Source: Oscillospiraceae bacterium (GTDB taxonomy: Bacteria; Bacillota; Clostridia; Oscillospirales; Ruminococcaceae). Taken from it: 64,000 nt of DNA. The DNA lies in assembly GCA_017483465.1 (NCBI GenBank), contig JAFUWN010000076.1, positions 1-64,000 on the forward strand, read 5' to 3'. The number at the start of each line of letters is the position of its first letter. Position 1 is the first letter of the stretch. Shown piece by piece: positions 1 through 64,000 of this stretch. The notes beneath the pieces are model-generated. The model was not told the origin of the DNA. It searched no databases and saw nothing but the letters and a program-made list of their open reading frames with translations. Made by a program: the position numbers and the translations under genes.

Positions 1-1
1 C

Positions 2-850
2 GGAAGAATTCTCGAGGCTCGGGTTACAACCTGTGACAGCAATCATAATATGTGGGTCAATCTGCCCTGTATGCGGGGCATAATCCCCCGTGAAGAAGGT
101 GCTGTCGGCATTGCAGAAGGCGAACTGCGTGATATTGCTCTGATCGCCAGAGTCGGAAAGCCTGTCTGCTTTAAAGTCATCCGTTTTGATACGGATGAGT
201 ACGGCGAGGAAATCGCTGTATTATCCCGCCGTGCTGTTCAGGAACAGTGCATGGCACAGTTTCTCAGTCAGCTCTGTCCCGGAGATATTATCGATGCCAG
301 AGTGACACATCTGGAGCCGTTCGGAGCTTTTGTGGATATTGGCTCGGGAATTGCCTCTATGGTACCAATCGACGCAATTTCTGTCTCCAGGATTTCACAT
401 CCGTCTGACAGATTTACAGTCGGTCAGAATATCCGGGTAATCATCAAGGGCAGACAGGACAGGAGAATTTTGCTTTCTCACAAAGAACTGCTCGGCACAT
501 GGGAGGAGAATGCGGCATTATTCCACGTCGGTGAGACGACATGCGGCATTGTGCGTTCTGTCGAGAAATACGGCGTATTTATTGAATTAATGCCTAATCT
601 GGCAGGCCTTGCGGAACTTCGTCAGCCTGTCGAGGTCGGTCAGCGTACCAGTGTTTACATCAAAGCCCTGATTCCTGAAAAACTCAAAGTCAAGCTGATT
701 CTGGTAGATGTCTGTGAAGACAATGCCAAGCCTGAACCTCTGCGGTATTTCTATCATGAAGATCATATTGATCACTGGATTTATACTCCCAAAGGTTCCG
801 GAAAATATATTGATACCGTATTTGACGGCAATCTGACAGGCATTTTATAA
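2..850 (+). CDS. S1 RNA-binding domain protein (5' end outside window)
   Basis: The frame is open to the left edge of the window with no stop before the first ATG at 50. Residues upstream of that ATG continue the same fold, so the gene almost certainly starts outside the window. Two complete S1 (OB-fold) domains are visible: one starting at 'GDIIDARVTHLEPFGAFVDI' and one starting at 'GIVRSVEKYGVFIEL'. A more degenerate S1-like segment containing 'RGIIPREE' lies before them. S1 domains bind single-stranded RNA. Multi-S1 proteins of this type in clostridia are often annotated as ribosomal protein S1 homologues, but the short length and the missing N-terminus prevent an exact call. A strong terminator follows the stop codon. 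Confidence 0.75.
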   Translation, partial: GRILEARVTTCDSNHNMWVNLPCMRGIIPREEGAVGIAEGELRDIALIARVGKPVCFKVIRFDTDEYGEEIAVLSRRAVQEQCMAQFLSQLCPGDIIDARVTHLEPFGAFVDIGSGIASMVPIDAISVSRISHPSDRFTVGQNIRVIIKGRQDRRILLSHKELLGTWEENAALFHVGETTCGIVRSVEKYGVFIELMPNLAGLAELRQPVEVGQRTSVYIKALIPEKLKVKLILVDVCEDNAKPEPLRYFYHEDHIDHWIYTPKGSGKYIDTVFDGNLTGIL

Positions 851-864
851 TGCAGGTTCCGTAT

Positions 865-897
865 CCGGTTCTCTTCGGAGAACCGGACTTTTTTTAT
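865..897 (+). terminator. Rho-independent terminator of the S1-domain gene
   Basis: A perfect stem CCGGTTCT...AGAACCGG (865-886, loop around TTCG) is followed by a run of seven T. It lies directly after the stop codon and overlaps the 3' end of the convergent thioredoxin gene. On the minus strand the hairpin has no U-run, so it is a plus-strand terminator. Confidence 0.9.
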
Positions 898-1202
898 AAT
901 ATTTTTTTAATTTCTTCGACAGAAATATTTAATTCAAATTTCCTGAAAATTTCAGCATTTTTGAATACGATCACAGTCGGCAGATTCCTGATCTGATAAC
1001 GCTCTGCAAGATGTTTTTCTGTATCTGTATTGACAGAATATGCAGAAAGCTGATTTTCATAATCATCAGAAAGCTGATCGAGTTCCGGTGCGAGTACTCT
1101 GCACGGAGCACACCATGAAGCATAGAAATCCACCAGCACCGGATGGAGCTTGCTTTCTTCCAGAATTTCATCAAAATATTTTTCCGAAGTCTGATACAGC
1201 AT
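894..1202 (-). CDS. Thioredoxin-like protein
   Basis: This is a 102-residue thioredoxin-fold protein. The redox motif is WCAPC (Cys31 and Cys34), where classical thioredoxin has WCGPC. The cis-proline follows at 'NLPTVIVF' (Pro75). Thioredoxins reduce protein disulfides in the cytoplasm, and no signal peptide is seen. The frame extends further upstream, but the ATG at 1202 is preferred because AGAAGGG lies just before it, inside the longer reading. Gly to Ala in the active-site motif is seen in some thioredoxin paralogues and changes redox potential in characterised enzymes. The gene stands alone on the minus strand, so a specific partner cannot be named. Confidence 0.88.
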   Translation of the reverse strand: MLYQTSEKYFDEILEESKLHPVLVDFYASWCAPCRVLAPELDQLSDDYENQLSAYSVNTDTEKHLAERYQIRNLPTVIVFKNAEIFRKFELNISVEEIKKIL

Positions 1203-1227
1203 AATAAATCCCTTCTTTCTGATTGTT

Positions 1228-1257
1228 ATCATAGCACATTTTTGTGATACCTGTCAA
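1228..1257 (-). promoter_or_regulatory. Promoter of the thioredoxin-like gene
   Basis: On the minus strand, TTGACA (1257-1252) and TATGAT (1233-1228) are separated by 18 bp. A TGc extension sits directly upstream of the -10 box. Confidence 0.7.
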
Positions 1258-1365
1258 GTATTTTATTTGATATTTATGCATTCTGACGAATTTTCAGAAA
1301 CTTCCATAAAATCAGCATTCTCAGAACGTATGATAAATAAAGCAAACAGAAAGGAGCTTTTTCTT

Positions 1366-2607
1366 ATGAAAATCAAAAAAATCATCAGCGTTCTGACAGC
1401 ATGTATGTTACTCTCCGGATGCGGTGCCGTTCAGGAGGAGCCTGCTCAGAAGTTAGTCTCTGAAATTCCTGCTCAGTCCGTCAGCGTTACAGATTCAGAT
1501 CAGAATTTTCATGATTCTCAAATGCAGTTCGCCCTGAAACTCTTTCAGCAGAATGTCACAGAAAATCCGGAGCAGAATATATTAGTTTCTCCCTTGTCTG
1601 TCATGCTGGCTCTCTCCATGACTGCCAACGGTGCAGAAAATCAGACTCGTTCCGAAATGGAACAGGTGCTCGGCAGTCCTCTTTCTGATCTGAATCAGGA
1701 TTTATACAGCTATATCCAGAAACTTCCGTCAAGCGAAAATGCGAAACTCTCGATTGCAAATTCTGTCTGGTTCAGAGACAGGGAGAATTTTACTGTCAAT
1801 GCCGATTTTCTTCAGAAAAATGAAACTTACTATCAGGCTGATATTTATCAGGAAGCTTTTGATCAGAAAACTTGTGATCAAATTAACAATTGGGTCGATG
1901 AAAAGACAGATCATATGATTTCTAAGATCATCAATGAAATCGACAGCAATACAATGATGTATCTGATCAATGCTCTCGCATTCGATGCCGAATGGCAGCA
2001 TATCTATGAAGAAACTGATATCCGTGAGGGCAGAGCGTTTAAAAATATCTCCGGTGTCAAGCAGACTGTTACAATGATGCATTCCAGCGAATATAACTAC
2101 CTGGAATCCGAACAGGCGACAGGCTTTCTCAAATTCTATCAGGACGGCTACAGCTTTGCCGCTATCCTGCCGGATGAATCAATCCCGATTGATGAGTATA
2201 TTTCTAATCTGACAGCAGAAGATCTTTCTGCTATGCTCAAAAATGTTCAGAATACGGAAGTCAGTGCAGAAATGCCGAAATTCAAAAGCGAATATGATAC
2301 TTCTCTTGTAAATACGCTCCGGAATATGGGAATGCAGAATGCTTTCACAGAATCAGCCGATTTCTCCGGAATCAGTTCAGATACATATTTATATATCAGT
2401 GATGTGCTTCATAAGACTTTTATTCAGGTCGATGAAAGAGGCACAAAAGCCGGTGCTGTGACGGCCGTTGCTATGGAGAGAAACGGCTTGTCTGTCGAGC
2501 ATGAACCGAAATTTGTCATTCTCGACAGACCTTTTGTCTATATGATTATTGATAATGCGAATCAATTACCTGTGTTTATTGGAACATTAAAAGAAATACA
2601 GGATTGA
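1366..2607 (+). CDS. Serpin-family lipoprotein 1
   Basis: This 413-residue serpin-family protein begins with a lipoprotein signal (hydrophobic stretch and lipobox LSGC near residue 18), so it should be anchored to the outer face of the membrane. The body has the serpin hallmarks: 'NILVSPLSVMLALSMTANGA' near the N-terminus, the hinge 'GTKAGAVTAV', and the C-terminal signature 'LDRPFVYMII...PVFIGT'. Serpins trap proteases by cleavage of the exposed reactive loop. The ATG at 1366 is chosen because AAGGAG precedes it and the signal peptide starts there; the frame runs further upstream but adds no signal-like sequence. It is the first of three paralogues in tandem, 12 bp before the next. Confidence 0.93.
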   Translation: MKIKKIISVLTACMLLSGCGAVQEEPAQKLVSEIPAQSVSVTDSDQNFHDSQMQFALKLFQQNVTENPEQNILVSPLSVMLALSMTANGAENQTRSEMEQVLGSPLSDLNQDLYSYIQKLPSSENAKLSIANSVWFRDRENFTVNADFLQKNETYYQADIYQEAFDQKTCDQINNWVDEKTDHMISKIINEIDSNTMMYLINALAFDAEWQHIYEETDIREGRAFKNISGVKQTVTMMHSSEYNYLESEQATGFLKFYQDGYSFAAILPDESIPIDEYISNLTAEDLSAMLKNVQNTEVSAEMPKFKSEYDTSLVNTLRNMGMQNAFTESADFSGISSDTYLYISDVLHKTFIQVDERGTKAGAVTAVAMERNGLSVEHEPKFVILDRPFVYMIIDNANQLPVFIGTLKEIQD

Positions 2608-2619
2608 AAGGGGATTCCC

Positions 2620-3849
2620 ATGAAATATAAAAAAATTATATGCTGTCTGCTGCTGATGCTGACTCTCTCCGGATGTTCCGGAACTGCCAGTCTGAATGCC
2701 GGTGCTCAGAAACAGAAAATCGAAATTCAGGAACTGACGGACGATTTCAAAAAGAATCAAATGCAATTCGCTGTCAATCTGTTTCAGGAAACTGCCTTGC
2801 AGAATCCGGACGGAAATTTATTAATTTCTCCCTTGTCTGTCATGACAGCACTTTCTATGACGGCAAACGGTGCTAAAAATCAGACTCTTTCTGAAATAGA
2901 ACAGGTGCTCGGCAGTGATATTTCTGATCTGAATCAGAATTTATACAGCTATCTCCAGACTCTGCCGTCAAGCGGAAAAACAAAATTTTCGATTGCAAAT
3001 TCTATCTGGTTCAGAGATACAGAGGCTCTGAAAGTCAATCCGGAGTTTATTCAGAATAATGTCAATTATTATGACTGTGATCTCTATCAGGAAGCCTTTA
3101 CACCGGAAACATGCGATAAAATTAATCAATGGGTTGATAAAAATACAGATCATCAGATTAATCATGTTATTGATCATATGAATCCTGAAGATATGCTGTA
3201 TCTGATCAATGCTCTTTCTTTTGACGGCAAATGGCTCGAACCTTATGAAAAAGATAAGATTGAAAAGCAGAGATTTGAAAATTTCGATCATCAGGGCACA
3301 ACCGTCAGCATGATGAAGTCAGAAGAAATTTATTATATCAGCTCAGACCATGCAGAAGGCTTTTTAAAGCCTTATCAGGACGGGTACAGTTTTGCGGCGA
3401 TTCTTCCGGATGAAGAGATTTCTGTCAATGAGTATATCGCTTCTCTGGATTCTGAAACGCTCTCCGATATGCTGAATCATCCTGATACAAATGCAGAAAT
3501 TATCGCCGGTATTCCGAAATTCAGCAGTGATTTCAATATTTCAGCAAAAGAAATTCTGTTTGAAATGGGAATCCAGACCGCTTTCACAGATGATGCCGAT
3601 TTTTCTGACATGGCAGAATATCAGAATCAGAAAGATGCCCTGAAAATCGGAGAAGTTCTGCATAAAACACATATCGAAGTGGATGAGCAGGGAACAAAAG
3701 CTTCTGCTGTGACGGCCGTCATCATGATGAATAAAGCAGAAGCAATGCAAAAATCTGTCATTCTGAACAGGCCTTTTGTCTATCTGATTATTGATGATGC
3801 CAATAAACTGCCTGTCTTTATCGGCACAGTCAGAGAAATACGGGATTGA
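2620..3849 (+). CDS. Serpin-family lipoprotein 2
   Basis: This is a 409-residue paralogue of the preceding gene with a lipoprotein signal (lipobox LSGC), the conserved 'LLISPLSVMTALSMTANGAK' segment, a hinge 'GTKASAVTAV' and the C-terminal signature 'LNRPFVYLII...PVFIGT'. The 12-bp gap from serpin 1 contains AAAGGGG ahead of ATG, so the two are probably one transcript. The reactive loop after the hinge differs from serpin 1 and is rich in Met, Asn, Lys and Ala. This suggests a different target protease, but the scissile bond cannot be fixed from sequence alone because these loops are longer than in classical serpins. Confidence 0.93.
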   Translation: MKYKKIICCLLLMLTLSGCSGTASLNAGAQKQKIEIQELTDDFKKNQMQFAVNLFQETALQNPDGNLLISPLSVMTALSMTANGAKNQTLSEIEQVLGSDISDLNQNLYSYLQTLPSSGKTKFSIANSIWFRDTEALKVNPEFIQNNVNYYDCDLYQEAFTPETCDKINQWVDKNTDHQINHVIDHMNPEDMLYLINALSFDGKWLEPYEKDKIEKQRFENFDHQGTTVSMMKSEEIYYISSDHAEGFLKPYQDGYSFAAILPDEEISVNEYIASLDSETLSDMLNHPDTNAEIIAGIPKFSSDFNISAKEILFEMGIQTAFTDDADFSDMAEYQNQKDALKIGEVLHKTHIEVDEQGTKASAVTAVIMMNKAEAMQKSVILNRPFVYLIIDDANKLPVFIGTVREIRD

Positions 3850-3874
3850 TTTTTTAAATAAAATATGTTATAAT
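3846..3874 (+). promoter_or_regulatory. Extended -10 promoter before serpin 3
   Basis: TTGATT (3846-3851), a 17-bp spacer and TATAAT (3869-3874) with TGt immediately upstream. Serpin 3 therefore has its own start signal although it sits just after serpin 2. The -35 box overlaps the serpin 2 stop region. Confidence 0.75.
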
Positions 3875-3908
3875 AAAAATAACAGTTCTGAAAAGGAGAA
3901 TGAAACAT

Positions 3909-5333
3909 ATGAAACATAAAAAAATAATATCTGTACTGCTGTTATGCAGCTTCCTGCTCGCCGGATGCGGAGCACAGTCCGAAGTCAGTGATTCTAACAG
4001 TTCGGTAAAAATGGAAGAAACCTCTGCTCCGACAGAAGCACAGACCACAGAACCTGAAACAGAAGCCGTTTCTGAAACCTCTCCGGAAACGGAAACGGAT
4101 TCGGAATCAGAAACCCACGAGGAAACGCCAGAAGAAACCGTCCCGGAAACAGAGGAAAGTACTGCTTCTGTGGAAATCACATCATTAATAGGAGAAAATG
4201 ATATAAGTGCAGAGTTTCAGGAAAATCAAATGAATCTGGCCGTTACACTCCTGCGAAGAAGAGCCGAACAGGATGATAATAAAAATATTCTGATTTCTCC
4301 GCTTTCTGTCTCGACTGCCCTCGCTATGACGGCAAACGGTGCGGACGGCTCTACTAAAACGCAGATGGAACAGTTTTTCAATCAGGATATTGATACACTC
4401 AATACAGATCTGAAAAATTATACAGATTCCCTGACATCTTCAGAAAAAGCGAAATTCGTTTCGGCAAATTCTGTCTGGATTAAACAGACAAATGATATTA
4501 CTGTCAAAGAAGATTTTCTTAAAACAGCGGATGAAGTCTATCAGGCCGAAGTCTTTGAAGAACCTTTTACACCTGATACAAAAGAGAAAATCAATCACTG
4601 GGTGGATGAAAATACAGATCATATGATTGATGAAATTATTGATGATATTAATAAAGATGCTGTGATGTATCTGATTAACGCCCTGACATTCGATGCCCAG
4701 TGGTCAGATCAGTATGATGACTATCAGGTCGAAGACGGTATTTTTACATCTGCTGACGGCACGGAACGGACAGTTTCTATGATGAGTTCCAGAGAATCCG
4801 GCTATCTTGATGACGGCAATGCAACAGGCTTTACGAAGTACTATAAAGGCGGTTATGAATTTGTTGCTTTGCTTCCCAATGAAAATACAGACATCCGGAA
4901 TTATTTAAATACGCTCGATTCTGAAAAAATCCTGGATTTATTGCAGCACCCGCAGGATTTCGATGTTGATGCCAAACTTCCGGCTTTCGAGAGCGAATAT
5001 GAAGCAAATCTGAACGATACTCTCAAAAATATGGGCATAGTGGATGCATTTTCCCATGAAAATGCGGATTTCTCTAAAATGGCAGATGTCAGCGGCCCTG
5101 GTGAAAAGCTTTGTATCAGTAATGTACTGCATAAAACTTATATTTCCGTAGATAAGAACGGTACAAAAGCCGCTGCTGTAACATCTGTTGAAATGATGGC
5201 AACAGGTTCGGCCCCCAGGAAAGAACGGGAAGTCAAAGAAGTCATCCTCGACAGACCGTTTGTCTATATGATCGTAGATACCAGAAATTACCTTCCGTTA
5301 TTTATGGGATTCGTCACAGATATTGAATCATAA
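3909..5333 (+). CDS. Serpin-family lipoprotein 3 with Glu/Thr-rich linker
   Basis: This is a 474-residue serpin with lipobox LAGC. Unlike its two neighbours it carries a linker of about 55 residues rich in Glu, Thr, Ser and Pro between the lipidated Cys and the serpin body, which would hold the inhibitor away from the cell wall. Serpin features are 'ILISPLSVSTALAMTANGAD', the hinge 'GTKAAAVTSV' and 'LDRPFVYMIV...LPLFMGFV'. Two ATGs are possible: 3900, one base after AGGAG, and 3909, ten bases after it. The latter is preferred on spacing. It has its own promoter and a strong terminator, so it can be expressed apart from the first two. Confidence 0.92.
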   Translation: MKHKKIISVLLLCSFLLAGCGAQSEVSDSNSSVKMEETSAPTEAQTTEPETEAVSETSPETETDSESETHEETPEETVPETEESTASVEITSLIGENDISAEFQENQMNLAVTLLRRRAEQDDNKNILISPLSVSTALAMTANGADGSTKTQMEQFFNQDIDTLNTDLKNYTDSLTSSEKAKFVSANSVWIKQTNDITVKEDFLKTADEVYQAEVFEEPFTPDTKEKINHWVDENTDHMIDEIIDDINKDAVMYLINALTFDAQWSDQYDDYQVEDGIFTSADGTERTVSMMSSRESGYLDDGNATGFTKYYKGGYEFVALLPNENTDIRNYLNTLDSEKILDLLQHPQDFDVDAKLPAFESEYEANLNDTLKNMGIVDAFSHENADFSKMADVSGPGEKLCISNVLHKTYISVDKNGTKAAAVTSVEMMATGSAPRKEREVKEVILDRPFVYMIVDTRNYLPLFMGFVTDIES

Positions 5334-5345
5334 CATGATTTTATA

Positions 5346-5383
5346 TGAGCATGTATATCAGTCATACATGCTCATGATTTTTT
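5346..5383 (+). terminator. Terminator after the serpin cluster
   Basis: Stem TGAGCATGTAT / ATACATGCTCA (5346-5374) with a short loop, followed by TGATTTTTT. It closes the serpin block. Confidence 0.85.
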
Positions 5384-5394
5384 ACACAGATTGC

Positions 5395-5423
5395 TTGACT
5401 TTTCAGAAAATCTGCTATATAAT
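5395..5423 (+). promoter_or_regulatory. Promoter of the 188-residue unknown gene
   Basis: TTGACT (5395-5400), 17 bp, TATAAT (5418-5423). This is close to consensus, so the gene downstream should be well expressed. Confidence 0.8.
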
Positions 5424-5460
5424 AATATTATGAAAATTTTCAGGAAAGGAACCTATTCCA

Positions 5461-6027
5461 ATGACCGAATCAGATGTAATTAAAAATGCAAAACGCTGTC
5501 TGGAACTGCTTGCAAAAGGCATCGACCCTCTCACGGGGGAACCCGTTCCGGAAAATGATGTTGTCAGAAAGCCCGCTCTGATCAAATATCTGAATTTTAC
5601 TGCTGATCTTCTGGAAAAAAATTTCTCTGAAATACAGAATCCTGAACGCTTCTTTGTTTCCGAAGAAAGAAAAGCACAATTTCAGGCTGTAAACGATATG
5701 ATAACAATTTCCAATATTTCAAAAGTCATCAATGCCGGAGTTTCTTTTGATGAAAACGGTTTTATTCCGACACAAGGCATTTCTGAATGGCTCGAAAACA
5801 AAGGCCTGCTCGAAAAAAAGGAAATTCCAAACGGAAGTTACCGCAGAATGGCAACAGAGCAAGCCGCTGATTTCGGAATCACAAATCTGTATAATTCTAA
5901 TCATAATTTTAAGAGCGTTATGTTTAACAGGCAGGCTCAGCAGTGGATTTATGATTCTATTGATGAAATTTCAGAATTCTGTACGCAGAATGAACAGAAA
6001 TTTTCCAGAATTAAGATATATCCGTAA
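5461..6027 (+). CDS. Protein of unknown function, 188 residues
   Basis: The family was not recognised. The product is soluble, with no signal peptide or membrane segment. The N-terminus contains 'KGIDPLTGEPVPENDVVR', and the C-terminal half has 'GISEWLENKGLLEKKEIPNG' followed by 'YRRMATEQAADFGI'. The latter reads like a small winged-helix-like element, as in phage antirepressor C-terminal domains, but this is only a resemblance. A near-consensus promoter and AGGAAAGGA precede the ATG. It lies between the serpin terminator and the xylanase and is probably monocistronic. Confidence 0.75.
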   Translation: MTESDVIKNAKRCLELLAKGIDPLTGEPVPENDVVRKPALIKYLNFTADLLEKNFSEIQNPERFFVSEERKAQFQAVNDMITISNISKVINAGVSFDENGFIPTQGISEWLENKGLLEKKEIPNGSYRRMATEQAADFGITNLYNSNHNFKSVMFNRQAQQWIYDSIDEISEFCTQNEQKFSRIKIYP

Positions 6028-6101
6028 TACTTAGATTATGATTTCCGGCTGTATATAAAACGGCTCGAAAATTAAAATAAATTTTAAAGGGGAAATTTTG
6101 T

Positions 6102-9100
6102 ATGAAAAAATCAAGACTCACCGCAGGTATCATGACCGCCGCTATGCTGATTTCAGCTCTGCCCGTCATGAATGCCTATGCCGAAGATGTCGAACTTGTC
6201 AATGATACGTTTGAAGACAGTTTCGGCACATGGAAAGCCCGTACCTCCGGAAGTACGGAATTAAGCCTTTCTGATACATATGCAAATTCCGGAAGCAAGT
6301 CGCTCTATGTCACCGGCAGAACTGTCAGCTGGAACGGTGCCGGAGCTTCCATGATCGGTACTATGTATGCAGGAAAGCAGTATACACTCAGTGTCGCTGT
6401 CATGTATGATGACGAAACAGTCGGCGGTCAGAATCAGCAGTTTAATCTGCAATGCTTATACACAGATGCCAACGGCAAGGAAAATTATAAATATATCAGC
6501 AGTGTCAATGCCAGGGCAGGAGAATGGAGTGTCATCAACGGAACTTATACTGTTCCGGAAGATGCCAAAAATATTGTTGTCTATGTCGAAGCCGCTACAC
6601 TCAGTGATTTCTATATGGATGATTTTACTGTCAAAGGTGAGAAAATCGAGAATACTGATAAAACAGACGGTTTCTCTGATAATTTCGATGACGGAACTGT
6701 CATGGAATGGCAGGGGAGAGGTTCACAGACAACTCTGCAAGTAACGGATAAATACGCTCACAGCGGAACGTATTCGCTCTATACAGACGGCCGTCAGCAG
6801 CTCTGGAACGGTGCAACCTGCAATAAAGCCTTAGTCCTCGAAGCAGGAGGCTATTACAGATTCGGCTGCTATGTCCTCTATGACGGTGATGATTATACAG
6901 ATACACAGAAATTTTCGATCAATCTGCAATATGATCTGAACGGTAAGGAAAATTACTATACAATCTATACAGAGACAGCGAACAAAGGCGAATGGACTTA
7001 TATCGGCACAGAATGCACCATCCCGGAAGGGGCTTCTAACATGTATGTCTATGTCCAGACAGCCTATAAGCCGGAATCTGCCGTAACCAGTCAGGATTTA
7101 ATGGGCTTCTATCTCGATGATATCACCGGAGAAAGACTCCCTGATCCTGCCATTCAGGAGGATATTGCCTCTCTGAAAGATATTTATGCCGATGATTTCA
7201 AAATCGGCTGTGCTGTCGCTGGTGCGGAATTTACACAGGGTGCGACTAAAGATTTGATTCTGAAGCATTATAACAGCGTGACCATCGGAAACGAACTCAA
7301 ACCCGAAGCCGTTCTTGATCAGAGTGCAACTCTCGCTTATATGGAATCCAATAACGGAGATCAGACCAATCCGCAGATTTCTCTGAAACAAGCCTCTGCT
7401 ATGCTCAAATTCTGTGAGGATAATAATCTTGATTTAAGAGGTCATGTCTTAGTATGGCACAGTCAGACTCCGGACTGGTTCTTTAAAGAAAATTATGATG
7501 CTAACGCTGATTTCGTCTCTCCCGAAATCATGGACAAGCGTATGGAAAATTATATCAAGAATGTCATGAATGCCATCAAGACAGAATATCCGAAGCTGAA
7601 TGTTTATTCCTGGGATGTCGTGAACGAAGCCGCTTCCGATTCCGGTACTATGAGAAATGCCGGTGCCTACTCTCAGGGCGACGGCTCTTCCGGATGGGTC
7701 AGTGTCTACGGCGATCAGAGCTATATCAAGAAAGCTTTCACCTATGCGAGAAAATACGCTCCGGAGGGCTGTAAGCTGTTCTATAATGATTATAACGAAT
7801 ACAGTGAGAATAAATTAAAATATATCCAGTCGGATATTCTGAAAGATTTAATCGATGCGAAATTAATTGACGGTATGGGTATGCAGTCGCATATCGGTAT
7901 GAGTTCTCCTTCAATCGCTCAGTATGAAGCCGCTTTAAGAAGCTATGCCGATTTAGGCCTTGAAATTCAGGTCACGGAACTTGATGTATCTCTGAGATCA
8001 AATTCTGATGAAGATCTGCTCGCCTTAGCTGAAAGATACCGTCAGTGCTTCGATATGTATAAGAGAGTCAAGGCAGACGGTGTAAATCTGTCAGCAGTCG
8101 TACTCTGGGGCATTACGGATTCTACCAGCTGGATCGGCGGCTATCCGTTGTTATTCGATAAAGATTATCAGGCCAAAGCCGCTTATTATGCCGTTGCTGA
8201 TACCACCGCAGAAGTACAGACCATCCAGACAGCAAGAGCTTATCTTTATGACGGTTCTGAACAACAACGGCTTCTTGCATTCGATGCACAGACTGAAAAT
8301 GCAATTGGTAATGCAGGAACATTTAAAGCGGCATGGAGTACAAAAAATAATTATCTGACACTCTGTGTAAATGCAAAGAAAGCCGGAACTCTTACCGTTT
8401 CAGGAGAAATGATCGAAAACGGAGCGGCTTCTATCGAACTTCAGACAGGAGAAAATATTTTCCAAGTTGCAATAAAAGATAAAAAATCTCTTGGCGATTC
8501 TCTCCGTATTGATCTGACTCTGAACGGCGAAAACTGGAATTCACTGGGTGAACCTGTTCCATCAAGCTATGGGAAAATTATGATTGCAGAAATTCCAGCG
8601 ATCGCCGAAGCCGTACAGGGAACACCTAAAATCGATGGCGAAATTGATGACATCTGGAAGACTGCGAAAACAATTCAGATAGATAATTATTCTATGGGTA
8701 ACGGTGCGACCGGAACTGCTAAAATTTTATGGGATAACAAGAATATCTATGTTCTGGCAGAAGTCAAAGACCCTGTACTCAGCAAGGCAAGCAATAACAG
8801 CTATGAACAGGATACTGTTGAAATTTTCTTAGATGAGAATAATCATAAATCGACTGCTTATGAAGCGGATGATATTCAGGTCAGAACGAATTTCGATAAC
8901 GAAAAAACTGTCACTGACGGTCTTTCTACAGACAGATTCACATCAGCGACTGCAAAGACTGCTGACGGCTATCTGGTAGAATTTGCAATTCCGTCTACTC
9001 TGGGCGGATTCAAAGCAAATCAGATTGTCGGCTTCGATGCTCAGGTCAATGATGACGGTACAGGCGACGGAAAAAGAACTTCTATTGCAAACTGGTATGA

Positions 9101-9365
9101 TCTTTCCGGTATGGGCTATACAGATGTCTCCGGTCTCGGACTGCTGAAACTCACCGGAGAAACAGAAACCATGCTCGGTGATGTCGATGAAAACGGTACG
9201 ATTAATATTCTGGATGTCATCACGCTGAATAAGGCTGTTCTCGGTAAAGAATCGCTCAGTAAACAGGCGGAAATCAATGCTGATGTCGATCTGAACGGAA
9301 CACCGGATTCTACTGACTCGCTGACGATTCTGAAATATATTGTCGGGCTGGTGACTTCATTCTGA
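6102..9365 (+). CDS. Secreted GH10 endo-1,4-beta-xylanase, CBM22-CBM22-GH10-CBM9-dockerin
   Basis: This 1087-residue modular enzyme hydrolyses internal beta-1,4 bonds of xylan. The order is: signal peptide (1-27, cleavage after AYA), two CBM22-like modules (about 28-165 and 190-345), a GH10 barrel (about 348-697), a beta-rich region of unclear family (about 700-820), a CBM9-like module (about 823-1016) and a type I dockerin (about 1024-1087) with two Ca-binding repeats. The GH10 acid/base is Glu509 in 'WDVVNEA' and the nucleophile is Glu626 in 'QVTELDVS'. The dockerin implies docking to a cohesin, and none is encoded in this window. A good AAAGGGG precedes the ATG. The stop codon shares one base with the next gene's start. 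Confidence 0.95.
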   Translation: MKKSRLTAGIMTAAMLISALPVMNAYAEDVELVNDTFEDSFGTWKARTSGSTELSLSDTYANSGSKSLYVTGRTVSWNGAGASMIGTMYAGKQYTLSVAVMYDDETVGGQNQQFNLQCLYTDANGKENYKYISSVNARAGEWSVINGTYTVPEDAKNIVVYVEAATLSDFYMDDFTVKGEKIENTDKTDGFSDNFDDGTVMEWQGRGSQTTLQVTDKYAHSGTYSLYTDGRQQLWNGATCNKALVLEAGGYYRFGCYVLYDGDDYTDTQKFSINLQYDLNGKENYYTIYTETANKGEWTYIGTECTIPEGASNMYVYVQTAYKPESAVTSQDLMGFYLDDITGERLPDPAIQEDIASLKDIYADDFKIGCAVAGAEFTQGATKDLILKHYNSVTIGNELKPEAVLDQSATLAYMESNNGDQTNPQISLKQASAMLKFCEDNNLDLRGHVLVWHSQTPDWFFKENYDANADFVSPEIMDKRMENYIKNVMNAIKTEYPKLNVYSWDVVNEAASDSGTMRNAGAYSQGDGSSGWVSVYGDQSYIKKAFTYARKYAPEGCKLFYNDYNEYSENKLKYIQSDILKDLIDAKLIDGMGMQSHIGMSSPSIAQYEAALRSYADLGLEIQVTELDVSLRSNSDEDLLALAERYRQCFDMYKRVKADGVNLSAVVLWGITDSTSWIGGYPLLFDKDYQAKAAYYAVADTTAEVQTIQTARAYLYDGSEQQRLLAFDAQTENAIGNAGTFKAAWSTKNNYLTLCVNAKKAGTLTVSGEMIENGAASIELQTGENIFQVAIKDKKSLGDSLRIDLTLNGENWNSLGEPVPSSYGKIMIAEIPAIAEAVQGTPKIDGEIDDIWKTAKTIQIDNYSMGNGATGTAKILWDNKNIYVLAEVKDPVLSKASNNSYEQDTVEIFLDENNHKSTAYEADDIQVRTNFDNEKTVTDGLSTDRFTSATAKTADGYLVEFAIPSTLGGFKANQIVGFDAQVNDDGTGDGKRTSIANWYDLSGMGYTDVSGLGLLKLTGETETMLGDVDENGTINILDVITLNKAVLGKESLSKQAEINADVDLNGTPDSTDSLTILKYIVGLVTSF

Positions 9366-10243
9366 TGAAACCAAAATACAAAGGCATTGTATTGATTATC
9401 TGTTCGGCATTCTGTTTTGCATTCATGAACGCATTTGTAAGATTATCGGGAGATCTGCCGTCGATTCAGAAAAGTTTCTTCCGGAATTTTGTAGCATTGC
9501 TGATCGCCGTGGGAGCATGTTATCAAGACAGAAAAAATATTAAAATACCTGAAAAAAGCTGGGGCTGGCTCGTACTGCGGGCCGGCTTCGGTACGATCGG
9601 AATCTTATGCAATTTTTATGCGATTGATCATCTTGTCTTGTCTGATGCCTCTATGCTGAATAAGATGTCGCCGTTTTTCACAATCTTGTTTTCCTGGTTA
9701 TTGCTGAAAGAAAAACTCCGTCCGGCACAAGCCGGAGCGGTACTGACTGCTTTTTTAGGGAGTCTGCTGATCATCAAGCCGAGTCTGGATTTTACGGATT
9801 TCAGAGCTTCTCTGACGGGTCTGACGGGCGGAATCTGTGCAGGAGCGGCCTATGCAGTCGTCAGAATCTTAGGACAAAAGGGAGTCAATAAAAATTTTAT
9901 TGTTTTATTTTTCTCCGGATTTTCCTGTCTGGTCACTCTGCCGTGGCTGATATTTGATTTTCATCCGATGACTCTGAAACAAATCTTAATTCTGATCGGA
10001 GCGGGAACAGCCGCCGCCGGAGGACAGTTCTCCATCACAGCGGCGTACTGTTATGCCCCGGCAAAGGAAATTTCTGTCTATGACTATTCGCAGATTATTT
10101 TTGCTACGTCTTTAGGATTCCTGTTTTTCAGGGAAATTCCGGATATCTACAGTTTTATCGGCTATGCGGTTATTATTTTTGCTGCCGGTGCGATGTTCTG
10201 GTATAATAATTATTATCTTACAAAAAAGCAGTCTGAAAGCTGA
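9365..10243 (+). CDS. EamA/DMT-superfamily transporter
   Basis: This 292-residue membrane protein has about ten hydrophobic helices arranged as two EamA-type halves. The first half includes 'SDASMLNKMSPFFTILFSWL' followed by 'LLKEKL', a typical pattern at the end of an EamA repeat. Drug/metabolite transporters of this superfamily move small organic solutes, often outward, and the substrate cannot be predicted. Its ATG overlaps the xylanase stop codon by one base (TGATG) and no independent ribosome binding site is obvious, so translation is probably coupled to the xylanase. A bidirectional terminator follows. Confidence 0.88.
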   Translation: MKPKYKGIVLIICSAFCFAFMNAFVRLSGDLPSIQKSFFRNFVALLIAVGACYQDRKNIKIPEKSWGWLVLRAGFGTIGILCNFYAIDHLVLSDASMLNKMSPFFTILFSWLLLKEKLRPAQAGAVLTAFLGSLLIIKPSLDFTDFRASLTGLTGGICAGAAYAVVRILGQKGVNKNFIVLFFSGFSCLVTLPWLIFDFHPMTLKQILILIGAGTAAAGGQFSITAAYCYAPAKEISVYDYSQIIFATSLGFLFFREIPDIYSFIGYAVIIFAAGAMFWYNNYYLTKKQSES

Positions 10244-10266
10244 ACTTTCAGACTGCTGATTTTTTG
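10227..10266. terminator. Bidirectional terminator between transporter and pnp
   Basis: Perfect 13-bp stem AGCAGTCTGAAAG / CTTTCAGACTGCT with a 5-base loop. On the plus strand GATTTTTT follows; on the minus strand a run of six T follows. It can therefore end both converging transcripts. Confidence 0.92.
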
Positions 10267-10274
10267 ATATTCAC

Positions 10275-12407
10275 TTAGCTTTTTTTCTTTTTCGCAGCAA
10301 TATCATTAAGGGCTTCTTTTCTGGAGAGATTGATTCTGCCCTGTTTGTCGATTTCCGTTACTTTTACGACAATTTCATCACCGATCTGAACGACATCTTC
10401 GACGTTTTCAACACGATGATTTTCCAGCTGAGAGATATGCACAAGACCGTCCTTGCCGGGAGCAATTTCTACAAATGCACCGAAATTCATGATTCTGACA
10501 ACTTTGCCTTTATAGATTGCACCGACTTCGGGATCATTGGCGATTGTTTCAACAATCTGAATGGCTTTCTTAGCATTGGCCATATCCAGACCGCTGACAA
10601 ATACACCGCCGTCCTCGTTGATATCAATCTTGACATCGCATTCCGCACAGATTTTCTGGATGACCTTACCGCCCTGACCGATGACTTCACGGATTTTATC
10701 AACCGGCACTTTGGTCTGGAGCATCTTAGGAGCATACGCACCGACTTCCGGACGGGGTTCCGGAATTGCTTTCAGCATGATTTCATCAAGAATATATAAT
10801 CTTGCTTTTCTGGTTTTTTCAAAAGCCTGTTCGATAATGGCAGGAGTCAGACCGTCAACTTTAATATCCACCTGAATAGCGGTGATACCCTTGTGCGTAC
10901 CGCCGACTTTGAAGTCCATATCACCGAAGAAGTCTTCCAGACCCTGAATATCGACCATAGTCATGAAATCATCACTGTCAGGCAGAGTGATCAGACCGCA
11001 GGAGATACCGGCAACCGGAGCTTTAATCGGAACACCTGCATCCATCAGAGCCAGAGTTGAACCGCAGATAGAACCCTGCGAAGTAGAGCCGTTGGAGCTT
11101 AATACTTCAGAAACTAATCTCATAGAATAGGGGAATTCTTCTACAGACGGCAGAACCGGAACAAGAGCCTTTTCAGCCAGGGCACCATGACCGATTTCAC
11201 GTCTGCCGGGGCCTCTGGAGGGCTTTGTTTCACCAACAGAATAAGACGGGAAATTATACTGATGCATATATCTCTTGGAAGTTTCTTCATCGAGGCCGTC
11301 AATTTTCTGTGCATCGCTGACAGGTCCCAGTGTTGCAACTGTCATAACCTGTGTCTGACCTCTGGTGAACAGACCGGAGCCATGTACTCTCGGCAGAACA
11401 CCGACTTCGGCAGCCAGCGGACGGATTTCATCAATTCCACGGCCGTCCACACGCTTGCCGTTATAAAGCCAGTTGCGGACAATCTTCTTCTGAAGCTTAT
11501 AAATGCATTCGTCAATCTTAGCAGCAGTTGCTTCGCCGAACTGTTCAGCAAGTTTTTCATCAAAAGCCGCATGTACTTCATCAATAATCGGCTGCATTCT
11601 TTCGTCACGGACATTCTTGTCATTGGTATCAAGAGCGACCTTGACTTTCTCACCGACAAGAGCTTCTACCGCATCGAATACATCATGCGGAATTTCCTGA
11701 GATTCAAAGGCAAATTTCGGCTTGCCGATTTCTTTCTGAATTTCAGAAATAAAAGCAACCATTTTTTTGATTTCTTCATGACCGGTCAGAATGGCACTGA
11801 GCATGGTCTTTTCATCGACTTCATTTGCCCCTGCTTCGATCATGACGATTTTTTCGGCACTTCCGGCAACGGTCAGAACCAGATCGTTATTTTCTCTTTC
11901 GTCTTTGGTCGGGTTGAGTACAATCTTTCCGTCCACAAGACCGACACTGATACCGGCAATCGGGCCGTTCCACGGAATATCAGAAATAGAAATCGCAATG
12001 GAAGTGGCAATCATACCGGTGATTTCCGGAGAGCAGTCCGGATCTACCGAAAGCACGGTCATGACAACAGAGACATCATTTCTCATATCTTTCGGGAAAA
12101 GCGGTCTGATCGGTCTGTCAACCATACGGGAGGTTAAAATTGCCTTTTCAGAGGGCTTGCCTTCACGCTTGGTAAAAGAACCCGGAATTTTGCCGACAGC
12201 ATATAATCTTTCTTCATAATCTACAGAAAGCGGGAAGAAATCCACACCTTCACGGGGTTTCGGGCTTGCGGTCACGTTGGCCATGACAACCGTATCACCA
12301 TAGCGAACCCAGCAGGAACCGTTTGACAGAGCACAGGTCTTTCCTGTTTCGACTTTGAGCGGTCTGCCTGCATAGGTAGTTTCAAAAGTTCTGTAATTTT
12401 CAAACAT
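10275..12407 (-). CDS. pnp: Polynucleotide phosphorylase
   Basis: This 710-residue PNPase degrades RNA 3' to 5' using phosphate and belongs to the RNA turnover machinery. Two RNase PH-like domains (about 1-230 and 310-540) flank a helical linker. A KH domain follows, containing 'IGQGGKVIQKI', and then a C-terminal S1 domain containing 'VVRIMNFGAFVEI'. Conserved core segments include 'FTKREGKPSEKAILTSRMVD' and 'GRREIGHGALAEKAL'. The length is normal. GCGAGGAT precedes the ATG. It lies just downstream of rpsO, the classic bacterial arrangement, with a terminator-like hairpin in between. Confidence 0.98.
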   Translation of the reverse strand: MFENYRTFETTYAGRPLKVETGKTCALSNGSCWVRYGDTVVMANVTASPKPREGVDFFPLSVDYEERLYAVGKIPGSFTKREGKPSEKAILTSRMVDRPIRPLFPKDMRNDVSVVMTVLSVDPDCSPEITGMIATSIAISISDIPWNGPIAGISVGLVDGKIVLNPTKDERENNDLVLTVAGSAEKIVMIEAGANEVDEKTMLSAILTGHEEIKKMVAFISEIQKEIGKPKFAFESQEIPHDVFDAVEALVGEKVKVALDTNDKNVRDERMQPIIDEVHAAFDEKLAEQFGEATAAKIDECIYKLQKKIVRNWLYNGKRVDGRGIDEIRPLAAEVGVLPRVHGSGLFTRGQTQVMTVATLGPVSDAQKIDGLDEETSKRYMHQYNFPSYSVGETKPSRGPGRREIGHGALAEKALVPVLPSVEEFPYSMRLVSEVLSSNGSTSQGSICGSTLALMDAGVPIKAPVAGISCGLITLPDSDDFMTMVDIQGLEDFFGDMDFKVGGTHKGITAIQVDIKVDGLTPAIIEQAFEKTRKARLYILDEIMLKAIPEPRPEVGAYAPKMLQTKVPVDKIREVIGQGGKVIQKICAECDVKIDINEDGGVFVSGLDMANAKKAIQIVETIANDPEVGAIYKGKVVRIMNFGAFVEIAPGKDGLVHISQLENHRVENVEDVVQIGDEIVVKVTEIDKQGRINLSRKEALNDIAAKKKKS

Positions 12408-12458
12408 AAAAAATCCTCGCTTTGTGCATAATTTTTTGTGTCAGGCAGCGTTTTTAGC

Positions 12459-12490
12459 AAAAAACCCTGCTCCGGAATGACGTTCCGGAG
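12459..12490 (-). terminator. Hairpin/terminator between rpsO and pnp
   Basis: On the minus strand CTCCGGAA / TTCCGGAG (12490-12470) with a 5-base loop is followed by CAGGGTTTTTTG. It probably ends most rpsO transcripts, with some read-through into pnp. A second, weaker dyad lies between it and the rpsO stop. Confidence 0.75.
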
Positions 12491-12574
12491 TACGGCAGAA
12501 TGCTAATAAGCCGCTGCTGACAACATGCACAGAAAGGCAGACGACATAAAGCCGCTGCCTTCTGTATGTGTTTC

Positions 12575-12841
12575 TTACTTACGGATGCCGAGCTTTGCAA
12601 TAATAGCACGGTATCTTTCGATATCTTTCTTCTTGAGATAAGCAAGAAGATTTCTTCTGCGGCCGATCATCTTGAGCATACCTCTTCTGGAATGATGGTC
12701 ATTCTTGTGAACTTTCAGATGTTCTGTCAGGTCGTTGATACGACGGGTCAGGATAGCGATCTGAACTTCAGGAGAGCCGGTATCTGTTTCGCTGAGGCGG
12801 TTTGCTTCGATGACAGCAGTCTTTTCTTCCTTACGCAGCAT
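12575..12841 (-). CDS. rpsO: 30S ribosomal protein S15
   Basis: This 88-residue protein has the standard S15 length and segments '[20 protein letters not shown]', '[20 protein letters not shown]' and '[17 protein letters not shown]'. S15 binds the central domain of 16S rRNA (helices 20-22) and is an early small-subunit assembly protein. AAGGGGTGA precedes the start. It is transcribed from its own promoter through a structured leader and is followed by pnp. Confidence 0.98.
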
Positions 12842-12952
12842 GATAGTTTCACCCCTTTATAATAAAATTCTGATTCTCCGTGAACGCAGTGGAGGGCAGG
12901 TGAAATCCCGGAAAGGGCTTAACCCCAGAACCGAGTACACGGAACAATAAGT
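12842..12952 (-). promoter_or_regulatory. Structured rpsO leader, possible S15 autoregulatory element
   Basis: About 110 nt separate the promoter from rpsO. An outer stem can form between TCCGTG and CACGGA (12943-12938 with 12882-12877). It encloses at least one further GGG...CCC hairpin, giving a multi-branch fold. In several bacteria S15 represses its own mRNA through leader structures that mimic its rRNA site. Whether this leader does so is inference from position and folding only. Confidence 0.45.
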
Positions 12953-12981
12953 ATTATAACATATTTTTCAGAATTTGTAAA
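12953..12981 (-). promoter_or_regulatory. Promoter of rpsO
   Basis: On the minus strand TTTACA (12981-12976), 17 bp, TATAAT (12958-12953). It sits just after the degV coding region and drives rpsO and probably part of pnp. Confidence 0.75.
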
Positions 12982-13017
12982 GTCTTTTTTCAAAATTTTT
13001 TTAAAAAAATTCTGATT

Positions 13018-13884
13018 TTATTTTCCGATATGATGGATTGTGATGACACCGGGGCCGGTATGTGCTCCGATGATAGGGGACAATGTTTTGATTTTGATCA
13101 CAGTGCCGGGGTCTTCTGACAGAATCATGCTTTTGAGGCGTGATGCACTTTCTGCATCATCCGAATGGGTGATATAGACAACAGGATTATAAGAAGTATT
13201 TTTATGTTCCATATATAAATCTTTCAGCAGTTCACAGGCTTTCTTGCTGCCTAATTTTTTGCTGATCTGCCGGAGCACGCCGTCACTGGAGATTTCAAGA
13301 ATCGGCTTGACACCGAGCAGAGTGCCGATAAAAGATTTGCTTGCGGTAGTTTTTCCGTCACGGCGGAGATAATCCAGATCATTGACATAAAACCAGCTGC
13401 GGATTTTTCCGCACAGACCGGTAAGCCGCTGAACATTCGCATCCAGCAGATAGCCGTTTCGTTTATTATTGACAGCTTCTTCGGCCAGTACGCCGACACC
13501 GCCGGTTGCCGAACGGGAATTTAAAATATAAATCGGCAGTTTGCCGTATCTTGCCTCTAAAGCCAGTTTAGCGGCGACAGCAGAATTATAGGACGGTGAC
13601 AGTTCACTGGAGAAGCAGAGATACAACACACCGACACCATGTCTTACCAGCGGTTCAAAGATACCTTCGTAATATTCCTGTGGCATGGGTCTGGTTTCTG
13701 TCGTTTCACCGTTACGCTGATTGTCATAGAAATTTTTCATGTACGAATCGGTTTCCAGTCCGGTGCAGTCAATTACTTTAAAATTATTGGTATACTGCAT
13801 AGAGAGCACTGTAATTATATTTTCCCTGATATAATTCACATCCACGTCTGCGGCAGCATCGACAAAAATTTTATAATCATTCAT
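13018..13884 (-). CDS. DegV family protein (fatty acid-binding)
   Basis: This 288-residue DegV-fold protein opens with 'FVDAAADVDVNYIRENIITV' and contains 'LYLCFSSELSPSYNSA', the usual DegV lipid-pocket region, and the C-terminal 'SPIIGAHTGPGVITI'. DegV/FakB proteins bind a fatty acid and present it to the kinase FakA for phosphorylation. No FakA gene is present in this window. CAGGAGTG precedes the ATG. It is the first gene of the minus-strand block and is separated from rpsO by the rpsO promoter. Its own promoter was not identified with confidence. Confidence 0.9.
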   Translation of the reverse strand: MNDYKIFVDAAADVDVNYIRENIITVLSMQYTNNFKVIDCTGLETDSYMKNFYDNQRNGETTETRPMPQEYYEGIFEPLVRHGVGVLYLCFSSELSPSYNSAVAAKLALEARYGKLPIYILNSRSATGGVGVLAEEAVNNKRNGYLLDANVQRLTGLCGKIRSWFYVNDLDYLRRDGKTTASKSFIGTLLGVKPILEISSDGVLRQISKKLGSKKACELLKDLYMEHKNTSYNPVVYITHSDDAESASRLKSMILSEDPGTVIKIKTLSPIIGAHTGPGVITIHHIGK

Positions 13885-14066
13885 AAAAATATCACTCCTG
13901 ATTCAGAATTTAAAACAGTCTCTTGTCCGGCTGCGGCGGACAGGAGCTGTCAGTTGATTATAATTCAGAAAAATATACAAAATATATTTTCTTGTTTGAT
14001 ATTATATCATAAATTTAAACAAATGTCAAGAGTGTTTTATTAATTTTGTGTAAATCTGTTTTCCGC

Positions 14067-14095
14067 TTGCACTTTTTGTAAAATCATGCTATAAT
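14067..14095 (+). promoter_or_regulatory. Extended -10 promoter of the TIR-TPR operon
   Basis: TTGCAC (14067-14072), 17 bp, TATAAT (14090-14095) preceded by TGc. It lies about 50 nt before the TIR-TPR start codon. The rest of the 260-bp gap back to degV is AT-rich without a further gene. Confidence 0.8.
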
Positions 14096-14144
14096 AAAAA
14101 CTGTATGCTACTTATTTCAGCCAGACCAGGAAAGGATTTTGATT

Positions 14145-17100
14145 ATGACAAAGCTGAATTACAGGACCAAAGGAAACAGCTCTCCGGAAGATAAGCCAAA
14201 AGTTTATTTTTCCTGCCATCCGGATGATTTTGAAATGACATTTGAGACAGTCTGCGAAGATATTTTCAAAACACATGACTGTGTGATTTTCTATAAAGAA
14301 GACATGGCCGACACTCTGCCGGAAGAAACCAGAGAAATTGACCTGGGCCGTATGAACCTGTTTGTTTTTCCGGTCACATACCGGTTTCTGAGAGAAAAAA
14401 ACCGTGCTGCCGAGGAAGACCTTGCTTTTGCGAAACAGCAGCTGAAACCGATTCTGCCTGTTTTATTTGAATATCGCACAGAAAGTATTCTTGATTTTTA
14501 CAGCAGACCGGAAATGTTCGGTGAACGGCAGTTCCTCAAAAAATACAGCAGTGACCTCACAGAAATCGGCTTCGGGGAAAAATTGAAAAAATATCTGGAT
14601 CATACTCTGATCGACAGCGATACAGCCGAAAAAATCCGAAAAGCATTCGATGCCTATATTTTTCTCAGTTATCGTAAAAAAGACAGAAAATATGCCAATG
14701 AACTGATGCAGCTCATTCACAGAAATCCTTTGTGCCGAAATATTGCTATCTGGTTTGACGAATTTCTGACACCCGGTGAAAGCTTCAATGCTTCCATCGA
14801 AAAAGCCATGCAGGACAGTCAGCTGGTGACACTGCTGGTGACACCCAGTCTTCTCGAAACACCAAACTATGTTCAGGAAATCGAATACCCTGCGGCCGTG
14901 CAGTCCGGCAAGCCTGTCTTTCCGGCCGAAAAAGTAGAAACCAATATCGAAAAACTGAAAGAAAATTATAAATCCCTTCCGCAGCTGATCAATGCCAATG
15001 ACGAAACCGCATTCCATCAGGCATTTCTGGAAGCCGTAAAAGATATTGTAAGGCATGAAGCCGAACAGGATCCTATGCATAATTATCTGATCGGCCTTGC
15101 CTATCTGGACGGCATTGATGTGGAAATCAATCCCGCATACGGCATAGAGCTGATCACCAAAGCCGCTGAAGCCGATCTCCCGGAAGCCCTGGAGCAAATC
15201 TATGACATGTATGCCAACGGCAATTATGTTTCCCTGGATTATCAGAAAGCTCTGTACTGGGCAGAAAAAGCCTATCATTATGCCCTCCGTACCTACGGTG
15301 AAACGGATGAAGATACGATGTTTGCCCTGCTGATTCTGGCAACTGCTTACAGAGATGTGGGCGATTATGAAAAAGAACTGGAATTGAACCAGAAATGCTA
15401 TGAAATTCAATGTCAGGAACTGGGAGAAGATGATTTTTCTACCCTGCTTTCCCTGAATAATCTGGCACTGGCTTATAATAATCTTGGCGATTATGAAAAA
15501 GCTCTGGAATTAAATAAAAAATGCTATGAAATTGAATGCCGGGAATTCGGGGAAGATTCTTCCGAAACATTGGTTTCACTGGGAAATCTTGCCCTGAGCT
15601 ATAACAATCTGGGCGATTATGAAAAATCTCTGGAATTAAACGAAAAATGCTATGAAATTGAATGCCGGGAATTCGGGGAAGAAAACGAACAGACATTGTT
15701 GGTCTTAAATAATCTTGCCGTTGCACATGTTAATCTCGGCAGTTATGAAAAAGCTCTGGAATTAAACGAAAAATGCTATGAAACCGATTGCAGGACACTC
15801 GGAGAAAATCACCCTACCACACTGCTTTGTCTGAATAATACTGCCTATTCTTATGCCAGACTCGGAGATTATCCAAAAGCACTGGAACTCGGTGAACAAT
15901 GCTATCAGGCATACTGCGAAGTACTCGGAGAAGAACACCCTTCCACTTTGCTGCCGCTGTCCAATCTTGCCGATTATTACAGAAATATGGGCGATTATCA
16001 AAAATCTCTGGAATTGAATCAGAACAGCTATGCCGCCAACTGCAAAGTACTCGGAGAAAAACATCCTTCTGCACTTGCAGCACTGAATGCTCTGACTATG
16101 TCTTATTATTATGTCGGGAATTTTGAAAAAGCGATTTTGCTCGGTCAGAACTGCTATGATCTGCAATGTGAAGTGCTCGGTGAAAAACATCCCCATACCC
16201 TGCTGACATTAAATAATCTTGCTCTGGCTTACAGCGATTCCGGAGAATATGAAAAAGGCCTTGCACTTCATGAAAAAGCTTATCAAATGCAGTACGAAGC
16301 TTTCGGAGAAGAACACCCCACAAGTCTGACACTGCTCGGAAACCTTGCACTTGCCTATGACAATACCGGCCGGTTTGAAACTTCACTGGAACTTCATAAA
16401 AAATGCTATGACATCAGCTGCAGGGTACTCGGTGAGGATCATCCCAATACTTTACTGGAAATGATTAATCTTTCCTCTGCTTACAGCAATATTGACGAGA
16501 TGGAAAAAGCTCTTTCCATTGCTGAAGAAGCTTACAGAATCGGCTGTGAGAAACTCGGTGAGGAACATCCGATTATTCTGACAATCCTGAATAATCTCGC
16601 CGGCCTGCGAGATGTTTACGATGGCAGTGAAGATATACTCGCTCTTTACGAAAAAAACTATGAACTGCATTGTAAAGTCCTCGGTGAAGAACACCCCGAA
16701 ACATTGACTGCACTGGATAATCTGGCTGTCAGCTATATCCAAGCCGGCAATTTTGAAAAAGCGATGCCATTGCAGGAAAAAAGCTATGAACTGCATTGTG
16801 AAATCCTCGGTGAAGAACATCCCAACACATTGAATGCTCTGGATAATCTGGCAAGTGCCTGTGATACAGCAGGGGAAAGCGAAAAAGCACATGAACTTTA
16901 TGAAACCTGCTATGAATTACGCTGTAAAATACTGGGAGAAGAACACCCCAGTACGTTAGGCTCACTGCATACGCTGGCTGTTAATTACACTGATCTGGGA
17001 GATTATGAAAATGCCCTTGCCCTTCATCAGAAAAGCTATGACCTGCACTGTGAAATACATGGCGAAAAACATCCTGATACGCTGAGAGCCTTGAATTTCC

Positions 17101-18431
17101 TGGCTCTTGCATATGAAAATCTTGAAGATCATGAAAATGCAATTGCTGCTCATGAAACATGCTATGCCCTGCGATGTGAAGTCCTGGGAGAAGAAGACCC
17201 TGATACACTGATTTCTTTAAGCAATCTTGCCATCACTTACGGAAATAGCAATCAATTTGACAAATCACAGGAGCTTCTGGAAAAATGCTATGCTCTCCGG
17301 TGCAAAACACTGGGAGAAGATGACTCCGATACTCTCGAAACTCTGGAAGGCCTTGCGATCTCTTACAGAATTCTCGGAGATTTGGAAACCTCTCTGGAAC
17401 TGCATAAAAAATGCTATGCTCTGCAATGCGAAGTGCTGGGTGAACATCATCCCGGTACACTGGCAATACTCAACAATTTTGCCCTGTGTTATCAAGGCCT
17501 TGGCGAATCTGAAAAAGCACTTGAATTTTATGAAACATGCTATCAGTTACGCTGTGAAGTCCTGGGAGAACAAGACCCGGATACCCTGTTATCTTTAAGC
17601 AATCTCGGTCTGATGTACCAGAGTCTGGAACAATATGAAAAAGCAAGGGAACTTCTGGAAAAATGCTATGATCTCTGGTGCGAAGCACAGGGCGAAATGC
17701 ATCCTGATACCATCGATGCACTGGACAGTATTGCCGGCTGTTACAGAGCAGCCGGAGAGTTTGAAACCGCATGGGAACTTTATGAAAAATGCTATGCCCT
17801 GGAATGTGAAGTGTTCGGCAAGGAACATCCTAATACACTGATTACACAGAATAATATTGCCGTGTGCTGTGAAAATCTGGGAGATTATGAAAATGCAATT
17901 GCACTGTATCAAGAATGCTATGCATCATGCTGTCAGGTACTGGGAGAAGAAAACCCCGATACTTTGCAGTTATTAAGCAATCTTGCTGTAGCTTACGGAA
18001 ATACAGACAGATATGAAGAAGCTCTGGAATTATTGGAAAAATGCTATGCTCTGCGGTGTGAAGCTCTGGGAGAAACCGACATCAATACGCTGGATACTCT
18101 GCATAATCTCGGTGTTTGTCACAGACTGACCGGCAATTTTGAAACCGCACGGGAACTTCTGGAAAAATGCTATCAGTCACGCTGTGAAGCATTGGGGAAA
18201 GAACATCCTGATACACTGCTGTCATTAAATCAGCTTGCTATTGCCTGTCAAAATGCAGAAGACTATACAACAGCACTGAAACTGTTCCAGACATGCTATC
18301 AGCTGCAATGTCAGCAATTCGGTGAAGATCATCCTGATACAAAAGAAACTGCCGAAAATATTCAGTACTGCAAAGAACACTCCAAAAAAGAAGGGCTTCT
18401 CTCAAAATTGAAGCACCTGTTTGAAAAATAA
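14145..18431 (+). CDS. Giant TIR-domain protein with 24 kinesin-light-chain-type TPR repeats
   Basis: The 1428-residue protein has four parts. Residues 19-150 form a divergent TIR-like domain ('KVYFSCHPDDFEMTFE'). Residues 168-290 form a clear TIR domain: 'AYIFLSYRKKDRKYA', 'IWFDEFLTPGESF', and a candidate catalytic Glu245 in 'NYVQEIEYP' at the place of the S-x-x-C-x-x-E motif. A Sel1-like helical segment follows (about 310-380). Then come exactly 24 repeats of 42 residues (383-1390), each with L-G-E-x-H-P-x-T-L and mostly C-Y-x3-C, and a lysine-rich tail. TIR domains cleave NAD or act as signalling adaptors, and TPRs bind proteins. The ATG at 14145 follows AGGAAAGG. The next gene starts 21 bp on and is presumably a partner. 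An immune role is inference. Confidence 0.9.
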   Translation: MTKLNYRTKGNSSPEDKPKVYFSCHPDDFEMTFETVCEDIFKTHDCVIFYKEDMADTLPEETREIDLGRMNLFVFPVTYRFLREKNRAAEEDLAFAKQQLKPILPVLFEYRTESILDFYSRPEMFGERQFLKKYSSDLTEIGFGEKLKKYLDHTLIDSDTAEKIRKAFDAYIFLSYRKKDRKYANELMQLIHRNPLCRNIAIWFDEFLTPGESFNASIEKAMQDSQLVTLLVTPSLLETPNYVQEIEYPAAVQSGKPVFPAEKVETNIEKLKENYKSLPQLINANDETAFHQAFLEAVKDIVRHEAEQDPMHNYLIGLAYLDGIDVEINPAYGIELITKAAEADLPEALEQIYDMYANGNYVSLDYQKALYWAEKAYHYALRTYGETDEDTMFALLILATAYRDVGDYEKELELNQKCYEIQCQELGEDDFSTLLSLNNLALAYNNLGDYEKALELNKKCYEIECREFGEDSSETLVSLGNLALSYNNLGDYEKSLELNEKCYEIECREFGEENEQTLLVLNNLAVAHVNLGSYEKALELNEKCYETDCRTLGENHPTTLLCLNNTAYSYARLGDYPKALELGEQCYQAYCEVLGEEHPSTLLPLSNLADYYRNMGDYQKSLELNQNSYAANCKVLGEKHPSALAALNALTMSYYYVGNFEKAILLGQNCYDLQCEVLGEKHPHTLLTLNNLALAYSDSGEYEKGLALHEKAYQMQYEAFGEEHPTSLTLLGNLALAYDNTGRFETSLELHKKCYDISCRVLGEDHPNTLLEMINLSSAYSNIDEMEKALSIAEEAYRIGCEKLGEEHPIILTILNNLAGLRDVYDGSEDILALYEKNYELHCKVLGEEHPETLTALDNLAVSYIQAGNFEKAMPLQEKSYELHCEILGEEHPNTLNALDNLASACDTAGESEKAHELYETCYELRCKILGEEHPSTLGSLHTLAVNYTDLGDYENALALHQKSYDLHCEIHGEKHPDTLRALNFLALAYENLEDHENAIAAHETCYALRCEVLGEEDPDTLISLSNLAITYGNSNQFDKSQELLEKCYALRCKTLGEDDSDTLETLEGLAISYRILGDLETSLELHKKCYALQCEVLGEHHPGTLAILNNFALCYQGLGESEKALEFYETCYQLRCEVLGEQDPDTLLSLSNLGLMYQSLEQYEKARELLEKCYDLWCEAQGEMHPDTIDALDSIAGCYRAAGEFETAWELYEKCYALECEVFGKEHPNTLITQNNIAVCCENLGDYENAIALYQECYASCCQVLGEENPDTLQLLSNLAVAYGNTDRYEEALELLEKCYALRCEALGETDINTLDTLHNLGVCHRLTGNFETARELLEKCYQSRCEALGKEHPDTLLSLNQLAIACQNAEDYTTALKLFQTCYQLQCQQFGEDHPDTKETAENIQYCKEHSKKEGLLSKLKHLFEK
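15291..18314 (+). repeat. 24 tandem 126-bp units encoding 42-residue TPRs
   Basis: Within the TIR-TPR gene, codons 383-1390 divide without gaps into 24 units of 42 codons. Nucleotide identity between units is moderate, so the array is old rather than freshly amplified, although neighbouring units 2-4 are notably similar. Eighteen of 24 units keep both Cys of the C-Y-x3-C motif. Confidence 0.92.
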
Positions 18432-18452
18432 AATGCAATAGGAGGAATCTTC

Positions 18453-20423
18453 ATGTTTTCATGGATTATCTGTATTATTTTATCACTGCTGTGTCTGATC
18501 ATGACACTGTACTGGCTGTTCTTTGCCAAAAAACAGCAGCTCGCAGCAGCATTCTGGTTTCTGATGCTGACAGGCTTTTTCTCGTATTTTCCTACTTATA
18601 TTGAAAAATATGATCTGATCAATGCCGCTGTCTGCGATGCGGTCAACCTGATGCAGATTGTCACACTGAATTCCAATACTTACGAAACCTATCAGCCGCA
18701 GATTGCAAGCAAACTGGTATTTTACCTGTGTATTTCTGTCAGAGGCTGTGTACATCTTGCCGCTCCGCCTCTGTTTGCCTTTGCTACCTATACGTTTATA
18801 CGCAAGTATCTTGAAAAATGGAAGGCTGAAAAAATCGTCAAAAAGAAAAAAAGAATCTATGTCTTTTCCTGTATGAATCTCCAGGCTCAGAAAATCGCTC
18901 TCAGCCTTGCCGCAAATTCGGATAAGTCAACCGCAGTGATTTTCTATGAAACAAGTACCATCTGTGAGGAACTGGAAGAACAGTTCGGTGCAAAAGAAGT
19001 TTCCCATATCAGTCATAAAATGAAACTGGATGTACAGACCAATAAACTCCCGGACATTGATCTGGAAACCTGTGAACTGTATTTCATTCTGCTGAATAAT
19101 TCGGATGAAAATATTGAACTGGGTCTCAGACTGGAGGCATATTATAAAAATAAAATCCGGTTCTGCAATCATATTCATATTATTGCCTTTTCCGAAAACA
19201 GCGATTCTGATGAAACCATTATTGATTCGATCAATACTTCGCTGGATTTGCGTGTAATCAATGCCGACCGGATCTTTTCTTATCGCCTGATGACAGAAAC
19301 ACCGCTGTATCATGCCATTCATCACCAGAAACTTTCTGTTCTGATTTCGGGAGATACTGCTTTAGCAAAAGAGCTTTTGTCAGCCGTCCTGCTGTGCGGA
19401 CAGCTGCCGGATATTACCCTGAAAATTCATCTGATTACAGAACATGCCGAAGCTTTCCGGGAATATCTTGCACTGTATTTCCCGGAAATTCTCTGCTCAG
19501 ACTATCAGATACAGATCTCAGAGGGAACACCGGATAATCCCGCTTATCTGGAGACCATCCGTTCTTATGATGCCGATGTGGATTATGTCATTCTGTGCGA
19601 TCAAGACGACAGTCAGAACGTCCGGACAGCTGTCATGTTAAGACGCTTTTTCCTGACAGATAACAAACAGTTCACACATAAGCCGATTATTGCAGCAAGA
19701 ATTAAAAATACAAAAAAAGCCAATATTATCCGGAAATCCAAATTTGAAATCGAACCGTTCGGAAGTGATGCCCTGCTGTATTCCTATCAGGAAATTACAA
19801 ACTCTGAACTGGAAGCCCTCGCTAAACGAGTACATTTTGCATACTGTGGCATTCCGGAAAATCCGGACGAAACGGCCTGCCTTGAGGCGATACAGTCTTA
19901 TTATGAACTGGAATATAACAGAAAATCCAGTGTAGCCATGGCATTGAGCATTTCTTATAAACTCTGGCAGATGGGATTCAGCATGAAACCCTCTGCTGTG
20001 CCGGATGTTACTGTACTGAAACAGTATCTTGCAGATACGGACTTAACCCGCTGTGCAGAGGCAGAACATCAGAGATGGCTTGCCTATGTCCGGTCTGAAG
20101 GCAGCCGCAGAATGTCAGTGGAAGATGCCGAGATCATTGCCGGGAATGCTCCTCAGCTCATGAAAAAACTGGGCAACTCCGTTTATCTGGGAATGCATAT
20201 GGATATGATTCCGCTTCAGGAGATTTCTGCTGCAACAGCGGAAATTAACCGGAGATGTGCTGAAAATACCAGTTTTGCCCCTAAGAAAGATACTACACAC
20301 ACAGATGAATTTATTCTCAGAGCTTTGCCGGATATTCTTGGAAATGCAAACTGGCAGCGTTATACAGGCGGATATGTCTATAAAATAGAACAGCAAGATC
20401 ATCCGTTGCTTCTGGAATCCTGA
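18453..20423 (+). CDS. Membrane protein with tandem TrkA-N-like Rossmann domains and a RyR-like domain
   Basis: This 656-residue protein has three hydrophobic helices in the first 115 residues (about 2-24, 30-50, 87-115) and then a cytoplasmic part. Two Rossmann-type segments follow, starting near residue 130 ('RIYVFSCMNLQAQKIALSLA') and near 292 ('KLSVLISGDTALAKELLSAV'); they look like the NAD/nucleotide-binding RCK/TrkA-N fold. The C-terminal part resembles the RyR domain: 'AEAEHQRWLAYVRSEG' (His539, Trp542) and later 'MIPLQEI'. Membrane plus two RCK-like domains recalls a ligand-gated channel, but no potassium filter is seen. AGGAGG precedes the ATG, 21 bp after the TIR-TPR gene, and a terminator follows. 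The function is unknown; nucleotide sensing is inference. Confidence 0.8.
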   Translation: MFSWIICIILSLLCLIMTLYWLFFAKKQQLAAAFWFLMLTGFFSYFPTYIEKYDLINAAVCDAVNLMQIVTLNSNTYETYQPQIASKLVFYLCISVRGCVHLAAPPLFAFATYTFIRKYLEKWKAEKIVKKKKRIYVFSCMNLQAQKIALSLAANSDKSTAVIFYETSTICEELEEQFGAKEVSHISHKMKLDVQTNKLPDIDLETCELYFILLNNSDENIELGLRLEAYYKNKIRFCNHIHIIAFSENSDSDETIIDSINTSLDLRVINADRIFSYRLMTETPLYHAIHHQKLSVLISGDTALAKELLSAVLLCGQLPDITLKIHLITEHAEAFREYLALYFPEILCSDYQIQISEGTPDNPAYLETIRSYDADVDYVILCDQDDSQNVRTAVMLRRFFLTDNKQFTHKPIIAARIKNTKKANIIRKSKFEIEPFGSDALLYSYQEITNSELEALAKRVHFAYCGIPENPDETACLEAIQSYYELEYNRKSSVAMALSISYKLWQMGFSMKPSAVPDVTVLKQYLADTDLTRCAEAEHQRWLAYVRSEGSRRMSVEDAEIIAGNAPQLMKKLGNSVYLGMHMDMIPLQEISAATAEINRRCAENTSFAPKKDTTHTDEFILRALPDILGNANWQRYTGGYVYKIEQQDHPLLLES

Positions 20424-20424
20424 C

Positions 20425-20467
20425 AAACCCTCCCTGTATGCCGTATTACGCCATACAGGGAGGGTTT
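20425..20467 (+). terminator. Terminator of the TIR-TPR operon
   Basis: A 16-bp stem (AAACCCTCCCTGTATG with its complement, 20425-20467) has an 11-base loop and ends in TTTCTG. Position right after the stop codon and stem strength support it, although the U-run is short. Confidence 0.8.
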
Positions 20468-20528
20468 CTGCGTTCCGGACGGAGCAGGAGAAATAAAAAT
20501 ACTATATTTTAATCTGTTTTTGTTGTTT

Positions 20529-20702
20529 CAATCCACACCATAACCCTGATGATGTCAAAAAATATAAGCCATGGTGGTTCTGTTATTGATAGTATAGCCT
20601 ATATTTTTGATGCTGTCAAGTGGATTGCTTCATGTCAGTGGGAGATACCAATTCTTTCCGCTCCCACTGCCGTTTCATAATGTCCACCGCTTAAAGAAGC
20701 GG
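20529..20702. mobile_element. Decayed IS200/IS605-like end or miniature palindromic element
   Basis: This part of the 357-bp gene-free gap has three nested structures. An imperfect ~99-bp palindrome is bounded by CAATCCAC (20529-20536) and GTGGATTG (20620-20627). A perfect 9-bp hairpin CAGTGGGAG / CTCCCACTG follows (20636-20669). A small CCGCTT-aaag-AAGCGG hairpin followed by GGG lies at 20687-20705. Subterminal hairpins of this kind are typical of IS200/IS605 ends and the RNA region beside tnpB, but no transposase or TnpB reading frame is present. It reads as a solo end or a non-autonomous relic. Confidence 0.5.
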
Positions 20703-20718
20703 GGGATTCAAAATTTTG

Positions 20719-20747
20719 TTGAAAAAATCTATATTTTATGTTATAAT
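20719..20747 (+). promoter_or_regulatory. Extended -10 promoter of the GH30 gene
   Basis: TTGAAA (20719-20724), 17 bp, TATAAT (20742-20747) preceded by TGt. It lies just beyond the putative mobile-element relic. Confidence 0.78.
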
Positions 20748-20780
20748 AATAAAAACAATCCATGAAAGGAAGAAGTTATC

Positions 20781-23366
20781 ATGAAATTTTTTCAAAAAAG
20801 CATATCATTTCTCCTGACAGCAGGACTGCTGACAGCCGGCATGACCGGCAGTCTCTGCACAGAAGCCGTACAGACAGTCACACTTTCCCCGATCAGTACT
20901 TACGAAATCAATGACGGTGTTTTTGAAGGCTGGGGAACTTCTCTTTGCTGGTGGGCTAACCGTCTGGGCTATTCCGATTCGCTGGCACAGCAGGCAGCAG
21001 ATGTCTTCTACGGAGATGACGGCCTCCGGCTGAATATTGCAAGATTCAATATCGGCGGCGGTGATGACCCGTCACATACCCATATTACAAGAACAGATTC
21101 CAATATGCCCGGCTATACTGTCTATCAGAACAACAGCGTTTCTTATGACTGGAATGCAGATTATAATCAGAGAAATGTTCTGCTCCGGTCAATCGAAGCC
21201 GCCGGAGAGGATATGATTGTTGAAATGTTCTCCAATTCACCGCCTTATTATATGACGAAATCCGGCTGTTCCAGCGGCGGATTTGATCCCAATGCCAATA
21301 ATCTGAAAGATGACTGCTATGATGATTTTGCTGAATATCTGGCCGAAGTCTGTGAGCATTACGAAACAGAATGGGGCGTTTCTATTCAGAGCATTGATGC
21401 CATGAATGAACCGTATACCAATTACTGGAGTGCAAACAGTCCGAAACAGGAAGGCTGTCATTTCGATCAGGGGGATTCGCAGTCTTCTGTCATTACAGAA
21501 CTGCGGAAATCTTTGAATTCCAGAGGCCTGAATGATATTATGATTTCCGGTACAGATGAAACCTCTATTGATACACAGATTACTTCTTATAATCTGCTTT
21601 CCGAAGAAGCTAAAAATGCAGTATCCCGTATTGATACGCATACCTATTCCGGAAGCAAGCGTTCAGCTCTGAAAGATACTGCTCTCTCTGCCGGAAAAAA
21701 TCTCTGGATGAGCGAAGTAGACGGCGGTGCAACTGCCGGAACCAATGCCGGAGAAATGGGGGCTGCCCTCTGGCTTGCCGGCAGAATTACAACAGACCTG
21801 AATGATCTGAATGCTTCTGCATGGATTATGTGGCAGGTGATTGATAATCATATTTCTAAAACCGGCTATAACGGCAATCAGGACAAGGGCATGGTAGATA
21901 CTTCCGGCGGTTACTGGGGTGTTGCAGTTGCCGATCATGATAATAATACAATCATCCTGACAAAGAAATATTATGCGTTCGGACAATATACAAGATATAT
22001 CCGCCCCGGCATGGTTATGCTGAATTCTTCCGGCTCGACAGTAGCGGCCTATGATCCGGACAGCGGACAGCTTGTCATTGTTGCCTATAATACTTCTGCT
22101 TCTGCGAGCGATATGAATTTTGATCTTTCCGGTTTTGCTCAGACCGGCACATCCGCACAGGCCATCCGGACAAGCAGTACGGAAAACTGGAAAAATATCG
22201 GAAATATCGCACTTTCAGGCGATATGCTCCGAACCTCTCTTGCACCCAATTCCGTTACGACTTTTATTATCGAAAACTGTTCCGGCAGTATCAGCCTGGA
22301 AAATCAGATTGCTCTGACAGAAGACAGGCTTTCCGGCACAAATTCATGGAAAAATACAGAATCTGCCAATTATCAGAAAGTATTTGATAATAATAACTTC
22401 ACTTATTTTGACGGAGTCGGCGGCGGATGGGTGCAGGCTGACCTCGGAGCTGTTTACGATCTGACAGCAATCGGCTATTGTCCCAGACAGGGCTATGAAT
22501 ACCGCATGGCTGACAGTATGTTTGAAATTTCTCAGGACGGCGAAAACTGGCATACGGTTTACACCGTTTCCGGACAGCCCAGTTTCGGTATGCATTATAT
22601 TACCCGCTTTTCCGGCGGAAATACGGCAAGATATGTCCGCTATGCCGTACCCGAGGGAAAGCCCGAAAATGACTATAATCATGATGATGTCTATTGCTGC
22701 AATATCGCTGAAATCAAAATTTACGGCGATCTGAACCCGGCAGAACAGTATGAAAAACTGCTCCCTGTGCAGACTTCCGGTTCGGATTCCTGGCATAGTA
22801 TTGAAGCCTATGATTATCGGAAAGTCTTTGACGGCGATACCGGAACTTATTTTGACGGAGTCGGTGCCGGATGGGTGCAGGCTGATCTGGAAACGCTCTG
22901 CGATCTGAAAGCAATTGGCTTCTGTCCACGGAAAGGCTATGAATACCGTATGCCTGACAGTATGTTTGAAATTTCTCAGGACGGCGAAACATGGACGGCT
23001 GTTTATACTGTACCGGATAAACCCGATTTTTCCATGCATTATATTCATCTGCCTGAAAATACCACAGCAAACTATGTCCGCTTCCGTGTTCCGGAAGGCA
23101 GTCCGTCCAATATCTGGAATCAGGATGATGTTTATTGCTGTAATATCGCTGAAATTGAATTATACGGCTCTCCGCTGGAACAGCCTGTCATAAAAGGCGA
23201 TATTGACGGCAACGGAAAAAAAGAAACTGCTGATCTGATTCTGCTTCAGAAATATCTGCATAAGAAAGGCCATCTGCCTGAAAACAGTTCTGCCGATCTC
23301 ACAGAAGACGGAATCGTTAATATTTTTGATCTGATTCTGCTCAAACGTCTCTTACTGCATTCCTGA
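20781..23366 (+). CDS. Secreted GH30-family glycosidase with two CBM32-like domains and dockerin
   Basis: This is an 861-residue secreted enzyme: signal peptide (about 1-30), a GH30-type barrel and beta domain (about 35-500), two F5/8-type C (CBM32-like) domains of about 150 residues that are close copies of each other (about 505-655 and 656-803), and a type I dockerin (about 805-861). Candidate catalytic residues are Glu210 in 'DAMNEPY' (acid/base) and Glu312 in 'WMSEVDGG' (nucleophile). The opening 'FEGWGTSLCWWANRLG' is typical of endo-beta-1,6-galactanases of GH30 rather than of glucuronoxylanases, so arabinogalactan side chains are a likely substrate; this is inference. GGAAGAAG precedes the ATG. 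Confidence 0.88.
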   Translation: MKFFQKSISFLLTAGLLTAGMTGSLCTEAVQTVTLSPISTYEINDGVFEGWGTSLCWWANRLGYSDSLAQQAADVFYGDDGLRLNIARFNIGGGDDPSHTHITRTDSNMPGYTVYQNNSVSYDWNADYNQRNVLLRSIEAAGEDMIVEMFSNSPPYYMTKSGCSSGGFDPNANNLKDDCYDDFAEYLAEVCEHYETEWGVSIQSIDAMNEPYTNYWSANSPKQEGCHFDQGDSQSSVITELRKSLNSRGLNDIMISGTDETSIDTQITSYNLLSEEAKNAVSRIDTHTYSGSKRSALKDTALSAGKNLWMSEVDGGATAGTNAGEMGAALWLAGRITTDLNDLNASAWIMWQVIDNHISKTGYNGNQDKGMVDTSGGYWGVAVADHDNNTIILTKKYYAFGQYTRYIRPGMVMLNSSGSTVAAYDPDSGQLVIVAYNTSASASDMNFDLSGFAQTGTSAQAIRTSSTENWKNIGNIALSGDMLRTSLAPNSVTTFIIENCSGSISLENQIALTEDRLSGTNSWKNTESANYQKVFDNNNFTYFDGVGGGWVQADLGAVYDLTAIGYCPRQGYEYRMADSMFEISQDGENWHTVYTVSGQPSFGMHYITRFSGGNTARYVRYAVPEGKPENDYNHDDVYCCNIAEIKIYGDLNPAEQYEKLLPVQTSGSDSWHSIEAYDYRKVFDGDTGTYFDGVGAGWVQADLETLCDLKAIGFCPRKGYEYRMPDSMFEISQDGETWTAVYTVPDKPDFSMHYIHLPENTTANYVRFRVPEGSPSNIWNQDDVYCCNIAEIELYGSPLEQPVIKGDIDGNGKKETADLILLQKYLHKKGHLPENSSADLTEDGIVNIFDLILLKRLLLHS

Positions 23367-23375
23367 TTTTTATAA

Positions 23376-23421
23376 ATCCCCCTGTATTGCCTCAGATAAG
23401 GCAGTACAGGGGGATTTTTTT
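23376..23421 (+). terminator. Terminator of the GH30 gene
   Basis: Stem AATCCCCCTGTA / TACAGGGGGATT with an inner GCCT/AGGC helix (23376-23416), followed by seven T. Confidence 0.9.
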
Positions 23422-23500
23422 ATTGCATATATAGAAAAAATATCTAAAAACAGAATAGTATTTTAATAAAAATTTGTAAAATATTTATTTCAGCGAAACA

Positions 23501-23531
23501 TTGACATTGACGTAACGTCAAGTGCTATAAT
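23501..23531 (+). promoter_or_regulatory. MerR-type promoter/operator with 19-bp spacer
   Basis: TTGACA (23501-23506) and TATAAT (23526-23531) are 19 bp apart, the abnormal spacing that MerR regulators correct by twisting DNA. The spacer holds a perfect palindrome TTGACGT-A-ACGTCAA (23507-23521). The regulator encoded directly downstream is the obvious ligand. Confidence 0.88.
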
Positions 23532-23541
23532 AAAACTGGTG

Positions 23542-24234
23542 ATGACAATGGAAGAACTGAAAACCATAAACGAAGTATGCAAACTGCTGGATATGACTTC
23601 ACGTACAATACGCTATTATGAACAGTGCGGCTTGATAAAAACAGTGCGTGAAAGCAAAACCGCTCCCCGCAGACTGGATCAAATAAATATCGAACGTCTG
23701 TGGAGAATACGGTTTCTCAGAAAACTGGGTCTTGCTCTGGATGAAATCTCAAATGTGATCGACAGCGACCAAAAGGCAGCAGAGCTGATTCACAGCAAAA
23801 CCGCAGAATTAAAAGCAGAAATAGACTCTCTGACGGATCGTATCGGACTGCTGGAAAAAGTGCTTATGCTCGCACAGGACGGCAAAAATATTTATGCAGT
23901 CGAATTAAAATCGGATCAGCCACTGAATCCCGAAGAAAATTTAAAAATAGCCGCTGCCTGTACAAAGCTTCTGCTTGAATGCAGATTCTCGGAATTAAAA
24001 ACATATTTGAATTATGATATGAAAACAATGCCGCCTGAATTCTTTGCGGCAAGCTGGAACGCACATATTAAACCCTGCGGAAATTTTCTCTCTGTAGGAG
24101 AACAAATTATTGACGGCAATGCCGTGATTAACAAACTGCATTATGAAAAACTTGGCGTAGCTGTCAGAATTACAATAAGCAGCGGAATTGTAATTGGTCT
24201 GCTGCTGCAATATTTTAAGGAGAAGAATTTATGA
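23542..24234 (+). CDS. MerR-family transcriptional regulator
   Basis: This is a 230-residue regulator. The N-terminal winged helix has 'INEVCKLLDMTSRTIRYYEQ' and 'RRLDQINIERLWRIRFLRKL', followed by a coiled-coil dimerisation helix to about residue 115. The C-terminal effector region of about 115 residues is not recognised. MerR proteins activate promoters with 19-bp spacers, and such a promoter sits immediately upstream. The -10 box ends only about 10 bp before this ATG and no ribosome binding site is visible, so the mRNA may be leaderless, starting at GTG 23539 or ATG 23542; ATG 23548 is another option. The stop overlaps the next start by four bases (ATGA). Confidence 0.9.
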   Translation: MTMEELKTINEVCKLLDMTSRTIRYYEQCGLIKTVRESKTAPRRLDQINIERLWRIRFLRKLGLALDEISNVIDSDQKAAELIHSKTAELKAEIDSLTDRIGLLEKVLMLAQDGKNIYAVELKSDQPLNPEENLKIAAACTKLLLECRFSELKTYLNYDMKTMPPEFFAASWNAHIKPCGNFLSVGEQIIDGNAVINKLHYEKLGVAVRITISSGIVIGLLLQYFKEKNL

Positions 24235-25337
24235 GTATCATCAAAAAAATATTAAAAATTATCAGTATCCTGTTATCAGTTATTATTATACTGACACTTC
24301 TGATATTTGCAGGCTTATTCATCAATCATTGTATCAGACTGTCCGGAAATAAAAAATTTTTAGAAGAAAAAGGCTATTATCATCTTGTTTCTGCCGGAGA
24401 TCATAATCTGAATCTGATCACATACGGCGGTGCAGAGGAAAAACACAGAATCATTGCACTCGGCGGCAATGGTGCCGGCTTTCCGGTTGAGCTTCAGAAA
24501 CTGGCTGACGAACTGTCGGAGGATGGTGCTGTCTATTATCTGGCTCGCCCCGGCTATGACGGCAGTGATGATGTAAAAGAAGATATGACTGTTGATTTTG
24601 TCGTGGAAGATTACCGCTCGGCACTCCGAAATGCTGGGATTGAAGCTCCTTATGTACTAATGCCGCATTCTTATGCCAGCATTCTTGCGACGTATTGGGA
24701 GAGCCGATATCCTGATGAAATCGAAGCTATGATTGATCTGGACGGCGTTGTTGCACGGACTTTTACAGATGAGGAAATGGAAAAAATGCAGGAAGAAGAT
24801 AACGAAGCCGCTATGAGATCGCTCAGAGTCGTCATGAATACTGGCATTGGAGATGCAGCAATCCGGGTTTTCAATCCGGAAAAACCGGAATATTCAGAAG
24901 ACGAACAGCGTATCTCTGATGCCATGACACTCATGACAATGGGAAGCCGGGCATTTAGCTCAGAAATCCGCTGTGTGACGGATAATATCCTGACAACATG
25001 GGAGATGATGCAGCCGAATGATGTACCGAAACTTTATATCAATGCTGAAAACGGCTATCATACACTGGAAGAATTGAAAGCCGCTGATGTACTCTCAGAA
25101 TACAGAATCAACGAACTGACACCCGATTTTGAAGGCAGTCCGGAAGAACGCAGAAAAAAAGCCTACGAAATGGAATGGGAATTGACACAGGAATATAAAA
25201 AAGAAAAAATACAGCCGTTTGTAGAAAAACTCGGCAACTGTCAGATTGCAGATCTGCCCGGCAGTCACTTTATTCACTGGGAAAAACCAGAGGAATGCGG
25301 AGAGATCATCAGAGATTTTCTCAATAATTTAAACTGA
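24231..25337 (+). CDS. Membrane-anchored alpha/beta hydrolase
   Basis: The protein has 368 residues. An N-terminal membrane helix (about 10-33) anchors an alpha/beta-hydrolase domain. The nucleophile elbow is 'PHSYAS' with Ser147, replacing the usual G-x-S-x-G. A catalytic His is likely in 'GSHFIHWEKPEE' (His346). An 'ARPGYDGS' segment lies near the oxyanion region. The natural substrate is unknown. It overlaps the MerR gene by ATGA with AAGGAG upstream, so the two form one operon. The regulator probably senses a compound that the hydrolase handles; this is inference from arrangement only. Confidence 0.85.
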   Translation: MSIIKKILKIISILLSVIIILTLLIFAGLFINHCIRLSGNKKFLEEKGYYHLVSAGDHNLNLITYGGAEEKHRIIALGGNGAGFPVELQKLADELSEDGAVYYLARPGYDGSDDVKEDMTVDFVVEDYRSALRNAGIEAPYVLMPHSYASILATYWESRYPDEIEAMIDLDGVVARTFTDEEMEKMQEEDNEAAMRSLRVVMNTGIGDAAIRVFNPEKPEYSEDEQRISDAMTLMTMGSRAFSSEIRCVTDNILTTWEMMQPNDVPKLYINAENGYHTLEELKAADVLSEYRINELTPDFEGSPEERRKKAYEMEWELTQEYKKEKIQPFVEKLGNCQIADLPGSHFIHWEKPEECGEIIRDFLNNLN

Positions 25338-25364
25338 TCAGCTTATTTTATTTATGAATATATA

Positions 25365-25397
25365 AATCAAAGCACAGCTTCCGGAAGAAGCTGTGCT
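25365..25397 (-). terminator. Terminator of the SulP transporter gene
   Basis: Perfect 11-bp stem AGCACAGCTTC / GAAGCTGTGCT (25371-25397, loop of 5). On the minus strand it is followed by TTTGATTT. It may also help to end the convergent hydrolase transcript, but there is no U-run on that side. Confidence 0.7.
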
Positions 25398-25405
25398 GAA
25401 ATCAG

Positions 25406-27088
25406 TTATGCTTTCTGAAGAGAAGCTTCAATTTCAGAAGCCCGAATCAGTGCAGTATCAATATGTGTGCAGAAATTTTCCTTTCCGACACGTTCCAGAA
25501 ACCCTGCTTTTTCCATAACATGAAGCGGCTGTTCGTTCACATGGGAGAAAACAGCTCTGATATGATGACGCTCACATCTGTCAATGATATGCGACAGAGA
25601 TTCCACTCCGGCGGCATCCATGGCCGGAACATTCCGCATTCTGATAATTAAAACATCAATATTGGTATCATCCAGCAGATATTTGTATTTATCCGCAGCA
25701 GCAAAAAACATGGGGCCGTTGATTTCATAAACACGGGTTCTTGCCGGAATCTTCTTGAGCAGAATGTTATCAGGGTCAGTGTCTTCGTCATCCACATCCA
25801 CCCATGCATGAGCTTCGGTCACATCAGCCATACGCTTCATGAACAGCAGAGCCGCCAGCACCAGACCTGCTCCGATCGCAACAACCAGATCAAAAACAAC
25901 GGTCAGAATCAATGTTATAAATAAAACCGCAATATCACTCTTCGGAGCAGTTTTCACCATGTTCCGGATGTTTCGCCATCCGCACATATTGTAGGCTACA
26001 ATGAACAGAATCGCCGCAATTGTCGGCATCGGAATCATGGAAGCATATGGCATCAGAACTAACAGAATCAGCAGAACAACGACAGAATGTACCATGCCTG
26101 CTACCGGAGTCCGGCCGCCGTTCTTGACATTGGCCGCTGTCCGGGCGATTGCACCTGTAGCAGGAATGCCGCCGAACAGGGCAGAACCGATATTCGCCGC
26201 ACCCTGTGCGATAAGTTCCATATTGGAACGGTGCTTCGAACCGATCATGCCATCAGATACAACACAAGAAAGCAGAGATTCTACAGCGGCAAGCACGGCA
26301 ATCGTAAACGCATTCGGAAGAAGAGACTTGATTCTGCTCAGTGATACCGCCGGAAGTGTGAAATGCGGCGGTGCTGAAGAGATTGTATATAAATCTCCGA
26401 TGGTATTGACTTTCATGCCTGTGAGCTTCACTACAGCTGAACATACCAGTACGGCAATCAGAGAAGCCGGAATCTTTTCGAGCTTCTTCGGCCACAGAAT
26501 CAGTATCGCAAGTGACAGCAAACCAATCAGAAACGCCTGTAAATGAAACGTATCCAGACAAAATATTACTTCTTTGAGTTTATCCATCGTTTCGACAGGA
26601 GATCCACGGAATGTCAGGCCGAGAAAATCCTTGATCTGTCCGATCACGATAGTCACGGCAATTCCGAATGTGAACCCTGAAGTGATCGTCCCCGGAATGT
26701 ATTTGATCAGCCCGCCGAACCGGCAGAATCCCATAATCATCATCATGATTCCGGCAAGTACGGTGGAAATTACAAGACCGTCCATGCCTTCCGAAGCAAC
26801 AATCCCGGCGACAATGGTCGCAAATGCAGCAGTAGGGCCTGCAATCTGAACACGGCTTCCGCCCAGAAACGATACGATAAATCCGGCGACAATCGCAGTA
26901 TACAAGCCCTGTTCCGGATTGACTCCCGAAGCCAGTGCAAGTGCAATCGACAGCGGAAGTGCGATCACGGCGACAATGATACCTGCTACTACATCATTTA
27001 TGAACTGTGTACCGGAATATTGCTTTATGACCGAAAATAATTTCGGCTTGAGTTTTTCTTCCGGCTTTTTTTTGACTGTTTCTTCCAT
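25406..27088 (-). CDS. SulP-family anion transporter with STAS domain
   Basis: This 560-residue inner-membrane transporter has the SulP core with many membrane helices. Segments include 'AVIALPLSIALALASGV', 'YTAIVAGFIVSFLGGSRVQI' and 'GPTAAFATIVAGI'. A C-terminal cytoplasmic STAS domain spans about 435-555. SulP proteins move sulfate, bicarbonate or other anions, usually with sodium or protons, and the anion cannot be assigned here. AAGGAGTG precedes the ATG. It has its own promoter and terminator and is therefore monocistronic. Confidence 0.93.
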   Translation of the reverse strand: MEETVKKKPEEKLKPKLFSVIKQYSGTQFINDVVAGIIVAVIALPLSIALALASGVNPEQGLYTAIVAGFIVSFLGGSRVQIAGPTAAFATIVAGIVASEGMDGLVISTVLAGIMMMIMGFCRFGGLIKYIPGTITSGFTFGIAVTIVIGQIKDFLGLTFRGSPVETMDKLKEVIFCLDTFHLQAFLIGLLSLAILILWPKKLEKIPASLIAVLVCSAVVKLTGMKVNTIGDLYTISSAPPHFTLPAVSLSRIKSLLPNAFTIAVLAAVESLLSCVVSDGMIGSKHRSNMELIAQGAANIGSALFGGIPATGAIARTAANVKNGGRTPVAGMVHSVVVLLILLVLMPYASMIPMPTIAAILFIVAYNMCGWRNIRNMVKTAPKSDIAVLFITLILTVVFDLVVAIGAGLVLAALLFMKRMADVTEAHAWVDVDDEDTDPDNILLKKIPARTRVYEINGPMFFAAADKYKYLLDDTNIDVLIIRMRNVPAMDAAGVESLSHIIDRCERHHIRAVFSHVNEQPLHVMEKAGFLERVGKENFCTHIDTALIRASEIEASLQKA

Positions 27089-27143
27089 AAAAGCACTCCT
27101 TTTTCATCTTCTCAACAATATAAAAATTTCAGAAACGTATATT

Positions 27144-27172
27144 ATTATACAACAAAATCTGTAAAATTGCAA
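27144..27172 (-). promoter_or_regulatory. Promoter of the SulP gene
   Basis: On the minus strand TTGCAA (27172-27167), 17 bp, TATAAT (27149-27144). The rest of the 177-bp gap before the helicase stop codon is AT-rich, and no convincing terminator for the helicase operon was found in it. Confidence 0.7.
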
Positions 27173-27265
27173 GATGTTTCTGAATATTTTCTGTATTTTG
27201 TAGAATTGTCCATTTTTGTGCTTTAAGTTCATAAAATATAGTATAACAGGTCTTTTGCGAAACTG

Positions 27266-29743
27266 TCAGCAGACTTTTTCAGGCTTGTTTTTAGTCAGCG
27301 GACAAAGATTGATCGCCGGTTTTTCCTGATAATTGGGGCCAAGATAATAATTGTATTCAGCCAGTGCATTTTTCAGTTTGGCAAAATAATCGCTTTCACG
27401 GGAATTCGGCAGTACGTTTATGCCCCGTATGAATTCAGGCATATCCTGAGTCATTTCCACATACCAATAGGGGAACAGCGGCTTTTCACTGCTCTTTTCC
27501 TGCTCTGCCTTTGCAAGAATATCTTTCCAGCTATTTATATTATTATATTTCTGCACCAGTCTTTTTCTGACCAGATGTGACAGATATCTGTCTATTCTGC
27601 CCTCCCGCTGTTCATAGGCTGCAGGAGTTCTGGGAATACTCCAGTGCAGTATCTGATGACAGTAGTTATGGAAATCAAGTCCCTCCTGTGCTACCGAAGT
27701 GGTAGAGATAATAAAGGGATAAAAAGGAGAATTGAACATGAACTGCAGATTTTTCTGATGTGTATCACGGTGTGCTCCCTGATCGCTGTCATCATCGGTG
27801 AATCTCTCTGCAAAGCCGCAGGAATATGAAAATTTTTCTTTCAGGCTGCTGCTGTCCGAAATGTCTGAAATATACTTGTCATAGCATATCACCCTTGTGG
27901 GAGAAAGCTGGATATTTCCGGTTTTTTCTCCTGTCAGACAGGCATACATCCGTTCAAACTTGTTTTTAAGCTCTTTCAGTTTATTATCATTGGCATCTTC
28001 TTTCAGACCGATCAGCAAAGAGTATTCTTCAAGCACACTTTTAAGACCGCCCATAGCGGCATATATTTTGACAGCTTTCTTAAGATCAGAAGTTTCTGCT
28101 GCATAGCAGATCACATGGCGATAATGATAGAGATACTGTCGTATAACTTTTGCAAGTGCCTCTCTTGCAGCATTATATGCTTGGTTTCCGTTTGCTTCAG
28201 GCAGATACGGATTGATGTCTATCTCCTCCGGGGTGCCTGATATGTCGCCTTTTAATTTTTCTAATTCTTTCTGCCGTTCACGATTTATTTTAGAGAAATA
28301 GTATGCTGAACAGGCTGTTGACATTCTGTAATTTCCGAATACCAGCGTTTTGGAATAATTCCTGTTTGTCCAGAAAGGATTATTACAGTTTCGATAATCA
28401 GCAGGGATATTCGTGCTGATTGCTGGCGGAATCCACAGCATAAGGCTCAGACTGTCACTCTGATAGGCCATTTTTTTCAGCAGTGAAATACCGCTGTGTT
28501 CCTCAGGCGAGAGAGATTCTTTAAAAAGCCCACTGTGATTATAATAGAACGTATGTTCATTCTTGTTCTTATCATTGCCCTTTATAGAAGTATATCTTGT
28601 ACAGAATTTTGCAAAGGACGGACATTCCTTGACCAGTGCAATAAACTTGTTTATTTCTTCTGTCAGTTTCCATTCAGGACAGCTGTTTTTATAATGCTGA
28701 TAAAGTTTTTTTGTATAATCAGTATGCTTCACAGCTTCTCCGGGGGTGATATACAGTTCGGTCACTTCGTCATTCTTGTTCTGGTTTGGATAGAACATAG
28801 CCCTTTCAGATCGGCACAGAATGTTATCATACAGAAAATTTTCATCATCCAGTTTAATGCCGTTGAGGTTTTTATTATAAATAAATTTCACCAGCTTTTC
28901 AAATTCCTCATTAGGATTTTTGGCAGCAGCCTCAGCCAGAGTGTTATCTTCGCTTTCTTCAGCGTTATCGTTATTCTTAGCCGCAAGCCCTGTATCATCT
29001 TTATAGGGTTGGGAATTCATTTTCCGGACATCATCGGCGGGCATTTCGTAGGGAGTCGCTGAAAGCATGAGAGTGTAAGAGGCCTTATTCAGCATTTTTA
29101 TAAAAAGCTCATGTCCGTCTATGTCATCATACAGCAGTCTGGCATAGTTCTGAAATTCATCAAGTATCACCATATCAGGCGGCAGGGTATTGCATATCCT
29201 ATCTGTGATGATATATTTTCTGATAATCTCGAACCATTGTTCTTTTTCTTCAATCTCGATCCATTTTTCTTTTGTCATAGGCAAAGAGTATTTTTTAGAT
29301 GTATCCAGTTCGGACAGCAGTTTATCTCTTATTTGATAGTGAGTAAAGCCTTTTCCATAGGCGGCTTCTTCCTGATTGAAATGACTGCCTGCATTGGTAA
29401 AAGTAGTGGCAGGTGTAACAGAATAAATAAATATGCCGTTCTGATTTCCGGGGGGTATCTGCATTGAGAGTCTTTCCGTGCTTGTTTCCTGTGCATTCTG
29501 GATATTTGATTTCAGACTGTCCATATTCTGACCGGTGATTCTCAGGTTACCGCAAACATAGTATACAATAAACTGATTACCCTTTTTATGTTTTGCAAGC
29601 TCCTCTATCACTTTGGCAGCTACTACAGTTTTGCCAAGTCCTACCTCGTCAGCCAGCAGATACCTCTTTACAGGATTCTCTTTACGGGTGAATACATGTA
29701 CGATATGCTCTGCTGTTGATTTTTGTAAATTCGTCAGGTTCAT
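27266..29743 (-). CDS. SNF2/RapA-like superfamily 2 helicase
   Basis: This is an 825-residue protein with SF2 helicase motifs in order: Walker A 'ADEVGLGKTVVAAKVIEE' (about residue 31), motif II 'ILDEFQNYA', motif III 'LMLSATPYEMP', motif V 'ISTTSVAQEGLDF', motif VI 'EQREGRIDRY'. The 'VAQEGLDF...EQREGRIDR' pattern matches RapA/HepA-type SNF2 translocases. A long insertion of low similarity separates the two RecA lobes. The ATG overlaps the stop codon of the upstream PLD gene (ATGA). Helicases paired with PLD nucleases occur in phage-defence systems such as DISARM, but the set of genes here matches none that I can name with confidence. Confidence 0.88.
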   Translation of the reverse strand: MNLTNLQKSTAEHIVHVFTRKENPVKRYLLADEVGLGKTVVAAKVIEELAKHKKGNQFIVYYVCGNLRITGQNMDSLKSNIQNAQETSTERLSMQIPPGNQNGIFIYSVTPATTFTNAGSHFNQEEAAYGKGFTHYQIRDKLLSELDTSKKYSLPMTKEKWIEIEEKEQWFEIIRKYIITDRICNTLPPDMVILDEFQNYARLLYDDIDGHELFIKMLNKASYTLMLSATPYEMPADDVRKMNSQPYKDDTGLAAKNNDNAEESEDNTLAEAAAKNPNEEFEKLVKFIYNKNLNGIKLDDENFLYDNILCRSERAMFYPNQNKNDEVTELYITPGEAVKHTDYTKKLYQHYKNSCPEWKLTEEINKFIALVKECPSFAKFCTRYTSIKGNDKNKNEHTFYYNHSGLFKESLSPEEHSGISLLKKMAYQSDSLSLMLWIPPAISTNIPADYRNCNNPFWTNRNYSKTLVFGNYRMSTACSAYYFSKINRERQKELEKLKGDISGTPEEIDINPYLPEANGNQAYNAAREALAKVIRQYLYHYRHVICYAAETSDLKKAVKIYAAMGGLKSVLEEYSLLIGLKEDANDNKLKELKNKFERMYACLTGEKTGNIQLSPTRVICYDKYISDISDSSSLKEKFSYSCGFAERFTDDDSDQGAHRDTHQKNLQFMFNSPFYPFIISTTSVAQEGLDFHNYCHQILHWSIPRTPAAYEQREGRIDRYLSHLVRKRLVQKYNNINSWKDILAKAEQEKSSEKPLFPYWYVEMTQDMPEFIRGINVLPNSRESDYFAKLKNALAEYNYYLGPNYQEKPAINLCPLTKNKPEKVC

Positions 29744-31533
29744 TTTTCACTTGTCTCCTTTATTTTTTCAAGATACTTAATAAGATTGTCTGTTTCCTTA
29801 CTGTAAGTCTTGAACAGATAATTCAGCCAGACAAGCATATCATCAATAGTATCATCATTGCTGAGTTTTTCTGCCGCTTCTTTTTTTGCGTTGATGGCGT
29901 GCAGAGAGTCTTTGACAAATTTAATGAAATCCTCATCGGACAGCAGCATTTTGCATTTTGTGATTTTTTCAAATGCCTTGTCTTTTTCATCAAAGTGAAC
30001 GCCCTCAGGTTCGGGGATAAGATCGTCTATTGATCTTATTTCATCTTCGGGGAGAGCTTTTTTCAGTTCTTCATATGCCTTGCCATGCCAGCCGCAGCTG
30101 ATACCTTCCGGAGATTTCAGAGCAAGACGATAACTGCAATTCTGGTTTCCGTCTGTTATGAGAATCAGATCTGTAAAATTATTTTTTGTGATGTCTTTAA
30201 ATATTATTATTTGATTTGATTTTTCCGGCACTGTTACACCGCTGTCAAGAGTTGCAAGGCTTACCGTCAGCGGAACATCTTCCTTGTTAGTGATCTGAAA
30301 GCTGATACTGTTCGATTGGTATTCAGCATTTTCTATCTCCACTTTAAAACTGAATACTGTTTCTTCATCACAGTCTTCAATTTCAACATTCCCATCTTCC
30401 GGGAGAGTTTTGTAGCCACAGTAGATCTGATCACTGAACTTTGCCACACCGTCCGAAGGATCAGAATAAAACCAGCCTTGTGAGCTTTTTTCTGCCGTGA
30501 ATTTGACCAGCACTTCTTCATTTATTCCGTTAAGAGCTGCATTGGAGCAATTGGCTGAACCGATAAATGTCAGTATCGTATCATCATTATCATTCCAGAA
30601 CGTATAGGATTTGATATGCAGAGCTTTAGGATATTTCTTATTTTTATAAGGAGCTAAATAGAAATAATTGTCTTTGCATTCCTCTTTTTTCGTCCATGTT
30701 CCGGAATTATTTTTATCTTCATACATATCCTTGAAATTGCAGAGATACTGCACTTTGCATTCCGGATTGCTGTTTATCAGCCCCGCCGTAGGATTCATGG
30801 AACAGATACGCAGATGATCGTAATTCTCAGCGGCAGTATTCAGCATTTGTTGAAAATTTGTATTCTTGCCGAAAAAAATCTCCGGTACGGCACTACAGCC
30901 CTTAACTCTGAGGCAAGTATTTCCCAGTTCTGTAAGCATAGCACTGACTTTTTCATTTTTTTTCAGAACTTCTTCTCCGTAATATTCCCTGAAAAAATCG
31001 CTCAGAGCCTGACCAGCCTGATGAAAATCCTCTTTTTCATTACTGCTTTCCAGTATGACTCCGGCTTCGATATAATTACTCCAGGTCAGGTTCTTACTGG
31101 AAATACATACCCTGAAAAAGCTCTTTCCCTCATGATTCCTGAACTGTATCAGTATAATTTTCGGGTGGAAAAGTCCGCCTTTCACCTCGACGGGAGTGCA
31201 GTATTTATGGAATATATACATAGCATAATTGCCGTTTTGGGTTCTGAAATAGGAGGGTTCTTCATACTCACGCTTGTTTTTGCCGTCATAAAAAATATGA
31301 AAGGGAAGTTCCTCTTGATTGTCTTTGATATACCTGTTAGGATTTTTCAGTGTACCAGACACCAGCTCTGATTTGTTGACGGCCAGTATCATGGCAGGAA
31401 TCAGCCGAAGCATATCCTTAGCAAGCGACCATGTGACAAGTTCGGCATGAGCGATTGTAAAGCCTTTAGGGGGATAGAAAATATCCCTATAAAGATTTAT
31501 CTGCGAATGATACATGATTTTACTAAGGGTCAT
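29740..31533 (-). CDS. Phospholipase D-like nuclease domain protein
   Basis: This is a 597-residue protein with a divergent pair of PLD active-site motifs. The first is 'FHPKIILIQF' followed by 'ISSKNLT' (about 122-155). The second is 'LHIKSYTFW' followed by 'FIGSANCSNAAL' (about 305-335). In the family, two H-x-K-...-S/G-x-N motifs form one active site, cutting phosphodiester bonds without metal. The C-terminal 250 residues are of unknown family and may bind the partner helicase. It is coupled by ATGA overlaps to the gene before and the gene after it, so the three products are made together. Confidence 0.8.
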   Translation of the reverse strand: MTLSKIMYHSQINLYRDIFYPPKGFTIAHAELVTWSLAKDMLRLIPAMILAVNKSELVSGTLKNPNRYIKDNQEELPFHIFYDGKNKREYEEPSYFRTQNGNYAMYIFHKYCTPVEVKGGLFHPKIILIQFRNHEGKSFFRVCISSKNLTWSNYIEAGVILESSNEKEDFHQAGQALSDFFREYYGEEVLKKNEKVSAMLTELGNTCLRVKGCSAVPEIFFGKNTNFQQMLNTAAENYDHLRICSMNPTAGLINSNPECKVQYLCNFKDMYEDKNNSGTWTKKEECKDNYFYLAPYKNKKYPKALHIKSYTFWNDNDDTILTFIGSANCSNAALNGINEEVLVKFTAEKSSQGWFYSDPSDGVAKFSDQIYCGYKTLPEDGNVEIEDCDEETVFSFKVEIENAEYQSNSISFQITNKEDVPLTVSLATLDSGVTVPEKSNQIIIFKDITKNNFTDLILITDGNQNCSYRLALKSPEGISCGWHGKAYEELKKALPEDEIRSIDDLIPEPEGVHFDEKDKAFEKITKCKMLLSDEDFIKFVKDSLHAINAKKEAAEKLSNDDTIDDMLVWLNYLFKTYSKETDNLIKYLEKIKETSEK

Positions 31534-31997
31534 ATGCTGTTATCTCCTGTTATTATTTTCAAAATTTTATTCAGGTCTTCAGAACACCCTGGAATGTTGA
31601 CTTTATCTTTTTCAGATGAAGCAGAAAGTTTACCGTTATTTTCTGTAAATACCACTCTCTTGCCGTTCAGTTCCTGATTGATCTCGATCAGCCAGTAATG
31701 CTCTTGCTTCTGGCCTTTATCAGAAGCATACAGTATTACATATACGGGAGTATGCGTATTTTCCAGACATTTATTAACAGCAGAAACAGATATGCCCCAC
31801 CAGACAGTGCTTCCTACATAGTATACAGCTTTGCCGTTTATCAGCACGATCTGTGCAGGAGTATAGTTCGGTATCTCGTATGATGGATTACTTTTCCTGA
31901 GATAGTTTTTAAAATCTTCAAAATACTGACGGCTTGTTTTGGTATGATGCAGCTGCTGTATATCATTATAAAAAGTACTTCCGATAGAATGATTCAT
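31530..31997 (-). CDS. Small protein of unknown function, first gene of helicase-PLD operon
   Basis: The family was not recognised. The product is 155 residues, soluble, starting at the ATG that follows AAGGAGAATAGT; the frame extends further upstream but without a better start. It contains 'QIVLINGKAVYYVGSTVWWG' and 'HTPVYVILYASDKG', an alternating hydrophobic pattern that suggests a small alpha/beta fold. It is the promoter-proximal gene of the operon and overlaps the PLD start codon by four bases. In a defence operon this position could belong to a sensor or specificity factor, which is inference. Confidence 0.7.
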   Translation of the reverse strand: MNHSIGSTFYNDIQQLHHTKTSRQYFEDFKNYLRKSNPSYEIPNYTPAQIVLINGKAVYYVGSTVWWGISVSAVNKCLENTHTPVYVILYASDKGQKQEHYWLIEINQELNGKRVVFTENNGKLSASSEKDKVNIPGCSEDLNKILKIITGDNSI

Positions 31998-32034
31998 ACT
32001 ATTCTCCTTTGCATACAATCTTTTTATAAATATT

Positions 32035-32063
32035 ATTATAGCATAACAGGCCGGAAAAATCAA
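32035..32063 (-). promoter_or_regulatory. Extended -10 promoter of the helicase-PLD operon
   Basis: On the minus strand TTGATT (32063-32058), 17 bp, TATAAT (32040-32035) with TGc directly upstream of the -10 box. Confidence 0.78.
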
Positions 32064-32241
32064 GAAAAAATTCAGCTCCGGAGCAGTCACAGGGCTTTTA
32101 TGAATAATTTGCAGAGTTTGTTAACTAAAGAATATAAAAATAATAACAATCCGATTATATACAAATAGTATTATAATTAGGCGTGATAAACAAAGAAATT
32201 ATCCATAAATTAGACAATAGGTATATTTTATCGGCTGTCTA

Positions 32242-32270
32242 TTGACAAAATGCGGTATTTATGCTGTAAT
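32242..32270 (+). promoter_or_regulatory. Extended -10 promoter of the surface-protein locus
   Basis: TTGACA (32242-32247), 17 bp, TGTAAT (32265-32270) with TGc upstream. The 170 bp between this and the divergent promoter at 32035-32063 are very AT-rich and contain no gene that I can support. Confidence 0.72.
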
Positions 32271-32324
32271 TTTATCACAGCGAAACCAAAAACTGTACAA
32301 AATCACAAGTCAGGAGGCGGAACA

Positions 32325-32504
32325 ATGACAGATAAACAACTCCGTCAGCTGAAACGGTCTGACCTGATTGAAATCCTGTATTATATGCGAACAGAACTGG
32401 ATGAACTCCGTGCTGAAAATGAACAGCTCAAAGCCCGGCTGGATGCCCTGGTCGGTGAGGCAATCCGCCAGAAACAAGACAGAGAACAGACAGTTCATGA
32501 ATAA
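32325..32504 (+). CDS. 59-residue coiled-coil protein
   Basis: A small protein with the pattern 'LKRSDLIEILYYMRTELDEL' and then a heptad-rich charged helix. It looks like the short coiled-coil proteins that accompany pilin and sortase loci in ruminococci. The ATG at 32325 is chosen for the exact AGGAGG upstream. The stop is followed in the same frame by a remnant of signal peptidase (32505-32663), so this ORF may once have been longer or lain directly before a second peptidase gene. The role is unknown. Confidence 0.7.
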   Translation: MTDKQLRQLKRSDLIEILYYMRTELDELRAENEQLKARLDALVGEAIRQKQDREQTVHE

Positions 32505-32663
32505 CCTGAAAACAACAAAGCGATTTTAGAGATCAGAAAAAACAAACTTCATAATGGTGACATCATGGCATTCTGCTATAACAATAAGATACTTTCAAAA
32601 AGAGTAATCGGCGTTACGGGGGATGTCATTGATATTTCTGAAACCGTAATCGCATTTCAATGA
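32505..32663 (+). pseudogene. Remnant of a second signal peptidase I gene
   Basis: In the same frame as the 59-residue ORF, directly after its TAA, 52 codons contain 'NGDIMAFCYNNKILSKRVIG'. This matches the catalytic-lysine region of the intact peptidase that follows ('QGDIIAFYYNNKILIKRVIA'). There is no start codon with a ribosome binding site, and the catalytic serine segment is missing, so the fragment is a relic of a duplication. Confidence 0.7.
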
Positions 32664-32676
32664 CTTCTGAGAGAAT

Positions 32677-33264
32677 ATGATAGAAAAAGAAAAAAAGACA
32701 GATCTTCCGACAGCTGAACAGTTTGAAGCGGAACTAAAAAGACTGCGATACCGGGAACGTTTCATAAAGACATTATGGAACACAGTATCAAGCCTGATCG
32801 TAGTCGCAGCAATCACGGTTATTATTTCTACAATGCTGCTCCCCGTATTACGAGTAACCGGAACAAGCATGACCCCTGCTTTACAGAATGATGAAATTTT
32901 GCTCTGCAATAAACTGGGTGATATTGAACAGGGGGATATCATCGCTTTTTATTATAATAATAAGATATTGATCAAAAGAGTGATTGCTGTAAGCGGTATG
33001 ACCGTGAATATCGACCAGAACGGTAAAATCTATGTGGACGGAGAAGCACTTGACGAACCCTATGTCAGTGAACCCGCTTTCGGGGAATGTGATATTGATT
33101 TGCCGTATCAGGTCCCGGAAGGAAGAATTTTTGTCCTCGGAGATCACCGGGCCGTCAGCATTGACAGCAGATCAACAGCTGTTGGCTGTATCGCAGAAGA
33201 AAATATTATCGGAAAAGTAGTTCTGAGAGTCCTGCCGTTCAGCAGATTCGGCAGAGTAGCATAG
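32677..33264 (+). CDS. Signal peptidase I
   Basis: This 195-residue type I signal peptidase (family S26) has one N-terminal membrane helix (about 37-57) and the catalytic dyad Ser64 ('TGTSMTPAL') and Lys100 ('ILIKRVIAV'). A late box 'VLGDHRAVSIDSR' is also typical. It removes signal peptides from exported proteins. It sits immediately before a giant LPXTG protein and a sortase, so it is probably the dedicated peptidase of that surface structure. The ribosome binding site is weak (GAGAG close to ATG). Confidence 0.92.
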   Translation: MIEKEKKTDLPTAEQFEAELKRLRYRERFIKTLWNTVSSLIVVAAITVIISTMLLPVLRVTGTSMTPALQNDEILLCNKLGDIEQGDIIAFYYNNKILIKRVIAVSGMTVNIDQNGKIYVDGEALDEPYVSEPAFGECDIDLPYQVPEGRIFVLGDHRAVSIDSRSTAVGCIAEENIIGKVVLRVLPFSRFGRVA

Positions 33265-33300
33265 CTAAAAAAACTATCTGGAAAGGAGAGTGCCGGCAAG

Positions 33301-36300
33301 ATGAATGCGGATAAGAAAATTCAGGAAAAACTGAATGAACATAAATGGTATCATCGAATGACTGCCATCACATTGGTATTGAGTCTGCTGTGTGCTTTCT
33401 TGATTCCGCTTGATCTGATTCAGCCCGGATTTGCAGAAACATCCGGCTGGGATGGAGAATATTCTGATACTCCGGCAGATACCATACCCGCAGGAGCAAC
33501 CAATGTGTACAGTGCCTTGACAAAAGTTGTTTCCAGTCCGGAAGTGCTTTATGGCGGCAGTTCTTCACAGGTAATCGCTAAGTTTTATCTTGACTATAAT
33601 TTTGATTCCGGCAGCGGTGTAAGTACAACTCAGCCATATGTATATTATGATCTGCCTGCAAATCTGATCGCAAAAGAAGACCTTTGCGGCAGTGACCGGT
33701 ATTCAACAGATACAAGTGATACCTGGAAAGAATGGTATAATAAAAAATATCCCGATGCTGAATCTGTTCCGACAAAAATCGGCTACTACACAATATGTAA
33801 AAAAAGTACAACAGGAAAAAGCCTGCTTGTTCTTAAATTTACTGACGATTATGCAGAGTATGTGGCCTCAAATAACGGCCAGCTAAAAGGTTCTGTCACT
33901 TTTGATGGTGTGATAGACCGTGCTCAGACAGAGGACGGAACACAAACTGTATATTTTAATAACGATATTGTAAAAAATGTGACATTTGATAACAAGGTAT
34001 TGAGTGTATCGAAATCCGCAAATAAACTTAGTGCAGATAATGAAACTCCTAAAATTGAATGGACAATTACAGTAAACAATCCGGACGGTTTCTTTAATCC
34101 GGCGGGATATTACCTTGAAGATACCGATATGGAAAGGGCAATCAACGGCTTTACAGTTTCTCCCGCAGGAACCGGCTCGTATAATGCAACTGAAAAACGG
34201 TTTTATCTTTCCGGTACACCTGATGAAGACGGAAAATATCCGACATCATTTACAATTACTTATCAGACGTATTCTACTTTAGAAGATATTCAAAATAAAA
34301 AAGATACCAATACCGCATTCTTAAAAAACAAGAATGACAGTACCTATCAAAAGACATCCAGCGAAGAAGTCAGTCTTTCATATGGTGCGAATGCTGTCTT
34401 AACGAAATCCGGTGAACCGTCATATACAATTGACGGCTCCACGGGAACAAATGGCTATATCGAATGGACAATCAGATTAACCAGACCTTATGGCCTGTCA
34501 CTCGAAAACTATGTGATTACAGACAGTGCATGGAACGGTACATACACAGATTTTACATGTACCGGCGGAACTGTAACAGGCCCTGTCAATGGTGCGGTTA
34601 CTGTAACTTCAGCCAGTGCAGACGGGCTGACTATTACTTACAGAGTTCCTAAAGACAATACCTGGAATGACAGTTCTGTGTATTCCGGCTATATGCATGA
34701 AAACCCTGTTTCTGTCACGCCTCCGGACGGCGATCCTCCGCCTGTTGTTCCGGATACTCCGACAACAAAGTATGATGACTCCGATCTTGCTAAAGTACAA
34801 AAGACAGGTGACTTTGACCCGGAAACAAACACAATAACCTGGAGAATCGAAGTAGCAGCATATTATAATAATAATGCAAAGCCTATCAGTAACTATATCA
34901 TTGAGGATGATGCCTTTGCAAATCTTTCTGATTCTCTTTCTGAGATTAGTGTGTTTATGGCTTTACGTAATTATAGTATTGTAGATTCTTCTGCTGTCAG
35001 CTTTGAAAGAGTGAGCGGAACTACAAATCAAATCAAGATTAACAGTACAGAAGCTAACTGGGTGATATTTCAATACACTGTACATCTTACAGAGGCAGAA
35101 ATTGAGCAGTTTACAAAAACAGACAATTCGGAAAGCGAGCACTATGCTGTTAATACAGTAAAGCTGAAAGACCCGGATAACCCCTCTGCTGATGACACTA
35201 CAGAAGGAAAAAGTAATAACCCGATTTATCTGACCGACTCCATGACCAAAACGCTGGAAGAAAATGAAAAATCTTTTGAGCTGATCGGCACACAGGACGG
35301 AGATGAAACATCCAGAACACTTCACTGGAAAACAAGTTTTGAGTATTACGGCACACTTGGAACAGATGTGACAGCTGTCGTGGATCAGGTTTCGGCTGAT
35401 CATAACGGTGTTCATTATATTAGTGCAGATAATCTGGATTCGATTGTACTGAAAGCACGGTCGAAAAAGACAGATACTCCCATCACACTCATCAAAGGCA
35501 CGCATTATACTGTAACAGCAGAAAGTACAAATAATAACGAAAAAAACGATAAGTTTACAATTACATTTACAGAGCAAGCAGCTCCCTATCATTTTGTGGA
35601 TATTGAATATAATACAACTGCTGATTTTGAAAATGTCGGAGAAAACGGAACGGAAACAAGTACGTTTTCAAATACCGCTTCCGGTATCGGTATCGGAGCA
35701 GCAGATCAGTTTACTTTTACCCGGAAAGCCCCTGAGGATGTTCCTGAAATTGAGATCACTGCCAATAAACAGTGGCAGGAAGACGGCGGTGATCACCATG
35801 TTCCTGTGACCGTTCATCTTGAACGGAAAACAGGAGAAAACGGTACATTTGCCCCTTATCCGAATGCTGATACTCCCTATACAGCCGAACTGAACGGAAC
35901 TAACAACTGGTCTTGTGTATGGAGCAATCTGCCGAAACATACTCCGGATCGTGCGAAAACTTTGTATTATTACCGCATTGTGGAAGATACTGATGTATCC
36001 GGATACAGTAAATCTTATAGCTCCAATAATACAGACGGCATTAACGAAACAGGAACGCTGACGGCAATTAATACCTATACAAAAGTATGCATTACAGCTA
36101 AGAAAAACTGGACAGATGAAACAACAGATTCAGTTACCGTACAGCTTCAAAGAAGAACCAATGCTCAGAGCAATTGGCAGAATGTCGGAGAGGCTCAGAC
36201 ACTCAGCACGGAAAATTCATGGCAGTATACCTGGCATGATCAGGAGAAAGGCTATGAATATCAGGTTGTAGAAGCAAATGTGAAAAACGGCTATCGTGTT

Positions 36301-36999
36301 TCGTATTCAGGTACACTGCAAAATACCGGTACTATCACAATTACGAATGAACCCGATGTCCTTAGTATCCGAACCTGGAAAAACTGGACAAGTGAAAACG
36401 GATATACCAAAGACCGAAAACCTGTGACTTTAACATTACAACAGAAAATCGGTGACGGTGAATGGACAGATCACAAAAGTGATACTGTTACATCAGAAAA
36501 TTGGTCGAAACAAATCATATGGGCTGATCTTCCGGCTCACGATTATGAAAACAATCAGCCGACTGTACCTGTTTATTACCGTGTAGTGGAAAAAACAGAG
36601 AATGTCCCGGAGGGCTATATTGCTTCTTATAATGAAGAGGGAGTAAACTATAGTGCGGATTTGCCTGTCACAAATACGTATGACAGACTGCATATCACAG
36701 GTCATAAAGAATGGAAAAATGACAACAGTACTACAGAAGATCGTCCAGGCTCCATTGATTTCATACTGGAACGCCGTCCTGTCAGATCGACTGTATGGGA
36801 AAAAGTCGGCCAGCAAACCGTAACTGCTGATCAGAATTATTATTATGCAGATTTTTCATGGGACGGTCTGGATAAGAAAAATGAAGCCGGCTATACCTAT
36901 ACTTATCGTGTAAGAGAAGCTGTCATTCCTGACGGGTATCTCGAGGAATATCTCAGCCTTTGTCAGCAGACAGTACGACTGACAATACACTGTATTTAA
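33301..36999 (+). CDS. Giant LPXTG surface adhesin, segment 1 (signal, adhesive region, Cna_B repeats)
   Basis: This is the N-terminal 1232 codons of a large cell-wall protein. A long signal peptide (hydrophobic core about 20-38) is followed by adhesive domains to about residue 810. From about residue 817 come Cna_B-type repeats beginning 'ITANKQW', 'ITAKKNW', 'IRTWKNW' and 'ITGHKEW', about 95 residues apart. Such repeats form stalks, often with internal isopeptide bonds. The frame is lost near 36960, inside the fourth repeat; a single missing base would join it to the next segment. GGAAAGGAG precedes the ATG, 36 bp after the signal peptidase gene. The stop at 36999 is therefore not the natural end. 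Confidence 0.85.
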   Translation: MNADKKIQEKLNEHKWYHRMTAITLVLSLLCAFLIPLDLIQPGFAETSGWDGEYSDTPADTIPAGATNVYSALTKVVSSPEVLYGGSSSQVIAKFYLDYNFDSGSGVSTTQPYVYYDLPANLIAKEDLCGSDRYSTDTSDTWKEWYNKKYPDAESVPTKIGYYTICKKSTTGKSLLVLKFTDDYAEYVASNNGQLKGSVTFDGVIDRAQTEDGTQTVYFNNDIVKNVTFDNKVLSVSKSANKLSADNETPKIEWTITVNNPDGFFNPAGYYLEDTDMERAINGFTVSPAGTGSYNATEKRFYLSGTPDEDGKYPTSFTITYQTYSTLEDIQNKKDTNTAFLKNKNDSTYQKTSSEEVSLSYGANAVLTKSGEPSYTIDGSTGTNGYIEWTIRLTRPYGLSLENYVITDSAWNGTYTDFTCTGGTVTGPVNGAVTVTSASADGLTITYRVPKDNTWNDSSVYSGYMHENPVSVTPPDGDPPPVVPDTPTTKYDDSDLAKVQKTGDFDPETNTITWRIEVAAYYNNNAKPISNYIIEDDAFANLSDSLSEISVFMALRNYSIVDSSAVSFERVSGTTNQIKINSTEANWVIFQYTVHLTEAEIEQFTKTDNSESEHYAVNTVKLKDPDNPSADDTTEGKSNNPIYLTDSMTKTLEENEKSFELIGTQDGDETSRTLHWKTSFEYYGTLGTDVTAVVDQVSADHNGVHYISADNLDSIVLKARSKKTDTPITLIKGTHYTVTAESTNNNEKNDKFTITFTEQAAPYHFVDIEYNTTADFENVGENGTETSTFSNTASGIGIGAADQFTFTRKAPEDVPEIEITANKQWQEDGGDHHVPVTVHLERKTGENGTFAPYPNADTPYTAELNGTNNWSCVWSNLPKHTPDRAKTLYYYRIVEDTDVSGYSKSYSSNNTDGINETGTLTAINTYTKVCITAKKNWTDETTDSVTVQLQRRTNAQSNWQNVGEAQTLSTENSWQYTWHDQEKGYEYQVVEANVKNGYRVSYSGTLQNTGTITITNEPDVLSIRTWKNWTSENGYTKDRKPVTLTLQQKIGDGEWTDHKSDTVTSENWSKQIIWADLPAHDYENNQPTVPVYYRVVEKTENVPEGYIASYNEEGVNYSADLPVTNTYDRLHITGHKEWKNDNSTTEDRPGSIDFILERRPVRSTVWEKVGQQTVTADQNYYYADFSWDGLDKKNEAGYTYTYRVREAVIPDGYLEEYLSLCQQTVRLTIHCI

Positions 37000-39410
37000 C
37001 AGTTACCAATACATCTGTCAAATACAGTCTTACTGCTAATAAGCAATGGCAGCATGATACTTTTGCTGATCGTCCTGCAAGTGTCCGGTTTAAACTTCAG
37101 CGGAAAACAGGCACTAACGGCGTTTGGGAAGATTATGGCAATGTTCAGAAACTGGAAGTCCAGAGCTGGGGAACGAAGGGTTATACATGGAACGGATTGG
37201 CACCATATGCTAATGATGCAGAACGTACTCCGTATTATTACCGGGTTGTGGAAGTAAATCCGCCAAGTAAATATCAGGTTTCTTATACCAGCAATAAAGA
37301 TGAAAACTATAGCTTTGAAGATGGTACCAATATTCCGAACAGTACAATTACCGTAATCAATGATGCCGCACTGGTATATACTAAAACTGCCATTGATCAA
37401 AACGGCAAGCCGTATACGTATATCCGCAATGATGAACTGACACCCGTTAGTATAAAACTAACCAGTGAAGCAGAACCAATTGATGTATATATTTTTAAGT
37501 ATAAAGTAACCGTTACCGGTGACGGAATACTTGAAGATACGCTTCCGGCAGGTTTTCAGCTTTTGCGTGATCCTTATATGTATAATGCATCCTCCGGATC
37601 ATATGAAAAAAATTCATCGTACAATCCAAGATATAAATATATTAACAATCAGAATCAGGAAGGGGAATCTGATCTATATTATGTAGAAACCCAATCATCA
37701 ATGAGTACAGATTATAGATGTTACTACGATGCAGCCTCTGGAAAGTTTTACATGGGTGCACAAATAGATTATCGTACTCCTGAATATTTCACGTATCATA
37801 TCTATATTCCGGCAGAAGACCTGGATGCATTGACTGTCAGAGATTATGTTTTATCTAATACAGTAAAATCCATCGAAACAGGCAGTGAGGAAGTAACAGC
37901 AACTATTACTATCACGAATGAAGATAATTATATCACAAAAGATTATCGTAAGCCGACAGATAATGCTGATGCGGATGTAATTGATTTCGCTACTACTTAT
38001 ACTCTGCATGTGAATCCGGAAAAGCGTACTCTCTCTAATACAGGAGAACTGATGATCATCGACAAGCTCAGAATCAAGAGCTACAATGGAACTGCACTGA
38101 CAGATGATCAGTCTGTTTTGGATGCATTGCTTGATTCCATCAGTATTATTGATGCAGAAACCCATCAGAAACTAAGTACAAGTGAATACAGCTATGAGAT
38201 TTCGTATAATCCCTATACGGACACGGATGTGGAACTTGCAGACCAGATGAACTTTTATCCAAATTATAATAAAAGTGAATGGACACTAAGTTTAAAAGAT
38301 GGTTCTAATATTCCGGCCGGAACAAAACTGGTATTTCAATTTGTTGGAGAGCCTAGAAAGAAAATAACAGGAGAATTGAAAAGTCCGACAGGAACACTTT
38401 CTAATTTAGCTGATGAGTCTATCTTCTTCAATAACACAGGAAGAGCATCCTATGTCTATACTACTACAGCGGAAAACAAGCAGTATACACTTAGCTTAAA
38501 AATTTATGACTATGTAAAGGCTGATAAAATTGTGTTGAAATCTGTAGTAGATGAAAACGGTCAGGATATTACATCTACAATAAATTCAAGCTTTAATAGC
38601 GGAAGTATTACGATTTCAAATTATGGTGAATCTCAGATTCCGGCTAATTCAACAATTACGTATGAATTTGAGGGAGAACCAGGACTCAAAATAGGCGGCA
38701 TCTATACGATGGGGCAGGGTGAAACCGAAAATTTGGAGGATCTCAATCTTTATTTTGACAATGATGGAAAGATTACCTTACAATATACAACTAATGAAAA
38801 ACGAAATAGTTATACAATTATAACAAAGGATAACGATGTCATTTATGAAGAGACAGATACTTCGATTTATTCTGCCATCTACACAGATCGTTCTTATGAA
38901 GCCGATGCAGTTTTGACAATCTATGTTCCCGATGAACGCACTGTGAAATTATACCGGCGTATCATATCCGGTGAAAACTATCAACATATTGACAAGCTGC
39001 CTGATGATTTCAATGAATCGGACTATCAGTTTGTACAGGATGTGACTCTCTCAAAACCCGGCTGGCAGGCAAGTTTCCGTGATCTGGAAGCTGATGACGG
39101 AAACGGCAATAATTATGTCTATTTCGTGAAAGAGCCTGAAAATGCAGCATATACAATCTCGTATCAAAATAATGGCCTCATGACATCCGACGGACAGACA
39201 GTCACCGTTACAAATACGCTGAAAAATATAAACCTGAAAATCTCTAAGCTATGGTCCGATGGAAACGAAAATCATACCGATGGCAGCGTAACAGTTAAAA
39301 TTCACCGTGAAACAGCAGGCGATTCCGCCGTTGCTCAAAATAATCCTCTGACATTAAGTGTCACACCAACCGAAATTTCTGTACCAATCGGAAGTGACGT
39401 ATCTCCGTAA
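36960..39410 (+). pseudogene. Giant adhesin, segment 2 (frameshifted continuation)
   Basis: This continues segment 1 in the -1 frame. It opens inside a Cna_B repeat ('SADSTTDNTLYLTVTNTS') and goes on to 'LTANKQWQHDTFADRP', a middle region with adhesin-like beta folds ('GDGILEDTLPAGFQLL'), and a further Cna_B repeat near the end ('LKISKLWSDGNENH'). It has no ribosome binding site or start of its own, so it cannot be a separate gene. The frame is lost again at about 39407 ('GSDVSP' then stop), while sense coding continues in the -1 frame without interruption. Confidence 0.8.
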
Positions 39411-41415
39411 CCGCCAATCAGTCTGTTAAAGTACGGAGCGGCTATGCTTCCTGTATTCTCGCTCCTTCCCTGACAAATAACGATATGACCGTCAAAATCA
39501 TTCCAAGCAGTACGGCTTCAGCCGGTGATACAACAGATGTAGTCCTCGAAACCCTGGACGGAAAACAAAGTGCTGTCATACATGTCACACTGCTGAACAG
39601 TCCAACATTGTCCCTTACACTTAGCAAAAGTACAATCAAGGCCGATCAGACAGTGACTGTGAATAGTGTAACATTCACTCCGCCGGGCGGTACTCCGCAG
39701 GATGTGAAATCCAGTGTCAGCTATGAAAGTCTGACTCCTGATGTACTTACCATCGATGCAAACGGCAATATGACAGTAACAGGTCTCGGCACGGCATCCA
39801 TCCAGGCAAAGTATTACTATAACGGCAAAGAAGTTTATGATACAAAAAACGTTACGGTTACACTTTCGGATGATTTCACCGTACAGGATGTGACAGTCAA
39901 CAAGGACGGTACTGCTCAGATTTCAATATCACCGCCGGGCGGTACATTCACGTTTACATCAGCTGATCCGACTATTGCAACAGTCAGCGACAGCGGTGCT
40001 GTGACCGGTGCGGCTGTCGGAAACACAACAATTACAGTAGTCAGAAACAACGATACAAATAATAGTAAAACTGTGAATGTTACTGTTAATGGTGGATTAA
40101 TTTCAGGAACAATTGCAAATAAACAAGGGGGAAACGATCTCAGTTATACTTATGATGTCTCTAATCACACTATAACAATTGAAGCATTTTTTGATCATAA
40201 TGGCAGTGTAGAACCTGATTTTTCAAATAGTAGTTTACTCAAAAACCTTATTCCAATAAAATATGAAGCACTTAACCATGTAGAGGGCGGTCAGTGGCAG
40301 TGGCATATGTCTAATTTTGGCGGATATTTGATAGAAAGTTATATAGAAAATACCAGTAATACAAAATCATTTTCTGAAATGACAGGAGATAATTATTGGT
40401 ATGTTGGACATGGCGGAACTGATAAAGTTGTTATTACAGTTAAACTGACAGCAACAATCCCGGCCGATTCTGACTTGACTGCTTATGACACCTACAAGTT
40501 GGTATTCCATGATACAATGTCCGCAGGTGTGACGTTTGACCGGATTGATAGTGTTACTGTTGGCGAAACACCCATTGAAGCAACTCACTACACAGAAACC
40601 GCAACAACTGCAGATACCAAAGCCGGTCTTACATGGGCACTGACGATTAATGATGTAATAGCTTTGGTGCCAAATGCTCTTACATGGGGAACAGATGAAA
40701 TTGTTGTAGAAGTAACCTATACTGCACATCTGAATAATAATGCAATTGTAAGTAACGCCGGCACTACAGCAGATAATACCATCAATAATAATAGAGTAAA
40801 GCTTGAATATTCCAATAATCCTGACAGCCTCGGAACCGGCGGAAATGATAAGACCGGTGAAACACCGGAAGATTACGTTTGGGTGTTCACCTACAAGGTA
40901 GATAATACCAAGTATAAGATCAATAGCAGTACAGGCAATGAACTGAATGGTGCAGCATTTACACTCCATAAGGATACGGATGACGGCACTGTTGTTGGCG
41001 TTACATGGGATGCTACAGCCGCTGGAGGAGTCGGTGCTTATGTTGTGAACGGCACCACTTCCGGCAGCATGGTTTCCGGTCAGGGCGATGCAACAGGAAC
41101 GACAAGTGGTAAGTTTAATATCATTGGTCTTGATGCTGGTAAGTATTTCCTTGTTGAGGATGCTGCACCTACGGGCTATAATCCGGTAGAACCTGTGGAG
41201 TTTACAATCACAGCAGCACATTCTGAAAATACTGCCAAAAATAGTGCAGATTTGACTCTTAGCCAGACAAATAACGGTACTAATATACCAAGAACTCCAC
41301 CCTCCCCAGCACCGGCGGCATGGGCACAACCCTGTTCATAGTCGGCGGCGGTCTCACAGCAGCGGCAGCAGGTATTTATCTCGTATCCAGAAAGAGAGCA
41401 AAAGACACTGAATAA
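39407..41415 (+). pseudogene. Giant adhesin, segment 3 (BIG2-like domains, pilin-like domain, LPSTG anchor)
   Basis: This continues segment 2 ('VTANQSVKVRSGYASC'), then two BIG2-like Ig domains ('PDVLTIDANGNMTVTGLGTA', 'PTIATVSDSGAVTGAAVGNT'), a pilin-like domain and a SpaA/Cna_B-like domain ('NELNGAAFTLHKD', 'YFLVEDAAPTGYNPV'). Near 41300 the frame shifts once more. In the -1 frame the sequence reads LPSTGG, a hydrophobic helix and the tail 'SRKRAKDTE' with stop at 41413-41415, a complete sortase sorting signal. After three -1 shifts the anchor is back in the frame of the start codon. The whole gene would encode about 2700 residues. Confidence 0.82.
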
Positions 41416-41428
41416 AATATACTTCCCA

Positions 41429-41452
41429 CGTCTCCGGAGTGTTCCGGAGACG
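41429..41452 (+). repeat. Perfect 10-bp hairpin between adhesin and sortase
   Basis: CGTCTCCGGA-gtgt-TCCGGAGACG lies 14 bp after the adhesin stop and 30 bp before the sortase start. No T-run follows. It is more likely an mRNA stability or attenuation element than a full terminator. Confidence 0.6.
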
Positions 41453-41481
41453 GTCAGGGAGAAACCCACAAGGAGCAAGCC

Positions 41482-41919
41482 ATGCAGAAAAAACGTGATC
41501 TCATAACCAATGTGATTTTTTCGGTGATATTCTTTGTGGGTCTCTCCGTGATGTTGTATCCGGCATTCTCCAACTGGTGGAATCAGAATATGGCCTCGCA
41601 TACCGTCGCAAGCTATCAGGAAGCCGTGGCTCAGCTGGATGACGGCCAGACCGAACGTCTCCTGAATGAAGCCCGTGCGTATAATGCAAAGCTCGCCGGA
41701 CTTACGGCACCGTTTTTGAATTTTGATTCGATTCCCGGCTATGATGAGATTCTGAATATCTCCGGCACGGGAATCATGGGCTATGTGAGCATTCCCAATA
41801 TCAATGTTGAACTGCCGATCTATCACGGCACCAGTGAAGGGGTATTGCAGATTGCTTCCGGGCATATTCAGGGGAGCAGTTTTCCGGTGGGCGGAAGTTC
41901 GGCTATGCCTGTGATCTGA
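41482..41919 (+). pseudogene. Truncated class C sortase
   Basis: The 145-codon frame starts well (AAGGAG before ATG) and has the class C sortase N-terminus: a membrane helix (about 10-28), a helical region and 'GYVSIPNINVELPIYHGTSE' followed by 'GHIQGSSFPVGGSS'. In the family the next residues are the catalytic His segment, then the T-L-x-T-C cysteine and an Arg. All three are absent here. At about 41905 the sequence switches to an unrelated coding sequence. The product cannot be an active transpeptidase, so anchoring of the adjacent LPSTG protein would need another sortase. A deletion or an assembly join is the likely cause. Confidence 0.85.
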
Positions 41920-42631
41920 CATTGTGTTTCACAGAAGCCGGACTGATCGGCCTGAATTATCATGATGTTGAAAAAAATCAGAATTATCGGGAGTGGTTTT
42001 CCGTGCTGGAAAGCGAATACGGTCTGCCTGACGAACAGGGGAGCGGTCTGTCTTCCTGGTATGGGAATCCGGCCGGAAAAAATACGGCTGTCTACCTGTT
42101 CAATCTCGAAGAGGGCGTGCAGATTTCCGTCTATGCAACAAGCGATTCTCCTGACAGGTCTTATGAAAAGCCGGAAACAGGGCAGATTCCGTCACAGAAC
42201 TGTTACAGGAAGAAACTGTACAGGATTCTCTGCTCAACGGCCTGGAATTCTATGGCAGTCCCGACCAGGAACGCAGAAAAATGCGTGATATACCGCTCTA
42301 TGAATACCGTACCGAAGAACCCGGCCAGCCCTGGGAATATATCCTGGAATATGAAAATATCTCCTGTGCCGGGGAAATCTGTAACTGTGTCCTGTGCTTC
42401 ACCAGTCTGGGACTTGTCGGGATTAATTATTTTGATTCTGATCTGAAATCTTATGATGACTGGTCAGCCAGACTAACAGAATTATACGGCAGACCTGACG
42501 AAGTGCAGCAGAAATATTCCGTCTGGGAGCAGAACCCTGCCGGTGAGGGAACTGTGATTTATATCTTTGCTCTCGAAGACGGCGTGCAGATTTCGTTCTT
42601 TGCGGATGATACCGGCTCGGAACTCTCGTGA
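41906..42631 (+). pseudogene. Remnant of a two-repeat protein of unknown family
   Basis: The coding sequence has no start of its own and joins the sortase fragment at its 5' side. It contains two related modules of about 85 residues. Module 1 runs from 'LTLCFTEAGLIGLNY' to 'VYLFNLEEGVQISVYA', and module 2 from 'CVLCFTSLGLVGINY' to 'IYIFALEDGVQISFFA'. A -1 frameshift near 42183 (at GGG) separates them; restoring one base gives a continuous reading through 'ADSVTELLQEE' to the stop at 42631. The family was not recognised. The beginning of the gene was probably removed by the same event that cut the sortase. Confidence 0.65.
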
Positions 42632-42681
42632 TATCCGGCTTTCTTTCAAAAATAGAAATAATCAGCATTGTTTTTTATTAT

Positions 42682-42733
42682 GGCAGATTTTACAAACAGC
42701 CGGATTCAGGTTTGTGAGATTTGCTGATTTTTG
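42682..42733 (+). terminator. Terminator-like hairpin with a near-copy at 63609
   Basis: An imperfect stem pairs GGCAGATTTTACAAAC with GTTTGTGAGATTTGCTG and is followed by ATTTTTGG. A closely similar element lies at 63609-63661. Both are directly followed by an extended -10 promoter for the next unit. Confidence 0.65.
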
Positions 42734-42764
42734 GCATTTTCATCTGCAAATCATGAAAAAACTA

Positions 42765-42793
42765 TTGCAATTTTACTGCTTTTGTGTTAAAAT
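42765..42793 (+). promoter_or_regulatory. Extended -10 promoter of the Tad pilus cluster
   Basis: TTGCAA (42765-42770), 17 bp, TAAAAT (42788-42793) with TGt upstream. It lies 43 bp before tadZ and is the only clear promoter seen ahead of the long co-directional tad block. Confidence 0.72.
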
Positions 42794-42836
42794 AGTACCA
42801 GAATTATATTAACAGCGTATAGAGGTAATCTAATCT

Positions 42837-43894
42837 ATGAAAATAAAATTAGGAATCCTGACAAAAGATACCGGATATTCCAGCCGGCTCATCTCTGCCC
42901 TGACTTCCCGCCATGCCGAGGAATTTGAAATGTTTTCCTTTACAGAGGCCGGAATTGCTTTCAAAGAAAGCAGATCGCAGAGACTGGATGTTCTTCTCGT
43001 GGAAGAACAGGATGCTTTTGATGTGTCAAGTGCTCCTGATCATTTATATATTGTCTATCTCGTGGAAAGCCGTGATATTGAAACTGTCGGACAGTCTCCG
43101 GTAATTTTTAAATATCAGAAAACGGAACTGATCGTCAAGCAGATCTGGAGTCTCTATGCCGAAGTGATCGACAGTTCCAGAAGCGTAAACAAAAAATCAG
43201 ACTCCGACTGTAAAATTATCGGCTTTGCTTCTCCGTGCGGCGGGTGCGGTTCTTCTACAATGGCGGCCGTCTGTGCGGTGGATCTTGCCAAGCATAACAA
43301 AAGAGTCATGTATCTCAATCTGGAAAAAATCAGTTCTGCTGATGTTTGCTTCCGGGGAGACGGTATGCAGAATCTGAGTGATATTATCCTGACACTCAAA
43401 GGCAAAAAAGCAAATCTTGCTATGAAAATAGAAGCCTGTCTCCGGCAGGATTCCCACGGTGTCGCATTCTTTTCAGAATCCAATCAGATTCTCGATATGT
43501 ACGAAATGAGTACAGACGAACAGGTCGAGCTGATTCAGGCTCTTCTGGATTCCGGCATGTTTGACTATCTGATTCTTGATCTGGATTTCGATCTCACAGA
43601 GGCACAGCGGAAAATTTATTTCTTGCCGATACGTTTGTGATCACCGCAGGCTGTACCGCAGCAAGTGACGAAAAACTGAAACGTGCTTATCAGGCTATGA
43701 AAATTCAGGAGCAGAACCAGCCCGTTTCTCTGCTGAATCACGCAGTACTTGTGTATAACCAGTGCAGTAATCCTGCAAAAGCAATGCCTGATCTGCCGCT
43801 GAAAGTGCTGTGCAATGTACCGTATTTCCATCAAATGCCGGAGATACAGATTCTGGAACAAGTTTCGGCTTATGATTTCTTTGGTAATTTATAA
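42837..43894 (+). CDS. tadZ: TadZ/CpaE-like pilus localisation ATPase (one frameshift)
   Basis: An N-terminal receiver-like region (about 1-110) is followed by a ParA/MinD-type domain with 'ASPCGGCGSSTMAAVCAVDL' as a deviant Walker A that lacks the usual lysine, as in many TadZ proteins, and 'FDYLILDLDFDL' as the Walker B-like strand. TadZ proteins place the pilus machine at the cell pole. The frame breaks near 43618 ('TEAQRKI'); one missing base restores 'LADTFVITAGCTAASD' and the rest to the stop at 43894, about 352 residues in all. It is first in the cluster and is followed 21 bp later by the secretion ATPase. Confidence 0.85.
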
Positions 43895-43915
43895 TCAGAA
43901 AAGGACTGATCGTAC

Positions 43916-45154
43916 ATGACACAGGAACAGGAACAGGAATTTGTAGCACAAATCAGAAATTATATTACCGAACATCTGCCGCTCAATCAGCTCTCTGATG
44001 AAGAACTGGACGAGAAAATCGGCATGATTGTACAGGATAAACTGAAAGGACAGTACTGTCCGATTAATCAGAGAGTCTCCCTGCAGGAGCAGATTTATGG
44101 TTCTATCCGAGGATTCGGCATTCTGGATTCGATTTTGAAAGATGAAACGATTACAGAAGTCATGATCAACGGACCTGATCATATTTTCGTGGAAAAAAGC
44201 GGTAAACTGACCCAGCTGAACAAGCGTTTCGAGAGTGAAAGAAGCCTCGAAGATGTCATTCAGCGAATTGTCGGTCTGGCCGGACGTGAAGTCCATCAGG
44301 CTTCACCGATCTGCGATGCTCGTCTGCCTGACGGCTCCCGTGTAAATGTCGTGCTTTCTCCGATTGCCCTGAGCGGTCATACGGTTACGATTCGTAAGTT
44401 CTCCAAAGACCCCATGACGATCGAAAAACTGATTCAGTACGGCTCTCTGACACAGGAAATTGCTGATAATCTGGAACGGCTGGTAAAAGCCAAATACAAT
44501 ATTTTCATCAGCGGCGGTACCGGATCTGGCAAAACGACATTTCTGAACGCTTTGTCGAATTATATTCCCAAAGATGAACGAGTGATTACAATCGAGGACT
44601 CTGCCGAACTCCAGATCAAGGGCGTGGAAAACCTGGTCAGTCTGGAAACCAGAAACGCCAATGCTTCCGGTGTCGGAGCGATTACTATCCGTGATCTGAT
44701 CAAGTCTTCTCTGCGTATGCGTCCGGAGCGGATTGTTGTCGGGGAAGTCCGTGGGGGAGAGGCTCTGGACATGCTTCAGGCGATGAATACCGGTCATGAC
44801 GGTTCACTTTCAACCGGTCATGCCAATTCTACCCATGATATGCTCAGCCGTCTGGAAACAATGGTACTGCAGGGTGCGGCAGGTCTGCCGCTGGAAGCGA
44901 TTCGCCAGCAGATCGCCTCGGCCGTGGATATTATCATCCATCTTTCCAGAATGCGTGACAAAACCAGAAAAACTCTGGAGATCACCGAAGTGGTCGGCTA
45001 TGAAAACGGTCAGATTATTCTGAATCCGTTATATGTCTTCAAAGAAGATGAAAAATCCACAGCTCAGAAAGTTTCCGGCAGTTTGCAGAGGACGGAAAAT
45101 CCGCTTCAGAATATCCTGAAATTACAGGCGGCCGGTCTGGATACTAAAATTTAA
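43916..45154 (+). CDS. tadA: TadA/CpaF secretion ATPase
   Basis: This 412-residue hexameric ATPase of the type II/IV secretion family powers Flp pilus assembly on the cytoplasmic side. The N-terminal domain includes 'DETITEVMINGPDHIFVEKS'. The Walker A is 'ISGGTGSGKTTFLNAL', the Asp box region is 'DERVITIEDSAELQI', the Walker B region is 'RPERIVVGEVRGGEALDMLQ', and the His box region is 'GSLSTGHANSTHDMLSRLE'. All expected motifs are present and the length is normal. AAAGGA precedes the ATG. It lies between tadZ and the two membrane platform genes. Confidence 0.96.
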   Translation: MTQEQEQEFVAQIRNYITEHLPLNQLSDEELDEKIGMIVQDKLKGQYCPINQRVSLQEQIYGSIRGFGILDSILKDETITEVMINGPDHIFVEKSGKLTQLNKRFESERSLEDVIQRIVGLAGREVHQASPICDARLPDGSRVNVVLSPIALSGHTVTIRKFSKDPMTIEKLIQYGSLTQEIADNLERLVKAKYNIFISGGTGSGKTTFLNALSNYIPKDERVITIEDSAELQIKGVENLVSLETRNANASGVGAITIRDLIKSSLRMRPERIVVGEVRGGEALDMLQAMNTGHDGSLSTGHANSTHDMLSRLETMVLQGAAGLPLEAIRQQIASAVDIIIHLSRMRDKTRKTLEITEVVGYENGQIILNPLYVFKEDEKSTAQKVSGSLQRTENPLQNILKLQAAGLDTKI

Positions 45155-45175
45155 ATTTCTTATGAGGGAAACAGC

Positions 45176-46015
45176 ATGAAAAAAAATACCGAACCGGAAT
45201 TTATTAATTCTCCGCTGAATAACCCTATGCCGAATTACAGCGTTTACCGCATGGGCAAGGCAGAGAGTGTCCTTGCCTGGCTGGTGGCCTTTCTCCTCGG
45301 CGGGCTGACAGGCCTCGTCTTTTACGGCGATCTGTTCAAGGCGGACGGGGAAAAAACCATTGCAACATATATTTCCAATATTGTTGTGTTTGTGATTGTC
45401 GGCATTCTCGCCGCAAAGTTTCTTGTCCCCATGTATGTCCAGAGCAAGCTGGAACAGCAGAAAAACAAGATCAAATCGCAGTTCTGTGATATGCTCGAAT
45501 CTCTGACTTCGTCGTTCTCATCCGGCAGCAATGTCATCAAGGCATTTGAGTCGGCTGCGAACGATCTCAGAATGCAGTACAGCGAAAACGATTTCATCAT
45601 CCGGGAAATGGACGAAATCCTTGCTGGTGTGGCACAGAATATCAGCATTGAAGAAATGCTCAAGAATTTCGGAGACCGCAGCGGAAATGAAGATATTTCC
45701 AGCTTTGCAGATATTTTTGAAATCTGCTATCGGAAAGGCAGCGACATGCAGTCGGCTATCTACAGAACACACAGTGTGATTACTGAAAAAATCGCCATTT
45801 CTGACGAAATTGAAACCAAACTGACTTCCAATAAAATGCAGCATAATGTCATGAGCCTCATGCCGATTGCTCTTGTGGCCATGCTGCGTGCGACAAATGA
45901 TTCTTTTGCCGAGAGCTTTACTTCTCCGGCCGGGGTCGTAGTGAATACGATTGCAATCGGAATCTTCATCGGTGCGTATAAATACGGACTGAAAATCGTC
46001 AATATCAAGGGGTGA
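45176..46015 (+). CDS. tadB: TadB-like pilus platform protein (T2SSF domain)
   Basis: The protein has 279 residues. Two membrane helices near residues 33-50 and 62-85 precede a cytoplasmic T2SSF domain ('DMLESLTSSFSSGSNVIKAF', 'FADIFEICYRKGSDMQSAI'), and two more helices follow (about 225-275). TadB and TadC form the inner-membrane platform on which the ATPase acts. It follows tadA by 21 bp and precedes tadC by 10 bp, which fits a fixed stoichiometry of the platform pair. Confidence 0.9.
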   Translation: MKKNTEPEFINSPLNNPMPNYSVYRMGKAESVLAWLVAFLLGGLTGLVFYGDLFKADGEKTIATYISNIVVFVIVGILAAKFLVPMYVQSKLEQQKNKIKSQFCDMLESLTSSFSSGSNVIKAFESAANDLRMQYSENDFIIREMDEILAGVAQNISIEEMLKNFGDRSGNEDISSFADIFEICYRKGSDMQSAIYRTHSVITEKIAISDEIETKLTSNKMQHNVMSLMPIALVAMLRATNDSFAESFTSPAGVVVNTIAIGIFIGAYKYGLKIVNIKG

Positions 46016-46025
46016 GAAAGCCATA

Positions 46026-46898
46026 ATGATCATTCGGCTTATCTTTTTAATACTGGCAACGGTCTGTATCCTCCTGCTGATTCTTGCCCTGGGCAAGGGA
46101 AAGGCCTATCAGCCGATGGTGGAGAATCTGGACAGTGATCAGTATTTTATGAAAGACTGGTATACGATCGGGTTTTATCTGAATACGCTCGAGCCGTTCC
46201 GTCTGCGGGGCAAGCTGGAGGGCGATCTGAAAACCAGTGCCCGTCTGGTGTTCGGCAATGTCTATTTTGAGTATTATGCCAGTCTTGCATGGGCACAGTT
46301 TTTGACATTTGCTTTGCTGGTTCTTGCAATCGGGTTTACGTTTTGCAGTTTTCTCGGCACAACGGGAGCACTGTTCTTTCTGGTGATTATCTGCCTTTTT
46401 GTCGCAGCTCTCTGGAATCTCTGTGTTTCCAAAATGAAAGAGACTGTCACCGCAAGAAGAGAGGCCTGTGAAGATGAATTTCCGAACATGGTTTCCAAAC
46501 TTTGTCTGCTGATCAATTCCGGCATGACTTTGCATGAAGCATGGTATGTCGTCGCTGAAGGCAAAAACGGCGTTCTGTATGAACTCATGCGGACTGCTTG
46601 TCAGGATATGGACAACGGCGATTCGGACAGAGCAGCAATTTATAAATTCGGTGTTCTGACCGACTCGGCAGATATCAAGAAATTTACAGGCAATGTCATT
46701 TCAGGTATTGAAAAAGGCCCGAAAGAACTTGCCGATATGCTGCTTTCACAGACTTCTGATCTGTGGGCACATAAAAGACAGGTCGCTTTGCAGAAAGGTG
46801 AAATCGCCGCCGGAAAGCTGATCATTCCGCTGGGGATTACATTTGCCGGAATTATCATGATTATCGTTTCCGGTGCCATGCAGAGCATGTCATTCTAA
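46026..46898 (+). CDS. tadC: TadC-like pilus platform protein (T2SSF domain)
   Basis: This is a 290-residue partner of tadB: one N-terminal helix (about 1-18), a central pair of helices (about 88-132), a T2SSF segment ('DEFPNMVSKLCLLINSGMTL') and a C-terminal helix ('IPLGITFAGIIMIIVSGAMQ'). It starts 10 bp after tadB with a ribosome binding site that overlaps the tadB stop. The product should pair with TadB in the membrane. The 70-bp gap that follows holds a fresh AAGGAGGG for the pilin. Confidence 0.9.
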   Translation: MIIRLIFLILATVCILLLILALGKGKAYQPMVENLDSDQYFMKDWYTIGFYLNTLEPFRLRGKLEGDLKTSARLVFGNVYFEYYASLAWAQFLTFALLVLAIGFTFCSFLGTTGALFFLVIICLFVAALWNLCVSKMKETVTARREACEDEFPNMVSKLCLLINSGMTLHEAWYVVAEGKNGVLYELMRTACQDMDNGDSDRAAIYKFGVLTDSADIKKFTGNVISGIEKGPKELADMLLSQTSDLWAHKRQVALQKGEIAAGKLIIPLGITFAGIIMIIVSGAMQSMSF

Positions 46899-46969
46899 AT
46901 TTCGTTTTATCACAGAACAGCCGGCGTTCTGTTGGTAGATATGAATTTTCCAGATGAAAGGAGGGAAAT

Positions 46970-47209
46970 ATGATGAACAATGCTGCTTTAATGCTGTACG
47001 TCAAGGCACAGAATAAGCTGAACAATGCCCAGGAACAGGCTAAGGCTTTCCTGAACGACGAAGAAGGTGACACCAACTTCCTGTCTGTTATCATCCTGTT
47101 AGGTATTGCTCTGGCACTGGCTGCTGTATTCATTGGCTTCAAGGATCAGATTCTTGGCTGGTTCCATACCAATGCAGACGGCTTCTTCAGCACATCTGCT
47201 GGTGAATAA
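46970..47209 (+). CDS. flp: Flp-type pilin precursor
   Basis: A 79-residue small pilin. A hydrophilic leader of about 33 residues precedes the hydrophobic assembly helix 'TNFLSVIILLGIALALAAVF', followed by a short acidic, Gly/Ser/Thr-containing tail. The prepilin peptidase encoded next door should cut before this helix. Two adjacent ATGs (46970 and 46973) follow AAGGAGGG; the second has better spacing. The strong ribosome binding site and the stable hairpin just after the gene fit high expression of the main pilus subunit. Confidence 0.85.
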   Translation: MMNNAALMLYVKAQNKLNNAQEQAKAFLNDEEGDTNFLSVIILLGIALALAAVFIGFKDQILGWFHTNADGFFSTSAGE

Positions 47210-47230
47210 TCTGTCCGTGACGGTAAAAAA

Positions 47231-47262
47231 GCAGGAAACACTGTTCGTGCAGTGTTTCCTGC
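47231..47262 (+). repeat. Perfect 13-bp hairpin after the pilin gene
   Basis: GCAGGAAACACTG-ttcgtg-CAGTGTTTCCTGC lies 22 bp after the flp stop. The sequence that follows is not a U-run, so it is probably not a full terminator. It could protect the 3' end of the pilin mRNA or reduce read-through into the peptidase gene. Confidence 0.7.
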
Positions 47263-47294
47263 ACAGCTTATTAAAAAAGAGAGGTTGTGTATTT

Positions 47295-47996
47295 TTGTAT
47301 TCCGTAATTACAGTGATTCTATGGGAGGTTTTCTCCCTGCTTGTGACGTTTCTGATGGTAAAGGAAACCAATACACGGATTGCCGCTGCCGCACAGCAGC
47401 AGGAACCGGAAACCACAGCCGTTCCGTACTGCTGGAATACAGAAAACAGAATCCTGCTGGGGCTGGTGGTTCTGCTGACGGGACTGTGTGCTTATTTTGT
47501 GTCGCAAAGTGTGGTTTCTGTCTGGTTCTGCATAGAAATGGGACTTTGTTACATAACTTTGCTCGGTGCAGCCGCTGTGGACAGAAAATTAAAGAAAATC
47601 CCGAATGTTCTGCCGTTTTTTCTGATGATCGGCGGCATTGCCGTACTGATTCTGCAAAGCTTTTCCAGTGAAATCGAACAGCCTGCGGCTTATATTCTCA
47701 GTTCGCTGCTCGGCTGTTTTCTGGCATTTGTGATTCTCATGATCGCCGGAAAGTTCTCCAGAGGCGGCATTGGCATGGGAGATGTCAAAATTTTGTGTGC
47801 TGTGGGGCTGGCAGGTCTGATGGTGGTGTTTTCCACGCTGATGATTGCCCTGTTCTATTGCCTGATCGTCATGATTTTTTATAAGCTCATGATTCGTTTC
47901 GGCAAGATCAGTCAGGAACAGTTTGCAGGGAATCTGGCGTTTGCACCTTTCCTGTATCTGGGATTTGTCACAATGAGTATTTTGAAAATATATTAA
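47295..47996 (+). CDS. tadV: TadV-type prepilin peptidase (family A24)
   Basis: This 233-residue integral membrane aspartic protease processes the pilin. The two catalytic Asp regions are visible: 'AAVDRKLKKIPNVLPF' and the G-x-G-D motif in 'GGIGMGDVKIL'. About seven hydrophobic segments are seen. The open frame reaches back into the pilin gene, but that part is not protein-like. The TTG at 47295, about nine bases after AGAGAGG and just before the first membrane helix, is the best start; it remains uncertain. Confidence 0.85.
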   Translation: MYSVITVILWEVFSLLVTFLMVKETNTRIAAAAQQQEPETTAVPYCWNTENRILLGLVVLLTGLCAYFVSQSVVSVWFCIEMGLCYITLLGAAAVDRKLKKIPNVLPFFLMIGGIAVLILQSFSSEIEQPAAYILSSLLGCFLAFVILMIAGKFSRGGIGMGDVKILCAVGLAGLMVVFSTLMIALFYCLIVMIFYKLMIRFGKISQEQFAGNLAFAPFLYLGFVTMSILKIY

Positions 47997-48015
47997 TAAC
48001 AGAAAAGGTGATCGG

Positions 48016-49335
48016 ATGAGTGCTTTGAAAATTGTGCTTCCTGTAATTCTGGCCGGGGCGGTTTCGCTCTCTTGGTTTCAGCTGGTCAGTTCCGTGGTTT
48101 CGGAACAGAACAGCTACCGGCAGTGCATTCAGAAAGCAAAAGAAAGCGAACAGAACGGCTTGTATGAACAGGCAATTGAATATTATAAAAAATCGCTGAA
48201 TTATAAAGAGGATACGAAAGTTTATGCCGAAATCAGCCGGATTTGCAGTGAGTTCTATGCAGAAGAAGATACTTCGCATGTCCGGAAGGTGTATATTGAC
48301 AACATGCTGGAGGCCGCCGAGGCCGTGCCGGAAGAGCCTTCTTACTGGATTACGGCGATTAAGTTATATATGGACAGGAAAGACTATTCTTCGGCATATT
48401 CTACCGTGAAGAAAGCCAGAAACCGGAGCGAGGCAAATGAAGAAATCGAAAGCCTGTATCAGGAACTGCGGTATATGACTCTGACAGATTCCAGCAGATT
48501 TTCTGATTTCAAGACGGCTCTGAACGGGTATATCAGCATTTATGACGGTGAAAACTGGAAAGTGACCAACAGTGTCGGAAAAGTGCTCAGTTCCGGCAAA
48601 TATCAGATGATCGGGCTTCTGGATGAAAGCGGCACGGGAATTTATATCGGTGATATGGGCATGAGAATGCTGGATAAACATGAAATCGTCCGTGCGAGGT
48701 TTGATTTTACCGTGGATGATGCCGGGATTTATTCTGCCGAAACAGACTGCCTGCCTGTTCTCAGAAACGGAAACTGGCAGTATGTCGGCCTTGACGGAAG
48801 TTATCTTTCCGGAAGATATGACGAGGCCGGCCGTTTCGCTAACGGAAGAGCCGCTGTCAAAGAAGACGGGGTCTGGTATCTGATTAATCAGAATGAAGAA
48901 AAAATATCCAGCGACTATGAAGACATCAAACTGGATTTGTCCGGCTCGTATCTCCAGAACGGCGTGTTTATTGCCAAAACAGACGGAAAATACCGGATTT
49001 ATAATGCAAGCGGTCAGCAGGCCGGCAGTCTCGTATGTGAAGATATTGACATCTGCCTGAAAGATAAGCTGATTGCCTATGAAGACGGCGGTCTGTGGGG
49101 CTTTGCTGATACCGAAGGCAATACGGTCATCGAACCGCAGTATCAGAAGGCAAAAAGCTTTTCCAACGGCCTCGCAGCCGTGTGTGACGGCAAGGAATGG
49201 GGCTTTATTGACCCGGAAAATAATTTAGTCGTGGATTATCAGTTCCTGGATGCATTTTATTTCAATGCCAAGCATTACTGCATTGTCAGCTGTGAAGAAA
49301 ATTCCTATCAGTTCATGCATTTGATGTTTGATTGA
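48016..49335 (+). CDS. Membrane-anchored TPR / WG-repeat protein
   Basis: The protein has 439 residues: one N-terminal membrane helix (about 5-28), a TPR-like helical region (about 38-160, e.g. 'EQNGLYEQAIEYYKKSLNYK'), then WG-type beta repeats ('LRNGNWQYVGLDGSY', 'KEDGVWYLINQNEEK', 'EDGGLWGFADTEGNTV', 'CDGKEWGFIDPENNLV'). WG repeats probably form a surface-exposed beta structure of unknown ligand. It takes the place in the cluster where TPR protein TadD is found in other species, but is not a clear homologue. AAAGGTGAT precedes the ATG, 19 bp after tadV. Confidence 0.8.
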   Translation: MSALKIVLPVILAGAVSLSWFQLVSSVVSEQNSYRQCIQKAKESEQNGLYEQAIEYYKKSLNYKEDTKVYAEISRICSEFYAEEDTSHVRKVYIDNMLEAAEAVPEEPSYWITAIKLYMDRKDYSSAYSTVKKARNRSEANEEIESLYQELRYMTLTDSSRFSDFKTALNGYISIYDGENWKVTNSVGKVLSSGKYQMIGLLDESGTGIYIGDMGMRMLDKHEIVRARFDFTVDDAGIYSAETDCLPVLRNGNWQYVGLDGSYLSGRYDEAGRFANGRAAVKEDGVWYLINQNEEKISSDYEDIKLDLSGSYLQNGVFIAKTDGKYRIYNASGQQAGSLVCEDIDICLKDKLIAYEDGGLWGFADTEGNTVIEPQYQKAKSFSNGLAAVCDGKEWGFIDPENNLVVDYQFLDAFYFNAKHYCIVSCEENSYQFMHLMFD

Positions 49336-49389
49336 TTCACAGTCTGGTATTATTTTAATATGCGATTATGAAAGTATGGTGAGAACCCC

Positions 49390-50076
49390 GTGAAAAATCT
49401 GAAAAACTATCTGAAACAGGAATCCGGTATGATTATGCTGGAATCCCTGATTGTGTACATGATCACGCTGGTGCTGCTGTTTTTTATTCTGGCTGTGTTC
49501 TCTGTCTTTTTCCAGAGATGGAATATTCAGGTTATTGCCAATGAAACGGCTATGCGTGTCGCACAGACCTACCGTGTCACAACGGCGGAAACCATGAGCG
49601 GCTATGTCTCGGAAGATGATCTGAAAAAAAGCTGGGATAAACTGGCTCTGTTCCGCTATCAGTTCTCCAATGACGCTGTTATGGATAACAAGGCCGGCTC
49701 CCGTGCCAGGAAATACGCCGCCGACCGCCTTTCCCGGACAACGTATACTCATGATGTCACAGAACCACAGATTGAAGTTTCCGTGGAAGATGACTGCATC
49801 CCCAGAAGACATGTCAACGTCACGATCAAGGGCGAATATGCCGTGCCGTTCGGAGCAATTCTGAGCAGTCTGGGCTTTGAAAGCACCACAAAATATGAAG
49901 TGACTTCTTCGGCAGAGTGCCTCGATCTGATGGAATATCTGACACTGACAGATTATGAAACTGCCCTGCTGGAACGCAAGTTCTTCGGAGATAATATCGT
50001 CACCAAGACACTCGACTGTGTGGATTCGTTCATGAATCTGATTCATCATTTCATAGAAGGTCCCGAAGAGGACTAA
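49390..50076 (+). CDS. TadE-like pseudopilin 1
   Basis: This 228-residue protein starts with 'QESGMIMLESLIVYMITLVL', a TadE-like signal with an N-terminal membrane helix preceded by a Gly, and continues as a mostly extracellular beta-rich domain. TadE/TadF pseudopilins are minor subunits needed for pilus assembly. The start is GTG with a weak ribosome binding site; no ATG is better placed. It is followed 13 bp later by the large TadG-like gene. Confidence 0.75.
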   Translation: MKNLKNYLKQESGMIMLESLIVYMITLVLLFFILAVFSVFFQRWNIQVIANETAMRVAQTYRVTTAETMSGYVSEDDLKKSWDKLALFRYQFSNDAVMDNKAGSRARKYAADRLSRTTYTHDVTEPQIEVSVEDDCIPRRHVNVTIKGEYAVPFGAILSSLGFESTTKYEVTSSAECLDLMEYLTLTDYETALLERKFFGDNIVTKTLDCVDSFMNLIHHFIEGPEED

Positions 50077-50089
50077 GGAGGCGTGACCT

Positions 50090-52666
50090 GTGAAAAGCAA
50101 GAAAAACTGGAAGTATTATCTGAAAAAAACCGCAAACGGTACTATTTCGCTGTTTCTGATCGTACTGCTGACACCGTTCCTGACAGTGGCCGCACTTCTG
50201 CTGGAAGCCCAGCATTATAACAGCTCTGTGGCGCTTCTGGACGAAGCAATGGCTTCTTCCTCGGTTTCCGTGCTTGCGGATTATGACAGCTATCTGAAAG
50301 ACCGCTGGGGTCTGGTGGCCGCCGGTCAGAAAAAAGACCTGAACGATTCGTTCAGTACCTATCTGGAATCCAATGTCAAGATTGTCGGCAATACACTCCA
50401 GGTCAACGGCACGGCCGTCACAGGCTGCTATGCCCTGACCGAAAAAGACGTTCTGGCAAATCAGATTCTGGAATATTCAAAATATAATATTACTTCCAAT
50501 GCCGTCAAAGATGCTGTGGAAGGCGTGCTGAACCTGTTTGATATTTCCGATAAGCTGTCAGGCCTCGAAGATGTCGGCAAACTGCTGGATTTTGCGAAAG
50601 ACGGTGCCGATACCGCAGAATCTATGCTGGATGTGATCGATGCTTCTGATGAACTCAAGAAATCTGCCAACGAGCTGAAAAAGAAAATCGAAGCTTGTGA
50701 AAAAAAATACGGCGACGGCAACGGCTGCTTTGAAAGCAGAATGAACAAGCTGACCGAAAAATTAAAAGAAGACCGCCCTTCTGATGCAAAAGAAGCTGAA
50801 AAATATGATAAAGAAGTCAACTCCCGCAGAAATGACTATGAAAATGCGAAAAATGCTTACAGCAATGCAATCGGCGATCTTGTTTCGGAAATGAAAACTT
50901 ATGAATCTGCTATGGAGAAACTCTCCAAAGCTCTGGATTCTGTCGAAAGCAGTGCAAAATCTATGGGTTCTGCTGTCGTGGATGAGGTTTTTGACGAAGC
51001 TTCTGAAAAATATGACGAGGCTAAAAAGAAAGTTGATGACTATAAAGGCGACAAAAACAGCGATGAGTATAAAAAGCTTGTCAAAGACAAGGATGCCGCC
51101 GAAGTGGAAAAACAAAACGCAGAAATTGAGAAAAAAGGTGTCAAAGCTGCCGATAAAGGCGTTTCTGAACTGGAAGATGCCTATAAAGAAGCTGTCAGTG
51201 GCTATTCCAAAGAAGTTATGGATGCCAAGATCGGTGAGCTGGAATCGCTCAAGACTTCTCTGCCCGGCAAAAATTCTATCGGTAAAGATGATATCGCTGA
51301 CGGCTATCAGATCGGTTCTGTAGTCTATGCCAGTGCGGATGATATTGTCAAGCTGATCGCTGAAATGGAAGCCAAGAAAAACGATGCCAGCCTTTCCGGT
51401 TTCGTCAAAGGCATGGTGGCAGCGTATAATTCTCTGATGAGTTTCAGTACAATCTATGAACCGTCTCTCTGTGCTCTCGTAGACAGTGCCAAACTGGAAA
51501 GAACAACTGCTACCGAGGCCATCGATGGTGTCGCACAGGCTCTCAAAGGTGCCAAGAAATTCAAAGATGCCGATTCTCTCAGAAAATACTGGGAGGCCAT
51601 CAAAGATGTCTGCGAAGGTGTTGCTACTGCAATTACCAAGACACAGCAGTTTATTACCGAAACTGTAGCAAGTATTCCGTCCAATGTCGGAACTCTGCTC
51701 ACAACAGACCGTCTCTGGTATGTCACATATTGTTATTATATGCTCACCTGCCGGACGGACTTCAACCGGGTCAGCCAGAAGACAGGCAGCCCGGCAATGG
51801 TAGCACTCGGCACATCGCCTGACCTGCCGGAACCGGCTATCATGTCAAGCAATGCGTTCGGCGGTACGGACAGTCTGCTGGCAGTGCTCAGTACGTTTAC
51901 CAATCTCTACAACGGCACGACAGAACCTGCGTTCTACGGTGCCGAGGCGGAATACATGCTTCTGGGCAGCAACAGCGAACTGATCAATCAGATCTATGCA
52001 TTTATTCTGACTTATATGGTTCGTTTTCTGATCGACATTCCGGCAGTGGCATTCAATAGTGAAGTTGCTGAAATTGCCGATGCTGCCGGTGCTGCTACTT
52101 TCGGTATCGGCACGGTGATCGTCTATGCTCTGGAACTGTTCCTGGAACCGCTCGTTGATACGCTCATACTGGTAAACAGAGGCACAGTGCCGCTGTATGA
52201 AACCACAATTTTCCTGACTCCGTCCGGTGCTCCGAAGCTGTTCGGAAAACTCGTGCAGGCCGTCAAGCTGACAGATACCCAGAAAAAAGAAATGCAGAAT
52301 AATCTGAAAAAAGCCTATAAAAAAGATGTTTCGGATAAGGTGGATCTTTCCAAAGAAACAGCCGACAAGGGCACAACCAGCGGCGGCGGCTTTGATTTTA
52401 CCAAGCTTATCCCTGAAATTGACTACCGGCAGCAATGCATGATTCTGACGATTCTGACCGTCAGCAATGATGAACTTCTCAAACGTCTGGGAAATATCAT
52501 TCAGCTGGAAACGGCATATCATTATAAAGATGACTGCACGTTCGAGCTTTCCAAAAGCTATACATTCCTCGAAACCAGTGCAGATGTCAAAATCGGACAG
52601 ATTGCCCCGTCCCTGACCGATCAGTCTATTTTTGAAGTCAACCGCACACTGTACAGGGGGTATTGA
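50090..52666 (+). CDS. Large TadG-like extracellular protein (DUF5702-type)
   Basis: The protein has 858 residues. An N-terminal membrane helix (about 18-40, 'TISLFLIVLLTPFLTVAALL') is followed by 'LLDEAMASSSVSVLADYDSY', as in proteins of DUF5702 type found in Gram-positive Tad clusters. A long Lys/Glu/Ala-rich coiled coil covers about residues 180-400, and a second globular part with hydrophobic segments covers about 500-720. It probably sits outside the membrane as a tip or scaffold component. The start is GTG after AAGGAGG. The next gene starts one base after its stop. Confidence 0.78.
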   Translation: MKSKKNWKYYLKKTANGTISLFLIVLLTPFLTVAALLLEAQHYNSSVALLDEAMASSSVSVLADYDSYLKDRWGLVAAGQKKDLNDSFSTYLESNVKIVGNTLQVNGTAVTGCYALTEKDVLANQILEYSKYNITSNAVKDAVEGVLNLFDISDKLSGLEDVGKLLDFAKDGADTAESMLDVIDASDELKKSANELKKKIEACEKKYGDGNGCFESRMNKLTEKLKEDRPSDAKEAEKYDKEVNSRRNDYENAKNAYSNAIGDLVSEMKTYESAMEKLSKALDSVESSAKSMGSAVVDEVFDEASEKYDEAKKKVDDYKGDKNSDEYKKLVKDKDAAEVEKQNAEIEKKGVKAADKGVSELEDAYKEAVSGYSKEVMDAKIGELESLKTSLPGKNSIGKDDIADGYQIGSVVYASADDIVKLIAEMEAKKNDASLSGFVKGMVAAYNSLMSFSTIYEPSLCALVDSAKLERTTATEAIDGVAQALKGAKKFKDADSLRKYWEAIKDVCEGVATAITKTQQFITETVASIPSNVGTLLTTDRLWYVTYCYYMLTCRTDFNRVSQKTGSPAMVALGTSPDLPEPAIMSSNAFGGTDSLLAVLSTFTNLYNGTTEPAFYGAEAEYMLLGSNSELINQIYAFILTYMVRFLIDIPAVAFNSEVAEIADAAGAATFGIGTVIVYALELFLEPLVDTLILVNRGTVPLYETTIFLTPSGAPKLFGKLVQAVKLTDTQKKEMQNNLKKAYKKDVSDKVDLSKETADKGTTSGGGFDFTKLIPEIDYRQQCMILTILTVSNDELLKRLGNIIQLETAYHYKDDCTFELSKSYTFLETSADVKIGQIAPSLTDQSIFEVNRTLYRGY

Positions 52667-52667
52667 T

Positions 52668-53237
52668 ATGAAACTGCAAAAAGATCAAGAAAACGGCATG
52701 GTGACTCTGGAAGCCTGCGTTTCTGTCCTGTTTTTCATGATTATCATGTTCCTGCTCTGGGGAATGTTTCTCATGTATATGGCACAGAATGCCACCGCTC
52801 ACGCACTTTTGCAGACTTCCCAGAGCCTTGCACTGGATAATTATTCCGCCCAGAAACTGGAAGCCGGTACCGGCTTCCCGGCAAATACCAGCCAGCTGAC
52901 GGTCAGACTGCTCCAGCGTGCCGATATTCTTCCGAACGGAACTTCTTATTTCGTACTGAATGAAGATTTAACCAAGAGTTCGGCAGATATTCCGGCGATC
53001 GCCAAAAAACGCTTTATCGGCTATCTTGCCAACGGCGATGAAGACAAGGCTGATACTATGCTCAAACAGATGAAAGTGGAAAACGGTCTGGACGGTCTGA
53101 ATTTTTCAGAATCCGAAGTCGACGGCGACAATCTGAAAATTATTGTGACATATCAGCTGAATTATGCGTTCCAGATCGCTTCGTGGGGAAAAACCAACGT
53201 CAGACAGGAAACCCTTGCACGGCTGTGGACGGAATAA
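52668..53237 (+). CDS. TadE/TadF-like pseudopilin 2
   Basis: This 189-residue protein begins 'MKLQKDQENGMVTLEACVSV' and continues into a membrane helix (about 17-40); the Gly-Met-Val-Thr-Leu-Glu pattern resembles prepilin-type or TadE processing sites. The rest is a small extracellular domain. The ATG at 52668 is chosen because AGGGGG precedes it and the upstream part of the frame overlaps the preceding gene. A minor pilus role follows from its neighbours. Confidence 0.75.
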   Translation: MKLQKDQENGMVTLEACVSVLFFMIIMFLLWGMFLMYMAQNATAHALLQTSQSLALDNYSAQKLEAGTGFPANTSQLTVRLLQRADILPNGTSYFVLNEDLTKSSADIPAIAKKRFIGYLANGDEDKADTMLKQMKVENGLDGLNFSESEVDGDNLKIIVTYQLNYAFQIASWGKTNVRQETLARLWTE

Positions 53238-53252
53238 ACGGAGGAAACTATC

Positions 53253-54821
53253 ATGCAATTTGAATTTGAAACCAAAGGAAGTCACACGTATCTGGTCTAT
53301 GAAGTTCCTGAAACCGAACAGCTGGATACGTTTGTGAAGGGAATGCTGACGAATAATAAAATCCCGGGGCTGGCCAATACGGTCATCACACAGATGAACC
53401 GGACTTATTCTGTCAGATATGAAGTGTCTTCTATGATTTCGGCTTCTCAGCTCTTTGCAGGAACGGTGAACAAAAAAAGAATGCTCGGTTTTTTCCGGGG
53501 GATTACAGAGGCATTTATCTCGGCAGAAGAATATATGCTGGATGAACCGCTGCTGCTGCTGGACTGTGAGTATATTTTTGTCAATGTGGTAACAGGCAAG
53601 ACGGTCATGATCTGTCTGCCGGTACATCAGCTGATTGAAGAAAAAAGAGATGTCAGCAGTTTTCTGAAACAGATTCTGTATCATGTCAAATTCGATCCGG
53701 ATGACGATACCAGTTATGTCGCTCTGCTGATGAATTATTTTAACAGCAATCTGCGTTTTTCGGCAGAGACATTCAAAGATTTGCTGGACGAGATCGAGGG
53801 CGTGAAACTTCAGGTACAGGAGCCTGCTGCCGCACCTGTACAGCCGGAACCCGTACCGGCTCCGGTGCCTCCGGCTGCTCCGGTTCCGCCGCCTGTTTCG
53901 GTTCCGCACGTTTCTGTTCCGCCTTATGTGCCGCCTAAGGCTCCTGCTCCCGCTCCCGTGCCCGAACAGACCAAAGTCAAAATGCCGGGCGGCGGTTCTA
54001 TCGCCATTCCCGGCAAAGACAGCCATATTCCGCATATTCCTACGGGCGGAACTGACAATAAAAAAACCGAGACTCCTGCTCCGGCTTCTGATGAGGAAGA
54101 AATCACCTGGCTGTATTTAATGCAGCATTATAATAAAGAAAATGCCGAAAAATACAAAAAGCAGAAAGAGGCTAAAAAAGCCGGAAAAAACAAGAACAAA
54201 ACTCCTGCTGCTCCGCCTCCTGCTGCTCCGGTTCTGCCGCAGAATACTCCGGTGAATCAGCCCTATCCTGTTCCGCCGCAGAATACTCCGGTGAATCAGC
54301 CTTATTCTGCTCCGCCGCAGAATGCTCCGGTGAATCAGCCTTACTCTGCTCCGCCGCAGAGTACTCCGACAAAGAATTATACGCCGATACCGCCGGCTCC
54401 GGCCGTACAGCAGCCCGTACCGCCGCAGAATACACCCTATCAGGGTACTACTGTGCTGAATCCCAGTGCTCTTGCCGGGGGGACAACTGTACTCAATCCG
54501 GCTCAGAAGCAGAAGCCGCCGCAGAAAAAGGCTTTTCTGCACAGAATCAAGAACGGCGAAAAGGTCGAAGTCAGGGGCGATATGTTCCGTATCGGCCGGG
54601 AACAGTCTTATGTGGATTACTGCATTGCCGATAATACGGCCATCAGCAGCAGTCATGCGTATATCACGCATAAGGCCGGAAAATATTTTATTACAGATAC
54701 AAATTCTACGAATAATACTTATGTGAATACCGTCATGCTCCCCAGCAGTACGGAAAAGGAAATTGTCAGCGGTGATAAAATCAGTTTCGCAAATGAAGAA
54801 TTTGAATTTGAAATCGCATAA
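53253..54821 (+). CDS. FHA-domain protein with proline-rich linker
   Basis: The protein has 522 residues. The N-terminal ~190 residues form a DUF6382-like domain. The middle (about 190-430) is rich in Pro, Ala and Val and contains a 13-residue repeat 'PPQNTPVNQPYSA' about 3.3 times. The C-terminal FHA domain (about 440-520) has 'FRIGREQSYVDYCIADNTAI' followed by 'SSSHAYI' and 'TNSTNNTYVN', with the Arg, Ser, His and Asn that read phosphothreonine. 'GTTVLNPSALAGGTTVLNP' just before the FHA domain offers threonine sites for the kinase encoded downstream. It probably links kinase signalling to the pilus machine. Confidence 0.88.
   Translation: MQFEFETKGSHTYLVYEVPETEQLDTFVKGMLTNNKIPGLANTVITQMNRTYSVRYEVSSMISASQLFAGTVNKKRMLGFFRGITEAFISAEEYMLDEPLLLLDCEYIFVNVVTGKTVMICLPVHQLIEEKRDVSSFLKQILYHVKFDPDDDTSYVALLMNYFNSNLRFSAETFKDLLDEIEGVKLQVQEPAAAPVQPEPVPAPVPPAAPVPPPVSVPHVSVPPYVPPKAPAPAPVPEQTKVKMPGGGSIAIPGKDSHIPHIPTGGTDNKKTETPAPASDEEEITWLYLMQHYNKENAEKYKKQKEAKKAGKNKNKTPAAPPPAAPVLPQNTPVNQPYPVPPQNTPVNQPYSAPPQNAPVNQPYSAPPQSTPTKNYTPIPPAPAVQQPVPPQNTPYQGTTVLNPSALAGGTTVLNPAQKQKPPQKKAFLHRIKNGEKVEVRGDMFRIGREQSYVDYCIADNTAISSSHAYITHKAGKYFITDTNSTNNTYVNTVMLPSSTEKEIVSGDKISFANEEFEFEIA
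54234..54372 (+). repeat. 39-bp tandem repeat in the FHA gene
   Basis: About 3.3 copies of a 39-bp unit encode the 13-residue proline-rich repeat. Units begin near 54234, 54273, 54312 and 54351. Copies are nearly identical, so copy number may vary between strains. Confidence 0.85.
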
Positions 54822-54826
54822 CGGAG

Positions 54827-55603
54827 ATGAAGCAGAACTTGAATTTTATTGCATCGGGTGAAACGGACATCGGTCTTGTCAAAGAGACCAATCAGGACAG
54901 CTACGGCGTGAGAATCGCAGAGACCAGCTACGGCACAATGGCTCTGGCGATTCTGTGCGACGGCATGGGCGGCTATTCCAAAGGCGAAGTCGCCAGTGCT
55001 ACGGTCGTGAAAGAGTTTTTCAAGTGGTTTGATACCCGTCTGCCGCTGCTGTGTCATGCAGTCAGTCAGGACAGTATTTTCAGCGAATGGAATCAGCTTG
55101 CTCTGCAATGCAACCAGAAAATCAGCAGTTACGGAAGCTCGATCGGCATTACGCTGGGAACAACGCTGACGGCTATGCTCCTGACGGAACAACAGTATTT
55201 TATGATTCATGTGGGCGATTCCCGGTGTTATGAAATTGCAGACAGTCTCACGGTTCTGACAAAAGATCAGACACTCGTTTCCCGGGAAGTCGAAGCTGGT
55301 GTTCTCACGGAAGAAGCCGCTAAAACCGACCCCCGCCGGAGTGTTCTGCTCCAGTGTATCGGAGCTTCCGAACAGGTTGTGCCGGATTTCCTCTCCGGAG
55401 AAGTGAAGCCCAATGCCGTCTATCTCCTGTGCAGTGACGGGTTTTATCATGAAATCACACCGGAGGAAATTTACGGCTATCTCAGCCCTGACAGGATGTA
55501 TCAGACAGATCTGATGTCGGCCAATATGCGGGCATTGATCGAACTCGACAAGCAAAGACAGGAACGGGATAATATTTCTGTCGTCTGTGTGAAGACCTGC
55601 TGA
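54827..55603 (+). CDS. PP2C-type Ser/Thr protein phosphatase
   Basis: A 258-residue metal-dependent phosphatase. Motifs include 'VKETNQDSYGV', 'LAILCDGMGGYSKGEVAS', 'SIGITLGTTLTAML', 'FMIHVGDSRCYEI' and 'LLCSDGFYHEI', which supply the metal-binding Asp residues. It removes phosphate from Ser/Thr and in bacteria is typically encoded next to a Hanks kinase, as here. The ATG is only one base after CGGAG, so the ribosome binding site spacing is poor and translation may depend on the FHA gene that ends 5 bp before. Confidence 0.93.
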   Translation: MKQNLNFIASGETDIGLVKETNQDSYGVRIAETSYGTMALAILCDGMGGYSKGEVASATVVKEFFKWFDTRLPLLCHAVSQDSIFSEWNQLALQCNQKISSYGSSIGITLGTTLTAMLLTEQQYFMIHVGDSRCYEIADSLTVLTKDQTLVSREVEAGVLTEEAAKTDPRRSVLLQCIGASEQVVPDFLSGEVKPNAVYLLCSDGFYHEITPEEIYGYLSPDRMYQTDLMSANMRALIELDKQRQERDNISVVCVKTC

Positions 55604-55622
55604 ACCGGAAGGAGATGTTCTT

Positions 55623-57401
55623 ATGCTGACAATGAATATGGTCGTGGATAACAGATATAAAATCCTCGACGAAATCGGCCGGGGCGGCATGAGTATTGTC
55701 TATCGTGCAACGGTAGAGCGTTCCGGCAAAATCTGGGCGGTCAAGGAAGTCCGCAAAGACGGCAGAAATGATTATAATGTCGTGAAACAGAATCTGATTG
55801 CCGAAATCGAAACGCTCAAAGAAGTCAAACATCCGAAACTGCCGGAAATTGCCGATGTCATTGATAATGAAGACAGTTTTATTATTGTCATGGATTATAT
55901 CGAAGGCGTTTCGCTGGATAAGATTCTTGCCAGAAAAGGCCCGCAGCCTGAAGAAAAAGTCGTCAGCTGGGCAAAACAGCTCTGTGAAGTGCTAGGGTAT
56001 CTGCATTCGAGAAAAATTATTTACCGTGATATGAAGCCTTCTAATGTCATGCTCAAGAAAAACGGCGAAATTACGATTATTGATTTCGGTACGGCAAAGA
56101 AGTATGAATATAATTCCGGCGAGACAACCGGCCTCGGGACGGCAGGCTTTGCCGCTCCCGAACAGTACGGCGGTCACGGCAGAACCGACGCCAGAACTGA
56201 TATTTTCTGCCTCGGTATGACCATGTATTCGCTCCTCACAGGCGTTGACCCTCAGAAAGATTTTATTCCTGATACTTCGATCAGGAAAGTCAATCCGTCA
56301 TTCTCGGCCGGCCTGGATTATATTATCCGGAAATGTACGGCCAAAAATCCGGATGAAAGATATCAGTCCTGCGAAGAACTGATGTATTATCTCGAAAATT
56401 ATAAAATGATCGACAAAGGCAGCCGCAAAAAGAAAGTCATCAAGATGAGCCTTTTTGTGACTTGTTTTCTGATTTCGATCGTCTCCGGAATTTGCAGTTA
56501 TCTGCTGAATTTGCAGGCTAAGGCTCAGGCTTCGGATAATTATCAGGAACTGATGAAACAGGCCGATATGATTATGATCGATTCTGAAAATGATCCCGAT
56601 CATGCTCAGGAACAGTATCAGCAGAAAACAGAACTCTATACACAGGCAATCGCCGTACCCGAAAAAGCCGGAGAAAAACAGGCTTATCTGAATCTGATCG
56701 AGACATATAAAGAAAATGATGATCTCTTCACAGAAGAAGAACTCACACAGCTGAATTATCTGATTACCCAGAATGAAGCCGCTTTGCAGGCCAATCCCGA
56801 TACGTATATTGATATCTGCTATGAAACCGGAAATCTGCTGTGGTATTATTATAACGATGCCAATCAGATGACCAAATCCAAACGGGCTGTCAAGTGGTTC
56901 AATCTTATGCTGAATTATATTGCTCAGCATGAAGCAGACGAACGGGTGCAGACCTATCAGGCTGACCCCGAAAATGCCAAGAAAATCGGCCTTGCCGAAT
57001 CTTATAAGGAAATCGGAACGTTCTATGACGAAATCGCCGGACAGATCAAACAGGGCAAAGATGACGGAGAATATAAAAAATTATTCTGGAATCTTCAGAA
57101 TCTGCTGGATCAGCTGACGGTTTCGGATAAGGATAAAACTACAATCGTCCGGCTGGAATTACTGGAAATGACCAGATATTCTATTCACAGATATGCCGCC
57201 GATTTCAGGCGCGACGGTATCGAGGAAAACGGCATTATGGCTCTGTATAAACGCATTCAGAATGTTCTGAATACCATCACGCTGGATGAAAGTCATCCGC
57301 TGTATGCCAAAAAAGCAGAAATCGAATCCAATATGCCCGATACCCTTACGGCAATCGAAACCGCCTACGGGATTACCAGAAAGGAAACGAAAACATCATG
57401 A
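55623..57401 (+). CDS. Hanks-type Ser/Thr protein kinase with membrane helix and TPR-like region
   Basis: This is a 592-residue kinase. The kinase domain (about 12-265) has the glycine loop 'IGRGGMSIVY', ATP-binding Lys41 ('WAVKEV'), catalytic Asp136 in 'YRDMKPSNVML' (Tyr replaces the usual His of HRD) and Asp154 of DFG. A membrane helix (about 278-298) follows. The outer part of nearly 300 residues is helical and TPR-like, without PASTA domains, so this is not the usual cell-wall-sensing kinase. AAGGAGATG precedes the start. It forms a unit with the phosphatase before it and the small protein after it (ATGA overlap). Confidence 0.92.
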   Translation: MLTMNMVVDNRYKILDEIGRGGMSIVYRATVERSGKIWAVKEVRKDGRNDYNVVKQNLIAEIETLKEVKHPKLPEIADVIDNEDSFIIVMDYIEGVSLDKILARKGPQPEEKVVSWAKQLCEVLGYLHSRKIIYRDMKPSNVMLKKNGEITIIDFGTAKKYEYNSGETTGLGTAGFAAPEQYGGHGRTDARTDIFCLGMTMYSLLTGVDPQKDFIPDTSIRKVNPSFSAGLDYIIRKCTAKNPDERYQSCEELMYYLENYKMIDKGSRKKKVIKMSLFVTCFLISIVSGICSYLLNLQAKAQASDNYQELMKQADMIMIDSENDPDHAQEQYQQKTELYTQAIAVPEKAGEKQAYLNLIETYKENDDLFTEEELTQLNYLITQNEAALQANPDTYIDICYETGNLLWYYYNDANQMTKSKRAVKWFNLMLNYIAQHEADERVQTYQADPENAKKIGLAESYKEIGTFYDEIAGQIKQGKDDGEYKKLFWNLQNLLDQLTVSDKDKTTIVRLELLEMTRYSIHRYAADFRRDGIEENGIMALYKRIQNVLNTITLDESHPLYAKKAEIESNMPDTLTAIETAYGITRKETKTS

Positions 57402-57817
57402 ATGTAGAAAATCTGCAGTTTCTGTCAAGAATTGCCCTGATCGTCTCGATTGCGGCTCTGCTGCTTTCCGTGCTGATGTTTTTCCTGTTTCATATTCCCC
57501 GGCTGTTCAATGAACTCACCGGACGGGCGGAAAAGAAATTCATTGCCGAAGCCCAGAAGAAAAATGAAGCCCCCAATGAAGAAGCTTCTCCCGGTACCAG
57601 CGGTGCTCTGCTGTCTTCCGAGCTGATTTCCGAATCTCTGAACGGTACGGTGCAGAAAGTCTCTACGACTACCAAGCTGACCCCCACTGAAGGCACGGCA
57701 AGACTGAATATCCCTGCTCCGATTCAGGAAGAACAGCTCCGGAGCTTACAGCCTGACCCTGCTTTCCGGATTGTGACCGAATTTGCTTTTACAAGCAGTA
57801 CGGAATTAATTGAATAA
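57398..57817 (+). CDS. Small single-pass membrane protein of the kinase module
   Basis: The protein has 139 residues: one membrane helix (about 11-33) followed by a soluble tail rich in Glu, Ala, Ser and Thr. The family was not recognised. Near residue 90 it has 'STTTKLTPTEGTARL', a cluster of threonines like those that kinases of this type phosphorylate and FHA domains bind. It overlaps the kinase stop codon (ATGA) and is followed by a terminator, so it is the last gene of the tad block. Kinase substrate or FHA anchor are reasonable guesses, not shown. Confidence 0.75.
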   Translation: MNVENLQFLSRIALIVSIAALLLSVLMFFLFHIPRLFNELTGRAEKKFIAEAQKKNEAPNEEASPGTSGALLSSELISESLNGTVQKVSTTTKLTPTEGTARLNIPAPIQEEQLRSLQPDPAFRIVTEFAFTSSTELIE

Positions 57818-57828
57818 TCATCATAACT

Positions 57829-57854
57829 CTGCCGTGTTCGCACGGCAGTTTTTT
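57829..57854 (+). terminator. Terminator of the tad/kinase cluster
   Basis: Perfect stem CTGCCGTG-TTCG-CACGGCAG (57829-57848) followed by six T. Confidence 0.93.
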
Positions 57855-57899
57855 GCTTTGTGATAGATTTTTCTGATAACCCGTACTAAAAAAGCAGAA

Positions 57900-57929
57900 T
57901 TGGACAAATCCTGTTTCCGGGAGTATAAT
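57900..57929 (+). promoter_or_regulatory. Promoter of the glutamate-cysteine ligase-like gene
   Basis: TTGGAC (57900-57905), 18 bp, TATAAT (57924-57929). More TATAAT-like sequence follows directly, so the exact -10 box is uncertain. Confidence 0.55.
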
Positions 57930-57975
57930 ATATATTATAATATATTTTATGCTAGTAATAAGGAGCTGTGACACT

Positions 57976-59352
57976 ATGAACCAGACACTTGATCAGGCAG
58001 TTTATCAGAAATATATTCAGCCAACCGAACGGATTCCCGGCGATTTCGTCGGCGTGGAATTTGAATTCCCTCTCCTGAATCTCGAGAAAAAACCTGTCAA
58101 TCTTCCTGAAGTTCAGAAAGTTGTACGTGATTTTGCCCTGAAATTCCGGTTTTCAAACCAGAAATCAGATGACAATCAGAATCTGTATTCCCTTACGAAT
58201 CCCGATAACGGCGATAATCTTTCTTTTGACTGCAGTTATAATACGCTCGAATTGTCTTTCGGCAAAGAAAGCAACATCCATGTGCTGAACCAGCGTTTTC
58301 TGACGTATTTTCAGGATTTGCAGGAAAATCTGCTGAAAATCCGCCATCAGCTGACAGGCATGGGAATCAATCCGTATCATGACTATGAAATCTTTGAACC
58401 GGTCGCTAACGACAGATACAGAATGCTGTATCATCATCTGCATTCGTATCAGAACTACGGCGATGTGTTTTATCATGATTTCCCGCAGTTCAGCATGATC
58501 GCCGCCGCTTCACAAGTCCAGCTGGATGTTCAGAAAGAGCAGATTCTTTCCTGGATTCATGTCTATAATCTTCTTGAACCTTATAAGGCGATTCTGTTCG
58601 CCAATTCCTATTTAGACCAGCTTCCGGAGCGTGTTATTTCCCGGGATTATCTGTGGAGATACAGTTCGCAGGGCTATAATCCTCATAATCTGGACATGTA
58701 TGAAACGGATTTCCAGAATCTTGACGAATATATCAGCTATATCCGTTCACAAAGTATCTATTGTGTACAAAAAGGGGACAAGTATCTGCATTTCAAGCCG
58801 ATTCCTCTGGAGCATTATATACATCTGGATTCCGTCAAGGGTGTGTATTTCTCTGAAAATCAATGGAAAGAATTTGACTTTAAGCCGGAAATTTCCGATA
58901 TTGCCGATCATCGCACGTTCAAATTTACCGACCTGACCTATAGAGGTACTATGGAGTTTCGGAGTGCCTGTGAACAGCCTGTCAGTGAAATTTTCGCTCA
59001 TGCGGCCTTTCATGCCGGACTTGCCCGGAAAACTCCCGAACTTGCCGAAATTCTGGATTCTGATTCTGTTCTGTATCAGCACGGCTATACAGCCCCAGAG
59101 TTAAGAAACCTGTTCACGTTAAGGAATTTCCCGGATTTTGCCGATCAGAAACGGATTTCCCTGCAATTGCTGAAAATTCTGGAACTCGCCCGTGACGGTC
59201 TCTCTGAACGGGGCTATCAGGAAGAAAGTTTTCTGGAACCCTTGTTCCGCAGAGCAGAAACCCTCCTCAGTCCTGCCCGTGAAATGCTCGCAGGCCTGGA
59301 GAAAGGCGATCAGATCGAATTCTGGATTGATCAGTACAGCAAAACAGAATAA
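57976..59352 (+). CDS. Putative glutamate-cysteine ligase family protein
   Basis: The protein has 458 residues. Near the N-terminus it has 'FVGVEFEFPLLN', the G-x-E-x-E pattern of the carboxylate-amine/glutamate-cysteine ligase fold, and later 'SFDCSYNTLELSFGKE' and 'YRGTMEFRSACEQPV', which fit the metal/ATP and substrate face of that fold. Such enzymes join glutamate to cysteine, the first step of glutathione or gamma-glutamylcysteine synthesis. No glutathione synthetase gene or domain is present here, so it may make only gamma-glutamylcysteine or act on another amine. The ATG at 57976 follows AAGGAG. It is a single gene with its own promoter and terminator. Confidence 0.65.
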   Translation: MNQTLDQAVYQKYIQPTERIPGDFVGVEFEFPLLNLEKKPVNLPEVQKVVRDFALKFRFSNQKSDDNQNLYSLTNPDNGDNLSFDCSYNTLELSFGKESNIHVLNQRFLTYFQDLQENLLKIRHQLTGMGINPYHDYEIFEPVANDRYRMLYHHLHSYQNYGDVFYHDFPQFSMIAAASQVQLDVQKEQILSWIHVYNLLEPYKAILFANSYLDQLPERVISRDYLWRYSSQGYNPHNLDMYETDFQNLDEYISYIRSQSIYCVQKGDKYLHFKPIPLEHYIHLDSVKGVYFSENQWKEFDFKPEISDIADHRTFKFTDLTYRGTMEFRSACEQPVSEIFAHAAFHAGLARKTPELAEILDSDSVLYQHGYTAPELRNLFTLRNFPDFADQKRISLQLLKILELARDGLSERGYQEESFLEPLFRRAETLLSPAREMLAGLEKGDQIEFWIDQYSKTE

Positions 59353-59364
59353 GCAAAAAATTTC

Positions 59365-59388
59365 AGACCGCTCCGGCGGTCTTTTTTT
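59365..59388 (+). terminator. Terminator of the ligase-like gene
   Basis: Stem AGACCGC-TCCG-GCGGTCT (59365-59382) followed by a run of seven T. Confidence 0.92.
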
Positions 59389-59437
59389 ATGAATATTTTA
59401 TTAATATTATGTAAATTTTCTGTGAAATCCGGAAATC

Positions 59438-59458
59438 TTAACAAAATACAAACATCTG
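59438..59458 (+). promoter_or_regulatory. Putative response-regulator box A
   Basis: A 21-bp element beginning TTAACAAAATACAAACAT lies upstream of the response regulator gene. It matches box B (61587-61607) at 17 of 21 positions. A TGcTATCAT -10-like sequence (59464-59469) follows without a good -35 box, which fits activator-dependent transcription and autoregulation. Confidence 0.55.
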
Positions 59459-59493
59459 TATGCTATCATTTTCCTAAAAGGAGGGAATTATTT

Positions 59494-60165
59494 ATGTTTA
59501 AAATTCTGGTTCTCGAAGATGACAAAGATCTGAATCGTACTGTCTGCATGTATCTCAATAAAAACGGCTATGAAGCAACCGGCTGTCTGAATGCGAATGA
59601 GGCCTATAACGAAATGTACGGCAATTTATTTGATCTGATTATCTCAGATATTATGATGCCGAAAATTGACGGCTTTGAATTCGCTGAAACTGTCCGGAAT
59701 CTCAATCAGGATATTCCGATTCTGTTCATGACTGCAAAAGATGATTTTGCCTCGAAACAGAGAGGCTATCGCCTCGGCATTGATGATTATTTAGTCAAGC
59801 CCGTTCAGCTCGAAGAATTGTTATTAAAAATCGGTGCTCTGCTCCGGAGAGCAAAAATCAACAGCTCCAGAATGCTCACAATCGGGAATTTCAGCATGAA
59901 TGCTGACGAACGAACGGCCGTTCTCAACGGCGAGGAAATCCCTCTGACTGTGAGAGAATTTAATTTATTATATAAATTATTATCCTATCCGAAAAAGACG
60001 TTTACCAGATCGGCTTTAATGGACGAATTCTGGGATGTCGAGAGCACTTCCGGATTAAGAACCGTTGATGTCTATATGAGAAAACTCCGTGAAAAATTGC
60101 AGAACTGTGAGGATTTCGAGATTGTTACCGTTCACGGGCTGGGCTATAAGGCGGTACTGAAATGA
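59494..60165 (+). CDS. OmpR-family response regulator
   Basis: This 223-residue regulator has a receiver domain (about 1-115) with phospho-acceptor Asp52 ('LIISDIMMPKIDGF'), acidic pocket 'VLEDDKD' and Lys in 'DDYLVKPVQ'. The C-terminal winged helix (about 125-222) has 'LTVREFNLLYKLLSYPKKTF' and 'LRTVDVYMRKLREKL', as in OmpR/PhoB-type DNA binders. The ATG at 59494 follows AAAGGAGGG; earlier codons of the frame lie in the promoter region. The stop overlaps the kinase start by ATGA. Confidence 0.95.
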   Translation: MFKILVLEDDKDLNRTVCMYLNKNGYEATGCLNANEAYNEMYGNLFDLIISDIMMPKIDGFEFAETVRNLNQDIPILFMTAKDDFASKQRGYRLGIDDYLVKPVQLEELLLKIGALLRRAKINSSRMLTIGNFSMNADERTAVLNGEEIPLTVREFNLLYKLLSYPKKTFTRSALMDEFWDVESTSGLRTVDVYMRKLREKLQNCEDFEIVTVHGLGYKAVLK

Positions 60166-61226
60166 AACATAAGAAATTACTGGGCGTTTATAAATTCGTG
60201 ATTTTCTTTCTGCTGATCGCCTTTGTTGTCAGCTGTTCGTTTATTTTATTCCTGCATTTTCTGGATTTCTCCAAAGAAGAAATTATGGCCGCTGCTCCGG
60301 TGACGTTCGGAAATGTCCTGCTGATCACGTTTCTGTTCTGGATTCTTGATACGGTCAGAACACATGTGTTTCAGGATAAGCCCGTCAGGATGATCACCGA
60401 AGGCCTTGCAAAAATCACAGCCGGAGATTTTAAAACCAGAATCGAACCCATCTCAGAAATCTCCGGTATGGGGGAATATAATGAAATTATCACATATATT
60501 AATCAGATGACAGAAGAACTCTCCGGAGTCGAAACCCTCCGGACGGATTTTGTTTCCAATGTCTCCCATGAGATGAAAACACCTCTGGCCGTGATTCAGA
60601 ATTATGCACAGCTTCTGCAGTGTCCGGATATTACCGATCAGGAAAGATTGGAATATGCTTCGGCGATTTCTGACGCTTCTCAGAGATTATCAGAATTGAT
60701 TATGAATATCCTGAAATTAAACAAGCTCGAAAATCAGCAGATTTATCCGGATCGGAAAAAATTCAATCTGTCCGAACAGCTCTGTGAATGTCTGCTTGAT
60801 TTCGAGTCCGAATGGGAAAAGAAAGAAATTCAGATCGAAACAGAAATTCAGGAGGATGTCATGCTGTATTCCGACCCGGATTTGTTAAGCCTGGTCTGGC
60901 ATAATCTGATTTCAAATGCGATCAAGTTTACAGAGCCTTCCGGAACGGTTTCCGTCACGCTGAAAAAACTGGAAACACAGGTGCTTGTTTCGGTCGAAGA
61001 TACCGGATGCGGAATCTCTCCGGAAACCGGGAAACATATTTTTGATAAATTCTATCAGGGCGATACTTCCCATGCCTCGAAAGGCAACGGCTTAGGCCTC
61101 GCACTGGTCAAGAGAATTATTGATATTACCGGTTCTGAAATCTCCGTACAGAGCGAACCGGAAAAAGGCAGTATCTTTACCGTCACACTCGATCAGGAGG
61201 GGGATTCTCATGCAGGAAAAATTTAA
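60162..61226 (+). CDS. Sensor histidine kinase with very short extracellular loop
   Basis: This is a 354-residue kinase. Two membrane helices (about 11-35 and 46-64) are separated by only about ten residues, so it has no external sensor domain and probably senses within the membrane or through a partner. A HAMP-like region follows (about 72-122), then the phospho-acceptor His136 in 'NVSHEMKTPLAVIQNY', and an ATPase domain with 'LISNAIKFTE', 'VEDTGCGIS' and 'GNGLGLALVKRI'. It is coupled to the response regulator by ATGA and overlaps the small membrane protein downstream by 17 bp. Confidence 0.94.
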   Translation: MKHKKLLGVYKFVIFFLLIAFVVSCSFILFLHFLDFSKEEIMAAAPVTFGNVLLITFLFWILDTVRTHVFQDKPVRMITEGLAKITAGDFKTRIEPISEISGMGEYNEIITYINQMTEELSGVETLRTDFVSNVSHEMKTPLAVIQNYAQLLQCPDITDQERLEYASAISDASQRLSELIMNILKLNKLENQQIYPDRKKFNLSEQLCECLLDFESEWEKKEIQIETEIQEDVMLYSDPDLLSLVWHNLISNAIKFTEPSGTVSVTLKKLETQVLVSVEDTGCGISPETGKHIFDKFYQGDTSHASKGNGLGLALVKRIIDITGSEISVQSEPEKGSIFTVTLDQEGDSHAGKI

Positions 61227-61581
61227 TTATACTTATTCGGCCAAAGAACAGGCAGAATTAGAAGCCATCCGGAAAAAATATCTTGCTCCCGAACAGAAGC
61301 CCGATAAGCTGGAAGCTATCCGGAAACTGGACAGAAAAGCCGAACTGACTGCGACTCTGACTGCAATCGGCATTGGTCTGACCGGTACGCTGATTCTGGG
61401 AACGGGTCTTTCTCTGGTTTTAAAATTCGCATTATTTCTTCCGGGGATTCTCATCGGCATGACCGGACTTGTGATCATGGCTCTTGCTCCGGCAGTTTTC
61501 AGGAAAACCGGAGAAATCCAGAGAAAAAAAGTCGCTCCGGAGATTCTCCGGCTCAGTGAGGAGATCGAGAAACATCTCTGA
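61210..61581 (+). CDS. Small two-helix membrane protein of the two-component operon
   Basis: The protein has 123 residues: a charged N-terminus ('YSAKEQAELEAIRKKYLAPE'), two membrane helices (about 49-70 and 77-100, 'LTAIGIGLTGTLILGTGLSL') and a cytoplasmic tail. The family was not recognised, though similar short proteins with an 'AIRKKY' start are common in clostridia. The ATG at 61210 follows AGGAGGGGG that lies inside the kinase gene, giving a 17-bp overlap, so the kinase and this protein are made together. It may assist signal perception by the loop-less kinase, which is inference. Confidence 0.75.
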   Translation: MQEKFNYTYSAKEQAELEAIRKKYLAPEQKPDKLEAIRKLDRKAELTATLTAIGIGLTGTLILGTGLSLVLKFALFLPGILIGMTGLVIMALAPAVFRKTGEIQRKKVAPEILRLSEEIEKHL

Positions 61582-61586
61582 ATGCT

Positions 61587-61607
61587 TTAACAAAACAGAA
61601 ACATTTC
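61587..61607 (+). promoter_or_regulatory. Putative response-regulator box B
   Basis: A 21-bp element beginning TTAACAAAACAGAAACAT lies upstream of the CotH-type gene and matches box A at 17 of 21 positions. TATAAT at 61635-61640 lacks a good -35 box. Confidence 0.55.
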
Positions 61608-61686
61608 ACAAATATTTTAAAAATATCTCTCCTATATAATCAGAACATAAATTAAAAAACAAGTTCTTCATACAGGAGGTAATTTT

Positions 61687-63597
61687 ATGAAATTCCCGAA
61701 CATAAAAAATTTTGCAGGCTTTATGGCGGTACTGCTTTCCGCAGGTGCTTTGCTGATTCCTTATGCTCAAGAGCAGAAGCGAGATAACATTCAGGCCGCT
61801 GAACTTCCCGAAATCACACAGAATACTATTTCTGATGATTATCAAAATTCCGGACTCTTCGACAGTCAGAATATGCATGTAATCAATTTTCAGATCAGTC
61901 AGGAAAACTGGGACGCTATGATTTCCCATGCCACGGAAGAAAAATATGTCAGCTGTGATGTCGAAATTGACGGCGAGGTAATTAAAAATATCGCTCTCCG
62001 GCCGAAAGGCAATTCTTCCCTGACTTCGATCAGTCAGCAGGGAAGCGAGCATTTCAGTTTCAAGATCGAGTTTGATCATTATGATCAGACAGTCACTTAT
62101 CACGGTCTTGATAAATTATGTCTGAATAATCTCGGTCAGGACCCCAGCTGTATGAAAGATTTTATGGCGTATCATCTTATGAATGATATGGGTGTTGCTG
62201 CTCCGCTTTCAAGTTATGCTCTCATGCAGGTCAACGGTCAGGATTTCGGCTTGTATCTGGCTGTGGAAGCCGTGGAAGACAGCTTCTGTTATCGTAATTA
62301 CGGAGAAAATGCCAGTATCCAGTTATACAAGCCGGACTGCTTCTCGATGGACAGTCTCGATATCAGTGCGATGATGGACTATGAAGAAGGCTCTTCGCTC
62401 TGGAAGACAGAACAGATTATGGACGGCTCTTTCTATGCGGATTCTGAATCCGGCGACCGTGCCGATATTCTAGGAGAAATGCTCAAAAGCGTATTCACAC
62501 CCGAACAGACTGCTGTTGCCGCTCTGCAATATGTCGGCGAAGAACCTGAAAATTATGAAGCTCTCTGGAATACTGCTGTATGCAAGCCCAAAAAAGCTGA
62601 CAGAACAAGGCTGATCAATTCTGTTAAAATTTTAAATTCTGACAATCCGGAACCGGTTCTGGATTCTGATTCGCTTCTGCGTTATTTCGCTGTTCATAAT
62701 TTCGTGAATAACTATGACGGCTATACCAGCATGTTCGTGCATAATTTCTATCTTTGCGAACAGGACGGGAAATTTTCCATGATTCCATGGGATTATAATT
62801 TAGCATTCGGCTCGTTTACTTACGAGTCAGCCGTTTCGAGCATTCTGAATCCGGAGGAGTTCAATCCCGTTCCCGATACCGGAAATGCCATGAGTCCTGA
62901 AATCAGCATGATCAACTACCCGATTGATACTCCTGTCTACAGTGTTGCATTATCTGACAGGCCTCTGCTGAATGCTCTGCTTTCCAATCCGGAATATCTG
63001 GAAGAATATCATAAAATCTATGACGAATTATTAAAAAAATATTTCGAGAACGGAGCGTATCAGAAGCTATACACACAGATTCATGCTATGCTCCAGCCGT
63101 ATGTTGAAAAAAATCTGACATTCTATCGTCCTGAACAGTTTGAAAACGGTGCAGAAGCTATGCGGAATTATCTGAACTATCGTTCTGAAAGCATTCGCAG
63201 ACAGCTTGAAGGCGATCTGCCGTCCACGCTCGAGGGGCAGAAACAGCATTCTGAAAATCTGGTGATTCCTGAAAATCTGAATCTCTCTGATCTTGCCGAT
63301 TTTGCCGCACTTCTGCCGGAGCTGAATTCTGATCTGATTATGAATATTCTCCATGTGTTCTTACAGGATGATTATGCCTATACTGCCAAAGGTGCTGTCA
63401 GTGCCGTGCATGATTATCTTGCTCATCCGTTACAGCTCGCCGGAAGAATCCCCCCGCTGATGAAAATTCCGTATATCCGGAATCTGGTGATACAGAAAGC
63501 CGCTCCGTTTCTGATTGGTATGGCTCTGCTGACTGCCGGAATTGCCGTAACTGTGAGTATCATTAAAAAACGGCGATATTCAGACGATTATCAATAA
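61687..63597 (+). CDS. CotH kinase family protein, membrane-attached
   Basis: The protein has 636 residues. An N-terminal signal/anchor helix (about 10-27) and a C-terminal membrane helix (about 602-625) followed by 'KKRRYS' would hold the catalytic domain outside. CotH-type landmarks are 'ALRPKGNSSL', 'FGLYLAVEAVEDSF' and 'MIPWDYNLAFGSF', which carries the Asp of the atypical kinase site. Spore-coat CotH phosphorylates secreted proteins; in ruminococci CotH-like proteins are common on the surface and sometimes carry dockerins, which this one lacks. CAGGAGGT precedes the ATG. It may belong to the regulon of the two-component system just upstream. Confidence 0.88.
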   Translation: MKFPNIKNFAGFMAVLLSAGALLIPYAQEQKRDNIQAAELPEITQNTISDDYQNSGLFDSQNMHVINFQISQENWDAMISHATEEKYVSCDVEIDGEVIKNIALRPKGNSSLTSISQQGSEHFSFKIEFDHYDQTVTYHGLDKLCLNNLGQDPSCMKDFMAYHLMNDMGVAAPLSSYALMQVNGQDFGLYLAVEAVEDSFCYRNYGENASIQLYKPDCFSMDSLDISAMMDYEEGSSLWKTEQIMDGSFYADSESGDRADILGEMLKSVFTPEQTAVAALQYVGEEPENYEALWNTAVCKPKKADRTRLINSVKILNSDNPEPVLDSDSLLRYFAVHNFVNNYDGYTSMFVHNFYLCEQDGKFSMIPWDYNLAFGSFTYESAVSSILNPEEFNPVPDTGNAMSPEISMINYPIDTPVYSVALSDRPLLNALLSNPEYLEEYHKIYDELLKKYFENGAYQKLYTQIHAMLQPYVEKNLTFYRPEQFENGAEAMRNYLNYRSESIRRQLEGDLPSTLEGQKQHSENLVIPENLNLSDLADFAALLPELNSDLIMNILHVFLQDDYAYTAKGAVSAVHDYLAHPLQLAGRIPPLMKIPYIRNLVIQKAAPFLIGMALLTAGIAVTVSIIKKRRYSDDYQ

Positions 63598-63608
63598 AAT
63601 CGCACAAA

Positions 63609-63661
63609 GGCAGATTTTACAAACCGTTTCCGCCGGATTTGTGAAATCTGCTGATTTTTTT
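63609..63661 (+). terminator. Terminator of the CotH-type gene, near-copy of the 42682 element
   Basis: Stem GGCAGATTTTACAAA with its partner TTTGTGAAATCTGCTG, followed by ATTTTTTT. The outer arms are almost the same as in the element at 42682-42733. Confidence 0.8.
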
Positions 63662-63691
63662 GGTTGAGATTCCAAATTTTTCAAAAAAGTA

Positions 63692-63720
63692 TTGAATTGT
63701 TTTCATTTTCATGCTATAAT
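63692..63720 (+). promoter_or_regulatory. Extended -10 promoter of the last gene
   Basis: TTGAAT (63692-63697), 17 bp, TATAAT (63715-63720) preceded by TGc. It lies 70 bp before the start codon of the last, partial gene. Confidence 0.8.
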
Positions 63721-63789
63721 GTGGAAAAGTGAAGCGGTGCGAAAACGTTTTCTGCTTATCTCTATTTTCAATCGCAAGGAGAGAATTTC

Positions 63790-64000
63790 ATGAAAAAAAA
63801 GAAACATACAGCCGGCCGTGTCCTGGCGGCTGCCCTTTCTACTGCTTTTGCCGTGATTGCTGTCCCCGTGCAGGCATTCGCAGAACAGATTCCGCCGACG
63901 GAAGAATCTGCCCTCGTGACAGAATCTGAAACAACTGCTGTAACTGTTATAACAGAAGAAACCTCCGAAACAGAGTCTCTTCCTTCGGAAACGCAGGAAA
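63790..64000 (+). CDS. Secreted protein with Thr/Glu-rich linker (3' end outside window)
   Basis: Seventy codons are visible and open to the window edge. AAGGAGAGA precedes the ATG. A clear signal peptide (about 1-30: 'MKKKKHTAGRVLAAALS', hydrophobic core, cleavage after AFA) is followed by a linker rich in Thr, Glu and Ser. The linker is similar in composition to the linker of serpin 3 in this window, so a surface or dockerin-type protein is likely to follow. No domain is visible yet and the function cannot be given. Confidence 0.8.
   Translation, partial: MKKKKHTAGRVLAAALSTAFAVIAVPVQAFAEQIPPTEESALVTESETTAVTVITEETSETESLPSETQE

Follow-up and report, generated by a model that had tools for sequence, protein, structure and literature searches.

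A TIR-TPR gene next to a membrane/Rossmann/RyR gene: a candidate two-gene immune signalling unit in an Oscillospiraceae bacterium

Locus and transcription unit

The window (the whole stretch of 64,000 nucleotides that was analysed) carries two neighbouring genes on the forward strand, separated by 21 bp and flanked by the following features:

14067..14095, + strand: promoter-like TTGCAC-17-TATAAT with TGC before the -10, read from the sequence by eye
14145..18431, + strand: gene 1, TIR-like + TIR + Sel1/TPR protein of 1428 aa; intact ORF, ATG, GAAAGG upstream
18453..20423, + strand: gene 2, membrane/Rossmann/RyR protein of 656 aa; intact ORF, ATG, AGGAGG upstream
20425..20467, + strand: intrinsic-terminator-type hairpin after gene 2, from arm complementarity and RNA fold

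The candidate promoter (TTGCAC at 14067-14072, 17 nt, TATAAT at 14090-14095) is absent from the promoter list of the consensus scan. The hairpin arms (20425-20445 and 20447-20467) are 95% complementary, and the RNA fold of -33 kcal/mol (z -7.0) was equalled in none of 200 shuffles. The two genes are predicted to form one transcription unit, and the layout given in the original prediction, with one promoter, one terminator and two closely spaced genes, was found again.

The gene pair is followed, 6.8 kb further downstream, by a Zac-like defence operon. Among 11 window proteins, degV alone was present in the contig stretches (8-19 kb) of five related genomes.

Domain architecture of the two proteins

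The features of gene 1 are:

14178..14624, + strand: second, divergent TIR-like domain, residues 12-160 (profile-profile comparison)
14658..14942, + strand: TIR_2 domain, residues 172-265 (Pfam PF13676, E 1e-10, above the Pfam cut-off)
14883..14885, + strand: Glu247 codon, candidate catalytic glutamate (invariant in 18/18 aligned TIR proteins)
15300..18350 (ends approximate), + strand: 24-unit TPR array with a 42-residue period (anchor matches and TPR_10)

The TIR domain claimed for gene 1 is thus recovered by Pfam, and it is the sole TIR_2 match in the source genome. Its catalytic residue had been placed at Glu245, which has to be corrected: this position varies among relatives (alignment, by eye), and the conserved glutamate is E247, in an alignment of 18 TIR candidates picked with our own models, L068, L055, L062 and L090 being left out. 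The N-terminal TIR-like domain had been overlooked. In profile-profile comparison it matches the family's own TIR domain (98%, E 2e-13) and other TIRs (69%, E 5e-5). No conserved Glu was seen by eye in this domain of the homologues shown in the alignment, and the domain is probably non-catalytic.

The expected 24 TPR repeats were also found: 24 of the 26 anchor matches stand in strict 42-residue register, from residue 426 to 1392, and Pfam reports 23 TPR_10 stretches. Gene 1 scores 752 bits against NCBIfam NF040586 (FxSxx-COOH system TPR protein; cut-off 300). We rejected this identity, despite a score above the model cut-off, because the best-matching stretch lies within the TPR repeats and because, among 21 Pfam families (E 0.001), no NB-ARC/AP-ATPase was found between TIR and TPR.

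The features of gene 2 are:

18465..18812, + strand: three membrane segments, residues about 5-24, 28-53 and 90-120 (hydropathy averaged over 49 proteins)
18840..19307, + strand: first Rossmann/RCK-like region, residues 130-285 (collinear relative L158)
19305..19832, + strand: second Rossmann region, TrkA_N type, residues 285-460 (profile-profile comparison with TrkA_N)
20055..20267, + strand: RyR (R12) domain, residues 535-605 (family profile; H539, W542 and H582 kept, N599 at the catalytic Asp)

Taken alone, gene 2 gave no match above cut-off in Pfam, PADLOC and NCBIfam (TrkA_N reached E 0.089, below the Pfam cut-off, and Pfam RyR, PF02026, as well as all PADLOC and NCBIfam models, gave no match at E 0.1), and its single sequence matched nothing among solved structures up to E 1. 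Its branch in the family tree is very long, at 3.7 changes per column. In the average over the 49-protein family, three hydrophobic segments agree with the three membrane helices originally read from the sequence.

Two TrkA-N/RCK-like Rossmann domains had been proposed, and the second one stands (95.7%, E 1e-8 against TrkA_N, profile-profile). At this region the relative L017:3223-5199 matches TrkA_N above the Pfam cut-off, and the 49-relative profile also matches the ubiquitin-activating enzyme E1, more weakly (6e-4). The glycine motif is GxGxxG in 44/49 family proteins and a degenerate GxTxxA in the window protein. The first domain is indicated indirectly, through the distant relative L158, which is collinear with the family model and carries TrkA_N at residues 127-217 (E 1e-14, above cut-off); direct profile-profile comparison gave 0.3% against TrkA_N and 1.0% against the second Rossmann region.

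Gene 2 resembles the RCK-gated channels MthK, BK and plant CASTOR, as described in the available part of PMC6697748, in that membrane helices at the N-terminus precede the RCK-type Rossmann region(s), and it differs from them by an extra C-terminal RyR domain; its pore is putative. By eye, TVGYG is absent from gene 2, as it is from CASTOR.

The RyR-like domain claimed for gene 2 emerges at the level of the family, the profile of 49 relatives matching the solved RyR domains 6uhi (5e-16), 6uag (1.5e-7) and human RyR3 9l92 (1.7e-4), and the RyR region matching solitary RyR proteins (97.5%, E 6.5e-12, profile-profile). Residues E538, R541, W542, G550 and H582 are present in 49/49 proteins and H539 in 48/49. 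In the available part of PMC13232231, binding or cleavage of 2'/3'cADPR by the RyR domains of phages depends on H75, W78, H100 and D117. Three of these four named RyDEP ligand residues are kept in gene 2 (H539, W542 and H582), and the H-W (3) and H-D/N (17) spacings are equal, the mapping being based on alignment to other RyR domains and on spacing rather than on the RyDEP sequence itself. Gene 2 thus shares with phage RyDEP and the RyR-domain sponges (PF02026) a domain family at profile level, three ligand residues and two spacings. It differs from them in being bacterial, membrane-bound and Rossmann-fused, with Asn at the catalytic Asp, and in role: the phage proteins are evasion proteins and gene 2 is a proposed receptor.

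One alternative is that the RyR domain works as a brake, binding or degrading the TIR signal like phage RyDEP; gene 2 would then protect or reset the cell, and the TIR alone would be the effector, by NAD+ depletion. RyDEP is indeed a glycosidase that cleaves 2'/3'cADPR, and the catalytic Asp position is occupied by Asp in 41/49 family proteins. Against this, the window protein has N599 there, leaving the His-Asp dyad incomplete; of the eight further phage homologues, six bound the signals and none cleaved them (PMC13232231, in the same available part); and a membrane anchor with RCK-type domains would exceed the needs of a soluble signal eraser. We consider this role unlikely. With Asn in place of the acid that RyDEP needs for cleavage, gene 2 would more probably receive the signal than degrade it.

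Genomic partners and distribution

A same-operon TIR gene was found in 12 of 47 distinct gene-2 loci, in both gene orders and with differing TIR partners. Each duplicate pair (L010/L050, L013/L056, L014/L075 and L017/L058) stands for one locus in these 47, close relatives (L066/L068 and L055/L060 among them) stayed separate, and L016 (1097-aa partial match) was left out; the 12 include the TIR of L068 (174-aa partial, TIR_2 below cut-off) and exclude the 74-aa TIR fragment of L055. Placing these 12 on the family tree takes 11 label changes, at least six of which are forced by well-supported branches. A TIR or TIR-like neighbour was missing, with the models used, in 23/47 loci; TIR genes of the CAP12 type, or divergent in other ways, could have escaped detection there, because the Pfam scan covered 10 selected neighbour proteins, and several contigs are short.

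In place of a TIR, several gene 2 relatives have Clp-type AAA+ or vWA/tubulin-like genes as partners, and neighbours elsewhere include TIR, TIR-STING and DUF4062 genes. In L012, L083, L091 and L158 the gene close to DUF4062 encodes an RyR membrane protein; L161 has DUF4062 close to an RyR gene. Outside the 47-locus set, TIR or DUF4062 lies near an RyR gene in 7/9 stretches (L154-L162, with neither in L154 and L155), including TIR448-RyR535 in L157 and the abutting RyR578-TIR631 in L162. The available part of PMC13174449, on the Swarozyc system, describes DUF4062 as a TIR-like NADase. The likeness to Swarozyc is a TIR-like NADase defence and DUF4062 near RyR genes; the difference is that the window TIR is a canonical TIR_2, with a membrane protein encoded alongside.

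When gene 1 alone was used for the search, an RyR gene was found in 2/11 regions: in L041, gene-1-family TIR826, TPR375 and RyR473 are consecutive on the same strand, and in L047 a RelA_SpoT-RyR gene lies beside a gene-1-family TIR. Three more gene-1-family loci with RyR (the window, L081 and L084) came from the gene-2 search or are the window itself. The other nine regions had no RyR gene in the stretches searched, which speaks in favour of the brake described above. The refuting case named in the original prediction, homologues of the two genes usually occurring apart, applies in part.

The association extends beyond the two families. Across 197 genomes, PF02026 has 14 matches, six of which have a TIR_2 match no more than 5 kb away, and five of these six no more than 0.25 kb away, with 0.13 expected within 5 kb (P 5e-9, Poisson, 114 TIR matches). 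The HsdS control gave 3/150 near TIR_2 among the matches listed from a longer set, its rows not being collapsed by locus; these rows and the TIR distances of the survey were compared by eye. TIR_2 is present in 10/12 RyR genomes vs 41/185 others (p 3e-5). The RyR proteins of this survey are not all membrane proteins, and some are solitary RyR domains. A solitary RyR also occurs in L167, and RyR kinase/nuclease fusions in L054.

These architectures bear on a second alternative, in which gene 2 senses NAD+/NADH through its RCK-type Rossmann region(s), the NAD+ drain of the TIR opens the membrane protein and the RyR domain is structural. TrkA_N/RCK domains bind nucleotides, and gene 2 has a TrkA_N-type domain in its second Rossmann region. 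Against this alternative stand the degenerate glycine motif of the window protein, the near-invariant RyR residues and the extension of the TIR link to other RyR architectures (L162, L047 and L167). We regard NAD sensing by gene 2 as very doubtful.

The gene 2 family is rare and patchy: relatives were found in 8/297 family genomes, the source genome included, and in 0/36 other same-genus genomes searched. Weak matches in G102, plus one each in G138 and G292, were left out. The six pattern stretches from viral contigs held no gene 2 relatives, plasmids searched with the relative L017 gave no match, and the phage search gave a single record, MT835673.1, of 22 kb and with no annotation; judged by eye, its genes have a bacterial look.

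A third alternative is a housekeeping role, the pair being a stress or ion-homeostasis regulator built from TIR and RCK modules and unrelated to immunity. RCK domains are common in potassium transport, the immune role is a prediction, and relatives adjoin vWA/tubulin-like and AAA+ genes too. Rarity and patchiness, the scattered change of partners on the tree, the TIR, TIR-STING and DUF4062 neighbours and the nearby Zac-like operon argue against it, and a housekeeping role appears quite unlikely to us.

Proposed mechanism and wider reading

The pairing recurs in distant bacteria and points to a possible alarm against phages, with a small nucleotide as the signal and the cell membrane as its target. 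We hold it reasonably likely that the two genes form a Thoeris-like immune signalling unit, with the RyR/RCK membrane protein as the receptor-effector of the signal. In this mechanism, the TPR array, perhaps together with the TIR-like domain at the N-terminus, would sense infection and allow the TIR to convert NAD+, via E247, to a signal of the ADP-ribose type such as 2'cADPR, 3'cADPR or a related molecule. This signal would be bound by the RyR domain of gene 2, and the Rossmann regions, resembling an RCK gating ring, would relay the change to the three-helix membrane part. This part would become leaky or conducting, and the growth of the infected cell would stop.

The central inference of the original prediction, a TIR-made nucleotide read by a membrane RCK/RyR protein, has strong circumstantial support from the pairing, the 197-genome survey and the available part of PMC13232231; against it, genes of the two families often lack the partner, several gene 2 relatives have other partners, the glycine motif is degenerate, the first Rossmann region goes unrecognised in direct comparison, and gene 2 by itself falls below the RyR and TrkA_N cut-offs and sits on a very long branch.

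The likeness to Thoeris (ThsB TIR + ThsA) lies in an adjacent TIR enzyme and nucleotide-reading partner, in weak matches of the TIR to ThsB models and in the TIR with a conserved Glu that gene 1 shows (TIR_2 and E247). The pair differs from Thoeris in both proteins: gene 2 is a membrane protein with three segments that carries RyR and RCK-type domains, and in gene 1 the TIR shares its chain with another TIR-like domain and 24 TPRs. ThsA-type effector domains (SLOG, Macro or caspase) were not found in gene 2 with Pfam, PADLOC and NCBIfam at E 0.1. Our literature search, with partial coverage of the work on TIR systems, found no description of a bacterial TIR-RyR membrane pair.

The link between cADPR and the ryanodine receptor in animals has long been debated. 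More tentatively, and as a possibility that we would not favour over its negation, RyR could serve bacteria in general as a receptor for the ADP-ribose signals that TIRs make, a counterpart of CARF/SLOG with varied outputs: the RCK-type membrane channel of the window, an alarmone synthetase (L047) and kinase/nuclease fusions (L054). The window pair would then be a cyclic-ADP-ribose-type-gated ion channel, an independent or ancestral parallel of the animal link.

If this is true, the pair would represent a new membrane receptor-effector class for TIR immunity and would give phages a reason to encode RyR-domain proteins by which TIR signals are bound or cleaved. It would also offer a small, tractable bacterial model for the reading of cyclic ADP-ribose by RyR, which is disputed in animal calcium signalling.

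Organization of the unit and domain content of its two proteins

The TIR/TPR protein gene (gene 1) and the membrane/Rossmann/RyR protein gene (gene 2) run in the same direction with 21 bp between them. Both reading frames are intact and lie between promoter and terminator signals, the former identified by eye, consistent with the single transcription unit originally predicted:

14067-14095, +, promoter-like TTGCAC-17-TATAAT
14145-18431, +, gene 1, intact, 1428 aa
18453-20423, +, gene 2, intact, 656 aa
20425-20467, +, hairpin at the 3' end of the unit, arms of 21 nt, z -7.0

The intergenic DNA at 20560-20740, between gene 2 and a GH30-like gene, recurs in this genome as a 178-bp second copy (C91, 96% identical) and as two short partial copies; it is possibly a mobile repeat or a shared control region.

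Gene 1 carries the sole Pfam TIR_2 match of its own genome (residues 172-265), followed C-terminally by a Sel1-like stretch and then by TPR anchors, 24 at an exact 42-residue register and two off register, which bears out the expected TIR domain and 24-repeat array. The proposed catalytic Glu245 did not hold: by eye, E245 differs among relatives, and the invariant residues in an alignment of 18 TIR proteins, all matching TIR_2 at E 0.001, are F173, S175 and E247. Residues 12-160 form a second TIR-like domain: in profile comparison it scored 98% with the TIR profile of its own family and 69% with TIRs from elsewhere (baseline of 0.1 to 4.8% in eight pairings of supposedly unrelated domains).

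A single-sequence search with gene 2 returned a homologue across residues 6-633 (E 7e-49), and through this and other homologues we gathered a family, of which 49 proteins were aligned. S139, G300, E538, R541, W542, G550 and H582 do not vary in this alignment, and 48/49 proteins carry H539. The family profile matched solved ryanodine-receptor domains (RyR1 chimera, 5e-16; human RyR3, 1.7e-4) and the bacterial RyR-like protein 6uag (1.5e-7), supporting the RyR-like domain, and hydropathy averaged across the family recovered the three anticipated membrane segments. Of the two TrkA-N/RCK-like Rossmann domains proposed, the second was recovered (TrkA_N, 95.7%, E 1e-8); the family profile, besides its RyR matches, gave a weaker one to an E1 enzyme at this region (6e-4). 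In profile comparison the first region had no direct match to TrkA_N (0.3%) or to the second region (1.0%); a distant relative, L158, which aligns collinearly to the family model over residues 116-568, has both TrkA_N (127-217, 1e-14) and RyR (523-591, 4e-18) above cut-off.

Association of TIR and RyR genes

TIR_2 and RyR (PF02026) were each searched across the same 197 family genomes, giving 114 matches in 51 genomes and 14 matches in 12 genomes, respectively. The window's gene 2 is absent from these 14, because PF02026 misses it. A TIR_2 match lay within 5 kb of 6/14 RyR matches and within 0.25 kb of 5/14, versus 0.13 expected within 5 kb from the TIR density of TIR-bearing genomes only (P 5e-9). 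Among the matches listed, the defence-island control HsdS had TIR_2 within 5 kb in 3 of 150 rows (Fisher p 9e-6, rows not being independent). Thus, the TIR-RyR link is, as a domain pair, far above background. Some of these RyR proteins are membrane proteins of ~470 residues and others solitary domains.

Around gene-2 relatives, we counted 47 distinct loci (43, three more and the window; duplicates counted once). A TIR gene stands in a same-strand run with the relative in 12 of them (window, L011, L017, L053, L060, L066, L068, L070, L071, L073, L074 and L085), the link running through a solitary RyR gene in L017 and the TIR being partial in L068. TIR is close by or on the opposite strand in six more (L052, L055 as a fragment, L065, L069, L077, L081), and past an AAA+ gene in L084. 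CAP12-type TIR genes occur in L062 and L090, one fused to prokaryotic STING, and DUF4062 in L012, L083 and L091; with the models used, no TIR-type neighbour was found in 23/47. The partners vary, including beta-propeller-like, LRR, TPR/Sel1 and short TIR proteins, and L074 is a Coriobacteriaceae locus, from another phylum than the window's. On the 49-protein tree, whose bootstrap is not fully settled and whose branch to the window protein is very long, 11 changes are required to account for the 12 operonic cases, and supported branches force at least six of them. Shuffled labels require just as many (mean 10.9), indicating a scattered pairing and not one inherited a single time.

When the profile search was widened, 8/398 phylum genomes gave matches, the window's own counted. 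In nine stretches from the other genomes, TIR or DUF4062 was near the RyR gene in seven (L156-L162) and neither was near it in two (L154, L155).

The search with gene 1 alone gave 11 regions, with a RyR gene in two (L041, L047) and absent in nine. Adding the window, L081 and L084, gene-2 loci with a gene-1-family TIR that were not sampled blind to RyR, the count is 5/14; this sampling leaves the 197-genome survey unaffected. L041 is the closest parallel, with TIR826, TPR375 and RyR473 consecutive on one strand. It had been proposed that homologues usually occurring apart would count against the pair: this is partly so for the single families, whereas the pairing of the domains exceeds background.

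Several loci showed other arrangements. In L047, a RelA_SpoT protein with a C-terminal RyR (3240-6119) ends just upstream of the gene-1-family TIR gene (6136-8187), and is predicted to be an alarmone synthetase bearing a RyR sensor. L090:1-3749 holds, on one strand, a RyR-type ORF at the contig end, the TIR-STING protein (CAP12 TIR plus prokaryotic STING) and the gene-2 relative. In L012 and L014, vWA and tubulin-like genes follow the relative, apparently a different recurring operon, and Clp-type AAA+ partners lie beside several others. L054:2390-6898 encodes a 1503-aa fusion of a protein kinase, a Rossmann/RyR-like region and a CARF-PDDEXK-type nuclease region, with an AAA+ gene and a relative of gene 2 nearby.

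RyR pocket and possible role in defence

According to PMC13232231, the phage RyR-domain protein RyDEP binds and cleaves 2'/3'cADPR via H75, W78, H100 and D117, and of eight homologues tested six bound the signals and none cleaved them. Mapped through alignment to other RyR domains and through spacing, the gene 2 equivalents are H539, W542, H582 and N599. Gene 2 shares the first and last of the RyDEP spacings (3 and 17), whereas its middle one is longer (40 versus 22). The D117 position is Asp in 41/49 family proteins and Asn in the window protein.

PADLOC and NCBIfam did not name gene 2, or any of the tested relatives, as the effector of a known system, and no description of a bacterial TIR-RyR membrane pair was found in the literature searched, although part of it may already appear in work on TIR systems or comparative genomics. 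Gene-2 relatives were found in 0/36 other same-genus genomes searched. In the window, 6.8 kb downstream of the unit, three abutting genes (27269-32090, -) include matches to PADLOC ZacC (2.6e-105) and ZacB (2.8e-25), the third having no match. A defence role is compatible with the patchy distribution and this nearby Zac-like operon.

The genes, the family-level domains and the TIR-RyR pairing that we observed are most economically read as a Thoeris-like system in which gene 2 would be a RyR/RCK membrane receptor-effector. The TIR domain of gene 1 would make a nucleotide signal, the RyR domain of gene 2 would bind it and the membrane part may then be gated; we infer the nature of this signal, as well as the role of the pair in defence.
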